DNA from: an uncultured Lachnospiraceae bacterium
GTDB taxonomy: Bacteria; Bacillota; Clostridia; Lachnospirales; Lachnospiraceae
Direction: 5' to 3'
DNA: 44,257 nt
Assembly (NCBI GenBank): GCA_946407725.1
Contig: CAMJPM010000014.1
Coordinates: 1-44,257, forward strand
Below, in pieces: positions 1 through 44,257 of the stretch. The notes below the pieces were generated by a model. It was not told where the DNA came from. It worked only from the letters and a program-made list of their open reading frames with translations, and searched no databases. A program made the position numbers and the translations under genes. Numbering within the stretch: position 1 is the stretch's first letter; every line of letters starts with the position of its first letter.

Positions 1-855
1 AATTCAGTTAGTAACATGCTTCTCGCCTCCGCCCGGATTTTTGTCAGATATTCTGCCAGATACCCCTCATTTATAGCTTTCTCTATGGCTGCGTCTACTG
101 CCTGTTTCTCTGTGAGACCTCTCGCACGTCCTGCCCTGATCTCCTCTATCAGAAAAGCATATCCCTCCAACGCAGGGCACTGCTCCATAATCTCACCATT
201 ATGTCCGAAGTTAATATTTATCAAATGCGCAGTCCACTCATAACCGGGTGATGGAACCTCAAACGCATCAGACAGTCTTAAATCCATTAGCTCAGGTGAC
301 TTATCAGTACCATTATAAAATACATAATACTCCGGAGCCGGGATTTTTACTACTGATTTTCCCAAAAGTCTTTTTTTCTGGCTGCTGTCCAGAATGCCCT
401 CAATATTATGGGCATAATAGATCAATCCTCTGACAGGCATATTTCTGTTCAGTGAGGATTGGTGTTCCCAAAGGGTCAGTCTATGATCAAAAAGAACGGA
501 AATATCATTTTTACTGTGCATGTAAATGACATCCTTGATCGTTACAACCTGCAATTCCTCCGGATCATCAAAATCCGTTTCCTTTACCGCATTATATAGT
601 GGCACTACATATTATCTGTTCAGAACAGTCACTTGCGTTCACCGCAAGTGACGTCTGAAAGCCCTGGCATTTTGGCATTCGGTCCTTGCGCCTTTAGGCG
701 CAACTCTAATGACCGAATGCGCGTAGCTATTCAGAAACCGAAGGATTCTGAATAGCTACCAACGCATAACCTTTCTGTGAAAACAGATCACAGAACAGGC
801 TGTCCTTGTGATTCCTTCTGACCAGAAGTTTCCTGATCTCATCAATGATCCTCAT
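1..855 (-). pseudogene. Rpn-family PD-(D/E)XK nuclease gene, interrupted and running off the window edge
   Basis: Read on the minus strand, an ATG at 855-853 after a GAGGGAA ribosome site begins a peptide containing KDSLFCDLFSQKGYAL. The frame is lost in a hairpin-rich insert (about 609-760) and resumes at about 606 with LYNAVKETDFDDPEEL, then YMHSKNDISVLFDHRL, LWEHQSS, MPVRGLIYYA and LININFGHNGEIMEQC. These are the hallmarks of the Rpn (recombination-promoting nuclease) / PD-(D/E)XK nuclease-transposase family: a D near SVLFD and the E-x-Q of WEHQSS form the active site. The rejoined halves give a near-complete catalytic region, so the insertion looks recent. The C-terminus continues beyond base 1. 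Rpn proteins are DNA endonucleases tied to recA-independent recombination and phage defence. The interrupted copy is presumably inactive. Confidence 0.8.
609..760. repeat. Hairpin-rich insert inside the Rpn gene
   Basis: About 150 bp separating the two Rpn coding halves. It contains CTGTTC-A-GAACAG (616-628), TCACTTGCG/CGCAAGTGA (629-651), a 16-nt core GCCCTGGCATTTTGGC (661-676), GCATTCGGTC/GACCGAATGC with an inner GCGCC/GGCGC stem (about 675-720), and a perfect 14-bp stem GTAGCTATTCAGAA/TTCTGAATAGCTAC (723-759). The core and a GTA(A/G)CTATTCAGA end recur in the same order and orientation at 16581-16648. No ORF is present. It resembles a non-autonomous MITE/REP-like element; no transposase is visible nearby. 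Confidence 0.7.
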
Positions 856-1214
856 AAGCATTCCCTCATTTCTATTAGTTTCTTTCAGAGAATGCCGCCG
901 GATAAAGATGACAGAAACACGTGAAAACAGAAGCTTTCCACATCAAAATAAGAAATATACACTATCGTCCTGATCATGTAATAAAATTGTATCCTTGGAA
1001 AAATCGCTGAACAGCGGGATATCCGATGACAATTCTTCAGAAAGTGTTCTAAAGATATCGCATATCGGATCCGCTGTCAAGCATCAAGGAGATTTGTCTC
1101 TCAACCTTAAATATTTACCGTACAGCTCTTTATTATTGAACATTAGACATGGAATTGATACAATAGTTACTATATTTTGTAACAGCTCCTTACTTAAAAA
1201 GAGGCGATGGAACG
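856..1214. other. Intergenic region, no gene supported
   Basis: This 359-bp gap lies between the divergent Rpn gene and the sensor kinase. A short open frame at 995-1246 has no recognisable domain, no good ribosome site and overlaps the kinase start, so it is not called. A dyad GTTAC-N8-GTAAC lies about 40 bp before the kinase and could be a regulatory site, but no convincing -35/-10 pair accompanies it. Confidence 0.5.
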
Positions 1215-3923
1215 ATGAAAAAAACCGACAATGCCAGGATCAGTAAAAAGGTACCGACAAACCGGATCAAATGGTACTTTGGGACGGTGATAAGTGTTCT
1301 TGTGTTTTTTTCGGTGATTGCAATACTCACGTCTGATACGATCTCAAACAGACTGCGAAGCGCTTCCTACGAACATTACCAGCTTCTGGCCGGGAATACG
1401 GCAGAAAAGATCAATGGCTGGCTTCTTTCTAAAAAAGAGATAATAGAGAATCAGAGAGCTTCCCTTGAAACAATAAATGACTTCAGCCCGGAATACCTCA
1501 CGCTTTTTCTGGAAAAGGCTGTCAAAAACAGAAACGACAATGATGATATCTGTGATCTTTATTTTGTGGCTTCCGATGGAGTGCTTTCTACGGCAAACGG
1601 ATATTATACCGATTATGATCTTAGAACAAGGGGTTATTACCTGAGCTGTCTTGATACCAGGGATGTCCAGTACACTTCCACATACAGGGATATTTCCACC
1701 GGAAGCTACATCATGACCATCTCCGCCGGATGCCTGGATCAACACGGGAATTTTGCGGGGATAATCGCTCTTGATATCTATGCCGATGCTTTCCTTGAGG
1801 CGGTAAATGATGCCCAGGTGCCTTTAGACAGTTATCTCTTCCTTATCGACAGTGATCTCGGAATGGCGTCACATCCTTATGATGCCTATGACTTTGTGGA
1901 CGATATGGCACAGAGCGTTTCAGAGCTTCCCGGAAATATATATGCGGATCTTATTGAAACCATTGTAAAAAAAGAATACAGCGTGACTTCCGTTCGTGAT
2001 TATGACGGAGTAACGCGTGACATGTTTGTCAGCAGCATCGACTCATGCGGATGGTTTGTAGTGGCGGCAATATCTGAAAAAGTAATGAGAAGCCCGGAAA
2101 AGATCATGATCTCCTTTATGCTGGCGGCTTTATTTATAAGCCTGGTGCTGGGTATCATATGGACTCTTATGGGGACCAGACAGATGATGCTGCGATTGGA
2201 AAAAGCCAGAAATGAAGCTGATTCCGCAAATGAAACCAAAAGCGTTTTTCTGGCAAGTATGTCCCATGAGATACGGACACCGATCAATGCGGTTCTGGGA
2301 ATGAACGAAATGATCATGCGGCAGAGCCAGAAGGCCCGGGAAAAAAGTACTATTGATGAAAACGAGAACCGGAAGGCATGGGCCGATGTCAGCGAGTATT
2401 CGGAGTATATTAAGCATGCGGGGGACAATCTGCTTTCGATAATAAATGATATCCTTGACTTTTCAAAGATTGAAGCCGGCCGTATGGAGATAGTGAACGG
2501 AGAATACAAGCTGGGTGCGGTTCTTAATGATGTGAGCAACATGATCTTTTTCAGGACCAGAGGAAAAGGGATTGACTTTATCCTGGATGTGGATGAAACG
2601 ATCCCGGGAACTCTGTATGGAGATGAGGTCAGGATCCGCCAGGTGCTCATAAATCTGCTGAATAATGCTGTGAAATACACGGGTAAAGGGGGAGTAAAAC
2701 TGTCTGTACGGCTTCAGGAGGGAGAAACCCCAAAGGAAGGAGCCATGATCACTCTTGTCATTTCCGTGAAAGATACCGGTATAGGCATCAAAGAAGAAGA
2801 CATGGACAGGCTTTTTACCAAATTTGAAAGGGTTGATCTGGAAAAGAACAGTGCTGTAGAGGGTACCGGCCTTGGGCTTGCAATTACACAAAATCTGTTA
2901 ACGCTGATGGACGGCAGGATCAGTGTAAAGAGTACCTATGGAGAAGGATCGGAGTTTACGGTATATCTTCCCCAGAAGATCATTTCGGAAGAGCCTCTGG
3001 GAGATTTCCGGAACAGCTTCCGTGAGAGTATCACAAGGGCAAAATCCTATAAGGAATCCTTCTATGCCCCTAACGTAAATATTCTTGCAGTGGATGATAC
3101 CCGTTTGAATTTGACAGTTATAAAAGGGCTCTTAAAATCAACAGAGATGAAGATAAGTACAGCGCGTTCCGGGGAAGAAGCCATTAAGATTGCGGGTATG
3201 CGGAAATTTGATCTGATCCTTATGGATCAGCGGATGCCGATCATGAACGGAGCAGAAGCAATGCAGAGGATCCGCTCCGATGAAAACAGCAAAAACAAGG
3301 ATACGGTCTTTATTGCCCTGACAGCCGATGCGGTTAACGGAGCAAGGGAGAGATATATTGAGATGGGCTTCCGGGATTATCTGACAAAGCCTGTTGACGG
3401 CGTGTCTCTGGAAAAAATGCTGCTTAAATATCTGCCCGGGGACAAGATACTTACCCGGAAACCGGATGAAGACCGGACGAAAACCGATGAGTTATATGAT
3501 ACTCAAATACTTGAACAGGCGGGAATTGATGTTAAGGCAGCCATGAGATACAGCGGAGGGGATCAGGAGCTGTACCGGGCACTGCTTGAGTCATACGGAC
3601 AGGAGGCTGAAGAGAAAAAACACAAGCTTCTGGAAAGTTATCTTTCAGAGGACTGGAACTCATACTCCATTCTGGTCCACTCTGTGAAAAGCTCATCAAA
3701 AACAATCGGTGCGGCAGAGCTTTCAAATATTGCCAGGGGGCTGGAAGCTGCCGCTAAAGAGGCGGATGCGGAAACCATCCGGAGAGACCATAAGGGCATG
3801 ATGGATCTGTATGACAGGATTGCGACGGCGGTTATCTCAGCATCAGGTGAACATCCGTCACCCAATGAGCAGGATAAGCAGAATGACCATGATGACGGGG
3901 TTCTGGAGTTTATTCCGGGGTAA
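1215..3923 (+). CDS. Hybrid sensor histidine kinase (dCache-HisKA-HATPase-REC-Hpt)
   Basis: A 902-residue membrane-bound phosphorelay protein. The start ATG follows an AAAGAGG ribosome site. Order of parts: TM1 about 20-39; an extracellular double-Cache-like sensor about 60-290 (SDGVLST, RGYYLS, STGSYIMTIS); TM2 about 298-320; HisKA with phospho-acceptor His351 in SMSHEIRTPIN; HATPase with N-box NLLNNAVKYT, G1 DTGIGI, F-box FTKFERV and G2 GTGLGL (about residue 550); a receiver domain with Asp671 in LMDQRMP, then ALTAD and Lys about 725 in TKPVD; and an Hpt domain with His822 in LVHSVKSSSKTIGA. All catalytic residues are present. It probably senses a small extracellular ligand. No cognate regulator is adjacent, so its output is unknown. 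The Hpt suggests transfer to a separate receiver. Confidence 0.95.
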   Translation: MKKTDNARISKKVPTNRIKWYFGTVISVLVFFSVIAILTSDTISNRLRSASYEHYQLLAGNTAEKINGWLLSKKEIIENQRASLETINDFSPEYLTLFLEKAVKNRNDNDDICDLYFVASDGVLSTANGYYTDYDLRTRGYYLSCLDTRDVQYTSTYRDISTGSYIMTISAGCLDQHGNFAGIIALDIYADAFLEAVNDAQVPLDSYLFLIDSDLGMASHPYDAYDFVDDMAQSVSELPGNIYADLIETIVKKEYSVTSVRDYDGVTRDMFVSSIDSCGWFVVAAISEKVMRSPEKIMISFMLAALFISLVLGIIWTLMGTRQMMLRLEKARNEADSANETKSVFLASMSHEIRTPINAVLGMNEMIMRQSQKAREKSTIDENENRKAWADVSEYSEYIKHAGDNLLSIINDILDFSKIEAGRMEIVNGEYKLGAVLNDVSNMIFFRTRGKGIDFILDVDETIPGTLYGDEVRIRQVLINLLNNAVKYTGKGGVKLSVRLQEGETPKEGAMITLVISVKDTGIGIKEEDMDRLFTKFERVDLEKNSAVEGTGLGLAITQNLLTLMDGRISVKSTYGEGSEFTVYLPQKIISEEPLGDFRNSFRESITRAKSYKESFYAPNVNILAVDDTRLNLTVIKGLLKSTEMKISTARSGEEAIKIAGMRKFDLILMDQRMPIMNGAEAMQRIRSDENSKNKDTVFIALTADAVNGARERYIEMGFRDYLTKPVDGVSLEKMLLKYLPGDKILTRKPDEDRTKTDELYDTQILEQAGIDVKAAMRYSGGDQELYRALLESYGQEAEEKKHKLLESYLSEDWNSYSILVHSVKSSSKTIGAAELSNIARGLEAAAKEADAETIRRDHKGMMDLYDRIATAVISASGEHPSPNEQDKQNDHDDGVLEFIPG

Positions 3924-3952
3924 ATTGTTCTTTTTTTCAGTCGCATCTGGTG

Positions 3953-4297
3953 AACATTAACTTCGTACACAATGGTGAGAAGGGGTATCTGGCAGAATAT
4001 CTGACAAAAATCCGGGCGGAGGCGAGAAGCATGTTACTCACTGAATTTGATGAGAAGGCATATGAAGAAGTCATAAGGGAAGAGTCTTTTGAAGAGGGAA
4101 GGGCCGAAGGAATAGCTGAAGGAATAGCCAAGGGAAAGACTGAAGGCATAATCGAGACCAGAGAGGAAGATATAAAGATCTTTATTTCTGACAAGAGGGA
4201 AGATGGGAAATCCGATGAAGAAATCAAGACCAAAGTGAAGAAATATTATGGTCTTGAAGATAGCGAGATTGAGAAGTATTTTAAGGCATTGGTATGA
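3953..4297 (+). pseudogene. Rpn C-terminal remnant A
   Basis: Encodes NINFVHNGEKGYLAEYL, KIRAEARSMLLTEFDEKA, an EG-rich stretch, and a KYYGLEDSEIEKYF tail. This matches the Rpn gene at the left edge (ININFGHNGE and GYLAEYLTKIRAEARSML), but the catalytic N-terminal two-thirds are missing and about 40 residues between HNGE and GYL are deleted. A GTG at 3950 could start translation, but there is no clear ribosome site. A near-identical remnant with the same internal deletion lies at 14238-14644. It begins 30 bp after the kinase stop codon. It is most likely a decayed fragment, although the frame is intact. Confidence 0.75.
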
Positions 4298-4345
4298 GCA
4301 GTCAGCAGGGGCGGTTCTTGCTGACTGTACGGGATTTTTAAAGAG

Positions 4346-4618
4346 TTACTTTTCGGTGTCTTTATCTGTATCATCAAAGGGGAATGAGAGAAGTCTAGCA
4401 GGAGTGATCTTTAATACCCTTGATATTCTGAATATTACATCTACTGATATTGAAGTCGGGACATTCGGCGCTTCTATGTTGCTGATATGGGTCCGGCTTA
4501 TTCCTATCTTTTCAGCAAGCTGCAGCTGAGTCATGTTTCTTATCTTCCTGTAATATGCGATGTTCAGCCCCAGCATTCTGTATTCATCTGAAAAATCATT
4601 GTCTAATATCAGCTCCAT
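4346..4618 (-). CDS. Small XRE-family helix-turn-helix regulator
   Basis: A 90-residue DNA-binding protein that is almost entirely one HTH_3 domain: LGLNIAYYRKIRNMTQLQLA, then EKIGISRTHISNIE as the turn and recognition helix, then ISVDVIFRISRVLKITPARL. The ATG at 4618 follows a GGAGGAAG ribosome site. It is divergent from the LRR/InlB-repeat gene at 4844. Two direct copies of ATACATTGC, 21 bp apart, lie over the shared promoter region. I infer autorepression and control of the surface-protein cluster. No partner toxin or phage genes are adjacent. Confidence 0.9.
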   Translation of the reverse strand: MELILDNDFSDEYRMLGLNIAYYRKIRNMTQLQLAEKIGISRTHISNIEAPNVPTSISVDVIFRISRVLKITPARLLSFPFDDTDKDTEK

Positions 4619-4678
4619 TAGGATCTTCCTCCATTGTCTGTAAGTTTATAAAAAACAGGAGCTATCATAAACAGTCAT

Positions 4679-4733
4679 ATACATTGCGTATACATATTAA
4701 TACATTGCAATTGCAAAAATGAACTGATATAAT
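4679..4733. promoter_or_regulatory. Divergent promoters with putative XRE operators
   Basis: On the plus strand, TTGCAA (4705-4710), a 17-bp spacer and a perfect TATAAT (4728-4733) form the promoter of the LRR gene. The palindromic TTGCAATTGCAA (4705-4716) also offers a minus-strand -35 box for the XRE gene, with a weaker TATACG -10. ATACATTGC occurs at 4679-4687 and 4700-4708, two helical turns apart, so a dimeric repressor could cover both promoters. Confidence 0.6.
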
Positions 4734-4843
4734 TTTTCATATTAGGCAGATGTGTTAACTCTAAAGTAATTTACACAAAAAACATCCAAAACAGCCTGTC
4801 TGGAAAGATAAGAAATACCATTTATGAAAGGAAGGGAAAAAAT

Positions 4844-7711
4844 ATGGGAAAAAAAATATATAAGCTTTTGGCAGTGATGCTGGCGATTGTTATTTGCATA
4901 GTGATGATGCCTGCCGGAGCAGTGTTTGCGGCTGATGATAACTGGAAGCTTGGAGATACGATTTACTGGGATTGGAACAATGATGTTGTTACAGTCACAG
5001 GATATGGGGCAATGTATGATTTCGACAATAATGGAAAGAATCTGAACTACTATACCCCGGCAGTAAGTGAATATGACTATCATCCCCATGGATGGAGGGC
5101 GCACGATTATACCATCGCATTTTCATCCCAAACAGATAAGATCACCTATATAGGTGATTACGCATTCTGCGGATATAATTTTTCGGCTACCCGTCAGGAT
5201 GGCGCTCTGAAGGGAAGTATTTATCTTCCGAAAGCTGTAAGGCGCATAGGTGATTACGCATTTTATTACGATAAGATTAATGAAGCCAAGATGAATGATG
5301 CTCTGGAGAGCATTGAATCATATGCCTTTGCATACTGTAAGGAGCTTACAACACTTGTCTTAAATAAAAACCTGTCAAGCATAGGAAATTATGCTTTTGC
5401 ATACTGCGAGCAGCTGCCATCCCTGGTACTGAACGATAATCTTAAGAGCATCGGAGAATATGCTTTTAGTGGTGATAAAAATATTGCCGGAAATCTGACC
5501 ATACCTGAAAGTGTGTCTGGTATCGGAAGGTCTGCTTTTATGGGCTGCTCGGCGTTGGACGGGAGCCTTGTCATAAGAGAGGGTACGGCATTAAAAACAA
5601 TTCCCGAAGAGTGTTTTAAGAATACCGGTTTTACCGGCACACTTGCTATTCCGGATGGAATCGAGGAGATAAAGGCAAATGCATTCACTAATACCTGTAT
5701 AGAGACTCTTTATATACCCAAATCCGTTACCTCAATAGATAAAACAGCTTTTGGAAGCGATAATTTCTTGAAAAAAATATATTTTGAAGGTTCACAGGAT
5801 GAATGGACTGCGCTCGGGGGATCGGATGTTACTGGATTTACTGGGATAACACCGAACTATAATTCAAGCGTTGTATACTGTAGAGCAACTTTTAATGCTG
5901 ACGGCGGAACAGCGGTTGCTGACCAGACTGTGGTAGAGGGAGAAAAGCTCAAGGAACCGGTTACTGAGAGAGAAGGCTATACATTTGAAGGCTGGTTTGA
6001 TGAAAACGGGCGTAAATGGGATTTCGACAATGATGTTCTGACTAAAGACATCACCCTTAAGGCCAGGTGGAGTAAGATTGTTGAATACTGTACAGTGACC
6101 TTTGAACTGAACAACGGATATGACCCTGTGTCAGTGACAGCAGTTAAGGGGGAGGAAATTACTTATCCGGCATTGGAAAGAATAGGTTACTCCCTCGAAG
6201 GCTGGTATGATGAAGATGGTAACAAATGGGATACAAATAATGTGGTTGTCGATGATATTACCCTTACGGCAAAATGGGTAGAAAAATACTGCAAGGTTAC
6301 ATTAAATGCAAATGGGGGAAGCATAAACGGGGATGAGAAGCTGACGGTTCAGGAGGGTGAAGGTATCTCCATGCCGTCTGTTAATAAGGATGGATATACC
6401 CTTGAAGGCTGGTACGATAAAGATGGAAAAAAGTGGGATTTTGACAAGGATAAAGTATACAGCGATATGACCCTTACCGCCAAATGGACGGATTCGGGAG
6501 AAGCTCCATATACAGAGGACGTTTTTTATACCATTACCACAACGGCCGGTGAGGGAGGCAGCATCTCCCCGGAGGGAAGCGTAAAGGTAGGAGAAGGAAC
6601 CTCAAAAACCTTTACCATATCCGCATCCGAAGGATACCATATCAGCTATATTAAGGTGGATGGTGAGACAGTAGGGGCTATTTCCAGCTATACATTTTAT
6701 GACATTTATGAAAACCATAACATAGAAGCTTATTTCATAGCCGGGGGCGGATTCTGCGTACATTTTGAAACCTATGATTCAACGAATTTCATACCGGATC
6801 AGTATATTACATCCGGAGGACTTGTTGGAAGACCGGTAGATCCGGAAAAAACAGGCTACGAGTTCAAGGATTGGTTTTTAGAGCCCACTTTTGAGCATGT
6901 ATGGGATTTCGGCAAGGAAACCGTTACTTCGGATATGACGCTTTACGCATATTTTGTGGCGATTGATAAATCCACGACCGACTTTTATCTGCTGTCCAGC
7001 ACGAAAATGCTGGGTAAATGGATAGACACGGTTATAGGACAGGGCTGTACGGTTAAACTGAGCCTTGCGAATTCGGATGGTAAAAAATTAAAAGGGATTG
7101 ATAAAAAAAGTATTCAATGGAAGATAGCGCCATATTATAGTGATGGCACGAAAGCTGAGGACTATTTTTCACTTGTTAACGGGAAGCTTAAATGTAATAA
7201 GGATGCTCCTACCGGATATACCGCAATGGTTACAGCCACATATGACAATAAGACGGTGTATTATATTGTGACCGTAATCAAGAAGATAAGCAAGATGGGT
7301 TATGTTGATTCCGCAGGAAGCTTCCGGAGTTCACTTACAGTAAAGGTAAGCTCCGGCAGTAAATGTGACTTTGGATACGGACCACATCAATATCTGAAGG
7401 AAACGGGCAAGTACGTGGCATATTACGACAAAGGGAATGGAAGGATAGGTACCGCTCTTTACAGGCAGCCGAATGGTAGGAGCTGGCATACCTACGGTTA
7501 TACTCCGGAACAGCCCGTTTATTACTGTAGCGCGACCCTTCCAAAAAAAGCGAGTATCTCTATAAGGGATGCCTGGTCACGTTCATCTAATAGTTATTAT
7601 CCGCTTTATTATTTTAATGCTTCAAAAGGCAGTTATGCTGTGACCTACATCGCTCCCGACGGATCAGGGAAAAAATTCAAGGTAACTTTTAAGGTAGCAA
7701 AGCCTCATTAG
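4844..7711 (+). CDS. Secreted leucine-rich-repeat / InlB-type repeat surface protein
   Basis: A 955-residue exported protein. Signal peptide about 1-30 (KKIYKLLAVMLAIVICIVMM... ending VFAAD). About nine BspA/TpLRR-type repeats (LRR_5) span roughly 95-320, each with an IG-x-YAF or similar core (IGDYAF, IGNYAFAYC, IGEYAF, IGRSAF). Listeria-Bacteroides (InlB B) repeats start near residues 343, 413 and 481, each with EGW(F/Y)D and ending KARW/TAKW, and a fourth starts near 639. A GGSISPEG-type repeat sits near 561. The C-terminal 250 residues are unassigned. No LPXTG motif or membrane anchor is visible, so cell-surface attachment is unclear. An AAGGAAGG ribosome site precedes the ATG. Such proteins usually act in adhesion or recognition. 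It heads the zinc-ribbon cluster. Confidence 0.9.
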   Translation: MGKKIYKLLAVMLAIVICIVMMPAGAVFAADDNWKLGDTIYWDWNNDVVTVTGYGAMYDFDNNGKNLNYYTPAVSEYDYHPHGWRAHDYTIAFSSQTDKITYIGDYAFCGYNFSATRQDGALKGSIYLPKAVRRIGDYAFYYDKINEAKMNDALESIESYAFAYCKELTTLVLNKNLSSIGNYAFAYCEQLPSLVLNDNLKSIGEYAFSGDKNIAGNLTIPESVSGIGRSAFMGCSALDGSLVIREGTALKTIPEECFKNTGFTGTLAIPDGIEEIKANAFTNTCIETLYIPKSVTSIDKTAFGSDNFLKKIYFEGSQDEWTALGGSDVTGFTGITPNYNSSVVYCRATFNADGGTAVADQTVVEGEKLKEPVTEREGYTFEGWFDENGRKWDFDNDVLTKDITLKARWSKIVEYCTVTFELNNGYDPVSVTAVKGEEITYPALERIGYSLEGWYDEDGNKWDTNNVVVDDITLTAKWVEKYCKVTLNANGGSINGDEKLTVQEGEGISMPSVNKDGYTLEGWYDKDGKKWDFDKDKVYSDMTLTAKWTDSGEAPYTEDVFYTITTTAGEGGSISPEGSVKVGEGTSKTFTISASEGYHISYIKVDGETVGAISSYTFYDIYENHNIEAYFIAGGGFCVHFETYDSTNFIPDQYITSGGLVGRPVDPEKTGYEFKDWFLEPTFEHVWDFGKETVTSDMTLYAYFVAIDKSTTDFYLLSSTKMLGKWIDTVIGQGCTVKLSLANSDGKKLKGIDKKSIQWKIAPYYSDGTKAEDYFSLVNGKLKCNKDAPTGYTAMVTATYDNKTVYYIVTVIKKISKMGYVDSAGSFRSSLTVKVSSGSKCDFGYGPHQYLKETGKYVAYYDKGNGRIGTALYRQPNGRSWHTYGYTPEQPVYYCSATLPKKASISIRDAWSRSSNSYYPLYYFNASKGSYAVTYIAPDGSGKKFKVTFKVAKPH

Positions 7712-7757
7712 TCTTTAGACCGGAGGTTTTTCAAAAGAAAAAGGAAAGGAGACTGTA

Positions 7758-8540
7758 ATGGAGAAGTTTAATATCAGACCGGTTGAAGGAAGCAGAAGTA
7801 ATAAGGTTGCTGCTACTTTACATACCCTGGCGATAGTGACATGGGTTTCGGGGGTTACGTTAGGAGTATACATAGGAAACAAACTTGGGGAAGTACAGAG
7901 TTATTTTGGAAGATCGGAGTTTGCCTGGAATTATGCTTTTATTATATGGGGAGCAACATTTGTCAGCGGATTAATACCATATGCTTTTTCAGAAATCATA
8001 TATTTGCTGCAAGGCCTGAATAATAAGTCTTATTACATAGAGTATACAGAAGAAACATTCTTAAGTAAAAATAAAGATAAGGATGAAAAGAGAGATGCTT
8101 CCAATATGGAAAAGACAGCTGCTATAAAAGAGAAACAGGACTATCAGGCTGTTGATGAGGATGTGGATAGTTTTCTTAATAGATTAGCAGGTATGACATC
8201 TGCAGTTGAAATAAAAAAATATGTGGATTATCTTGCAAGCCAGGGCAGTTCGTTAGTTACGGAAGAGTTGTTAAAAATAACAGAGGATAGTTCCATTGTT
8301 GAAAGATCGTATGGAAATCAGTACAAAAATTGTATGAAAAAAATCTGCATATTTTACGGATATAAGTATGAAAATACGCCTGTGGAATCGAAGCCTGTTA
8401 CAGAGGAATCACAGGAGACAAATGGAGATATTGAGCAGGGGGATCCGGACGGCGTTTTTTGTACTAACTGCGGTAACAGGATAGATGAAGCGGATGCCAT
8501 ATTCTGTCCGGTCTGTGGAAACAAGATTATCTGGCGATAA
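7758..8540 (+). CDS. Two-TM membrane protein with C-terminal zinc ribbon
   Basis: A 260-residue protein with two hydrophobic helices (about residues 19-45 and 52-82), a charged middle domain (about 110-200), and a C-terminal zinc ribbon CTNCGNRIDE...FCPVCGNKI with two CxxC knuckles. The ATG follows an AAAGGAG site, 46 bp after the LRR gene, consistent with one transcript. It is the only family member here with the ribbon at the C-terminus and a simple two-helix membrane part. Function is unknown; zinc ribbons of this kind usually bind protein or simply fold around Zn. Confidence 0.8.
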   Translation: MEKFNIRPVEGSRSNKVAATLHTLAIVTWVSGVTLGVYIGNKLGEVQSYFGRSEFAWNYAFIIWGATFVSGLIPYAFSEIIYLLQGLNNKSYYIEYTEETFLSKNKDKDEKRDASNMEKTAAIKEKQDYQAVDEDVDSFLNRLAGMTSAVEIKKYVDYLASQGSSLVTEELLKITEDSSIVERSYGNQYKNCMKKICIFYGYKYENTPVESKPVTEESQETNGDIEQGDPDGVFCTNCGNRIDEADAIFCPVCGNKIIWR

Positions 8541-8656
8541 AAAGACAGGCGGTATCATTGTATGAGGGTTAAAAATTAAAGCTGATAAAGCCTGATGTAT
8601 AAAGACTGCTGAAAATAACGTAAAGTTTTTCTTAAATGTATTTAAGGAGCGACTTA

Positions 8657-9439
8657 ATGTTCTGTAGTAAATGTGGGAAAGAAAATCCGGAGAACAGCAG
8701 ATTCTGTATGAAGTGCGGATATCCCTTTGGAGAACAGCACCAGAAAGAAGTTAAGCAAGTAAAAGAGTCAAAAACAGGTGTCTTTCCGGCGGCCGGGATC
8801 ATTGTGACAGCTGCGGTGGCAGTAATAGTAATGATAGCGGGTGTAAGCTTGATGAAAAAAAACGAGAAAAAACTGGATACATATACTGAGGCAGCGAAAG
8901 AAGCAGCTGTGGCAGAAGAAGCAGTTTCGTCTGAAGAAATGGGGATGAGGGATGAGACAGACACGTTTGAAGAAATGGGGTCAGAGGAGGCAGCTACAGC
9001 AAAGGAAGTGGCACCGGCGGAGCAGATAGTTCCGACAGAAGAAGCAAAACAGGCGGAAGAAACGGTATCGGCAGAAGATGATTTCGCTGATACGTATTCT
9101 GGAGATTTTTGGGGTCAAAGTGAGAATGAGAGGGAAGATATAAGTATTGATAATGCAGACAACAAACCGGATGAAGATGAAAACGGTGAATATATTCTTC
9201 CTGAGAGTAATTCGAGATTTTATGATAAGAGAGAGCTTGAAGATTTAAGTAAGTCGGAACTTCGCATTGCAAGAAACGAAATATATGCAAGACACGGCCG
9301 GAAATTTAAGGATGAAATGCTAAAGGAATACTTTAATTCAAAGAATTGGTATGAACCAGACAGGGATGAGATTGAGGAAGCGGAATTGAATGAATATGAG
9401 ATAAAAAACCGGGATCTTATCCGTGAACTGGAGGAATAG
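8657..9439 (+). CDS. Zinc-ribbon / TM / YARHG-domain protein
   Basis: A 260-residue protein. I place the start at the ATG at 8657, because AAGGAG (8644-8649) is correctly spaced for it and the zinc ribbon begins at once: MFCSKCGKENPENSRFCMKC. One TM helix lies at about 43-64, followed by a low-complexity acidic Ala/Glu linker (about 75-150) and a C-terminal YARHG domain (RNEIYARHGRKF..., WYEPD). YARHG is an extracellular domain common in Gram-positive bacteria. The likely topology is a cytoplasmic ribbon with an external YARHG domain. It is a member of the six-gene zinc-ribbon cluster. Confidence 0.85.
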   Translation: MFCSKCGKENPENSRFCMKCGYPFGEQHQKEVKQVKESKTGVFPAAGIIVTAAVAVIVMIAGVSLMKKNEKKLDTYTEAAKEAAVAEEAVSSEEMGMRDETDTFEEMGSEEAATAKEVAPAEQIVPTEEAKQAEETVSAEDDFADTYSGDFWGQSENEREDISIDNADNKPDEDENGEYILPESNSRFYDKRELEDLSKSELRIARNEIYARHGRKFKDEMLKEYFNSKNWYEPDRDEIEEAELNEYEIKNRDLIRELEE

Positions 9440-9481
9440 TTAAAACCAGGATATCTAATGGCATCTAACAGGAGGAAAGTT

Positions 9482-10300
9482 ATGGATGAAAAAAATGCGG
9501 ATAACAACAATAATCTTAAGCTAACAGTAAGGAATGCCATACGTATCCTGTCGGTGATATGTATTATAATTACATTTTGTCCGACATTTCTGGTGTCCTG
9601 TTCAGGACAGGATGTAAAGGTAAGCTCTATGGCAGTAGTGGGAGGATTAAGGGCATATGGCAGTACGGTGGGCAAAGCCCATCCGATATTGCTTGTTACT
9701 CTGTTGCTCCCGGCCGCTAATATAGTTGTACTTTCAATGAAAACAGTTATTGAGAAGAACGCAGCGGTCGCGGCTCTTGCTTGTGGGGGAGCGGATATTT
9801 GCGTCTGGTTTATTTTCCGTTCCGCAGTAAAATCTGCGGCGGATCAAAACTATAGTTCTTTTAAGTCTACAGGATGGTTTGTTCTATGTATTTTTTCTCT
9901 TATTCTGATAATTGTCGGCGCTATTTTGGTGTTAAAGAGAAAGTTGGAGATGGAAACGGATATCATAGATTATTTCTCAAATGGGGAGTCTACAAGAAAA
10001 GCAATAAATCAAATGTCAACCGCTGTGGTTAAAATGTCTGATAAGGTTTCCAAAATGGCGGGAGATATTTCCGCTAATACTGCATCTGTTAATAAGGAGA
10101 GTGCAACGAGCCAATGTGCTAAATGCGGAGCAGCTATAAAACCCGGAAGTGGATTCTGCATGAAATGTGGAACACCTGTTCCGAAGGACATCAAAAAAGA
10201 GATCCCTCTAACACCTATGTTCTGCCCCAAATGTGGAAAAGAACAGGAAAATGGGGCGGTGTTCTGCGTGTCGTGCGGATGCAGGCTTATTAAAGAATAA
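9482..10300 (+). CDS. Polytopic membrane protein with two C-terminal zinc ribbons
   Basis: A 272-residue protein. The start at 9482 is preferred over 9458 because AGGAGG sits about 7 bp before it. Four predicted TM helices (IRILSVICIIITFCPTFLV, ILLVTLLLPAANIVVL, VAALACGGADICVWFIF, FVLCIFSLILIIVGAILVL) are followed by a polar linker. Two ribbons end the protein: CAKCG...FCMKCG and FCPKCG...FCVSCG. It is a double zinc ribbon of the kind seen in many Firmicutes membrane proteins. It lies 42 bp after the previous gene. Function is unknown. Confidence 0.8.
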   Translation: MDEKNADNNNNLKLTVRNAIRILSVICIIITFCPTFLVSCSGQDVKVSSMAVVGGLRAYGSTVGKAHPILLVTLLLPAANIVVLSMKTVIEKNAAVAALACGGADICVWFIFRSAVKSAADQNYSSFKSTGWFVLCIFSLILIIVGAILVLKRKLEMETDIIDYFSNGESTRKAINQMSTAVVKMSDKVSKMAGDISANTASVNKESATSQCAKCGAAIKPGSGFCMKCGTPVPKDIKKEIPLTPMFCPKCGKEQENGAVFCVSCGCRLIKE

Positions 10301-10392
10301 AGGTGGATTCTGTATCTTCCAGCGAATCATTTGTTTTCTGTTACAGTTATACTCTTTTGAAAACGACCTTAAGAAAAAAAGAGGTAATAATC

Positions 10393-10971
10393 ATGTTTTG
10401 CAGAAGCTGTGGGAAAAGGCTTAGTGGTAAAGAGATTTTTTGTAAATACTGTGGCACCCGGCAGAAAACGAATTACGGTGCTGATGATGAAGATCTTCAT
10501 ATTTGTACGGAGAAATCTTCGGTTTCAAATGCGATAATAATTATTATTATTGTTTTGACCACAATAGCAGTAGGAGCATTCCTCTTTTTTTCTTTAAGGA
10601 AAAGTGATGAACAGCAGGCACGGGAGATTGTCGAGTATTTTTTTGAATCCGTTAAGTCTGGGGATGCTAGTGGTGCCATAGAGTGTTTCACCCCTGCTTT
10701 TCAGGAACAGTATAGTGGAATTCTTAAGGCAAGTGGTTTAGTCCTGTCTATTATTGGTCTTCCCGATGTTACCGGACTTGTTAATAACGTTATTGGGATA
10801 TCTGACTATCAGGCATATCAAGAATATGATTTTAGGGTCAGGGATCCTGTCTTAAGTGATGATAAAAAATCCGGGAAAGTTAAAGTTGATGTATATGTTA
10901 AGGGTGATTTATACCAGACCACAGAAATCAAAGTAACAAAGTACCACGGTAAATGGTATATAGAGAACTGA
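10393..10971 (+). CDS. Zinc-ribbon / TM / NTF2-like-domain protein
   Basis: A 192-residue protein. The ATG at 10393 follows AAAGAGG and starts directly with the ribbon MFCRSCGKRLSGKEIFCKYC; upstream in-frame starts lack a ribosome site. An Ile-rich TM helix spans about 52-73. The outer part (EIVEYFFESVKSGDASGAIE..., KYHGKWYIEN) resembles DUF4878/NTF2-like lipoprotein domains, which have this pattern of an N-terminal helix and a final W-Y strand. That assignment is from memory of the pattern only. Fourth member of the cluster. Confidence 0.8.
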   Translation: MFCRSCGKRLSGKEIFCKYCGTRQKTNYGADDEDLHICTEKSSVSNAIIIIIIVLTTIAVGAFLFFSLRKSDEQQAREIVEYFFESVKSGDASGAIECFTPAFQEQYSGILKASGLVLSIIGLPDVTGLVNNVIGISDYQAYQEYDFRVRDPVLSDDKKSGKVKVDVYVKGDLYQTTEIKVTKYHGKWYIEN

Positions 10972-11038
10972 GGGGTTTTCTGGGTTTAGGAAGGAGAAAC
11001 GATTATGAAGGGAAGAAAAGGTTAGGGGAGGAACAGAA

Positions 11039-12540
11039 ATGTTTTGCAATAAATGTGGTAATAAACTGAGCGGTAATGAAAGATTCTGCAATAAATGCGG
11101 AAATAAAATAATATACCGTAATGAAAGAATAATAGATTACAGCAGAGAGTCACAAACTCAAAGCAAAATACCGATGGCACTTATTTTGGGGGATTACTAT
11201 TTGTAGCTGCGTTATATGCAGCCTTTTGGGGAAAGAATCATATAGGTTTGGAAAAGCAGAGCAAGGATGAAAAAACACTAATATCGGAAAAGAATAAAGA
11301 AACCGTAACGGACAGTTATAAACCGGCAGAGAATATTGATAACAAGGATTCAAGTGAGAATAATTCTTTAGATAACACCTCAAAAGCTGAAGAATATGTT
11401 GATAATGGTTCTGAAAAAACAGGGGAATGGATGGAGGCATATGGGAATTTTATTGAAGAAGAGGCTTATTTAGGCTCTGAGGGAAGCGAATTATATTTTT
11501 TGGATGAATCAAATGATCAGAGTTCTTTAGTGGAATATGCACTTTATGACATGAATAATGATGGTGTCCCTGAACTGTTCATTAATAATGGCAGTGAAGT
11601 TTATGCCGGAGAGTATACCCTTTGCTATGGATACAGCAATGGAAGTGTCTCATACATAGAAAGCATTGCAGGAAAGAACAGTGAAAAAAAGTATAATCCC
11701 GGATCTGATTATACAGGTCTCTTCATTAATGTTATCCATACAGGTGTCTGGGATATTGATTATTTTTATCTTGATTCGCAGAATGAAGATAAAGTGGTGG
11801 ATGTTGCTGAATATGATGATTATGGTTCAATAGGCGGCACACCTTTTGAAGCATTCCGTACTGATGATGATGAATTATACAAGGCTTTTAAGAATGCTGA
11901 CAGAGTACTTGAGTTTACCAGCAGAATCGACTATTTAAAATCAGGAGGTGATGACTTCTTTAATAAATACGCGGGTAAGGATGGAACAGAAGCAGGAGAT
12001 AGCGATAAAGCTGACGGAAATTATGATACATATGAAAAATCAAATTGGCATGAAGAAATTCCTGTATTTGTTTCCCTCACAAAAAAATCTGAAATAAATG
12101 ATGTGAACCGCTATGTTGATATTATAAACGGAATGTACAATATGACTAATTCCGGAATATACAGCGGAGTCGGTTCTAATAACTTCAGAAGGACGGAGAT
12201 GGAAAACGGAAGGTATTATGATGAGTTAATTAGGACAGTTGTTTCAACAGGTGATCCTAAGATAGATGAACTTATGAAGATGAATGGTTACTCCGATTAT
12301 TCACTTGAATGCTTTTACGATAATCAGGATTATTCGGATGAAAGTATATCAGGTGGTGCAAATTTGATTATAGCTAATATAGACGGGAGGGAGTATAAAT
12401 ATTATTTCTATAAGAATAATCTTATCAGGCGGATTTCCCCGGAAGGAATTGCTTCAGACAATATTGATACAAATGCGTTTTTAGCGGGATTATATGAAAT
12501 GAGCTTTGAATATCGATGGAAATTTAACAACCCATCTTGA
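11039..12540 (+). pseudogene. Zinc-ribbon / TM protein, frameshifted at a T4G5 run
   Basis: An ATG at 11039 after AGGGGAGG encodes MFCNKCGNKLSGNERFCNKC and stops at 11204-11206. The other frame continues the TM helix (GLLFVAALYAAFWG) and then a long ectodomain to 12540, including ALYDMNNDGVPELFI, a Ca-binding-like motif common in Lachnospiraceae surface proteins. One extra G in GGGGG at 11188-11192 would fuse both parts into a protein of about 500 residues with the same plan as its neighbours. The run TTTGGGG also fits the X-XXY-YYZ pattern for a -1 ribosomal shift. It could be a sequencing error, a phase-OFF state, true decay or programmed frameshifting. A TTG at 11248 is an unlikely start. 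Confidence 0.75.
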
Positions 12541-12654
12541 TATAAAACCGCAATAAGAAAGAAGGTTAAAGCTATCCGAAGGATTTATTCAGATATACTG
12601 ATGTTATTACGGACAATTCAATGATTCAGCATACTATCGGGAGATAAAAGGAAA

Positions 12655-14250
12655 ATGTTTTGCAATAACTGCGGTGCAGAGATAAGGGATACTGCTATAT
12701 TCTGTAAAATATGTGGGGCTTCGGTTGCGGATTCCACCAGTAAAAATCCCATTAATAGAAAAAAGAGGGGAGGAATAGCAGTTTTCATTTTGGTGCTGAG
12801 TATTTCTGTTACTTTGGGGCTTTTGGCTAACTTTGTTATCGCAAAAAGAAAACCATCAGAACAAACTGTTAATGAGACAGTAGAGGATTTTGCTGTAGAG
12901 GAGAATAAAGAAAATGACCGCATAGCGGATAACAACGATACTATAAAGGAAGAGAAGTCTTTGGAAGAGGATATAGGATCTGTTCAGATTAAGAATATTA
13001 ATCATTTTCTTGCCAAATATGGGATATCAAGAGTATTCATTTTTGATGAAGACGTTTTTAATGAGTTATATAATTCAACCTATAAGGCACCCTGTATGGT
13101 CATTAATACATATTACTCCAAGCAGCATCTTAACTGTGCACCGGAATCATATAACGGATATCCTTTGATGTATGCTTTCCGGGGAAACAAAGAAGAAGAA
13201 CAGGAGACTATAGATGAGCTCAAAAGGGTTCTTAAAGGTGTAAACAACTATCAAGATAGGGAAGAGCTGAAATATGCTATAGAATGGTTGGAAAATGATG
13301 TTAGGCCATTAAAATTATCAAGTATTCATAATAGTATATCCGAAATTGATGAAGGGTATAATTCTTCCATAGGTAATTCCAAAATCGAATATGATGACTT
13401 TGGGAGGCCAATTAGCTTCTCGATGTATCAGTACCATTCCGATACTATTTTAAGAATGAAAATCCACAGTAATTATAATGAAGAGGGGTATATCGAAAGT
13501 GTGTGTGTGGATTTTTACGATAACTCTGAGGATAATAATATTAAGAAAGATATTGAATACTCATACAGTTACGATGGAAATATGATTTGCGAAGTCTTTC
13601 GAAATGAAACGAATTATGATTCTGATGAGCCAAATATGATTATAAGTAAAGATGTCAGCACATTTAGTTATAACAAAGACGGAAATATTTTTACTGTAGA
13701 AAACTTCGGATCTCCGGTAGTATTCCACTATAATGAAAATGGTGAATTAACAAATACCGAAGGAGAGTATGGCTCGGCACAATATCATAGAAATGACAAC
13801 AATCCGAATTGTATAAATGTGAGTTATTTAGAAGGGTCTGCCAATTTGGAAATCGAGTTGGATGATTTTGGAAATCTCATCAGATATAATGATGCGAGAG
13901 ATGATTCAGATTATCAGGACATATCTTGGGAATATGATGATAAAGGAAAAGTAATAAATATACAGGAAAATGATGGGGATTTTTTCATAGAATATCAAAT
14001 AGGATACAGTAGGGATAAAATTGCAAGTATATCGAATAGTGGAGATGTGGATGAAGAGTATAAAGCAGATTATTTATACGATCAAGAGGGGAGGATTCAA
14101 TGTTTAAGAGAATCCTTTGAGTCAGAGTATCCACATAAGCGAAGCTGGGAGTACGAGTATGATGGGTTCGGTAATATTATAACTGCAAGTCTATATGATA
14201 ACGAAAGCGTTTTAAGAGAAAAAATGATTTATAAATATGATAAACATTAA
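12655..14250 (+). CDS. Zinc-ribbon / TM protein with YD/RHS-like ectodomain
   Basis: A 531-residue protein. The ATG follows AAAAGGA. The N-terminal ribbon is MFCNNCGAEIRD...FCKICG; the TM helix lies at about 43-66; an acidic linker follows. From about residue 235, repeated Y-(D/N)-x-x-G units (YDDFGRPISF, YNKDGNIFTV, YNENGELTN, LDDFGNLIRY, YDDKGKVINI, YDQEGRIQCL, YDGFGNIITA) resemble YD/RHS repeats, which form beta shells on surface proteins. No polymorphic toxin tip is present. The final residues KYDKH and the stop codon overlap the start of the Rpn remnant, so the original C-terminus may have been replaced. Sixth member of the cluster. Confidence 0.85.
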   Translation: MFCNNCGAEIRDTAIFCKICGASVADSTSKNPINRKKRGGIAVFILVLSISVTLGLLANFVIAKRKPSEQTVNETVEDFAVEENKENDRIADNNDTIKEEKSLEEDIGSVQIKNINHFLAKYGISRVFIFDEDVFNELYNSTYKAPCMVINTYYSKQHLNCAPESYNGYPLMYAFRGNKEEEQETIDELKRVLKGVNNYQDREELKYAIEWLENDVRPLKLSSIHNSISEIDEGYNSSIGNSKIEYDDFGRPISFSMYQYHSDTILRMKIHSNYNEEGYIESVCVDFYDNSEDNNIKKDIEYSYSYDGNMICEVFRNETNYDSDEPNMIISKDVSTFSYNKDGNIFTVENFGSPVVFHYNENGELTNTEGEYGSAQYHRNDNNPNCINVSYLEGSANLEIELDDFGNLIRYNDARDDSDYQDISWEYDDKGKVINIQENDGDFFIEYQIGYSRDKIASISNSGDVDEEYKADYLYDQEGRIQCLRESFESEYPHKRSWEYEYDGFGNIITASLYDNESVLREKMIYKYDKH

Positions 14251-14644
14251 CTTCGTACACAATGGTGAGAAGGGGTATCTGACAGAATATCTGACAAAAA
14301 TCCGGGCGGAGGCGAGAAGCATGTTACTAACTGAATTTGATGAGAAGGCATATGAAGAAATCATAAGGGAAGAATCCTTTGAAGAGGGAAAGGCCGAAGG
14401 AAGAGCCGAGGGCAGAGCCGAAGGAAGGGCCGAAGGAAGAGCCGAAGGAAGAGCCGAAGGAAGAGCCGAAGGAAAAGCCGAAGGCATAATAGAGACCAGA
14501 GAGGAAGATATAAAGATCTTTATTTCTGACAAAAGGGAAGATGGAAAATCCGATGAAGAAATCAAGACCAAAGTGAAGAAATATTATGGTCTTGAAGATA
14601 GTGAGATTGAGAAGTTTTTCAGGCGTAAGGATGAGAATAATTAA
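14238..14644 (+). pseudogene. Rpn C-terminal remnant B with expanded EGRA repeat
   Basis: Encodes MININFVHNGEKGYLTEYL, KIRAEARSMLLTEFDEKA, a run of about eight (R/K)AEG units, and KYYGLEDSEIEKFFRRK. It is near-identical to remnant A at 3953-4297 and shares its FVHNGEKGY junction, where about 40 residues present in the left-edge Rpn gene are missing. The nuclease core is absent. The ATG at 14237 lies inside the preceding gene and has no clear ribosome site. The two remnants are direct repeats 10.3 kb apart flanking the surface-protein island. Confidence 0.75.
14393..14484 (+). repeat. 12-bp coding tandem repeat (GCCGAAGGAAGA)n
   Basis: Seven full units and one partial unit of GCCGAAGGAAGA with few substitutions, encoding Arg-Ala-Glu-Gly repeats. 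Remnant A carries a shorter, degenerate version of the same region. The unit is a multiple of three, so length changes stay in frame. Such EGRA repeats are usual in Rpn C-terminal tails. Confidence 0.85.
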
Positions 14645-14680
14645 GCGCAGTATTTATATCATAGGATACATACAAAAGCC

Positions 14681-14736
14681 ACGCATTGCGAGCAATATGA
14701 TATTATGATATACTTAATAAATAAGCACGCAATGCG
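14681..14736 (+). promoter_or_regulatory. Promoter flanked by inverted 10-bp operator halves
   Basis: ACGCATTGCG (14681-14690) and its near complement ACGCAATGCG (14727-14736) flank a promoter: TTGCGA (14686-14691), 17 bp, TATACT (14709-14714). The first half overlaps the -35 box and the second lies just past the predicted start. This arrangement suits autorepression by the XRE protein encoded 10 bp downstream. Confidence 0.55.
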
Positions 14737-14746
14737 AGGTAAGGCT

Positions 14747-15208
14747 ATGGATATAGCAAGAACTATAAAAGAATTACGAGAAAGCACAGGGATGTCACGT
14801 AAAGAGTTTTCAGAGCATACGGGTATCCCTGTTCGTACATTGGAAGACTGGGAGACAGGCAGAAGAACACCACCGGAGTATCTGCCGAGACTAATAGCAT
14901 ATCAACTTAAGTTTGAGGAAAAATCAAGAAGAAATGTTTCTGTAATACAGGATGCGGATGGTAATAAGATAGTTGTCATAAATGATATAGTTTTCAAAGG
15001 AAGAAGATCTATTAAATGGGAAGATGTTGAAGAGTATTTAAGGCGATATGTAGGGGATATATATTCTATTGCTGAAGATAATGAAATTATTTATATTGGA
15101 TCCGAACTTCCAAGTGAATATGCTGGTTCTGTTTATACAAAGAAATTGAAAGGAACTGAAGCTAAAGCCAAAGCAAATGCTGCTCAGGCAATTCCGGAAA
15201 TGATTTAA
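14747..15208 (+). CDS. XRE-type HTH protein, N-terminal part of a split gene
   Basis: A 153-residue product. The start ATG 14747 follows GAGGTAAGG; alternatives at 14705 and 14732 are less well placed. The HTH is IKELRESTGMSRKEFSEHTG then IPVRTLEDWETGRRTPPEYL (about residues 6-45). The second half contains a short beta-rich segment and then SELPSEYAGSVYTKKLKG and KAKANAAQAIPEMI, which begins a conserved domain that continues in frame past the TAA at 15206-15208. In homologues as I recall them, Glu replaces this stop. The HTH part alone could still work as a DNA-binding or antitoxin-like protein. Confidence 0.7.
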   Translation: MDIARTIKELRESTGMSRKEFSEHTGIPVRTLEDWETGRRTPPEYLPRLIAYQLKFEEKSRRNVSVIQDADGNKIVVINDIVFKGRRSIKWEDVEEYLRRYVGDIYSIAEDNEIIYIGSELPSEYAGSVYTKKLKGTEAKAKANAAQAIPEMI

Positions 15209-15448
15209 ATAGCTTCAAATGGTATGTTTGAAGCTAATCGAAAATCAAAGCATGGAAGAAATGCTAAAAATGGATGGTATCGATATGATACGAGATTTGC
15301 ACTTCCGGTATATGGAGATGATGGAAATGTTGAACGGTACAATATCTTTCGGGGAAGAATCCTTATAAGACATGCTTCCAGTGGGAAGAAATATCTTTAC
15401 GATATTTTGGAAATAAAAAAAGAAACAGGTAAGTCCTGTCAGACCTAA
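15209..15448 (+). pseudogene. C-terminal remainder of the split XRE-headed gene
   Basis: The frame is identical to the upstream gene and open from 15209 (IASNGMFEANRKSKHG, GWYRYDTRFALPVYG, ERYNIFRGRILIRH, KKYLYDILEIKKE). Joined across the TAA it completes a domain seen in phage and mobile-element polyproteins; I believe it belongs with the large-polyvalent-protein/BECR-nuclease-associated domains, but this is recalled, not verified. An internal ATG at 15224 has no ribosome site. The simplest reading is a GAA-to-TAA nonsense change. Confidence 0.65.
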
Positions 15449-15582
15449 GTCCTACCCGGTGAAAACCCGTCTCTTGTAAAAGAATAGTACTTGAAAATAG
15501 TATATATGTCAAGGTTTACAGGTAAATATTCAAGGCATATTTAGGGAAGGAAACTATAACGTATGAAAATAAGGATGCCTCT

Positions 15583-16497
15583 TTACAACAGTACCTGTTT
15601 GTTGTATCCGGAAAGGATCTCCAGATACTTTTTTGCAATGCTGCTTAAGGGGATGCCCTTTCGTTTTATATAGCCTATGGTCATGATCTCATCGGATTTT
15701 AAGGGTATGGCACAGTAATCATTTCCGTTCAGATCCTCGCTGATTATCCCGGAGCAGAGGGTGAATCCGTTTAATCCCTTCATCAGATTCAGCATGGTAG
15801 CGCGGTCGTTTGCTTTTATTGTCCGTTTATAATCATAGGTGGACAGGACTTCTTCTGAAAAATAGAAGGAATTATTCTGTCCCTGTGAAAATGAAAGACA
15901 GGGGTATTCCTCCAGCTCTTCTATTTCTATCTTTTTCCTGCCGGAAAGGGGATGCCCTTTCCATAGATATACGTAGATCCTGCAGTCAAACAGGGGGTGG
16001 AAGGAAAGGCTGTTTTCCGTGAAGATCTTATTTAACACCTTCCTGTTGAATTCATTTTCGTATAGTATCCCCATCTCACTATGAAAATCTTTTACATCAT
16101 TTATTATCTCCCAGGTCTTTGTTTCCTTTACGGCAAGATCATATTCATCCATGCCGTAGAGCTTAACAAGTTTTACAAAAGCCTCTATCACAAAGGAATA
16201 GTGCTGCGTGGACACGGCAAAACGGTCCCGGACCGCTTCGTGCGAAATATAGCGGGCCTCCATCAGGGAATACTGTTCAATGATCTGTCTGGCATAGCCG
16301 ATAAACTCCGTTCCCTCCGGCGTCAGGGAAATTCCCCTGTTGGACCTTCTGAATATCTCTATCCCGGTTTCCTCCTCCAGCTCCTTTATTGCCGCCGAAA
16401 GGGAGGGCTGGGAAATAAACAGCTTTGCCGCTGCAGTATTCATAGATCTTTCATCAGACAGTGCTATGGCATATCTTAATTGATTTAGGGAGATCAC
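15583..16497 (-). CDS. LysR-family transcriptional regulator
   Basis: A 304-residue regulator. The start is GTG at 16497-16495 after a GGAGG seven bases upstream. The N-terminal winged HTH is LNQLRYAIALSDERSMNTAA then KLFISQPSLSAAIKELEEE, with LTPEG in the wing; the effector-binding domain fills about 90-300. It is divergent from the sulfur operon (metY onward). A perfect GTTATAG-N7-CTATAAC palindrome in the gap has the T-N11-A form of LysR boxes. I infer control of methionine/cysteine genes in response to a sulfur metabolite such as O-acetylserine or O-acetylhomoserine; the effector is not determinable here. Confidence 0.9.
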   Translation of the reverse strand: MISLNQLRYAIALSDERSMNTAAAKLFISQPSLSAAIKELEEETGIEIFRRSNRGISLTPEGTEFIGYARQIIEQYSLMEARYISHEAVRDRFAVSTQHYSFVIEAFVKLVKLYGMDEYDLAVKETKTWEIINDVKDFHSEMGILYENEFNRKVLNKIFTENSLSFHPLFDCRIYVYLWKGHPLSGRKKIEIEELEEYPCLSFSQGQNNSFYFSEEVLSTYDYKRTIKANDRATMLNLMKGLNGFTLCSGIISEDLNGNDYCAIPLKSDEIMTIGYIKRKGIPLSSIAKKYLEILSGYNKQVLL

Positions 16498-16580
16498 GCC
16501 TGTTCCTCCTTTATCCCGCTTATGGAAAGTATAATCTGTCGTTTTATAAGCGCGTGGGTAATTTTGTCTATATCAGAGAA

Positions 16581-16740
16581 GTAACTATTCAGAGAATAGC
16601 AATTTTTTACCAGCCGTGTCAATGAGTACCAAGCCAAAATGCCAGGGCGATACCCCTTAACCACTCAGCAGGGTGTGTGGACTTATAACACACTATGTGC
16701 CTGATGCCCACACGGCGGGTGGTTCGGGAAAAATAGTAAC
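16581..16740 (+). repeat. Hairpin-rich repeat element in the lysR/metY gap
   Basis: Starts with GTAACTATTCAGA, which folds as CTATTC-AGA-GAATAG (16585-16599). The 16-nt core GCCAAAATGCCAGGGC (16633-16648) is the exact complement of 661-676. A long imperfect stem follows, with AACCAC near 16661 paired to GTGGTT near 16725 and an inner GTGTG/CACAC. Order and orientation match the insert in the Rpn gene. Non-coding. Confidence 0.65.
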
Positions 16741-16752
16741 CTGCCCGTATTT

Positions 16753-16773
16753 GTTATAGAGTATTCCTATAAC
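16753..16773. promoter_or_regulatory. Putative LysR operator
   Basis: Perfect dyad GTTATAG (16753-16759), 7-bp centre, CTATAAC (16767-16773). It matches the T-N11-A rule for LysR-type boxes and lies between the divergent lysR-type gene and metY. It is about 70 bp upstream of a TTGACA at 16842-16847, the likely metY -35 box; that promoter's -10 is weak, as expected for an activated promoter. Confidence 0.5.
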
Positions 16774-16889
16774 CAACCATAATTAACATGTATTAGACGG
16801 AAACAGATTTCTATGGCACAATGTCACCCATACAAAACCTATTGACATAGTAGGTAAATAAAAGAAATAAAACCGAGGAGGAAAAGATC

Positions 16890-18197
16890 ATGTCACAGAA
16901 AGCAGGTTTCAGCGCAAGAGCAATAAGGGCGGGATACAATTCCGCGGATCATTTTAATTCGGTAAATCCCCCGATCTACCAGACAGCATCCTTTGACCTT
17001 ATTGATATAGACAGGACAAGACGGCTCTGGACTGGCGCGGAGGCCGGAGGTATTTATTCAAGAGTAGGAAATCCCACCGGCGGAGTACTGGAGGCCCGTA
17101 TTACTGAGCTGGAGGGTGGAAAAGCTGCAGTAGCTCTTTCATCCGGAATGGCTGCCATGACCTATACGCTGCTGCTTCTCGGACAGAACGGCGGAAATAT
17201 CGTATCGGGTTCATCCCTTTACGGAGCAGCAATGCTCAATCTTATAAAATTCCTGCCAAATTATGGCATCACAACGAAATTTGTGGAGGACAGAAATGAC
17301 CCCGCCGCTTATGAAAAGCTCATTGATGATGATACGAAGGCGGTCTATCTCGAATCCATAAGCAATCCCAATATCGAGCTATATGATATCAATGCCATAG
17401 CGGAGATAGCCCACAGGCACAATGTTCCGGTGGTTGTGGACAATACCGTAGCCACACCTTATCTTTACAGGCCTTTTGAGCACGGTGCGGATATAGTCAT
17501 CTATTCAGCAACAAAGGAGATAAACGGACATGGCAACACCATAGCCGGTCTTGTGGTTGAAAAGGGAGATTTTCCCTATGACGAAAAGAAGTTCCCCCAG
17601 TTCTATACAAAGGAATGGAAGATGAGGGATCTTCAGGATAATAAGAGGACTCCCGCGGAGTTTATTCCCGGTGCACCGCTTATTGCGGCACTTAAGATCT
17701 TCTTTACGGAGTTTTTCGGCGGAGCCCTGGGATCCTTTGAGTCATATATGGTACTTCAGGGACTTTCCACTCTTACCGTAAGGCTTGATAAAAAGATACA
17801 GACAACAAGAAAGATCGTGGAATACTTAGAGAGCAGGGATGATGTGGTGGAATTCGTGAGATATCCTTATGCAAAGGGCAGCAGGTATAAGTCTCTTGCT
17901 GACAGGGATTTCCCTTTGGGGCCGGGTGCGCTTCTTTCCTTCGGTTTTAAGGGCAGCCGTGAGCAGGAGGGCATATTCATCAAGTCCTTAAAGAATTTTT
18001 CCTATCACGTAAATATAGGAGACGTAAGATCACTTATAACGAATCCCGCCGAGAACACCCACAGTGAGCTGGAGCATGAATACCATGTACTTGCCGATAT
18101 TCCGGCAAATCTCATAAGGCTGTCCATAGGCCTTGAGGATCCGGAAGACCTCATTGCGGATCTGGAGCAGGCATTTGATGAGGCAAAAAAAGCTTGA
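16890..18197 (+). CDS. metY: O-acetylhomoserine sulfhydrylase (MetY-type PLP enzyme)
   Basis: A 435-residue Cys/Met-metabolism PLP enzyme. It makes homocysteine from O-acetylhomoserine and sulfide (direct sulfhydrylation). Landmarks: NPPIYQTASF, YSRVGNPT, LSSGMAA, VVVDNTVATPYL, and the Schiff-base lysine K209 in SATKEINGHGN. The large insertion around 230-270 and the total length of about 435 fit MetY rather than the 380-residue MetB/MetC group. The ATG follows GAGGAGG. It is the first gene of a five-gene sulfur operon and is divergent from a LysR regulator. Confidence 0.9.
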   Translation: MSQKAGFSARAIRAGYNSADHFNSVNPPIYQTASFDLIDIDRTRRLWTGAEAGGIYSRVGNPTGGVLEARITELEGGKAAVALSSGMAAMTYTLLLLGQNGGNIVSGSSLYGAAMLNLIKFLPNYGITTKFVEDRNDPAAYEKLIDDDTKAVYLESISNPNIELYDINAIAEIAHRHNVPVVVDNTVATPYLYRPFEHGADIVIYSATKEINGHGNTIAGLVVEKGDFPYDEKKFPQFYTKEWKMRDLQDNKRTPAEFIPGAPLIAALKIFFTEFFGGALGSFESYMVLQGLSTLTVRLDKKIQTTRKIVEYLESRDDVVEFVRYPYAKGSRYKSLADRDFPLGPGALLSFGFKGSREQEGIFIKSLKNFSYHVNIGDVRSLITNPAENTHSELEHEYHVLADIPANLIRLSIGLEDPEDLIADLEQAFDEAKKA

Positions 18198-18212
18198 AAG
18201 TAATAAACGGAG

Positions 18213-18347
18213 GAAAGATTGAAAGTATTACTTTCAATCTTTCATCGGTGCCGTAGCAGGCACGTCACCGATGCATGTAACAGGTCAGAGACCTGTTACT
18301 AGTAACACATCAAAGATGTGTTACATAGCACACTTGCCTGCGGCAAG
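18213..18347 (+). repeat. Array of five perfect hairpins between a ribosome site and the next gene
   Basis: Hairpins in order: GAAAGATTGAAAGTA/TACTTTCAATCTTTC about a central T (18213-18243); CATCGGTG/CACCGATG with inner GTGCC/GGCAC (18243-18273); GTAACAGGTC-AGA-GACCTGTTAC (18277-18299); GTAACACATC-AAA-GATGTGTTAC (18302-18324); CTTGCC-TGC-GGCAAG (18333-18347). All outer stems are perfect. A GGAGGAAAG stretch at 18209-18217 overlaps the left edge, and the next ATG is at 18357. Confidence 0.75.
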
Positions 18348-18356
18348 GTACAAATT

Positions 18357-18884
18357 ATGGCGTATATTTCACAGTTAAAATATGAGGACGCACCTGATAA
18401 GACAAAAAAGGTGATAGATGAATGGGTTAAGGAGCACGGACCCCTTACAAATATGAAAGAAACTCTGATACACAGCATACCGGCATTCCATGCCCTTATG
18501 GAGTGGTTCCCCCTGGAAGCTGAAATAGAGAGTTTTCTCGGTGAAAGGGCCGTAAATTTCTTCTGTTATGCCATCTCCACCACCAACGACTGTCTGCTCT
18601 GCAGTGTGTTTTTTAAGAAGATCCTGGACGACGCGGGGATAGACTTTGAACACTTTGATTTTACCGAAGAAGAAAAGATCCTTATTGATTACGGCAGGGC
18701 TATCGTAAAGGATGCCAACAGCATAGACCCTGAGCTGTTTGAGAGGATGAAGGAAAAATGGAGTGAAGAGCAGATTGTGTCCATCACAGCCTTTGCCACC
18801 ATTATGATAGCGACAAATCTTATAAATAAGGCACTGAAGATAGATCTGGATGAAGAACTGATTCCGTATACGAAGAGGAAATGA
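18357..18884 (+). CDS. AhpD/carboxymuconolactone decarboxylase-like protein
   Basis: A 175-residue, mostly helical protein of the AhpD-like superfamily. The CxxC redox motif is in TNDCLLCSVFFKKIL (about residues 78-92), where AhpD has its catalytic cysteine pair with a downstream helix. It probably acts as a small thiol peroxidase/reductase or oxidoreductase partner. The start at 18357 (MAYISQLKYEDAP) has only a weak AAGG site; an excellent SD lies 140 bp upstream, on the other side of the hairpin array. It lies between metY and an SDR; its stop codon overlaps the SDR start region. Its role in sulfur metabolism is unclear. Confidence 0.75.
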   Translation: MAYISQLKYEDAPDKTKKVIDEWVKEHGPLTNMKETLIHSIPAFHALMEWFPLEAEIESFLGERAVNFFCYAISTTNDCLLCSVFFKKILDDAGIDFEHFDFTEEEKILIDYGRAIVKDANSIDPELFERMKEKWSEEQIVSITAFATIMIATNLINKALKIDLDEELIPYTKRK

Positions 18885-18886
18885 TA

Positions 18887-19690
18887 ATGGGAAACTTTGA
18901 AAATAAAACTGTATTTATAACAGGAGCGGCAAAAGGCCAGGGAAGGGCTGTGGCTCTTGCCCTTGCGGCAGAGGGCGCAAACATTATAGGTTTTGATCTG
19001 GGTGAAAAGATACCCTATCCCGCTTATAACCGTTCGTCGAATGAGGACCTGGAAAAGCTTAAGGAGGATATAGAGGCTCTGGGAGCCAAAGCGCTTATCT
19101 ATGCCGGGGATGTGAGAAGGGCAGAAGATGTAAAGGAAGCTGTGGAACGCGGCGTACAGGAATTCGGCGGAATAGATGTGCTTTTCAGTAACGCGGGGAT
19201 CGCGGCATACGGGTATTCCTGGGAGCTTTCAGAGTATGAGTGGGATACGATGTTCAATATCAATATCCGCGGGGGATGGCTGGTATCAAAATATGTAATT
19301 CCCCATATGATAGAAAAGAGAAAGGGTGTGATCATCTATAATTCATCTGTTGCGGGACTTCGGGGATTCGGGCGTATGAGCCATTACTCGGCTTCAAAGC
19401 ATGCTCTTGTGGGACTCGCAAAGTCACAGGCCATTGAGCTCGCACCTTATGATATCAGGGTTCTTACCATACATCCCACGGGAGTTAATACTCCCATGAA
19501 TGACGGGCTTGCGGAGCTGGAGGGCACCACTCCCACCGAAATAGCCGAGCGTTCCGCAGGAAACCTCTTAAAGACACCCTGGATAGAGACTGAAGACGTG
19601 GTGGAGGCGGTAAAATATCTGGCCAGTGACAGGGCGAGATATGTAACCGGAAGCCAGTTTGTGCTGGATGCGGGGCTGCTTACGAGATAA
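18887..19690 (+). CDS. Short-chain dehydrogenase/reductase, mycofactocin-SDR-like
   Basis: A 267-residue NAD(P)-dependent oxidoreductase. The Rossmann motif is TGAAKGQGRAVA; SNAGIAAYG replaces NNAG; the catalytic Ser is in IIYNSS and Tyr-x-x-x-Lys in HYSASKHAL; the C-terminus is GSQFVLDAG. The GQGR motif and the insertion after the second strand (DLGEKIPYP...) recall the mycofactocin-coupled SDR subfamily, but no mycofactocin genes are in view. I prefer ATG 18887, 8 bp after AGAGG, over 18881. Translationally coupled to the AhpD-like gene. The substrate is unknown. Confidence 0.8.
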   Translation: MGNFENKTVFITGAAKGQGRAVALALAAEGANIIGFDLGEKIPYPAYNRSSNEDLEKLKEDIEALGAKALIYAGDVRRAEDVKEAVERGVQEFGGIDVLFSNAGIAAYGYSWELSEYEWDTMFNINIRGGWLVSKYVIPHMIEKRKGVIIYNSSVAGLRGFGRMSHYSASKHALVGLAKSQAIELAPYDIRVLTIHPTGVNTPMNDGLAELEGTTPTEIAERSAGNLLKTPWIETEDVVEAVKYLASDRARYVTGSQFVLDAGLLTR

Positions 19691-19735
19691 GCGGAACCGT
19701 TACAGTCAGACTTTGGCAGCTCATTGGAGAAAAGG

Positions 19736-20896
19736 ATGATGAATAGATATAAGAATATAAATACCGCCCTGATACACGGCGGAATTTCCATAGACGAGAG
19801 GACGGGAGCCGTGAATGTCCCGATATATCAGACCTCTACCTATAAACAGGATGGCCTTGGGAAAATGCGCGGGTATGAGTATTCCCGCACCGGAAATCCC
19901 ACCAGGGAAGCACTTGAAGCGCTGATAGCGGAGCTTGAAGGCGGTATAGCCGGTTTTGCCTTTGGTTCAGGTATGGCAGCGACGACTGCGGTGCTCTCTC
20001 TCTTTAAGAGCGGCGACAGGGTGCTGATCTCCAGCAATGTCTACGGCGGAACCTTCCGGGTATTAAATAACATTTTTGATAATTTCAATATCTCATACGG
20101 GATCGTGGATACTTCGGATCTCACTGCATTTGAGAGCGCCATAAATAAGGATGTAAAGGCAGTGATCATCGAGAGCCCCGCAAATCCCCTTATGACAGTA
20201 ACGGATATAGCTGCTGTGGCTGATATCTCGCATAACCACGGGATCTGTGTGATAGTGGATAATACCTTTATGACACCTTATCTCCAGAGGCCCCTGGCGC
20301 TGGGTGCGGATATTGTGGTACACAGCGCCACAAAATACCTGGGCGGGCACAGCGATCTGGTGGCAGGACTGGCAGTGGTAAAGGATAAGGGTCTGGCGGA
20401 GCGGATAGCCTATATACAGAATGCCACAGGCGGTGTACTGGGTCCCTTTGATTCATTTCTTTTGATCAAGGGCATCAAAACCCTTGGGGTGAGGATGGAC
20501 CGTCATGTGGAAAACGCCACGAAGATCGCGGAAAGCCTGAAAACAAACGCTGCGGTAAAAAGTATCCACTATCCGGGACTGAAGGACGATCCTGGCTATG
20601 AAGTAAATAAAAAGCAGGCAGATGCCGCCGGAGCCATGATCTCCTTTGAATTAAAGGAAGGATATGATATCAGAAGATTCTTTGAGAGCCTGGAGCTCAT
20701 CATGCTGGCAGAAAGCCTGGGAGGAGTGGAATCCCTGGTGTGCCATCCCTCAAGCATGACCCATGCCTCCATTCCGGAGGACATACGTAAAAAGGTGGGG
20801 ATCACTGACGGTCTTATAAGGCTTTCCGTGGGAATAGAAGATGCGGATGATATTTTAACCGACCTTAACAGAGCTATAGAGAGGAGCAGAACGTAA
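19736..20896 (+). CDS. mccB: Cystathionine gamma-lyase / gamma-synthase (MccB/MetB family)
   Basis: A 386-residue PLP enzyme of the trans-sulfuration family. Landmarks: NVPIYQTSTY, EYSRTGNPTR, FGSGMAA, VIVDNTFMTPYLQRP, Schiff-base K200 in SATKYLGGHSD, and LGGVESL with HPSSMTHA near the C-terminus. Sequence alone does not separate lyase from synthase or beta-lyase. The overlap with an MccA-like gene (TAATG) favours the reverse pathway, homocysteine to cysteine via cystathionine. The start at 19736 (or 19739) follows GGAG; the open frame extends to a TTG at 19724. Confidence 0.85.
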   Translation: MMNRYKNINTALIHGGISIDERTGAVNVPIYQTSTYKQDGLGKMRGYEYSRTGNPTREALEALIAELEGGIAGFAFGSGMAATTAVLSLFKSGDRVLISSNVYGGTFRVLNNIFDNFNISYGIVDTSDLTAFESAINKDVKAVIIESPANPLMTVTDIAAVADISHNHGICVIVDNTFMTPYLQRPLALGADIVVHSATKYLGGHSDLVAGLAVVKDKGLAERIAYIQNATGGVLGPFDSFLLIKGIKTLGVRMDRHVENATKIAESLKTNAAVKSIHYPGLKDDPGYEVNKKQADAAGAMISFELKEGYDIRRFFESLELIMLAESLGGVESLVCHPSSMTHASIPEDIRKKVGITDGLIRLSVGIEDADDILTDLNRAIERSRT

Positions 20897-21810
20897 TGGG
20901 GTACTATGATTCGATGCAGGAGCTGGTAGGGCATACACCGCTTGTAAAGTTAAATAACCTTGGTGTTAAGGAAGGCGTCAGTCTGTTTGCAAAGCTGGAG
21001 CTTTGGAATCCCTCGGGAAGCGTCAAGGACAGAACCGGCCGTTATATGTTAAGAGAGGCGGAGCAGGCCGGAATATTGAAAAAAGGCACTACAATAGTTA
21101 TGGGTACCGCCGGCAATACAGGACTCGGAGTAGCTTTTGCCGCCCTGAATAAGGGTTACAGGATAATCTTCGTGGTTCCCACAAAATTTTCCGTTGAAAA
21201 GCAGACACTCATAAAAGCGCTGGGAGCTGAAATAATCAATACACCAAGAGAAAAAGGGATGCTGGGTGCAGCCGAAAAGGCGGAAGAAATAAGGGCTTCC
21301 ATTGAGGGAGCGGTATCCTTTAACCAGTTTAAGGATTTAAGCAATCCGAAAGCCCACTATGAGACTACGGGAAAGGAAATATATGAGGATCTGGAGGGAA
21401 ACGTGGACTATGTAGTGGCCGGTGCAGGCAGCGGCGGCACCTTTACCGGAATACTGAAATACATAAAGGAACAGAAACCTGATGTAAAAGGAATTCTCGC
21501 GGATCCTCTGGGGTCACTGATTGGCGGAGGTGAACATCACGATTATAATATTGAGGGAATAGGGAATGATTTTGTTCCTGACACCATGGACATATCCCTT
21601 ATGGACGAGGCCATAAAGGTCTCCGATGAAGAAGCATTTGATTCGTCCCGGCTTCTTGCCGCAAAAGAGGGTATTTTCGCCGGATCTTCCTCCGGGGCCG
21701 CACTTGCAGCTTCCCTGAAGCTTGCTTCCCGCATAGAAAAGGGAAATATCGTAACCGTTTTCCCGGACAGGGGAGACCGCTATTTCAGCTCGGGACTGTA
21801 TGATAGATAA
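20896..21810 (+). CDS. mccA: Cysteine synthase / cystathionine beta-synthase family (MccA-like)
   Basis: A 304-residue PLP enzyme. Landmarks: VGHTPLVKLN, K44 in NPSGSVKDRTG, the substrate loop MGTAGNTGLG, the phosphate loop GAGSGGTFTG and GSSSGAA. The Ala in TAGNTG, where O-acetylserine sulfhydrylases have TSGNTG, fits MccA (YrhA) enzymes that condense homocysteine with O-acetylserine to cystathionine. The start codon overlaps the mccB stop codon (TAATG). Last gene of the sulfur operon. The mccA name is moderately sure; cysK is the alternative. Confidence 0.8.
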   Translation: MGYYDSMQELVGHTPLVKLNNLGVKEGVSLFAKLELWNPSGSVKDRTGRYMLREAEQAGILKKGTTIVMGTAGNTGLGVAFAALNKGYRIIFVVPTKFSVEKQTLIKALGAEIINTPREKGMLGAAEKAEEIRASIEGAVSFNQFKDLSNPKAHYETTGKEIYEDLEGNVDYVVAGAGSGGTFTGILKYIKEQKPDVKGILADPLGSLIGGGEHHDYNIEGIGNDFVPDTMDISLMDEAIKVSDEEAFDSSRLLAAKEGIFAGSSSGAALAASLKLASRIEKGNIVTVFPDRGDRYFSSGLYDR

Positions 21811-21875
21811 TTGAAAGTTAATATTCAACCCCGAACCACTCGCCGTGGCATTGAAACCATTCACACCACTTCTAT

Positions 21876-21904
21876 TTGACAACATTACCTCCTGTCATTA
21901 TAAT
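21876..21904 (+). promoter_or_regulatory. Consensus promoter of asnB
   Basis: TTGACA (21876-21881), 17-bp spacer, TATAAT (21899-21904): a perfect match to the sigma-A consensus. Predicted start near 21911, about 80 bp before asnB. Confidence 0.8.
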
Positions 21905-21920
21905 AAGCCCATTGAGGAGG

Positions 21921-21960
21921 CAGCGACGCCTGAACAGGTTGTCGCTGTTCTTTACTTTTA
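21921..21960 (+). terminator. Leader hairpin of asnB, terminator-like
   Basis: CAGCGAC (21921-21927) pairs with GTCGCTG (21941-21947), with inner CCT/AGG pairing, followed by TTCTTTACTTTT. It begins about 10 nt after the predicted transcription start, so it would stop asnB transcription unless relieved. Confidence 0.55.
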
Positions 21961-21988
21961 AAACAATGTCAGAGGAAAGGAACCCATC

Positions 21989-23578
21989 ATGTGTGCGATA
22001 ATAGGATTTGAAGATAAGACTGCAATTGAACCGGATAAGGCAAAAGAATGCCTCGAACGCCTGACCTCCAGGGGTCCGGATATGACCAGGATGGAGGAAT
22101 GCGGAAATACGCTTCTGGGCTTTAACCGTCTGGCCATTATGGGACTTACCGCTTACGGTATGCAGCCTTTTTCATATAAGGATAACAAAGTGGTATGCAA
22201 CGGAGAGATTTACTGCTGGAGAGACCAGAGGAAGGAGCTTATAGGCAAGGGGCACAGATTTGTAAGTAACTCCGACTGCGAGATCATCCTTCCCCTGTTT
22301 GAGGAATACGGGGTTTCACTATTTGGCAGACTGGATGCGGAATTTGCCATGGTGATCTATGACAGCAAAACAGGAAAGCTTGTTGCGGCAAGGGATCCCA
22401 TAGGGATAAGGCCTCTATATTATGGTTATCTTTCAAATGGCTCCATAGTCTTCTGTTCGGAGCCAAAGGGGATAGTTGATATTGTGGACAGGGTATTTCC
22501 CTTCCCTCCGGGTTATTACTATAAAAACGGTGAGTTCATCCGCTACCGCGATCCTGCGGGAGTTACCCTTGTAAGTGCTGATGATGCCGACAGGGCTTCA
22601 GAGAATATAAGGGAGCTTCTGGTGAGCGGAGTGAGCAAACGCCTGGATTCTGATGCGCCCCTGGGATTTCTCTTATCAGGAGGGTTGGATTCCTCGCTTG
22701 TCTGTGCCATAGCTTCGAGGCTTATGCCAAGGACAAAGATCCGCACGTTCTCCATAGGGATGGACAGGGATTCCATCGATTCTAAATATGCAAAAGAAGT
22801 GGCAGATTATATCGGGGCAGAGCATACGAATGTGATAATGACAAAGGAAGAGGTCATAGAAAGCCTTCCCGAGGTCATAAAGATCCTCGGCACCTATGAT
22901 ATAACCACCATAAGAGCCAGCATGGGAATGTATCTGGTGTGTAAGTACATCCATGAAAAGACAGATATAAGGGTGCTCCTTACAGGAGAGATATCCGATG
23001 AAATGTTCGGGTATAAATATACAGATTTTGCGCCCAACGCAGAGGCTTTTCAGGAGGAATCCGAAAAAAGGATACGGGAGCTCCACTACTATGATGTACT
23101 CCGGGCCGACAGATGCATCTCCGCCAATTCACTGGAAGCCAGGGTTCCCTTCGGGGATCTGAAGCTTGTACAGTATGTAATGGGACTTAACCCGGCTATC
23201 AAAATGAATGTATATAAAAAGGGAAAATATCTTTTAAGGCACGCTTTTGAAAAGAACGGCTGGCTTCCGGAGTCCATTCTTCAGCGTGAAAAAGCAGCGT
23301 TTTCCGACGCGGTAGGGCATTCAATGGTGGATGATCTGAAGGAATACGCAGAGAGCCGTTATTCAGATCAGGAATTTGAAAGCCTGAAAAACAAGTATAC
23401 CCACGCCGCTCCCTTTACAAAGGAAAGCCTTTTATACAGGGAAATCTTTGAGAGCTTTTATCCCGGGCAGTCATCCATGATACCGGATTACTGGATGCCA
23501 AATAAAGACTGGGAAGGCTGCAATGTAAACGATCCCAGCGCCCGTGTGCTGGCAAACTACGGCGATAGCGGGGTTTGA
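21989..23578 (+). CDS. asnB: Asparagine synthase (glutamine-hydrolysing)
   Basis: A 529-residue two-domain enzyme that transfers the glutamine amide to aspartate, using ATP. The N-terminal Ntn glutaminase has Cys2 (MCAIIGF), RGPD, NRLAI, CNGEIYC and SDCEI. The synthetase domain has the PP-loop LLSGGLDSSL (about residues 228-237), TFSIG and LTGEISDEMFGY. The ATG follows GAGGAAAGG. It has its own consensus promoter with a leader hairpin. A first member of the glutamine/nitrogen block. Confidence 0.95.
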   Translation: MCAIIGFEDKTAIEPDKAKECLERLTSRGPDMTRMEECGNTLLGFNRLAIMGLTAYGMQPFSYKDNKVVCNGEIYCWRDQRKELIGKGHRFVSNSDCEIILPLFEEYGVSLFGRLDAEFAMVIYDSKTGKLVAARDPIGIRPLYYGYLSNGSIVFCSEPKGIVDIVDRVFPFPPGYYYKNGEFIRYRDPAGVTLVSADDADRASENIRELLVSGVSKRLDSDAPLGFLLSGGLDSSLVCAIASRLMPRTKIRTFSIGMDRDSIDSKYAKEVADYIGAEHTNVIMTKEEVIESLPEVIKILGTYDITTIRASMGMYLVCKYIHEKTDIRVLLTGEISDEMFGYKYTDFAPNAEAFQEESEKRIRELHYYDVLRADRCISANSLEARVPFGDLKLVQYVMGLNPAIKMNVYKKGKYLLRHAFEKNGWLPESILQREKAAFSDAVGHSMVDDLKEYAESRYSDQEFESLKNKYTHAAPFTKESLLYREIFESFYPGQSSMIPDYWMPNKDWEGCNVNDPSARVLANYGDSGV

Positions 23579-23596
23579 CGTTCAGGGTTAATAATC

Positions 23597-23670
23597 TTGT
23601 CTAAACTGTTTCTTCATATTATGATGGGTAGTACAAAAAGGAACAGCTGAAAAACCTTTACTGCCTTTTT
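23597..23670 (+). promoter_or_regulatory. Symporter promoter and leader hairpin
   Basis: TTGTCT (23597-23602), 17 bp, TATGAT (23620-23625). About 10 nt further AAAAAGG (23635-23641) can pair with CCTTTTT (23664-23670), extended by CAG/CTG, just before the GGGAGG ribosome site. It has the same geometry as the asnB, pyrG and glnN leaders, though the hairpin is weaker and A+T rich. Confidence 0.45.
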
Positions 23671-23685
23671 GGGAGGAACGGACAA

Positions 23686-25292
23686 ATGAAAGATACGCTT
23701 AGCCCGCAGGCTGTCAACCGTGCGGTTGAGGAAGCAGAGTCATTTTTGAAATCCGGAAATTTGATGCGAAGGATATCATCCGCATCAAATTTGACATAGA
23801 AGAAGCTCTCCTTTTCTATCAGGGCAAGCTGGGACAGGAAGCCGGTTTTTCCATGGATATGGGGAGCAGCTTTGGGAAAAAGCGAATCCGTCTCGACATA
23901 CCCGGAGAAATGATGGATCCGTTCATTTCAAGGGAACACAACTCCGAAGAAGATGAATTTATGAGACAGGCGCTTGTACGGATAGGGAAGCTGCCCCGCT
24001 GGCAATATCGACGGGGCAGCAATCGCATTTTGTTTTCCCTTAGCAAAAAACAGATGCCGGAATGGAAGAGACTGCTTCTTGCCTTGTGTCTTGCCCTTAT
24101 CATGGGCGCTCTTATGCGATTGGTGCCGTCAGGTGTCAGGGGAGTGATCCTGGAGGGAGTGATTTCGCCTATTTTGGATACTTTTTTGGGCTTTCTTAAT
24201 GCAGTGGCGGGTCCGATGATCTTCCTGTCCGTTATATGGGGAGTATACAGCATAGGGGATACAGCGAGCTTCAGCGTTATGGGGAAAAAACTGGGACTGA
24301 AGTATCTGTTTTACCTTTGCCTGCTTACGGTTCTTGCTGCCCTGATAAGCCTTATGACTTTTAATTTTCATTTCGGTGATTTCAAGGGAGGAGGAGAACT
24401 GTCCGCATTATATCAGATGGTGCTGGATATTATCCCCGATAATCTCTTTGTGCCGTTTACCCAGGGGAATACACTGCAGATTCTTTTTGTGGGAATTATA
24501 GTGGGGATAGCCATGCTTCTGATACGGCAGGAGACCAGCATGGTTGCGGATATGTCAGAGCAGCTGGGGTATATCATTAACGGGATTATGGGTGTGATCG
24601 GCAAGCTTGTTCCTGAATTTGTTTTCGGTAGTCTTATGATGATCGTGGCAACAAGCGAATTTGAAGCATTGAAGGTCGGAGGGATCTTTTTTGGAATGAC
24701 CATGGCCGTATGTATCCTGGCGATGCTGATACAAGGGTTACATGCATGTATGAAAACAAAGATCAGGCCCATAGATCTCTGGAAAAAAACATTACCCACA
24801 TTTCTGATCTCTATCACGACAGCATCTTCCGCAGCATCATTTTCACAGAATATGGATATCTGCACCAAAGAGCTGGGGATAGATAAGAAAATGGTCAGTT
24901 TTGGAGTTCCGTTCGGACAGGTACTATATAAGCCGTCAGTGACGATCCTGTTCTGGTTTTCAGCGATCAGCGTGGCTGTACATAACAACAATCAGATATC
25001 ATTGACCTGGTACATTACGGCGATCGTTATGTCGATCATCTTGTCTGCGGCAGCCCCTCCGATACCAGGCGAAATGACTGCTTCTTTCACAATCCTGTTT
25101 AACCAGCTGGGATTGCCGGTGGAGGATCTGGCTGTGATCCTGACCCTTACTTCGATCCTGGATTTCCTGGCAACAGCGACTAATGTGTTCTCGGGACAGT
25201 GTGTTATGGCTATCGTATCGGAAGAGATCGGTTTCCGAAAACGGGAAATGAACTCTGGGGACGGGGTTAGTGGTCCAAAAAATAACCCATAA
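23686..25292 (+). pseudogene. DAACS-family dicarboxylate/amino-acid symporter with N-terminal soluble domain, frameshifted
   Basis: ATG 23686 after GGGAGG encodes MKDTLSPQAVNRAVEEAESF, but the frame then closes at a TAG. One missing A in GGAAAT at 23755-23760 would join it to RKFDAKDIIRIKFDIEEALL and the long frame to 25292. The soluble domain (about 130 residues; DIEEALLFY, LDIPGEMMDPF) looks like a degenerate GHKL-ATPase fold. From about 24060 a polytopic DAACS-like transporter follows, with SSAASFSQN and DFLATATNVFSGQ; the NMDGT motif of typical members is absent. The last residues (SGDGVSGPKNNP) and the stop codon come from a repeat element. Without repair, translation could start only at internal sites such as 23853. 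Confidence 0.75.
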
Positions 25293-25306
25293 ACTCCATC
25301 CCCAGG
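25255..25306. repeat. GGGGACGGGG palindrome, copy 1
   Basis: CTGGGGACGGGGTTAGTGG and an imperfect complement ending CCATCCCCAGG, about an A-rich centre. It lies at the junction of the convergent symporter and mnmA genes and encodes the symporter's final residues and TAA. It may act as a bidirectional terminator. Copies at 26926-26971 and 44121-44174. Confidence 0.8.
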
Positions 25307-25311
25307 AAGTC

Positions 25312-26379
25312 TCAGGCAGAAGTAATAATTCCGCCTCCCAGTAAACAATCGTTGTCATCATAGAAAACCGCCGACTGTCCCGGGGTAGCTGCCCGTACCG
25401 GTTCCTCAAAAAGGATCCTGACCCTGTCTCCGCTTATCCTTTCCACCATTGCGTACTGTCCCGGATGACGGTACCTTACCTTTATCTGACTGCGGAATGC
25501 GTCACCCTCTGCCGGTTCCGGGGCTCCCATGAAATTCAGGTCCCGGCAGAAGATCTCCCTGCAGAAAGTGTCATCATCCTTTACCAGAAGGATCTCATTC
25601 TTATCCGGCCTTATCTCTTTTATGTAAACCGGATATCCCAGAGCGATCCCCAGTCTTTTCCTCTGTCCCACCGTATAACGAAAAATTCCCTTATGGGTTC
25701 CGAGGATATTCCCCTCTTCATCCACAAAATTGCCCTCAGGGGGCAGCTCACCGTCCATATTTTTCTTTATAAAGTCCGCATAGCTTCCATCAGGAACAAA
25801 GCAGATCTCCTGGGAGTCCGGCTTTGAAGCTACGTTAAGTCCGGCTTTTTCAGCAATACTCCGAACCTCTTCCTTGGAATACTTCCCAAGGGGCATAAGG
25901 GTTTTTTCCAGCTGCTCCTGAGTCAGTCGGTAGAGCATATAGGTCTGGTCCTTTTCTGTGTGCTGCGCCTTACGTACCGTGTATCTTCCGTTTTCGAGCC
26001 TTGTGACCGATGCATAATGTCCTGTGGCTACATGGTCTGCCTCCAGCACCTTTGCATAGTAAAGGAGATATTCCCATTTGATGACCCGATTACAGAGCAC
26101 ACAGGGATTCGGAGTAACCCCCCGGAGATAATCATCAATGAATGGTCTGACCACCTTTTCCTCAAAGTCCGGGACCCGGTTAAAAACATGATAGGGGATC
26201 CCTATCCGCCGGGCTGTTTCCCTGGCATCATCTATTTCACAGCAGCGGCTGTCCTCGCCATCGGAACCTATCCATGTGCGGAGAGTGACCCCTGCCACAT
26301 CGTAGCCTTCCTCCTTGAGAAGCAGGGCTGCAACGGCGCTGTCTACGCCTCCTGACATACCTACTAATACTTTCGACAT
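25312..26379 (-). CDS. mnmA: tRNA-specific 2-thiouridylase MnmA
   Basis: A 355-residue enzyme that thiolates U34 of Glu, Gln and Lys tRNAs. The PP-loop SGGVDSAVAA is at residues 9-18. The catalytic cysteines are in TPNPCVLCN (about 100) and SQEICFVPDG (about 195). GHYA, KDQTYMLY and the C-terminal beta-barrel (FEEPVRAATPGQSAV) are present. The length is normal. The ATG at 26379 follows AGGAGGG on the minus strand. It is a housekeeping gene placed opposite to its neighbours. Confidence 0.95.
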   Translation of the reverse strand: MSKVLVGMSGGVDSAVAALLLKEEGYDVAGVTLRTWIGSDGEDSRCCEIDDARETARRIGIPYHVFNRVPDFEEKVVRPFIDDYLRGVTPNPCVLCNRVIKWEYLLYYAKVLEADHVATGHYASVTRLENGRYTVRKAQHTEKDQTYMLYRLTQEQLEKTLMPLGKYSKEEVRSIAEKAGLNVASKPDSQEICFVPDGSYADFIKKNMDGELPPEGNFVDEEGNILGTHKGIFRYTVGQRKRLGIALGYPVYIKEIRPDKNEILLVKDDDTFCREIFCRDLNFMGAPEPAEGDAFRSQIKVRYRHPGQYAMVERISGDRVRILFEEPVRAATPGQSAVFYDDNDCLLGGGIITSA

Positions 26380-26570
26380 ATTTCCCTCCTAAACCACTTT
26401 GGTAAGGATATCTTTTCTCCTTATGTTATCTCCTCCGTAAAGGGGTGGGTTTTCGCTCGTCGATGACGACATTATACCATGGATTAGAGCTCCCTGATGC
26501 CTTTAATCAACGTCCCCTTGTCTTGTCAAATGACTCTCAGCTACGTGTCACGTAGCCAATTCCTTGATTT
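26380..26570 (-). promoter_or_regulatory. mnmA leader and extended -10 promoter
   Basis: On the minus strand, TGGTATAAT (-10 at 26476-26471) is an extended -10 promoter without a good -35, about 95 bp before mnmA. A small odd palindrome CTACGTG-T-CACGTAG lies at 26541-26555. No gene is seen in this stretch. Confidence 0.5.
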
Positions 26571-26908
26571 TGTGACTAAACCCGCAGTTTTACCTCTCCT
26601 TAGTCACACATTTCCGGTCAAACTGCCCGCTTCCCACGCCCCGGTTGTGACTAAATCCAGGGTTTAGCCTCTTCTTAGTCACACATTTCCGGTCAAACTG
26701 CCCGTTTCCCACGCCCCGGTTGTGACTAAATCCAGGGTTTTACCTCTCCTTAGTCACACATTTCCGGTCAAACTGCCCGCTTCCTACGTCCCGGTTGTGA
26801 CTAAATCCAGGGTTTTACCTCTCATTAGTCACATATTCCCAATAAACACGGATTCAAATCTCTTCCTGGATGTGACTAAACATAGGTAATGCCCTCCCCT
26901 TAGTCACG
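26571..26908. repeat. Five tandem 75-bp units each with a TGTGACTAA palindrome
   Basis: TGTGACTAAA starts at 26571, 26646, 26721, 26796 and 26871, an exact 75-bp period. Each is followed about 20 bp later by TTAGTCACA (or TTAGTCACG in the last), making a 38-bp interrupted palindrome. The 37 bp between palindromes (CATTTCCGGTCAAACTGCCC and onward) is nearly identical in the first three gaps and diverged in the fourth, where the spacing is still kept. No ORF or cas gene is present. It lies in the mnmA/pyrG divergent gap. Confidence 0.9.
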
Positions 26909-26925
26909 TTTTTCAGTCTGAAACC

Positions 26926-26971
26926 ACGGGGACGGGGTTATGGTCAAAAAATGACCCATCAACCCCGTCCC
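26926..26971. repeat. GGGGACGGGG palindrome, copy 2
   Basis: CGGGGACGGGGTTATGGTC and its complement ending AACCCCGTCCC, about AAAAAA. It ends 18 bp before the -35 box of pyrG and abuts the 75-bp array. Confidence 0.8.
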
Positions 26972-26989
26972 ACCGTTCCGTCCCGTCCC

Positions 26990-27018
26990 TTGACTTATAT
27001 CCGGAAAAAGCATATATT
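26990..27018 (+). promoter_or_regulatory. pyrG promoter
   Basis: TTGACT (26990-26995), 17-bp spacer, TATATT (27013-27018), followed by a T-run. Predicted start near 27025. Confidence 0.75.
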
Positions 27019-27031
27019 TTTTTTATCAGGC

Positions 27032-27070
27032 AAAGGCGCTTTGAACAGTTGTGGTTCAAGGTGCCTTTTT
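27032..27070 (+). terminator. pyrG leader terminator (attenuator candidate)
   Basis: AAAGGCGCTTTGAAC (27032-27046) pairs with GTTCAAGGTGCCTTT (27054-27068), followed by Ts: a strong intrinsic terminator starting about 7 nt after the predicted start and 130 bp before pyrG. Further structure follows: GCCG-N5-CGGC near 27081 and ATCCGCC/GGCGGAT (27126-27161) with an inner AGGT/ACCT. The GGGC start used for pyrG reiterative-transcription control in Bacillus is not seen. Confidence 0.75.
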
Positions 27071-27199
27071 CTGTGCGATAAGCCGCCAGACGGCCGGGGG
27101 AATTACCTCCCTGCCCGATTGGACAATCCGCCAGGTGGACAACCTGCATACATGGGCGGATATCTGAAAGTAAATGCCGGTGGGCATTAAGGAGGAGAA

Positions 27200-28804
27200 A
27201 TGTCAGTAAAATACGTGTTTGTAACAGGTGGAGTGGTTTCAGGCCTCGGAAAGGGAATAACGGCAGCGTCCCTGGGACGTCTTTTGAAGGAACGGGGTTA
27301 CAGGGTCACGATCCAGAAATTTGATCCCTACATAAACATAGATCCCGGAACAATGAACCCTGTACAGCACGGAGAAGTGTTTGTAACGGAGGACGGCACG
27401 GAGACGGATCTGGATCTCGGGCATTACGAAAGGTTCACAGACGAGGAGCTGAATAAGGAAAGCAATGTAACAACAGGGAAGATCTACTGGTCCGTGCTCA
27501 ATAAGGAAAGAAGAGGCGAGTATGGTGGGGGAACCGTTCAGGTCATTCCCCATATCACCAATGAGATAAAAAGCAGGTTTTACAGGGGAACGAAGGAAGA
27601 GGAAACCCGCGTTGCCATAATAGAAGTGGGCGGAACCGTGGGAGATATTGAAAGCCAGCCGTTTATTGAAGCCATAAGGCAGTTCCGGCACGATATGGGA
27701 CATGAAAATGTGATACTTATCCATGTGACGCTGATCCCCTATCTCCATGCCTCCGAGGAATTAAAGACCAAGCCTACGCAGGCAAGCGTCAGGGAGCTGC
27801 AGAGCCTCGGTATCATGCCGGACATAATAGTAAGCCGGACGGAGAAGCCTCTGGATGATGATATAAGGGAAAAGATATCTCTCTTCTGTAATGTGCCGAA
27901 GAAAAATGTCATTCAGAACCTAAATCTTTCCACGGTGTATGCTGCACCTCTGGCACTGGAAAAGGAGCATCTGGCAGATGATGTCTGTGAAGCGCTGGGG
28001 CTTCCAAACAACAAACCTGACCTTAAGGAGTGGTCGGAAATGGTTGAGAGGATGCTGCATCCGGAAAAGGAAGTTCATATTGCCCTTGTGGGGAAATATG
28101 TTTCATTGCATGATGCATACATAAGCGTTGTGGAGGCCCTGAAGCACGCTGGCGCTGAAAACCATGCCTCAGTCAGCATTAAATGGATATCTTCGGAAGA
28201 TATAACGGAGGATAATATCGGGGAACTGATGCAGGGCATGGACGGCCTTATAGTTCCCGGAGGCTTCGGACACAGGGGCATTGAGGGAATGCTGACAGCC
28301 ATCAGGTACGCAAGGGAAAACGACATTCCCTATCTCGGTCTCTGCCTTGGCATGCAGCTCGCCCTGGTGGAATATGCAAGAAATGTTCTGGGATATTCTG
28401 ATGCAAACTCTACCGAACAGGATCCGGATACCACCCATCCGGTTATTCACATCATGCCCGATAAGGAGGGTCTTACTGATATAGGCGGAACATTGAGGCT
28501 TGGGTCATACCCCTGCAGGCTGGAGAAGGACTCTAAGGCATATTCCCTATACGGCAGTGAGAATATCAGCGAACGGCACCGCCACAGGTACGAGGTAAAT
28601 AACGATTACAGGGATGCCCTGTCACAGGCCGGGGTAAAGATCTCTGGAACCTCTCCGGACGGCAGGATAGTAGAAATGATGGAGCTTCCCTCGCACCCCT
28701 GGTTTCTCGCTACCCAGGCGCATCCGGAGTTTAAATCAAGGCCGAATAAGGCGCATCCCCTGTTTAAGGGATTTGTAGCCGCATCCTTAAGGAAGGGTTC
28801 GTAA
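27200..28804 (+). CDS. pyrG: CTP synthase
   Basis: A 534-residue enzyme making CTP from UTP with glutamine. The N-terminal amidoligase has [30 protein letters not shown] and GTVGDIES; the class I glutaminase domain (from about 290) has the nucleophile C382 in GLCLGMQ and the catalytic HPEF ([12 protein letters not shown]). Full length. The ATG follows AAGGAGGAG. It has its own promoter and leader terminator; a second glutamine-amide user in the block. Confidence 0.97.
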
Positions 28805-28848
28805 GATACCGCTGCAGACAAGGTACAGAAAACGAAAGGATAAAGGTT

Positions 28849-29592
28849 TTGGGAAGACTTGAAACAAACGACTGGATCGTGCTGAATGACATTATCTTTA
28901 TGATATACAGTACTAAGAATACCGAGGACATGCAGCATTTGTTCCTCGACCGTATCCGGACGGTCATAAGCTATGATGCTGCGGATTTTTGTCTCGCCGA
29001 CAGCGATACGGAGGGGAGACTGTCCCGGGCCGTTACCGTGGGTATAAAGGATGATACGCCCATTAAATATGATGAGCTTGATTATAACCGTGACATCAGA
29101 TGCAGCGGAAGGAGCATGGTATACCGCAGTTCCGATACGGTTCCTGACGAGCGCAGGATAAATACACCGTATTATGATAAGGTTTACCGTGCCAATGACC
29201 TGCATTACTCCCTTCAGATGATGATAGGCTATGAGGGACGCTTTCTCGGGGTGATAACCCTTTACCGGAAAAAAGCCAGCGGGGATTTCGATTACTATGA
29301 TATCTTTTCCCTGGATGTCCTTAAAGACCACATATCCTTTAGTATTTCAAAGCGGCTGTCGGCAGATAACGCATCCGAAGTCTTTGATGTCGACAACTTT
29401 GTAATGAGATACGAGCTTACAAAAAGAGAAGCGGAGGTGCTATCCCATATCATAAAACGCCAGGACAATGTGAGCATAAGCAAGGAGCTTGTTATCAGCA
29501 TAAATACGCTGAAAAAGCATGAAAGGAACATATACCGGAAATGCGGGGTTGGGAGCCGTATGCAGCTTTTCAAGCTTCTTTCCAAAGGGTAA
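28849..29592 (+). CDS. LuxR-type transcriptional regulator with GAF-like sensor
   Basis: A 247-residue regulator. The start is TTG at 28849, eight bases after GAAAGGA; no better ATG exists. The N-terminal about 165 residues (MQHLFLDRIRTVISYDAADF, then YEGRFLGVITLYRK) look like a GAF fold. The C-terminal GerE/LuxR HTH is LTKREAEVLSHIIK, ISKELVISINTLKKHERNIY, KCGVGSRMQLFKL. It lies 44 bp after pyrG and before amtB, so it may respond to or control nitrogen genes; that link is positional only. Confidence 0.85.
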   Translation: MGRLETNDWIVLNDIIFMIYSTKNTEDMQHLFLDRIRTVISYDAADFCLADSDTEGRLSRAVTVGIKDDTPIKYDELDYNRDIRCSGRSMVYRSSDTVPDERRINTPYYDKVYRANDLHYSLQMMIGYEGRFLGVITLYRKKASGDFDYYDIFSLDVLKDHISFSISKRLSADNASEVFDVDNFVMRYELTKREAEVLSHIIKRQDNVSISKELVISINTLKKHERNIYRKCGVGSRMQLFKLLSKG

Positions 29593-29630
29593 TACTACAA
29601 AAGGATTACAAAAAGGGTAAATTAGTGTTA

Positions 29631-29659
29631 TTGAAGACGGCAGGACAGCGTAGTATATT
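29631..29659 (+). promoter_or_regulatory. amtB promoter
   Basis: TTGAAG (29631-29636), 17-bp spacer, TATATT (29654-29659). Predicted start near 29666, about 245 bp before amtB. Confidence 0.6.
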
Positions 29660-29677
29660 TTCTTCTGTCATCAACAA

Positions 29678-29750
29678 GGAACATAAATGTTCCCCAAAGA
29701 AGCAAAGGGGCTTCGGTCAAAAACCGGGGTCCCTTTCCTTTTGAGGAAAG
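29678..29750 (+). terminator. amtB leader: hairpin, terminator and competing hairpin
   Basis: GGAAC-ATAAAT-GTTCC (29678-29693) has a six-base loop. AAAGGG...CGGT/ACCG...CCCTTT (29704-29736) is terminator-like, followed by CCTTTT. CTTTCC-TTTTGA-GGAAAG (29733-29750) shares its left arm with the terminator's right arm, so the two cannot form together. This is the layout of an attenuation switch. Confidence 0.55.
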
Positions 29751-29763
29751 CTGTTTCTTAAAG

Positions 29764-29882
29764 GTACTGTAAAGTTTTCTATGAAAACTTTACAGTACGT
29801 AGGCCACGCCTTCGCCCTTATCACACATCTTTGATGTGTGATGCCGCCCCGGCGAGGGGAAGCGAATTATAAATGGCGTGGC
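29764..29882 (+). repeat. Structured hairpin array in the amtB leader
   Basis: A perfect 16-bp stem GTACTGTAAAGTTTTC-TAT-GAAAACTTTACAGTAC (29764-29798). Next is a nested fold closed by GCCACGCC (29803-29810) and GGCGTGGC (29875-29882), then TTCGC/GCGAA, with ATCACACATC-TTT-GATGTGTGAT (29820-29842) and GCCG-CCC-CGGC (29843-29853) inside. It ends about 10 nt before the AGAGAGGAG ribosome site of amtB. Confidence 0.75.
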
Positions 29883-29909
29883 TCTCAGTATTAAGAGAGG
29901 AGAATTGTT

Positions 29910-31670
29910 ATGAATGAAGAAATCATGAAAGCTTTGGACGGAGAACTGTTTGCGGTGTGGTTCCTTATAGGAGCAGCCCTGGTATTCTGGATGCAGGCAG
30001 GCTTTGCAATGGTGGAAGCAGGTTTTGCCAGGGCAAAGAATGCCGGAAACATCCTTATGAAGAATCTTATGGATTTCTGCATAGGATGCTGTGTATTTAT
30101 CCTGATCGGCTTCAGCTTCCTGCTGGGCGAGGACATAATGGGCTTTATCGGGGCTCCGGGATTTGATATCTTTACGAACTACTCGGGCTTTGACTGGTCG
30201 AACTTCATATTTAACCTGGTTTTCTGCGCCACCACCGCTACCATAGTATCCGGTGCCATGGCTGAGAGAACAAAGTTTTTAAGCTACTGTGTGTATTCCG
30301 GAGTGATCTCCGCGCTTATCTACCCCGTTGAGGCTCACTGGATCTGGGGCGGAGGATGGCTCTCAAATCTCGGTTTCCATGATTTTGCGGGATCCTGTGC
30401 GATCCACATGGTGGGAGGCATTGCTGCAATAGTCGGGGCAAAGATGGTAGGTCCCCGTATAGGTAAATTTGAAAAGGATAAGAGCGGCAAGATCACAAAA
30501 GTAAACGCTTTTCCCGGACATAATATCGTTGTGGGTGCCCTTGGTGTATTTATCCTGTGGCTTGGCTGGTACGGCTTTAACGGAGCCGCCTGTACTTCTG
30601 TAGACCAGCTGGCGTCGGTATTTGTGACCACCACCATAGCCCCCAGTGTTGCTACTGTAGTCTGCATGGTATTTACCTGGCTGAAATACGGAAAGCCCGA
30701 TGTATCAATGTGTCTGAACGCATCTCTTGCGGGACTGGTGGCCATCACCGCTCCCTGTGACGTAACGGATGCCTTCGGAGCCATCGTTATCGGTGCTGTA
30801 GCGGGTCTGCTGGTCTGCTTCGGAGTATGGTTCCTGGACAACAAGCTGCATATAGATGATCCGGTGGGTGCTGTCGCCGTACATATGATGAACGGTATCT
30901 GGGGAACTCTGGCCACAGGGCTTTTTGCCACCACCTCGGCCCCCGGAAACGATGAGCTTGTAGGACTGTTTTACGGCGGAGGCTTTAAGCTCCTTGGGAT
31001 CCAGTTCATTGGCTTTGCTTCAGTTGCAACCTGGACTGTAGCCACGATGGTCATTGTTTTCTCTGTAATAAAGGCAATATTCGGACTGCGAGTAAGTGAG
31101 GAAGAGGAGATAGAAGGACTTGACGTTATGGAGCATGGTCTCACATCAGCCTATGCCGGGTTCTCTATCGTAGATATGACGGCGGCTTCCATGATCGCAA
31201 ACGAGAACACCAACCTCGGTGTGGGTGAATACGATCAGGCCTCTGATGCCATGAAAAAGGCGGCGGTACCGGTGGAAAACATTTCCGCAGTAACAGAGGG
31301 AACCAGCCTCAATACAGGAATGCACAAGGTTGTCATAATAACCAAGCTGTCCAGATATGACAAGATCAAGAAAGCCTTAAATGCCCTCGGTATTACGGGA
31401 ATCACCGTTACCCAGGTTACAGGCTGCGGCCTTCAGAAAGGAACAGGCCAGATGTACCGCGGAGTTGAGATGGATCTCACCCTTCTTCCCAAGATCAAGC
31501 TTGAAGTGGTGGTAAGCGGCATTCCTGTGGACAGCGTTATTGAGACTGCAAAGAAGACATTGTATACCGGAAAGATCGGCGACGGAAAGATCTTTGTATA
31601 TCCTGTAAGCAGGGTTGTGAAGATCAGAACCGGCGAAGAGGATTTCGAAGCGCTGCAGGATGTGGAATAA
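29910..31670 (+). CDS. amtB: Ammonium channel AmtB fused to a C-terminal PII domain
   Basis: A 586-residue fusion. Residues about 1-410 are an Amt/Rh channel (FWMQAGFAMVEAGFAR, AHWIWGGGWL, twin pore histidines H166 in AIHMVGG and H325 in AVHMMNGIWG). No signal peptide. From about 470 a PII (GlnB/GlnK) domain follows: KIKKALNALGITG, GCGLQKGTGQMYRGVEMDL (T-loop), GKIGDGKIFV and RIRTGEE-type ATP/ADP contacts (KIRTGEED). The residue equivalent to uridylylated Tyr51 of E. coli GlnB is Met. In separate proteins PII plugs the channel when nitrogen is ample; here the plug is tethered. Fusions of this type are known in clostridia. Confidence 0.95.
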   Translation: MNEEIMKALDGELFAVWFLIGAALVFWMQAGFAMVEAGFARAKNAGNILMKNLMDFCIGCCVFILIGFSFLLGEDIMGFIGAPGFDIFTNYSGFDWSNFIFNLVFCATTATIVSGAMAERTKFLSYCVYSGVISALIYPVEAHWIWGGGWLSNLGFHDFAGSCAIHMVGGIAAIVGAKMVGPRIGKFEKDKSGKITKVNAFPGHNIVVGALGVFILWLGWYGFNGAACTSVDQLASVFVTTTIAPSVATVVCMVFTWLKYGKPDVSMCLNASLAGLVAITAPCDVTDAFGAIVIGAVAGLLVCFGVWFLDNKLHIDDPVGAVAVHMMNGIWGTLATGLFATTSAPGNDELVGLFYGGGFKLLGIQFIGFASVATWTVATMVIVFSVIKAIFGLRVSEEEEIEGLDVMEHGLTSAYAGFSIVDMTAASMIANENTNLGVGEYDQASDAMKKAAVPVENISAVTEGTSLNTGMHKVVIITKLSRYDKIKKALNALGITGITVTQVTGCGLQKGTGQMYRGVEMDLTLLPKIKLEVVVSGIPVDSVIETAKKTLYTGKIGDGKIFVYPVSRVVKIRTGEEDFEALQDVE

Positions 31671-31690
31671 AAATTGGAAAGGGGTTAATT

Positions 31691-34255
31691 ATGGCGGCAT
31701 TTGACAGGATACTATCGGGAAATCCGGGACTCGACAGGGTGCTTGATAATATCAGGCTGGGAGATAACGTCGTATTCAGGGTGTCTGACTTAAAGGAATT
31801 CCGTTTCTTTATGGAGCCTTATGTGGAACAGGCTGTAAAAGACAGGAGGAATTTAATCTATTTCAGATTTGCCGCCCATGAACCCCTTGTCCGGGAAAGG
31901 GAGGGTGTAAAGATATATAATATCCCCCTTTCCCATCTCTTTGAAACCTTTACGGTGGAAATACATAACATAATTGAAAAAGAGGGAAGGGATGCTTTCT
32001 ATGTCTTTGACTGTCTTTCCGAACTCCAGACAGCCTGGGCTACAGACCTTATGATGGGAAACTTCTTCAGGGTCACGTGTCCCTTCCTTTTTATTCTCGA
32101 TACGGTTGCCTTCTTCCCCATCATCAGGGGAAAGCATTCCGTGTCAGCCATAAATAAGATCAAGGATACTACACAGCTGTTTCTGGATGTGTATTCTGAC
32201 GGCAGCAGGATTTTTCTGCGTCCTGCGAAAGTGTGGAACAGGGATTCCGAGACCATGTTCCTGCCCCATGTCTGTACGGAGGACAAGGAAGTCAGGCCGG
32301 TGCAGGACGGCGTAATGTCAAGCCGTTTTTATTCTGTTTTAAGAAAAAAGAGTCGTCCCGGGGAGGAACAGTTTACCGATTCCTGGGACAGATTTTTTAA
32401 CGACGCGAAGATCATGCATGAATCCGGGCACGATATGGAGGAAAGCTCGGAGAAGATGTGCAGGATAATGATGACGAGGGATGAGAGGCTGCAGGTTCTA
32501 TTAAAAAAGCATTTCACACCGGAAGACTATTTTGATACCAGAAGCCATATGGTGGGTACGGGAATGATCGGCGGAAAAGCCTGCGGAATGCTTCTTGCAA
32601 GGGCGATAATAAGGAACAATGCACCGGATATCGATGATGTTATGGAAGAGCACGATTCCTTCTTTATCGGTTCCGATATGTTCTACACATACATAGTCGA
32701 TAATGGATTCTGGGACTTAAGGATCAGGCAGAGAAGCGGAGCTGAATATTTCAGTCTTGCCTCCGAATTTGCGGAGAAGATCATGGAGGGGGCTTTCTCG
32801 GAGGATATGGAGGTCCAGTTTGTAAATATCCTGGAGTATTACGGACATGACCCGTTTATTGTGAGATCCAGCAGTATACTTGAGGACGGCTTTGGAAATG
32901 CCTTCGCAGGTAAATATGAATCTGTTTTCTGTGTGAACAGAGGAGAGCTTTCCGACAGGCTGAAAGAATTTGAGGAAGCCATAAGGACTGTTTATGCCAG
33001 CACAATGAGCCTTTCTGCTCTGGACTACCGTAAAAGGCGGGGTCTTGACAGTAAGGATGAGCAGATGGCGCTTCTGGTACAGCGGATTTCGGGCTCGTAT
33101 TACGGACAGTATTTCATGCCCTGTGCTGCAGGGGTAGCATATTCATACAGCCCTTACAAATTTTTAAGATCGATTGACCAGACCGCCGGAATGCTGCGGC
33201 TTGTAATGGGTCTCGGAACAGCTGCAGTGGACAGGATAGAAGGGTCGTATCCGAGGCTTGTGAGCCTTGACAGTCCGGAGGCCACAAATTATACAACAAT
33301 AGCGGAAAAACACAGGTTTTCACAGAGAAAAGCCGAGGCGGTCGATACATTAAGCCGAAGTTTAAGCCTTGTGGACAGCGATATTCTTCTTGAAAATCTC
33401 CCGCAGTATCTTAAAAATATCCTTTCCGAAAGGGATTATGAAGCAGAGGACAGCTTAAGGTATATGGGACGCTCCGGGGAAGTCCGGTTCGTGTCATGCA
33501 AGGGAATAGTGTCAAACAGGAATCTTATGCAGAACATGAAGGACATGCTGCATACCATATCAGCTGAATACGAGCATGCTGTAGACGTTGAATTCACCAT
33601 CAACTCCGCACCGGATGGGGAATACGCCATCAACCTCCTGCAGTGCAGGCCTCTTAAGGTTTATAAGGATGAGGCGGAAATAAGTATTCCGGAAGATAAG
33701 GGCAGGGTGATAGTGGAAAGCCGGCATTCCTCCATGGGATTGTCAAGAAAGGAAAAGATAGATATCCTGGTTTACGTTGACCCGGTGAATTATTATAATA
33801 TGCCCTATTCCGAAAAACCTGCCGTTGCAGAGCTTATAGGAAAGATAAACTGGAAATACAGAAACAGCGGTAAAAAGCTTATCCTTATGGTGCCCGGCAG
33901 GATCTGTACATCATCTCCGGAGCTTGGTATCCCTGCTTCTTTTTCAGATATCAGCGGATTTGAAGCGGTGTTTGAGATAGAGGAGAGAACAGCGGGATAT
34001 AATCCCGAACTCTCATACGGCAGCCATATATTCCAGGATCTCGTGGAACAGGAAATTCTATATTCTGCCGTGTTTACCTCAGATACAGTTACGGAATATT
34101 CGCCTGATGTGTTCTTAAGTTTTGAGGACATGGGATCCGGACTTGAAATTGAGGAAAGCATGGCAAATGTTGTAAGGGTGTTTGATACTTCTGCCGGTGA
34201 TCTGACGCTATACTACGATATGACCGGGGAGCATCTTCTTCTCAGCAGAAATTGA
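31691..34255 (+). CDS. PEP/pyruvate-binding-domain protein with KaiC-like N-terminus
   Basis: An 854-residue protein. The N-terminal 200 residues (SGNPGLDRVLDNIRLGDNVV, YFRFAAHEP, YVFDCLSELQ) resemble the RecA/KaiC-like fold but lack a Walker A P-loop. The middle (about 280-660) is a PPDK/PEP-synthase ATP-grasp nucleotide-binding domain: GMIGGKACGM, FIVRSSSILEDGFGNAFAGK, CRPL. The swivelling phospho-histidine domain and the PEP-binding TIM barrel of true PEP synthase are absent. The last about 190 residues are unassigned. It starts 20 bp after amtB with GGAAAGGGG and likely shares its transcript. A phosphotransfer or sensing role is possible; the reaction is unknown. Confidence 0.75.
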   Translation: MAAFDRILSGNPGLDRVLDNIRLGDNVVFRVSDLKEFRFFMEPYVEQAVKDRRNLIYFRFAAHEPLVREREGVKIYNIPLSHLFETFTVEIHNIIEKEGRDAFYVFDCLSELQTAWATDLMMGNFFRVTCPFLFILDTVAFFPIIRGKHSVSAINKIKDTTQLFLDVYSDGSRIFLRPAKVWNRDSETMFLPHVCTEDKEVRPVQDGVMSSRFYSVLRKKSRPGEEQFTDSWDRFFNDAKIMHESGHDMEESSEKMCRIMMTRDERLQVLLKKHFTPEDYFDTRSHMVGTGMIGGKACGMLLARAIIRNNAPDIDDVMEEHDSFFIGSDMFYTYIVDNGFWDLRIRQRSGAEYFSLASEFAEKIMEGAFSEDMEVQFVNILEYYGHDPFIVRSSSILEDGFGNAFAGKYESVFCVNRGELSDRLKEFEEAIRTVYASTMSLSALDYRKRRGLDSKDEQMALLVQRISGSYYGQYFMPCAAGVAYSYSPYKFLRSIDQTAGMLRLVMGLGTAAVDRIEGSYPRLVSLDSPEATNYTTIAEKHRFSQRKAEAVDTLSRSLSLVDSDILLENLPQYLKNILSERDYEAEDSLRYMGRSGEVRFVSCKGIVSNRNLMQNMKDMLHTISAEYEHAVDVEFTINSAPDGEYAINLLQCRPLKVYKDEAEISIPEDKGRVIVESRHSSMGLSRKEKIDILVYVDPVNYYNMPYSEKPAVAELIGKINWKYRNSGKKLILMVPGRICTSSPELGIPASFSDISGFEAVFEIEERTAGYNPELSYGSHIFQDLVEQEILYSAVFTSDTVTEYSPDVFLSFEDMGSGLEIEESMANVVRVFDTSAGDLTLYYDMTGEHLLLSRN

Positions 34256-34276
34256 ACAGTTACTAAGGTACAAAAA

Positions 34277-35671
34277 ATGCAGGATTACTTCAATACGGAT
34301 AAACCACACGAGGAATGTGGTGTTTTCGGAATATTTGCTCCGGCAGGAATGGATGTTGCCAGGGATATATACTACGGCCTCACTGCTCTTCAACACAGGG
34401 GACAGGAATCTGCCGGAATGGCTGTGACGGACATAGCCGGCCAAAAGGGCAATGTGAAAGTCGTTAAAGGAATGGGTCTTGTTCATGAAGTATTCTCTGA
34501 AGAAAATTTAGACCGTTTGAAGGGTAATACAGGCATCGGTCATGTCAGGTATTCGACCACAGGAGGGAGTGTTGCTGAAAACGCCCAGCCGATCTCCATG
34601 AATTACATCAAGGGCAGTCTTTCCCTTGTCCATAACGGCAATATAATAAATTCCGCTGAACTTAAAGAAAGGCAGATGAACAGGGGACAGGCCCATTATA
34701 CATCATCAGATTCCGAGGTTATGTCCTATGAGCTGATAAGCGAACGGCTTAAAACCGGATCCATAGAAGAAGCTGTTAAGGGAATTATGAATATTATTAA
34801 GGGGGGATTTGCCGTGGTGGTAATGAGCCCGAGAAAACTGGTTGCATTCCGGGATCCGCTGGGGATAAAACCGCTTGTCATCGGAGAACGTGATAATACA
34901 TTTATCATTGCCTCAGAGAGCACAGCAATAAAAGCTGTGGGAGGGAAGCCTTTAAGGGATGTGGATCCGGGTGAGATCCTGACAGTTACGAAAGAAGGGG
35001 TTAAAAGCGACAGGACTTTTTGCGGGGGAAAGCAGGCTCACTGTGTTTTTGAATATATCTATTTCGCAAGACCGGATTCTGTGATCGATGGGATTCCGGT
35101 ACGCGAGGCAAGATATAACGCCGGTAGAGCACTTGCTCTTGCGGACAGGGTTCAGGCCGATATTGTATGCGGAGTTCCTGATTCGGGACTTATCGCAGCC
35201 GAGGGATATGCAGGCGCATCGGGGATCCGGCTTTCCTTTGTTTTTCATAAGAACAGTTATGTGGGAAGAAGTTTTATTAAACCGACAGACGAAGAGAGGC
35301 AGACTGCGGTGCACATGAAACTCAGTGTTCTTGTTTCTGCAGTCAAAGGGAAGAGGATAGTTCTTATTGACGATTCGATTGTACGGGGTACTACAATGCG
35401 CCAGATAATAACGATGCTTAAGGAAGCAGGAGCCGAAGAAGTCCATGTGAGGATCAGTTCTCCCCCGTTCCTGTATCCCTGCTATTACGGGACAGATGTG
35501 GCTTCGTCGGGACAGCTGATTGCTGCAGAGCATTCAAATGAAGAGGTAAGAAAAGAAATAGGTGCTGATTCTCTCGAGTATCTGAGAATAGAAGATTTCA
35601 AAACCATGACAGGAGGTCTTTCACTCTGCACAGCCTGTTTCAGCAATGATTATCCACTGAAAGTTCATTGA
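34277..35671 (+). CDS. purF: Amidophosphoribosyltransferase
   Basis: A 464-residue enzyme catalysing the first step of purine synthesis, PRPP plus glutamine to phosphoribosylamine. The Ntn nucleophile is Cys14 after a propeptide (KPHEECGVFGIF), as in the Bacillus-type enzyme. The PRPP motif is VLIDDSIVRGTTMRQI. The likely 4Fe-4S cysteines are in AHCVFEYIYF, YPCYYG and LCTACF. The ATG follows AAGG; the gap to the preceding gene is 21 bp, so it is probably cotranscribed with amtB. Its separation from other pur genes and its link to ammonium uptake is unusual. Confidence 0.95.
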   Translation: MQDYFNTDKPHEECGVFGIFAPAGMDVARDIYYGLTALQHRGQESAGMAVTDIAGQKGNVKVVKGMGLVHEVFSEENLDRLKGNTGIGHVRYSTTGGSVAENAQPISMNYIKGSLSLVHNGNIINSAELKERQMNRGQAHYTSSDSEVMSYELISERLKTGSIEEAVKGIMNIIKGGFAVVVMSPRKLVAFRDPLGIKPLVIGERDNTFIIASESTAIKAVGGKPLRDVDPGEILTVTKEGVKSDRTFCGGKQAHCVFEYIYFARPDSVIDGIPVREARYNAGRALALADRVQADIVCGVPDSGLIAAEGYAGASGIRLSFVFHKNSYVGRSFIKPTDEERQTAVHMKLSVLVSAVKGKRIVLIDDSIVRGTTMRQIITMLKEAGAEEVHVRISSPPFLYPCYYGTDVASSGQLIAAEHSNEEVRKEIGADSLEYLRIEDFKTMTGGLSLCTACFSNDYPLKVH

Positions 35672-35685
35672 AATAAAAAATGATG

Positions 35686-35726
35686 TTGCAGACACTATTG
35701 ACAAAAATATAATACGGGCGTAAAAT
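35686..35726 (+). promoter_or_regulatory. Overlapping glnN promoters
   Basis: TTGACA (35698-35703), 17 bp, TAAAAT (35721-35726). Overlapping it: TTGCAG (35686-35691), 16 bp, TATAAT (35708-35713). Start sites are predicted near 35720 and 35733. Confidence 0.65.
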
Positions 35727-35746
35727 CCCGATATATAAAGACAAGG

Positions 35747-35786
35747 GCGTCTTTGAGAATGATCTCAAAGGCGCTTTTTCTTTTTT
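35747..35786 (+). terminator. glnN leader terminator 1
   Basis: GCGTCTTTGAGA (35747-35758) pairs over 12 bp with TCTCAAAGGCGC (35763-35774) across a 4-nt loop and is followed by TTTTTCTTTTTT. A textbook intrinsic terminator beginning 14-27 nt after the predicted starts and 175 bp before glnN. Confidence 0.85.
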
Positions 35787-35798
35787 GTTGATGACAGG

Positions 35799-35866
35799 CA
35801 GTGCAAAGGAGCATTGCGCGGGAAACTATCGTTTTTCGCAGAATAGCTCTTTGGCACTGTTTTTTT
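35799..35866 (+). terminator. glnN leader terminator 2
   Basis: CAGTGC-AAAG-GAGC (35799-35812) pairs with GCTC-TTT-G-GCACTG (35846-35859), with inner TGCG/CGCA and GAAAC/GTTTTTC pairing, followed by seven Ts. A second long terminator 12 bp after the first, still about 95 bp upstream of glnN. Confidence 0.75.
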
Positions 35867-35960
35867 AGGATCTGCTGAAATTAACATCCTTTATGTTGAC
35901 CGGCGGAGTAACAGGCGGCGGATGCCACCACTGATTGAACAGGAAAGAGGAGGACTTATT

Positions 35961-38072
35961 ATGATCGATGCAGCAAAACTTACTGATGAATACGGATGTC
36001 TCGTGTTTAACGACAGGATCATGAGGGAAAGGCTGCCTAAGGATATTTACAGGGCAGTGCATAAGACCATCGAGCGTGGAACACATCTGGAGCTGGATGT
36101 GGCAAACTGTGTGGCCGCAGTCATGAAGGAGTGGGCAATAGAGAACGGTGCCACCCATTTCACACATTGGTTTCAGCCTATGACGGGTCTCACGGCTGAA
36201 AAGCATGACAGCTTTATCTCTCCTTCGGATGACGGTTCGATAATAATGGAGTTTTCAGGTAAGGAGCTGGTAAAGGGAGAACCGGACGCATCCAGCTTCC
36301 CCTCCGGGGGCTTAAGGGCCACTTTTGAAGCCAGGGGTTATACTGCATGGGATCCCTCATCACCCGCATTCATTAAAGACGGCTCCCTGTATATTCCCAC
36401 CGCATTCTGTTCATACGGCGGAGAGGCCCTGGATAAGAAGACCCCGCTCTTACGTTCAATGGAGGCTCTTTCCAATGAAGCGCTGAAGATATTAAAGACG
36501 CTTGGTATAGAAAACGTTAAAAGGGTAAATACGACCATTGGCTCTGAGCAGGAATACTTCCTTATAGATAAAAACTATTATAAACAGAGAAAAGATCTCC
36601 TTTTCACCGGACGCACACTCATCGGGGCTCCACCCACAAAGGGTCAGGAGATGGAGGATCACTATTTCGGGGTAATAAAGCCCAAGGTTTCAGCTTATAT
36701 GCATGATCTGGACGAAGAGCTCTGGAAGCTGGGGATTCCGGTGAAGACCAAGCATAATGAGGTTGCCCCCTCCCAGCATGAGTGTGCGCCGGTATTTGAA
36801 ACCGCCAATGTGGCTGTGGATCATAACCAGCTTACAATGGAAGTGATGAAGAAGGTGGCGGAAAAGCATAATTTTGCATGTCTTCTGCATGAGAAGCCCT
36901 TTGAAGGGATCAACGGCTCGGGAAAACACAATAACTGGTCGGTTTGCACAGATACGGGAATAAATCTGCTGGATCCCGGAAAGCATCCCGGAGAGAACCT
37001 GCCCTTCCTGGTATTCCTTATCGCGGTGATAGCTGCCGTGGATGAATATGCACCGATACTCCGTCTCTCCGTAGCATCAGCGGGAAATGACCACAGGCTG
37101 GGAGGAAACGAGGCGCCCCCTGCCATTATCTCCATTTTCGTGGGAGACGAGCTTTCGGAAGTCCTTAAGGGCGTGGAGGAAGGAAGCGCTTATCAGGGAT
37201 CCGGAAAGGTTCAGATGGGAATGGGAGCCCAGGTGCTGCCACATATCACAAAGGACAACACCGACAGGAACAGGACCTCGCCCTTTGCCTTTACCGGAAA
37301 CAAATTTGAATTCCGTATGCCCGGTTCCTCGGTTTCAGTGGCAAATGCAAATATCGTATTAAATACCGCGGTTGCGGAAGAGCTTTCAAAAATCAGTGAA
37401 GAGCTTTCCAAATACAGCGAGGAAGAGCTTCCCGAAAAGATCATGGATGTGCTGAAGGAAATGCTCCTTAAGCATAAAAGGGTGCTCTTTAACGGAAACG
37501 GATATACGGACGAATGGATAGAGGAAGCAGGAAAGAGGGGTCTTCCCAATCTTAAGTCCCTTCCCGACGCAATGCCTTACTGGATCTCGGACAGCTCCAT
37601 AGGCCTCTTTACAAAACACGGTATTTTCACTGAAGAAGAGATACGCTCCAGGTATGAGATACTGCTGGAGAACTATTCGAAATCCGTTCATATCGAGGCC
37701 CTCACCATGCAGGAGATGGTAAGAAAGGATCTTATGGAGGGCATCATAGCCTATGAAAAGGATGTTACAAAGGAAATGCTTCAGAAAAAGGAGGTCCTTC
37801 CCGAAGCGGACTGCCTTATGGAGAAAAGTATTCTCAAGGTTTTAGACGAGGCCACCTCCGGCATGAGTAAAGAGCTGATAAAGCTTAAGGAGGACACTGC
37901 AAAGGCAGAACAGATGGAAGACGATCTGCTTTCCCAGGCCGGATTTTATAAGGATACCATCCTCACAGATATGGAGAACTTAAGGAAATACGCGGACAGC
38001 GCTGAGGCCATGGTGCCGGATAAGTATTTATGCTATCCCACATACGGACAGATGCTGTTCTCGCTGATATAA
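35961..38072 (+). CDS. glnN: Glutamine synthetase type III
   Basis: A 703-residue enzyme making glutamine from glutamate, ammonium and ATP. Length and motifs fit GSIII, not the 450-residue GSI: THFTHWFQPMTG, SFPSGGLRATFEARGYTAWD, GSEQEYFLID, KHNEVAPSQHE, NGSGKHNNWS, NDHRLGGNEAPPA, NRTSPFAFTGNKFEFR. I place the start at ATG 35961 after GAGGAGG rather than 35922. It is preceded by two leader terminators and followed by gltBD in what is probably one operon (GS-GOGAT). Confidence 0.95.
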   Translation: MIDAAKLTDEYGCLVFNDRIMRERLPKDIYRAVHKTIERGTHLELDVANCVAAVMKEWAIENGATHFTHWFQPMTGLTAEKHDSFISPSDDGSIIMEFSGKELVKGEPDASSFPSGGLRATFEARGYTAWDPSSPAFIKDGSLYIPTAFCSYGGEALDKKTPLLRSMEALSNEALKILKTLGIENVKRVNTTIGSEQEYFLIDKNYYKQRKDLLFTGRTLIGAPPTKGQEMEDHYFGVIKPKVSAYMHDLDEELWKLGIPVKTKHNEVAPSQHECAPVFETANVAVDHNQLTMEVMKKVAEKHNFACLLHEKPFEGINGSGKHNNWSVCTDTGINLLDPGKHPGENLPFLVFLIAVIAAVDEYAPILRLSVASAGNDHRLGGNEAPPAIISIFVGDELSEVLKGVEEGSAYQGSGKVQMGMGAQVLPHITKDNTDRNRTSPFAFTGNKFEFRMPGSSVSVANANIVLNTAVAEELSKISEELSKYSEEELPEKIMDVLKEMLLKHKRVLFNGNGYTDEWIEEAGKRGLPNLKSLPDAMPYWISDSSIGLFTKHGIFTEEEIRSRYEILLENYSKSVHIEALTMQEMVRKDLMEGIIAYEKDVTKEMLQKKEVLPEADCLMEKSILKVLDEATSGMSKELIKLKEDTAKAEQMEDDLLSQAGFYKDTILTDMENLRKYADSAEAMVPDKYLCYPTYGQMLFSLI

Positions 38073-38078
38073 AACTTC

Positions 38079-38094
38079 CGGGGCAAATGCCCCG
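38079..38094 (+). other. GC-rich hairpin between glnN and gltB
   Basis: CGGGGC-AAAT-GCCCCG, a perfect 6-bp stem with a 4-nt loop and no T-run. It may tune the glnN:gltB ratio by stabilising the upstream mRNA. Confidence 0.5.
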
Positions 38095-38114
38095 TTACAG
38101 GATAGGAATACGCT

Positions 38115-41100
38115 ATGGATACCTGGAAAATGGAACATGATGCCTGTGGCATCGGAGCGGTAATAAATATAAACGGTAAGGCAGACCATAAGGTGCTGGA
38201 CGATGCTCTTTCTATAGTGGAAAAGCTGGAGCATAGAGCCGGAAAGGATGCCAGCGGGAAGGTGGGAGACGGTGTCGGTATACTTCTGCAGATCTGTCAC
38301 GGTTTCTTTAACGGTGTTGCGAAAAAATGCGGCATCAGCTTAAAGGGTGCCGGGGATTACGGAGTCGGTATGTTTTTCCTGCCCCAGAACTCAATGAAGC
38401 GCATGTTTGCCAGGAGAATGCTGGAGGTTATCGCAAAGAAAGAGGGTCTCACAGTCCTGGGATGGAGAGATGTTAATATCCATCCGGAGATACTTGGCGA
38501 AACGGCCAAAAGCTGTATGCCCTGGATAAGCCAGTGTTTTATCGGCAGACCCGATGACGTGGAGCGGGGTCTGGATTTTGACCGGAAGCTCTACTCCTTA
38601 AGGCGTGAATATGAGAAATCCTCCGAAGACACTTACATCTGCTCCTTATCTTCCAGGACTATAGTATATAAAGGGATGTTTTTGGTGGGACAGCTGCGAA
38701 AGTTTTACGAAGATCTTCTTTCACCTGATTATAAAACAGCAATAGCAATGGTACACAGCCGCTTTTCCACCAATACAACTCCCTCGTGGCAGAGAGCGCA
38801 TCCCTACCGGATGATAGCCCATAACGGAGAGATCAACACGATAAAGGGAAATGCCGACAGGATGCTGGCAAGGGAAGAGACCATGTCATCTGAGGAAATG
38901 AAGGATGATCTTTCCAAGGTCTATCCGGTGATAGCCGCTTCCGGTTCGGATTCCGCCATGCTGGATAACACCCTTGAATTTCTTTATATGAACGGCCTCG
39001 ATCTGCCGCTGGCCATGATGATAACCATTCCGGAGCCATGGAAACACAATGATTTCATGGATAAGAACAAAAAGGATTTCTATCATTACTATGCGACGAT
39101 GCTGGAGCCCTGGGACGGACCTGCGGCGGTGATGTTTACGGACGGTGAGCTCTTTGGCGCCACTCTTGACAGAAACGGTCTCAGACCCTCCAGGTACTAC
39201 GTGACGGGAGACGGCAGGCTCATTCTGTCATCTGAGGTAGGGGTTCTTGATATACCGGAAGAGAACATAGTTAAAAAGAGCAGGCTTTCGCCGGGCTGCA
39301 TGCTCCTTATAGATACTAAGGAAGGACGGATAATTTCCGATGAGGAGTGCAAGGCAAAATACGCACATGCCTGTCCTTACGGTGAATGGCTGGACAGAAA
39401 CCTTCTCCACCTTGAAACCTTAAAGATTCCGAATAAAAAAATATACACCCATCCCCAGGATGTACGGGACAGGCTCTACAAGGTATTCGGATATACCTAT
39501 GAGGACATAAATAAACAGATCATACCCATGGCCGCAAACGGCATAGAGCCCACTGTTTCCATGGGAACGGATATACCCCTTGCGATGCTCTCAAAGCATC
39601 ATCAGCCGCTATTCTGCTATTTTAAGCAGCTTTTTGCCCAGGTCACGAATCCGCCTATCGATTCTCTCAGGGAAAAGATCGTTACGGATACCACAGTCTA
39701 TATTGGCTCAGACGGCAATCTCCTTAAAGAGAAGAGCGGAAACTGCAGGGTACTGGAGGTCAATAACCCGATCCTTACCGGGGTTGACCTTATGAAGATA
39801 GCGGCTCTTGACGAACCCGGTTTCCGGACGGAAAAGGTTTCGCTGCTGTATTACAAGAACACCTCCCTTGAGCGGGCCTTGGAACAGCTGAATATCACTG
39901 TGGACAGGGCTGTATCGGCCGGTGCCAACATAATCATCTTATCCGACCGGGGAGTGGATGAAAACCATATGCCCATCCCTTCACTGCTGGCTGTTTCTTC
40001 AGTGGAACAGCACCTGGTCAGGACCAAGAGACGTACAAAGGTCTCCCTGATCCTTGAAAGCGGGGAACCCAGGGATGTACACCAAATCGCCACGCTTCTC
40101 GGCTTCGGTGTGAGGGCTGTTAATCCCTATCTCGCCCATGAGTGTATTGCTGAACTCATAGACCGGGGGATACTGGACAAGGATTATCACACTGCCATAG
40201 CCGATTATAATGAAGCAATTCTTAGCGGTGTAGTAAAGATTGCGGCTAAAATGGGTATTTCCACCCTTCAGTCCTATCAGTCCGCAAAGATATTTGAGGC
40301 CGTGGGACTTTCAAAGGAGTTTACGGACAGGTACTTTACGGGGATAGTCAGCCGTGTGGGCGGCATAGGAATAGAAGAGATCGGAGAGGACGTTGAATTG
40401 CGCCACGATAAGGCCTTTGATCCCCTGGGTCTTTCCACTGATATGAGTCTCGATTCCTTTGGTTTCCATTCTCTCCGGAGCGGGGAGGAAATGGAGGATC
40501 ACCTCTACAGTCCGAAGACCATCGTGACCCTGCAGAGAGCTGTCAGGGAAAATGACTATTCGAGGTTCAAGGAATACACCGCCCTTGTGGATGATGAGGA
40601 CAAGCCCCATACTTTAAGGGCTCTGATGGCTTTTTCTCCAAAAAATGAAAAGATACCTCTTGATGAGGTGGAGCCAGAGGAAGAGATAATGAAGCGCTTC
40701 CAGACGGGAGCCATGTCCTTTGGATCTCTGTCAAAGGAAGCCCATGAGACATTGGCCGAGGCCATGAACAGAATCGGCGGCAAGTCAAATACCGGAGAGG
40801 GAGGCGAAGACCCTTCCCGCTTCGGAACAGATAAAAACAGCGCAGTCAAACAGGTGGCATCCGGCCGCTTCGGTGTTACCAGCGAATATTTGATGAGCGC
40901 TAAGGAAATACAGATAAAAATGGCCCAGGGGGCGAAGCCGGGAGAAGGCGGACATCTGCCCGGTAAGAAAGTATATCCCTGGGTAGCTGACATACGTTTT
41001 TCAACACCCGGGGTTTCCCTTATTTCTCCTCCGCCCCACCACGATATCTACTCCATAGAAGATCTTTCTCAGCTGATCTATGACCTTAAAAATGCAAATG

Positions 41101-42620
41101 AAAAGGCCAGAATATCAGTGAAACTGGTGTCCGAAGCGGGTGTGGGCACCATTGCGTCAGGTGTTGCCAAAGCTGGTGCGGGAGTGATCCTGGTTTCCGG
41201 ATATGATGGCGGCACCGGAGCAGCTCCTTCCTCCTCTGTTCACCATGCGGGGCTCCCCTGGGAGCTGGGACTGTCGGAGGCGCATCAGTGCCTTCTCGAT
41301 AATGGTCTCCGAAGCCGCGTTGTACTTGAAACCGACGGGAAACTCATGAGCGGAAGGGATGTGGCCATCGCAGCCCTTCTGGGGGCGGAGGAATTCGGTT
41401 TTGCAACGGCACCCCTGGTATGTATGGGCTGTATGATGATGCGTGTCTGCTCAAAGGACACCTGTCCTGTGGGTATAGCCACCCAGAATGAAGAGCTGAG
41501 GAAGCGTTTTTCCGGAAAACCGGAATATGTGGTGAATTTCTTTAAGTTTATCGCCAGGGAGCTAAGAGAAATAATGAGTGAACTGGGTTTCAGGAATATC
41601 GGGGAAATGGTGGGAAGGACAGACTGTCTTGAAATGAAGAGTATACCGGCCGCAAGATGTAAAAATGCGGCTGATCTCAGCAAAATACTGGCTTCCGGCT
41701 ATGCCGGGAGAGAAAAGAGTCATTTTGATCCCGCGGATATTTACGACTTCGGTCTGGAAAAGACGCTGGATAAGAAGGTTCTGATCCCCGCTTATGAAAA
41801 GGTGGAAAAGAAGCAGAAACAGAGCTTTTCCATAAGCGTGGAGGTGTCCAGCACGGACAGGAGCTTCGGAACACTGTTTGGCAGCCGTGTGACCCATGAT
41901 CACAGAAACACCCTGCCGGATGACACCTGTATTGTGGAGGCAAGAGGAGGCGGAGGCCAGTCCTTCGGTGCATTCCTGCCAAAGGGTGTCACCATAAAGC
42001 TTAAAGGGGATGCGAATGACGGTTTCGGAAAAGGCCTCTCCGGAGGTAAGCTGATCGTCACACCGCCGGAAAACGCGAAGTACAGTGCCCATGAGAACAT
42101 AATCATCGGAAATGTGGCCCTGTATGGCGCAACTGCAGGAAAGGCTTATGTCTGCGGTATTGCCGGGGAAAGGTTCTGCGTAAGGAATTCCGGAGCCATC
42201 GCCATTGCCGAGGGCTGCGGAGACCACGGGCTTGAGTACATGACAGGCGGAAAAGCCGTGATCCTGGGGATGACCGGAAAGAATTTCGCCGCGGGAATGA
42301 GCGGAGGAATAGCCTATGTTCTGGACCGGGAGCATACGCTGTATCTCAGGATGAATAAGGATATGGCTTCGTTAACGGAGCTTACGGAAAAATACGATAT
42401 TGAGGAGCTGCGGGGACTGATATCCGACTATGTGAATGAGACCGGTTCTGTTTTCGGACAGGAGATCCTTAAAAATTACAACAGTTACATACCGGATTTC
42501 AAAAAGATAGTTCCAAATGATTATCAGAAAATGCTGACACTTATCAGCCGCTTTGAGGAACAGGGCATGGATTATGACCATGCGGTGCTGGAAGCGTTTA
42601 AGGAGTTAAAAAATGGGTAA
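38115..42620 (+). CDS. gltB: Glutamate synthase large subunit
   Basis: A 1501-residue subunit of NADPH-GOGAT, which turns glutamine plus 2-oxoglutarate into two glutamates. The glutaminase nucleophile is Cys11 after a short propeptide (EHDACGIGAV). Then NGLRPSRYY; the central and FMN domains with GAMSFGSLSKEAH, SNTGEGGEDP, GAKPGEGGHLPG and SGYDGGTGAAP; the 3Fe-4S cysteines in CMGCMMMRVCSKDTCPVG; and the C-terminal GXGXG beta-helix (GGGGQSFGAFLPKG, GNVALYGATAG). Full length for the bacterial type. It lies 42 bp after glnN and overlaps gltD by 8 bp. Confidence 0.97.
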   Translation: MDTWKMEHDACGIGAVININGKADHKVLDDALSIVEKLEHRAGKDASGKVGDGVGILLQICHGFFNGVAKKCGISLKGAGDYGVGMFFLPQNSMKRMFARRMLEVIAKKEGLTVLGWRDVNIHPEILGETAKSCMPWISQCFIGRPDDVERGLDFDRKLYSLRREYEKSSEDTYICSLSSRTIVYKGMFLVGQLRKFYEDLLSPDYKTAIAMVHSRFSTNTTPSWQRAHPYRMIAHNGEINTIKGNADRMLAREETMSSEEMKDDLSKVYPVIAASGSDSAMLDNTLEFLYMNGLDLPLAMMITIPEPWKHNDFMDKNKKDFYHYYATMLEPWDGPAAVMFTDGELFGATLDRNGLRPSRYYVTGDGRLILSSEVGVLDIPEENIVKKSRLSPGCMLLIDTKEGRIISDEECKAKYAHACPYGEWLDRNLLHLETLKIPNKKIYTHPQDVRDRLYKVFGYTYEDINKQIIPMAANGIEPTVSMGTDIPLAMLSKHHQPLFCYFKQLFAQVTNPPIDSLREKIVTDTTVYIGSDGNLLKEKSGNCRVLEVNNPILTGVDLMKIAALDEPGFRTEKVSLLYYKNTSLERALEQLNITVDRAVSAGANIIILSDRGVDENHMPIPSLLAVSSVEQHLVRTKRRTKVSLILESGEPRDVHQIATLLGFGVRAVNPYLAHECIAELIDRGILDKDYHTAIADYNEAILSGVVKIAAKMGISTLQSYQSAKIFEAVGLSKEFTDRYFTGIVSRVGGIGIEEIGEDVELRHDKAFDPLGLSTDMSLDSFGFHSLRSGEEMEDHLYSPKTIVTLQRAVRENDYSRFKEYTALVDDEDKPHTLRALMAFSPKNEKIPLDEVEPEEEIMKRFQTGAMSFGSLSKEAHETLAEAMNRIGGKSNTGEGGEDPSRFGTDKNSAVKQVASGRFGVTSEYLMSAKEIQIKMAQGAKPGEGGHLPGKKVYPWVADIRFSTPGVSLISPPPHHDIYSIEDLSQLIYDLKNANEKARISVKLVSEAGVGTIASGVAKAGAGVILVSGYDGGTGAAPSSSVHHAGLPWELGLSEAHQCLLDNGLRSRVVLETDGKLMSGRDVAIAALLGAEEFGFATAPLVCMGCMMMRVCSKDTCPVGIATQNEELRKRFSGKPEYVVNFFKFIARELREIMSELGFRNIGEMVGRTDCLEMKSIPAARCKNAADLSKILASGYAGREKSHFDPADIYDFGLEKTLDKKVLIPAYEKVEKKQKQSFSISVEVSSTDRSFGTLFGSRVTHDHRNTLPDDTCIVEARGGGGQSFGAFLPKGVTIKLKGDANDGFGKGLSGGKLIVTPPENAKYSAHENIIIGNVALYGATAGKAYVCGIAGERFCVRNSGAIAIAEGCGDHGLEYMTGGKAVILGMTGKNFAAGMSGGIAYVLDREHTLYLRMNKDMASLTELTEKYDIEELRGLISDYVNETGSVFGQEILKNYNSYIPDFKKIVPNDYQKMLTLISRFEEQGMDYDHAVLEAFKELKNG

Positions 42621-44103
42621 AGACGGTGGATTTCTGGAATACGGCAGAAAAAACAATAATGATGTGCCGCCGGAGAAGAGGATAGAGAATTTTGAAGAGT
42701 TTCACACCTTCCTTTCGGCAGGGGACAGAATGAAGCAGGCTGCAAGGTGCATGGACTGCGGTGTACCCTTCTGTCAGTCGGCAATGGTGCTGTCCGGAAT
42801 GGTTACCGGATGCCCCCTCCACAATCTGATCCCCGAATGGAATGATGAGCTGTATAAGGGACATTTTCAGCATGCCTGCGCCAGGCTTATAAAAACCAGC
42901 AATTTCCCGGAATTCACAGGCCGTGTCTGCCCCGCCCTCTGTGAAAAGGCATGTATGTGCGGACAGCACGGGGAAGCGGTAACGGTACACGATAATGAGC
43001 TTTTTTTGATAGAAACCGCCTTTTCCAAGGGGTACATCACTCCGTCAATACCCGTGATAAGGAGCGGGAAAAAGGTGGCCGTTGTGGGCAGCGGACCCTC
43101 CGGACTGGCAGTTTCCGATGAGCTTAACCACAGGGGACATAATGTGGAAGTATTTGAAAGGGAGGAAGAGATTGGCGGCCTTCTGATGTATGGCATCCCC
43201 AACATGAAGCTGGACAAGGAAGTGATCCTGCGCAGAAAAAAGCTTATGGAATCGGAAGGAGTGGTTTTCCATACCGGTACGGATATAGGAAAGGGCAGGA
43301 AAGCAGAAACCCTGTTAAAGGATTTTGACGCGGTGGTGTTATGCTGCGGAGCTAAAAAGCCCAGAGAGATAAAGGGGGCCGACCCGAAAAAGATAAAGGG
43401 CATATATAATGCAGTGGATTTTCTTACCGGAACTACAAAAGCCCTTATGAAAGCAGGCGACAAAAGTGTTGGAGCTCTTAAAAAGCAGGGCGGCTTTACA
43501 GATGCGTGCGGTAAAAATGTGGTGATAATCGGAGGAGGAGATACGGGAAATGACTGTATCGGGACGGTCATAAGGCATGGTGCAAAAAGCGTGACCGCCA
43601 TAGAGATGATGCCAAAGCCCCCTGAAGAGAGAAGAGAGAACAATCCCTGGCCTGAGTGGCCAAAGGTCCTGAAAACGGATTACGGTCATGAGGAGGCGGC
43701 TTTTGTATTCGGAAAGGATCCCAGAGTCTATGAGACCACAGTAAAACAGGTGATCACTGATAAGGACAATGCTATACATGAGATAGTCACGGTGAAGGTC
43801 AACTTTAAGGATGGGAAACTAAAGGAAGTAAAGGGAAGCGAAAAGACACTGCCCTGTGAGCTGCTCCTTATCGCAGCGGGATTTACGGGCTGCGAGGAAT
43901 ACACGGCCAATGCCTTCAAAGTGGAGAGAAACGCGAGAGGCACCGTGGTCACCAATGAGAACAGCTTCCGGGTGGCGGACACAAAGGTATTCTCCGCAGG
44001 GGATATGAGGAGAGGCCAGTCTCTGGTGGTATGGGCCATCACTGAAGGCCGGAAATGCGCAAAGGAAGTGGATGAATTCCTGATGGGATATACAAATATG
44101 TGA
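42613..44103 (+). CDS. gltD: Glutamate synthase small subunit
   Basis: A 496-residue FAD/NADPH subunit that feeds electrons to GltB. The N-terminal 4Fe-4S cysteines are CMDCGVPFCQ, GCPLHNLIPEWN and CPALCEKACMCG. FAD site VVGSGPSGLA, then EREEEIGGLLMYGIPNMKL; NADPH site IIGGGDTGNDC; the closing FAD motif is VFSAGDMRRGQSLVVWAI. Its start lies within the last codons of gltB (8-bp overlap), so translation is coupled. Last gene of the GS-GOGAT operon; a long palindrome follows. Confidence 0.97.
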   Translation: MGKDGGFLEYGRKNNNDVPPEKRIENFEEFHTFLSAGDRMKQAARCMDCGVPFCQSAMVLSGMVTGCPLHNLIPEWNDELYKGHFQHACARLIKTSNFPEFTGRVCPALCEKACMCGQHGEAVTVHDNELFLIETAFSKGYITPSIPVIRSGKKVAVVGSGPSGLAVSDELNHRGHNVEVFEREEEIGGLLMYGIPNMKLDKEVILRRKKLMESEGVVFHTGTDIGKGRKAETLLKDFDAVVLCCGAKKPREIKGADPKKIKGIYNAVDFLTGTTKALMKAGDKSVGALKKQGGFTDACGKNVVIIGGGDTGNDCIGTVIRHGAKSVTAIEMMPKPPEERRENNPWPEWPKVLKTDYGHEEAAFVFGKDPRVYETTVKQVITDKDNAIHEIVTVKVNFKDGKLKEVKGSEKTLPCELLLIAAGFTGCEEYTANAFKVERNARGTVVTNENSFRVADTKVFSAGDMRRGQSLVVWAITEGRKCAKEVDEFLMGYTNM

Positions 44104-44120
44104 GTAAGAGCCCTGAAGAG

Positions 44121-44174
44121 CCCTGGGGACGGGGTTAATGGTTCAAAAATGGACCACTAACCCCGTCCCCAGGG
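44121..44174. terminator. GGGGACGGGG palindrome, copy 3, after gltD
   Basis: CCCTGGGGACGGGGTTA and its perfect 17-base complement TAACCCCGTCCCCAGGG about a short centre with an extra GG/CC pair, then TCTGTTTTG. It is the best-conserved copy of the repeat and is placed to end the glnN-gltBD transcript. Confidence 0.75.
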
Positions 44175-44257
44175 TCTGTTTTGTAACTGTTCAGAACCCC
44201 CGCACCGCACCTTCGCAAAAAATGATTTTTGATTAAAAATGATCAAAGAAATCATTT
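44175..44257. other. Right-edge intergenic sequence
   Basis: Contains GTAACTGTTCAGAA (44183-44196), close to the GTAACTATTCAGA end of the hairpin-rich elements at 609-760 and 16581-16740, so another copy may begin here and run off the window. No gene is visible. Confidence 0.4.

Follow-up and report, generated by a model that had tools for sequence, protein, structure and literature searches.

The 44,257-nt stretch of DNA analysed here (the window) comes from an uncultured Lachnospiraceae bacterium (GCA_946407725.1, contig CAMJPM010000014.1, positions 1 to 44,257, forward strand), and the region from 21,876 to 35,866 was examined closely. It includes the leaders of genes for asparagine synthase (asnB), CTP synthase (pyrG), AmtB fused to a P-II domain (amtB) and type III glutamine synthetase (glnN, GSIII), the last followed by the gene for the large subunit of glutamate synthase, at 38115. 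The first-pass annotation had proposed a regulon of start-proximal terminators on nitrogen genes, with a 17-bp-spaced promoter and a close terminator at these four genes and at a symporter gene. For the four, this is supported: their promoters can be read directly (Table 1), and their leaders fold better than dinucleotide shuffles, with z-scores of -3.4 (asnB), -4.8 (pyrG), -4.8 (amtB, where the folded stretch contains a second small hairpin) and -6.3 (glnN). A second terminator in the glnN leader, absent from that annotation, has a z-score of -5.1. The symporter is excluded: its hairpin is no more stable than shuffled sequence (z = -1.05; 33 of 200 shuffles fold as well) and has its T run inside the stem, and its leader holds no hexaloop in the window scan and no covariance-model match. 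The terminators at asnB, pyrG and glnN start 17, 13 and 16 nt past the -10 box, in keeping with the proposed distance of 3-15 nt from the start, but that at amtB starts 44 nt past it, with an extra small hairpin in between.

Table 1. Features of the four leaders and their genes, with the evidence for each.
Feature	Position	Strand	Evidence
asnB promoter, TTGACA/17 bp/TATAAT	21876..21904	+	direct reading
asnB putative antiterminator hairpin, AGGC[AGCGAC]GCCU	21918..21931	+	scan; model seed, yet not among model matches
asnB terminator, T-rich tail, overlaps hexaloop hairpin	21922..21959	+	scan and shuffle folding
asnB (asparagine synthase)	21989..23578	+	Pfam
pyrG promoter, TTGACT/17 bp/TATATT	26990..27018	+	direct reading
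pyrG putative antiterminator hairpin, AGGC[AAAGGC]GCUU	27028..27041	+	scan; model R1, 42.1 bits (seed)
pyrG terminator	27032..27072	+	scan and shuffle folding
pyrG (CTP synthase)	27200..28804	+	Pfam
amtB promoter, TTGAAG/17 bp/TATATT	29631..29659	+	direct reading
amtB upstream P1-like hairpin, GGAAC[AUAAAU]GUUCC	29678..29693	+	direct reading
amtB putative antiterminator hairpin, GAAGC[AAAGGG]GCUUC	29699..29714	+	scan; model R1, 37.4 bits (seed)
amtB terminator	29704..29742	+	scan and shuffle folding
amtB fused to P-II domain	29910..31670	+	Pfam
glnN promoter, TTGACA/17 bp/TAAAAT	35698..35726	+	direct reading
glnN putative antiterminator hairpin 1, (U)AAAGAC[AAGGGC]GUCUUU(G)	35736..35755	+	scan; model R1, 46.7 bits (seed)
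glnN terminator 1	35743..35791	+	scan and shuffle folding
glnN putative antiterminator hairpin 2, GCAGUGC[AAAGGA]GCAUUGC	35798..35817	+	direct reading
glnN terminator 2, overlaps hairpin 2	35799..35866	+	shuffle folding
glnN (type III glutamine synthetase)	35961..38072	+	Pfam

At all four genes a small hairpin shares sequence with the 5' arm of the terminator; its hexaloop begins with A, has G in fourth place and is closed by a C-G pair. The GGCG..TTTGA pattern already noted as common to pyrG and glnN is real: it spans the last loop nucleotides, the G of the closing pair and the 3' side of the stem. Hairpin 2 of glnN also follows the A1/G4 rule and has counterparts in four other glnN leaders; it was picked up by neither the window scan nor the covariance model. 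A P1-like upstream hairpin occurs within the window at amtB only, 5 nt from the element and with A, not G, at loop position 4 (GGGAC[AUGAUU]GUUCC in five near relatives). The loop at the tip of the glnN terminator, AAUGAU, was also considered as an ANTAR hexaloop and dropped, because most relatives lack that loop while keeping the base hairpin.

Both strands of the window (88.5 kb) were scanned for A1/G4 hexaloops on stems of at least 4 bp that overlap a terminator. With terminators of up to 80 nt there are seven matches; with a limit of 50 nt, chosen after the 80-nt outcome was known, there are four, which are asnB, pyrG, amtB and glnN only. Under the 50-nt limit, 30 dinucleotide shuffles of the window give 0-3 matches each (mean about 1). 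Among 15 other loop classes, C1/G4 also gives four and the remainder 0-3; the C1/G4 matches are scattered over both strands, with -8.3 to -9.9 kcal/mol against -12.9 to -21.1 at the A1/G4 sites. A scan without the stem requirement mixed in coding and register-shifted matches (59 of 175 stemless) and was replaced by a covariance model. Rfam release 15 has no match in the window at the gathering threshold and four low-scoring, unrelated ones between 21800 and 36000 at E<=5, and RF01728 (STAXI) has none in the organism's own genome.

Across an alignment of 52 elements the closing pair, C8 and G15, never varies, nor does loop G4, for which the seeds were selected; loop A1 and A2 are conserved in more than 90%. 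The small hairpin covaries, in seeds preselected for at least 3 bp of it, with 78 cells changed on both sides against 27.7 +/- 6.6 when shuffled (score 0.574 versus 0.244). The terminator covaries likewise (98 cells against 21.6 +/- 4.9), so that in these mutually exclusive structures the same columns covary with two partners. The search model holds terminator pairs only and none of the small hairpin. A small hairpin of at least 4 bp is nevertheless present in 92 of 109 matches from other genera, a set that includes 2 seeds and some near-identical sequences, while arm-shuffling gives a mean of 33.8 and a maximum of 44 (200 shuffles); it is found in 25 of 26 class-level matches and in 100 of 116 distinct sequences pooled. 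A promoter scoring at least 10 lies directly upstream in 96 of the 109 matches (4% in shuffles), and in 89 of the 101 with a clear promoter the hairpin base is 6-16 nt from the -10 box.

Such a dyad near +1, with two-fold symmetry in its stem, would also suit a DNA operator for a repressor, the terminator being incidental. This reading is highly improbable: the stems are diverse and covarying (AAGC, AGGC, CAGC, AGAC, TAGC, CGAC and others) and it is the hexaloop spacer that is conserved instead, while the 3' stem covaries with the terminator arm as well. It was rejected on the asymmetry in stem pairs 2-4, where G.U fills 30 of 348 cells and A.C 2, a bias that RNA pairing would produce and a DNA dyad would not. 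There is next to no chance that the elements are plain terminators against upstream readthrough. Two weak matches in the own genome, C10 and C83, do resemble bidirectional terminators, but the small hairpin is conserved across matches and, with a promoter directly upstream of most elements, a plain terminator would merely silence the gene.

The covariance search across relatives bears out the expected conservation of the hairpins at orthologous genes: 65 of 105 matches stand before GSIII (35) or an ammonium transporter (30), 6 before asnB and 5 before asnA, and some before genes with no obvious nitrogen role. Model matches occur in 215 of the 294 genomes sampled from the order (E<=0.01) and in 131 of 293 genomes of the class (E<=0.001), where weak ones may include plain terminators. 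The pyrG element is present at merely 8 of 30 loci of the genus. Five asnB orthologues without the element were at first read as counter-evidence. The DNA before asnB there reads as the end of the ANTAR gene (two loci) or of an LL-diaminopimelate aminotransferase gene (three), a gene that also lies beside ANTAR in the own genome, and because of these gene ends asnB is probably part of glnA- or dapF-headed operons. In the three nearest named Butyrivibrio glnN loci (L294-L296) the element is missing from the position directly ahead of glnN. As judged by eye, glnN is preceded there by an asparagine-synthase-like ORF; a model match lies ahead of this ORF in L294 and L296, and in L295 it is itself preceded by an ORF whose end resembles that of the AmtB-PII protein.

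The top seven model matches in the own genome stand before glnN, dapF, pyrG, glnA-ANTAR, amtB, gdhA and an AgcS carrier gene, and dapF, gdhA and agcS were not among the seeds. The asnB element, with its deviant loop, is missed by the model, and loop position 1 of the glnA element is G instead of A, as it is at some amtB and glnA loci of relatives. The regulon in this genome is predicted to comprise eight units. The first-pass annotation had recorded neither the hexaloop hairpins nor the members outside the window, nor the ANTAR gene downstream of glnA. In Bacillus subtilis, pyrG is attenuated at a start-proximal terminator, and by that precedent pyrG here might be controlled by CTP-dependent reiterative initiation, apart from the other genes. 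This is very unlikely, since no GGGC-type start like that of the Bacillus subtilis system is present in the predicted start region, UUUUUAUCAGGC, and the hairpin in the leader, AGGC[AAAGGC]GCUU, is of the type seen at the nitrogen genes.

The single ANTAR gene detected in the own genome lies directly after glnA, an arrangement like that in Clostridium saccharobutylicum, where an ANTAR-type glnR directly after glnA is said to work by antitermination. Its product has no receiver phosphorylation site. In 18 of 21 loci the ANTAR gene comes after a glutamine synthetase gene, and a relaxed scan places an element ahead of glnA in 9 of these 18. The phosphoacceptor Asp is missing from 18 of 18 glnA-linked ANTAR proteins, which in this differ from EutV-type response regulators, and present in all 3 of the unlinked ones. 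The ANTAR profile has matches to EutV, Rv1626, the nitrate regulator 4akk and AmiR. In counts that are not corrected for phylogeny, the element occurs in 203 of 243 genomes with ANTAR, leaving 40 without a match, versus 12 of 51 without ANTAR (E<=0.01). Five genomes with no detectable ANTAR domain have matches at E<=1e-3, one of them, G313, with four, and a whole-protein search there gave no match covering the ANTAR part. These five, and the uncorrected counts, leave some room for the same RNA switch being held by another RNA-binding protein or an sRNA, with ANTAR co-occurring through shared ancestry. We regard this as unlikely, given that the A1/G4 loop and its conserved closing pairs follow the rule published for ANTAR targets, that the sole detected ANTAR gene sits behind glnA, and that the element is rare in genomes without ANTAR.

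The closest known systems are the ANTAR dual-hexaloop antiterminators (Enterococcus faecalis eut/EutV, nasF/NasR and amiE/AmiR; PMC3369931). They share with the present elements the A1/G4 hexaloop, conserved closing pairs, a hairpin that excludes an overlapping intrinsic terminator, nitrogen-management genes and an ANTAR protein with a receiver-like part. They differ in having two hexaloops with a 5-12 nt linker, whereas here there is usually one, a few nt from the predicted start, in a predicted regulon of eight units whose regulator is encoded after glnA and has no phosphoacceptor. The P1+P2 arrangement is not the rule among the 109 matches, 18 of which have an upstream A..G hexaloop within 60 nt (shuffles 11%); most copies, as read from their sequence, have one hexaloop and no space for another before it. 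EutV requires both hexaloops in vivo, deletion of P1 abolishing induction (PMC3369931), so a single loop acting alone is an unproven proposal. In the EutV-RNA structure one ANTAR dimer contacts one hexaloop, and PMC8934654 suggests that single-hexaloop sites may exist and raises the question of how widely such motifs matter. Its minimal site is proposed for cases where a transcribing polymerase sets no time limit; the sites here would act under such a limit, overlapping a start-proximal terminator. A synthetase-regulator operon with feedback-inhibited glutamine synthetase as sensor is also described (PMC9249791) for Gram-positive GlnR, which is a DNA-binding repressor, in contrast to the RNA-binding antiterminator proposed here. 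No description of the element was found in the open-access literature, subscription papers lying outside that search; ANTAR hexaloop antitermination is known, and the single start-site hexaloop on nitrogen genes appears to be new.

We consider it probable that these leaders form a transcription-attenuation regulon for nitrogen assimilation, worked by ANTAR-bound hexaloop antitermination. Polymerase would start at the sigma-70-type promoter and soon make the small hairpin (consensus of the hexaloop with its closing pair, C[A A N G R N]G); the loop of this hairpin and the 3' side of its stem double as the 5' arm of the terminator. Left to itself the terminator would prevail and release a short RNA, predicted from the leader anatomy at about 45-55 nt for asnB, pyrG and glnN and about 75 nt for amtB. 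Under nitrogen shortage an ANTAR protein, the presumed binding partner, would attach to the hexaloop, stabilise the small hairpin and prevent the terminator, and transcription would proceed into the gene; the direction of control is likewise presumed. The signal would not be phosphorylation, and is probably the glutamine state relayed by glutamine synthetase or PII. Of the two controllers suggested earlier, the RNA-binding antiterminator is supported, and the nascent hairpin acting with no partner is not. Both structures, their mutual exclusion and covariation, the promoter position, gene content, conservation and ANTAR co-occurrence are all sequence-based.

On the best reading, nitrogen assimilation in many Clostridia is under the control of ANTAR antitermination through a single hexaloop. 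Somewhat short of an even chance, we would tentatively extend this to a large part of the class, with a start-site antiterminator and a non-phosphorylatable ANTAR protein that reads glutamine through the glutamine synthetase of its own operon; if true, this would be a glutamine synthetase-ANTAR-RNA circuit with neither a two-component signal nor a recruitment hairpin. The elements are candidates for a naturally occurring regulon built on one-hexaloop sites, most of them at central nitrogen genes, which opens to test both ANTAR action within a few tens of nt of transcription, free of a recruitment hairpin, and ANTAR switching independent of phosphorylation. They also point to a candidate nitrogen regulator in abundant bacteria of the gut and rumen.

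At asnB, pyrG, amtB and glnN, direct reading of the sequence gives a promoter with a 17-bp spacer followed by a start-proximal terminator; in the glnN leader this terminator is followed by another. The first-pass annotation had placed this arrangement at five genes, and it stands for these four, whose leaders fold far better than shuffled sequence, but not for the hairpin of the fifth, the symporter, which folds no better than its shuffles (z −1.05). Gene identities were confirmed by Pfam; the amtB product also carries a fused P-II domain. A hexaloop closed by C-G contains the beginning of each terminator's 5′ arm, and this small hairpin and the terminator are mutually exclusive. The published rule for target RNAs of ANTAR, the RNA-binding antiterminator domain, is A at loop position 1 and G at position 4, as given in PMC3369931. 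Both strands of the window were scanned for an A1/G4 hexaloop hairpin that overlaps a terminator. Terminator lengths of up to 80 nt returned 7 hits; a 50-nt limit, chosen after that result, left exactly these four genes, and 30 shuffles gave 0–3 hits (mean ∼1). One other loop class, C1/G4, had four hits, scattered and weaker.

Hexaloop hairpins (loop in brackets) and other features; positions are in the window unless genome and contig handles precede them
Feature	Position	Sequence or remark
asnB hexaloop hairpin		AGGC[AGCGAC]GCCU
pyrG hexaloop hairpin		AGGC[AAAGGC]GCUU
amtB hexaloop hairpin		GAAGC[AAAGGG]GCUUC
glnN hexaloop hairpin, first		AAAGAC[AAGGGC]GUCUUU
glnN hexaloop hairpin, second		GCAGUGC[AAAGGA]GCAUUGC; read by eye
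SDF-type symporter	23686-25292	ribosome-binding site and start at ∼23686, frame stops within ∼40 codons; long ORF in a different frame from 23853; apparent frameshift or sequencing error
ORF, minus strand	25312-26379	
Tandem repeat	26570-26880	∼four copies of a 75-bp unit with TGTGACTAAA...TTAGTCACA palindromes, between the minus-strand ORF and the pyrG promoter
LuxR-type regulator gene	28849-29592	between pyrG and amtB
Near-perfect inverted repeat	29763-29800	GTACTGTAAAGTTTTC/GAAAACTTTACAGTAC; amtB leader, downstream of terminator
854-aa protein	31691-34255	after amtB, before purF; PPDK_N (PEP-synthase-like ATP-binding) domain; no match above the curated NCBIfam cut-off
dapF element (locus L173)	G000:C30:27213-27262	∼43 nt from −10 box to hexaloop hairpin, with an additional stem AUCUGUUC...GAACAGAU between them

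A covariance model of the element (R1) was built from terminator pairs only, the seeds from this genome being those of glnN, pyrG, amtB, glnA and asnB. It gave 13 matches here at E≤5, the seven best lying upstream of glnN, dapF (which adjoins dapL), pyrG, glnA-ANTAR, amtB, gdhA and the amino-acid carrier gene agcS. Three of these (dapF, gdhA, agcS) were not seeds, and the matches at gdhA (E 0.001) and agcS (E 0.013) are weak. Among the remaining six, one is an opposite-strand copy and the others are weak and resemble plain terminators by eye. The asnB element, itself a seed, gave no R1 match and was detected by the pattern scan only.

The same layout is found in related genomes at glnN, amtB, asnB, pyrG and glnA. 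As the earlier reading would require, leader hairpins are kept at orthologous genes: R1 matches on the gene's strand (E≤0.05) occur at 22 of 30 glnN loci (seven of the 30 from other families), 27/30 for amtB, 12/30 for asnB and 8/30 for pyrG, many of these loci having supplied seeds. The closing C-G never varies among 52 aligned elements, nor does loop G4, which was a criterion of seed choice. Both alternative structures covary, with a common 3′ arm (small hairpin, 78 double-change cells vs 27.7 ± 6.6 shuffled; terminator, 98 vs 21.6 ± 4.9). Because seeds were required to form 3 or more bp of the small hairpin, this hairpin was tested separately on 109 fetched R1 matches from other genera, two of them seeds. 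A stem of at least 4 bp is present in 92 of the 109, against a mean of 33.8 and a maximum of 44 when 5′ arms were shuffled (200 rounds). The stem also occurs in 25/26 class-level matches, and in 100 of 116 distinct sequences when both sets are pooled. Loop conservation among R1 matches is non-independent, since the model includes the loop sequence. The stem cells (n = 348) hold 30 G·U and 2 A·C, an imbalance that points to pairing in RNA rather than a DNA dyad.

At order level, 215 of 294 genomes have an R1 match (E≤0.01). Downstream genes, taken as the longest ORF starting within 420 nt, were obtainable for 105 of the 109 other-genera matches and comprise 35 type III glutamine synthetases (GSIII), 30 ammonium transporters (Amt), 6 asnB and 5 asnA; others include P-II, NAD synthase, carbamoyl-phosphate synthase and urease, and some (ABC-transporter, PucR and N-acetylglucosaminidase proteins) have no obvious nitrogen role. 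The class-level search, own family included, gave matches in 131/293 genomes (E≤0.001), and the 26 downstream ORFs outside the order include 16 GSIII, 4 Amt and 3 AsnA. When the 700 nt upstream of 80 named glnN loci were scanned with relaxed criteria, 45 had a hit, including Blautia schinkii, Sellimonas caecigallum and one apparently spurious case (L372). The nearest named glnN loci, from Butyrivibrio (L294–L296), have no element directly upstream of glnN; an ORF resembling asparagine synthase lies upstream of the gene, itself preceded by an R1 match in L294 and L296.

The only ANTAR protein detected here is encoded by the gene directly following glnA, in an operon that carries the element, in this genome with G at loop position 1. 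PDB matches of the protein profile are EutV, Rv1626, the nitrate regulator 4akk and AmiR; the predicted structure (mean pLDDT 78, pTM 0.52) is closest by E-value to Rv1626 and EutV, with TM-scores of 0.5–0.6. ANTAR has a glutamine synthetase as its nearest upstream ORF in 18 of the 21 loci fetched. In the 18 linked proteins the phosphoacceptor Asp is always absent and the acidic pair is never complete, while the three unlinked proteins have all of these residues. In two relatives (G015:C93, G007:C53) the ANTAR gene, asnB, pyrG and glnN lie within ∼5 kb, with glnA before the ANTAR gene, which suggests that the nitrogen genes once formed an ancestral cluster.

By counts that ignore phylogeny, made on the 294 order-level genomes above, the element is present in 203/243 genomes with ANTAR and 12/51 without (E≤0.01), or 171/243 and 5/51 at E≤1e-3. 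When the five ANTAR-negative exceptions were re-searched with the whole ANTAR protein, no match covered the ANTAR part; a further ANTAR-negative genome (G223) gave one weak match there (E 0.2). Four genomes (G313, G126, G300, G327) have R1 matches at E≤1e-4 with no ANTAR domain detected, for which a lost contig, a divergent regulator or a decayed system are alternative explanations.

Under nitrogen excess the terminator would form and a short RNA be released; under shortage, ANTAR would reach the RNA in the brief interval before terminator completion and hold the hexaloop hairpin, and transcription would continue. The lack of a phosphoacceptor, together with the position in the glnA operon, suggests that ANTAR may receive its signal via glutamine synthetase or PII, a possible parallel to Gram-positive GlnR, described in PMC9249791 as receiving its signal from glutamine synthetase. 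Published ANTAR targets have two hexaloops, P1 and P2, and P1 deletion is reported to abolish induction in the EutV system (PMC3369931). In contrast, the elements here usually have one: the distance from −10 box end to hairpin base is 6–16 nt in 89/101 matches with a clear promoter, so that the predicted start lies at the hairpin foot and P1 has no room. A..G hexaloops within 60 nt upstream are barely enriched (18/109 matches vs 11% in shuffles). The exception is the amtB leader, both here and in near relatives, with a P1-like hairpin, a 5-nt linker and A at loop position 4. The EutV–RNA structure is described as a dimer bound to one hexaloop, and its authors raise the question of the extent to which single-hexaloop motifs contribute (PMC8934654); the elements described here are candidates for such single-hexaloop sites, under a moving polymerase.
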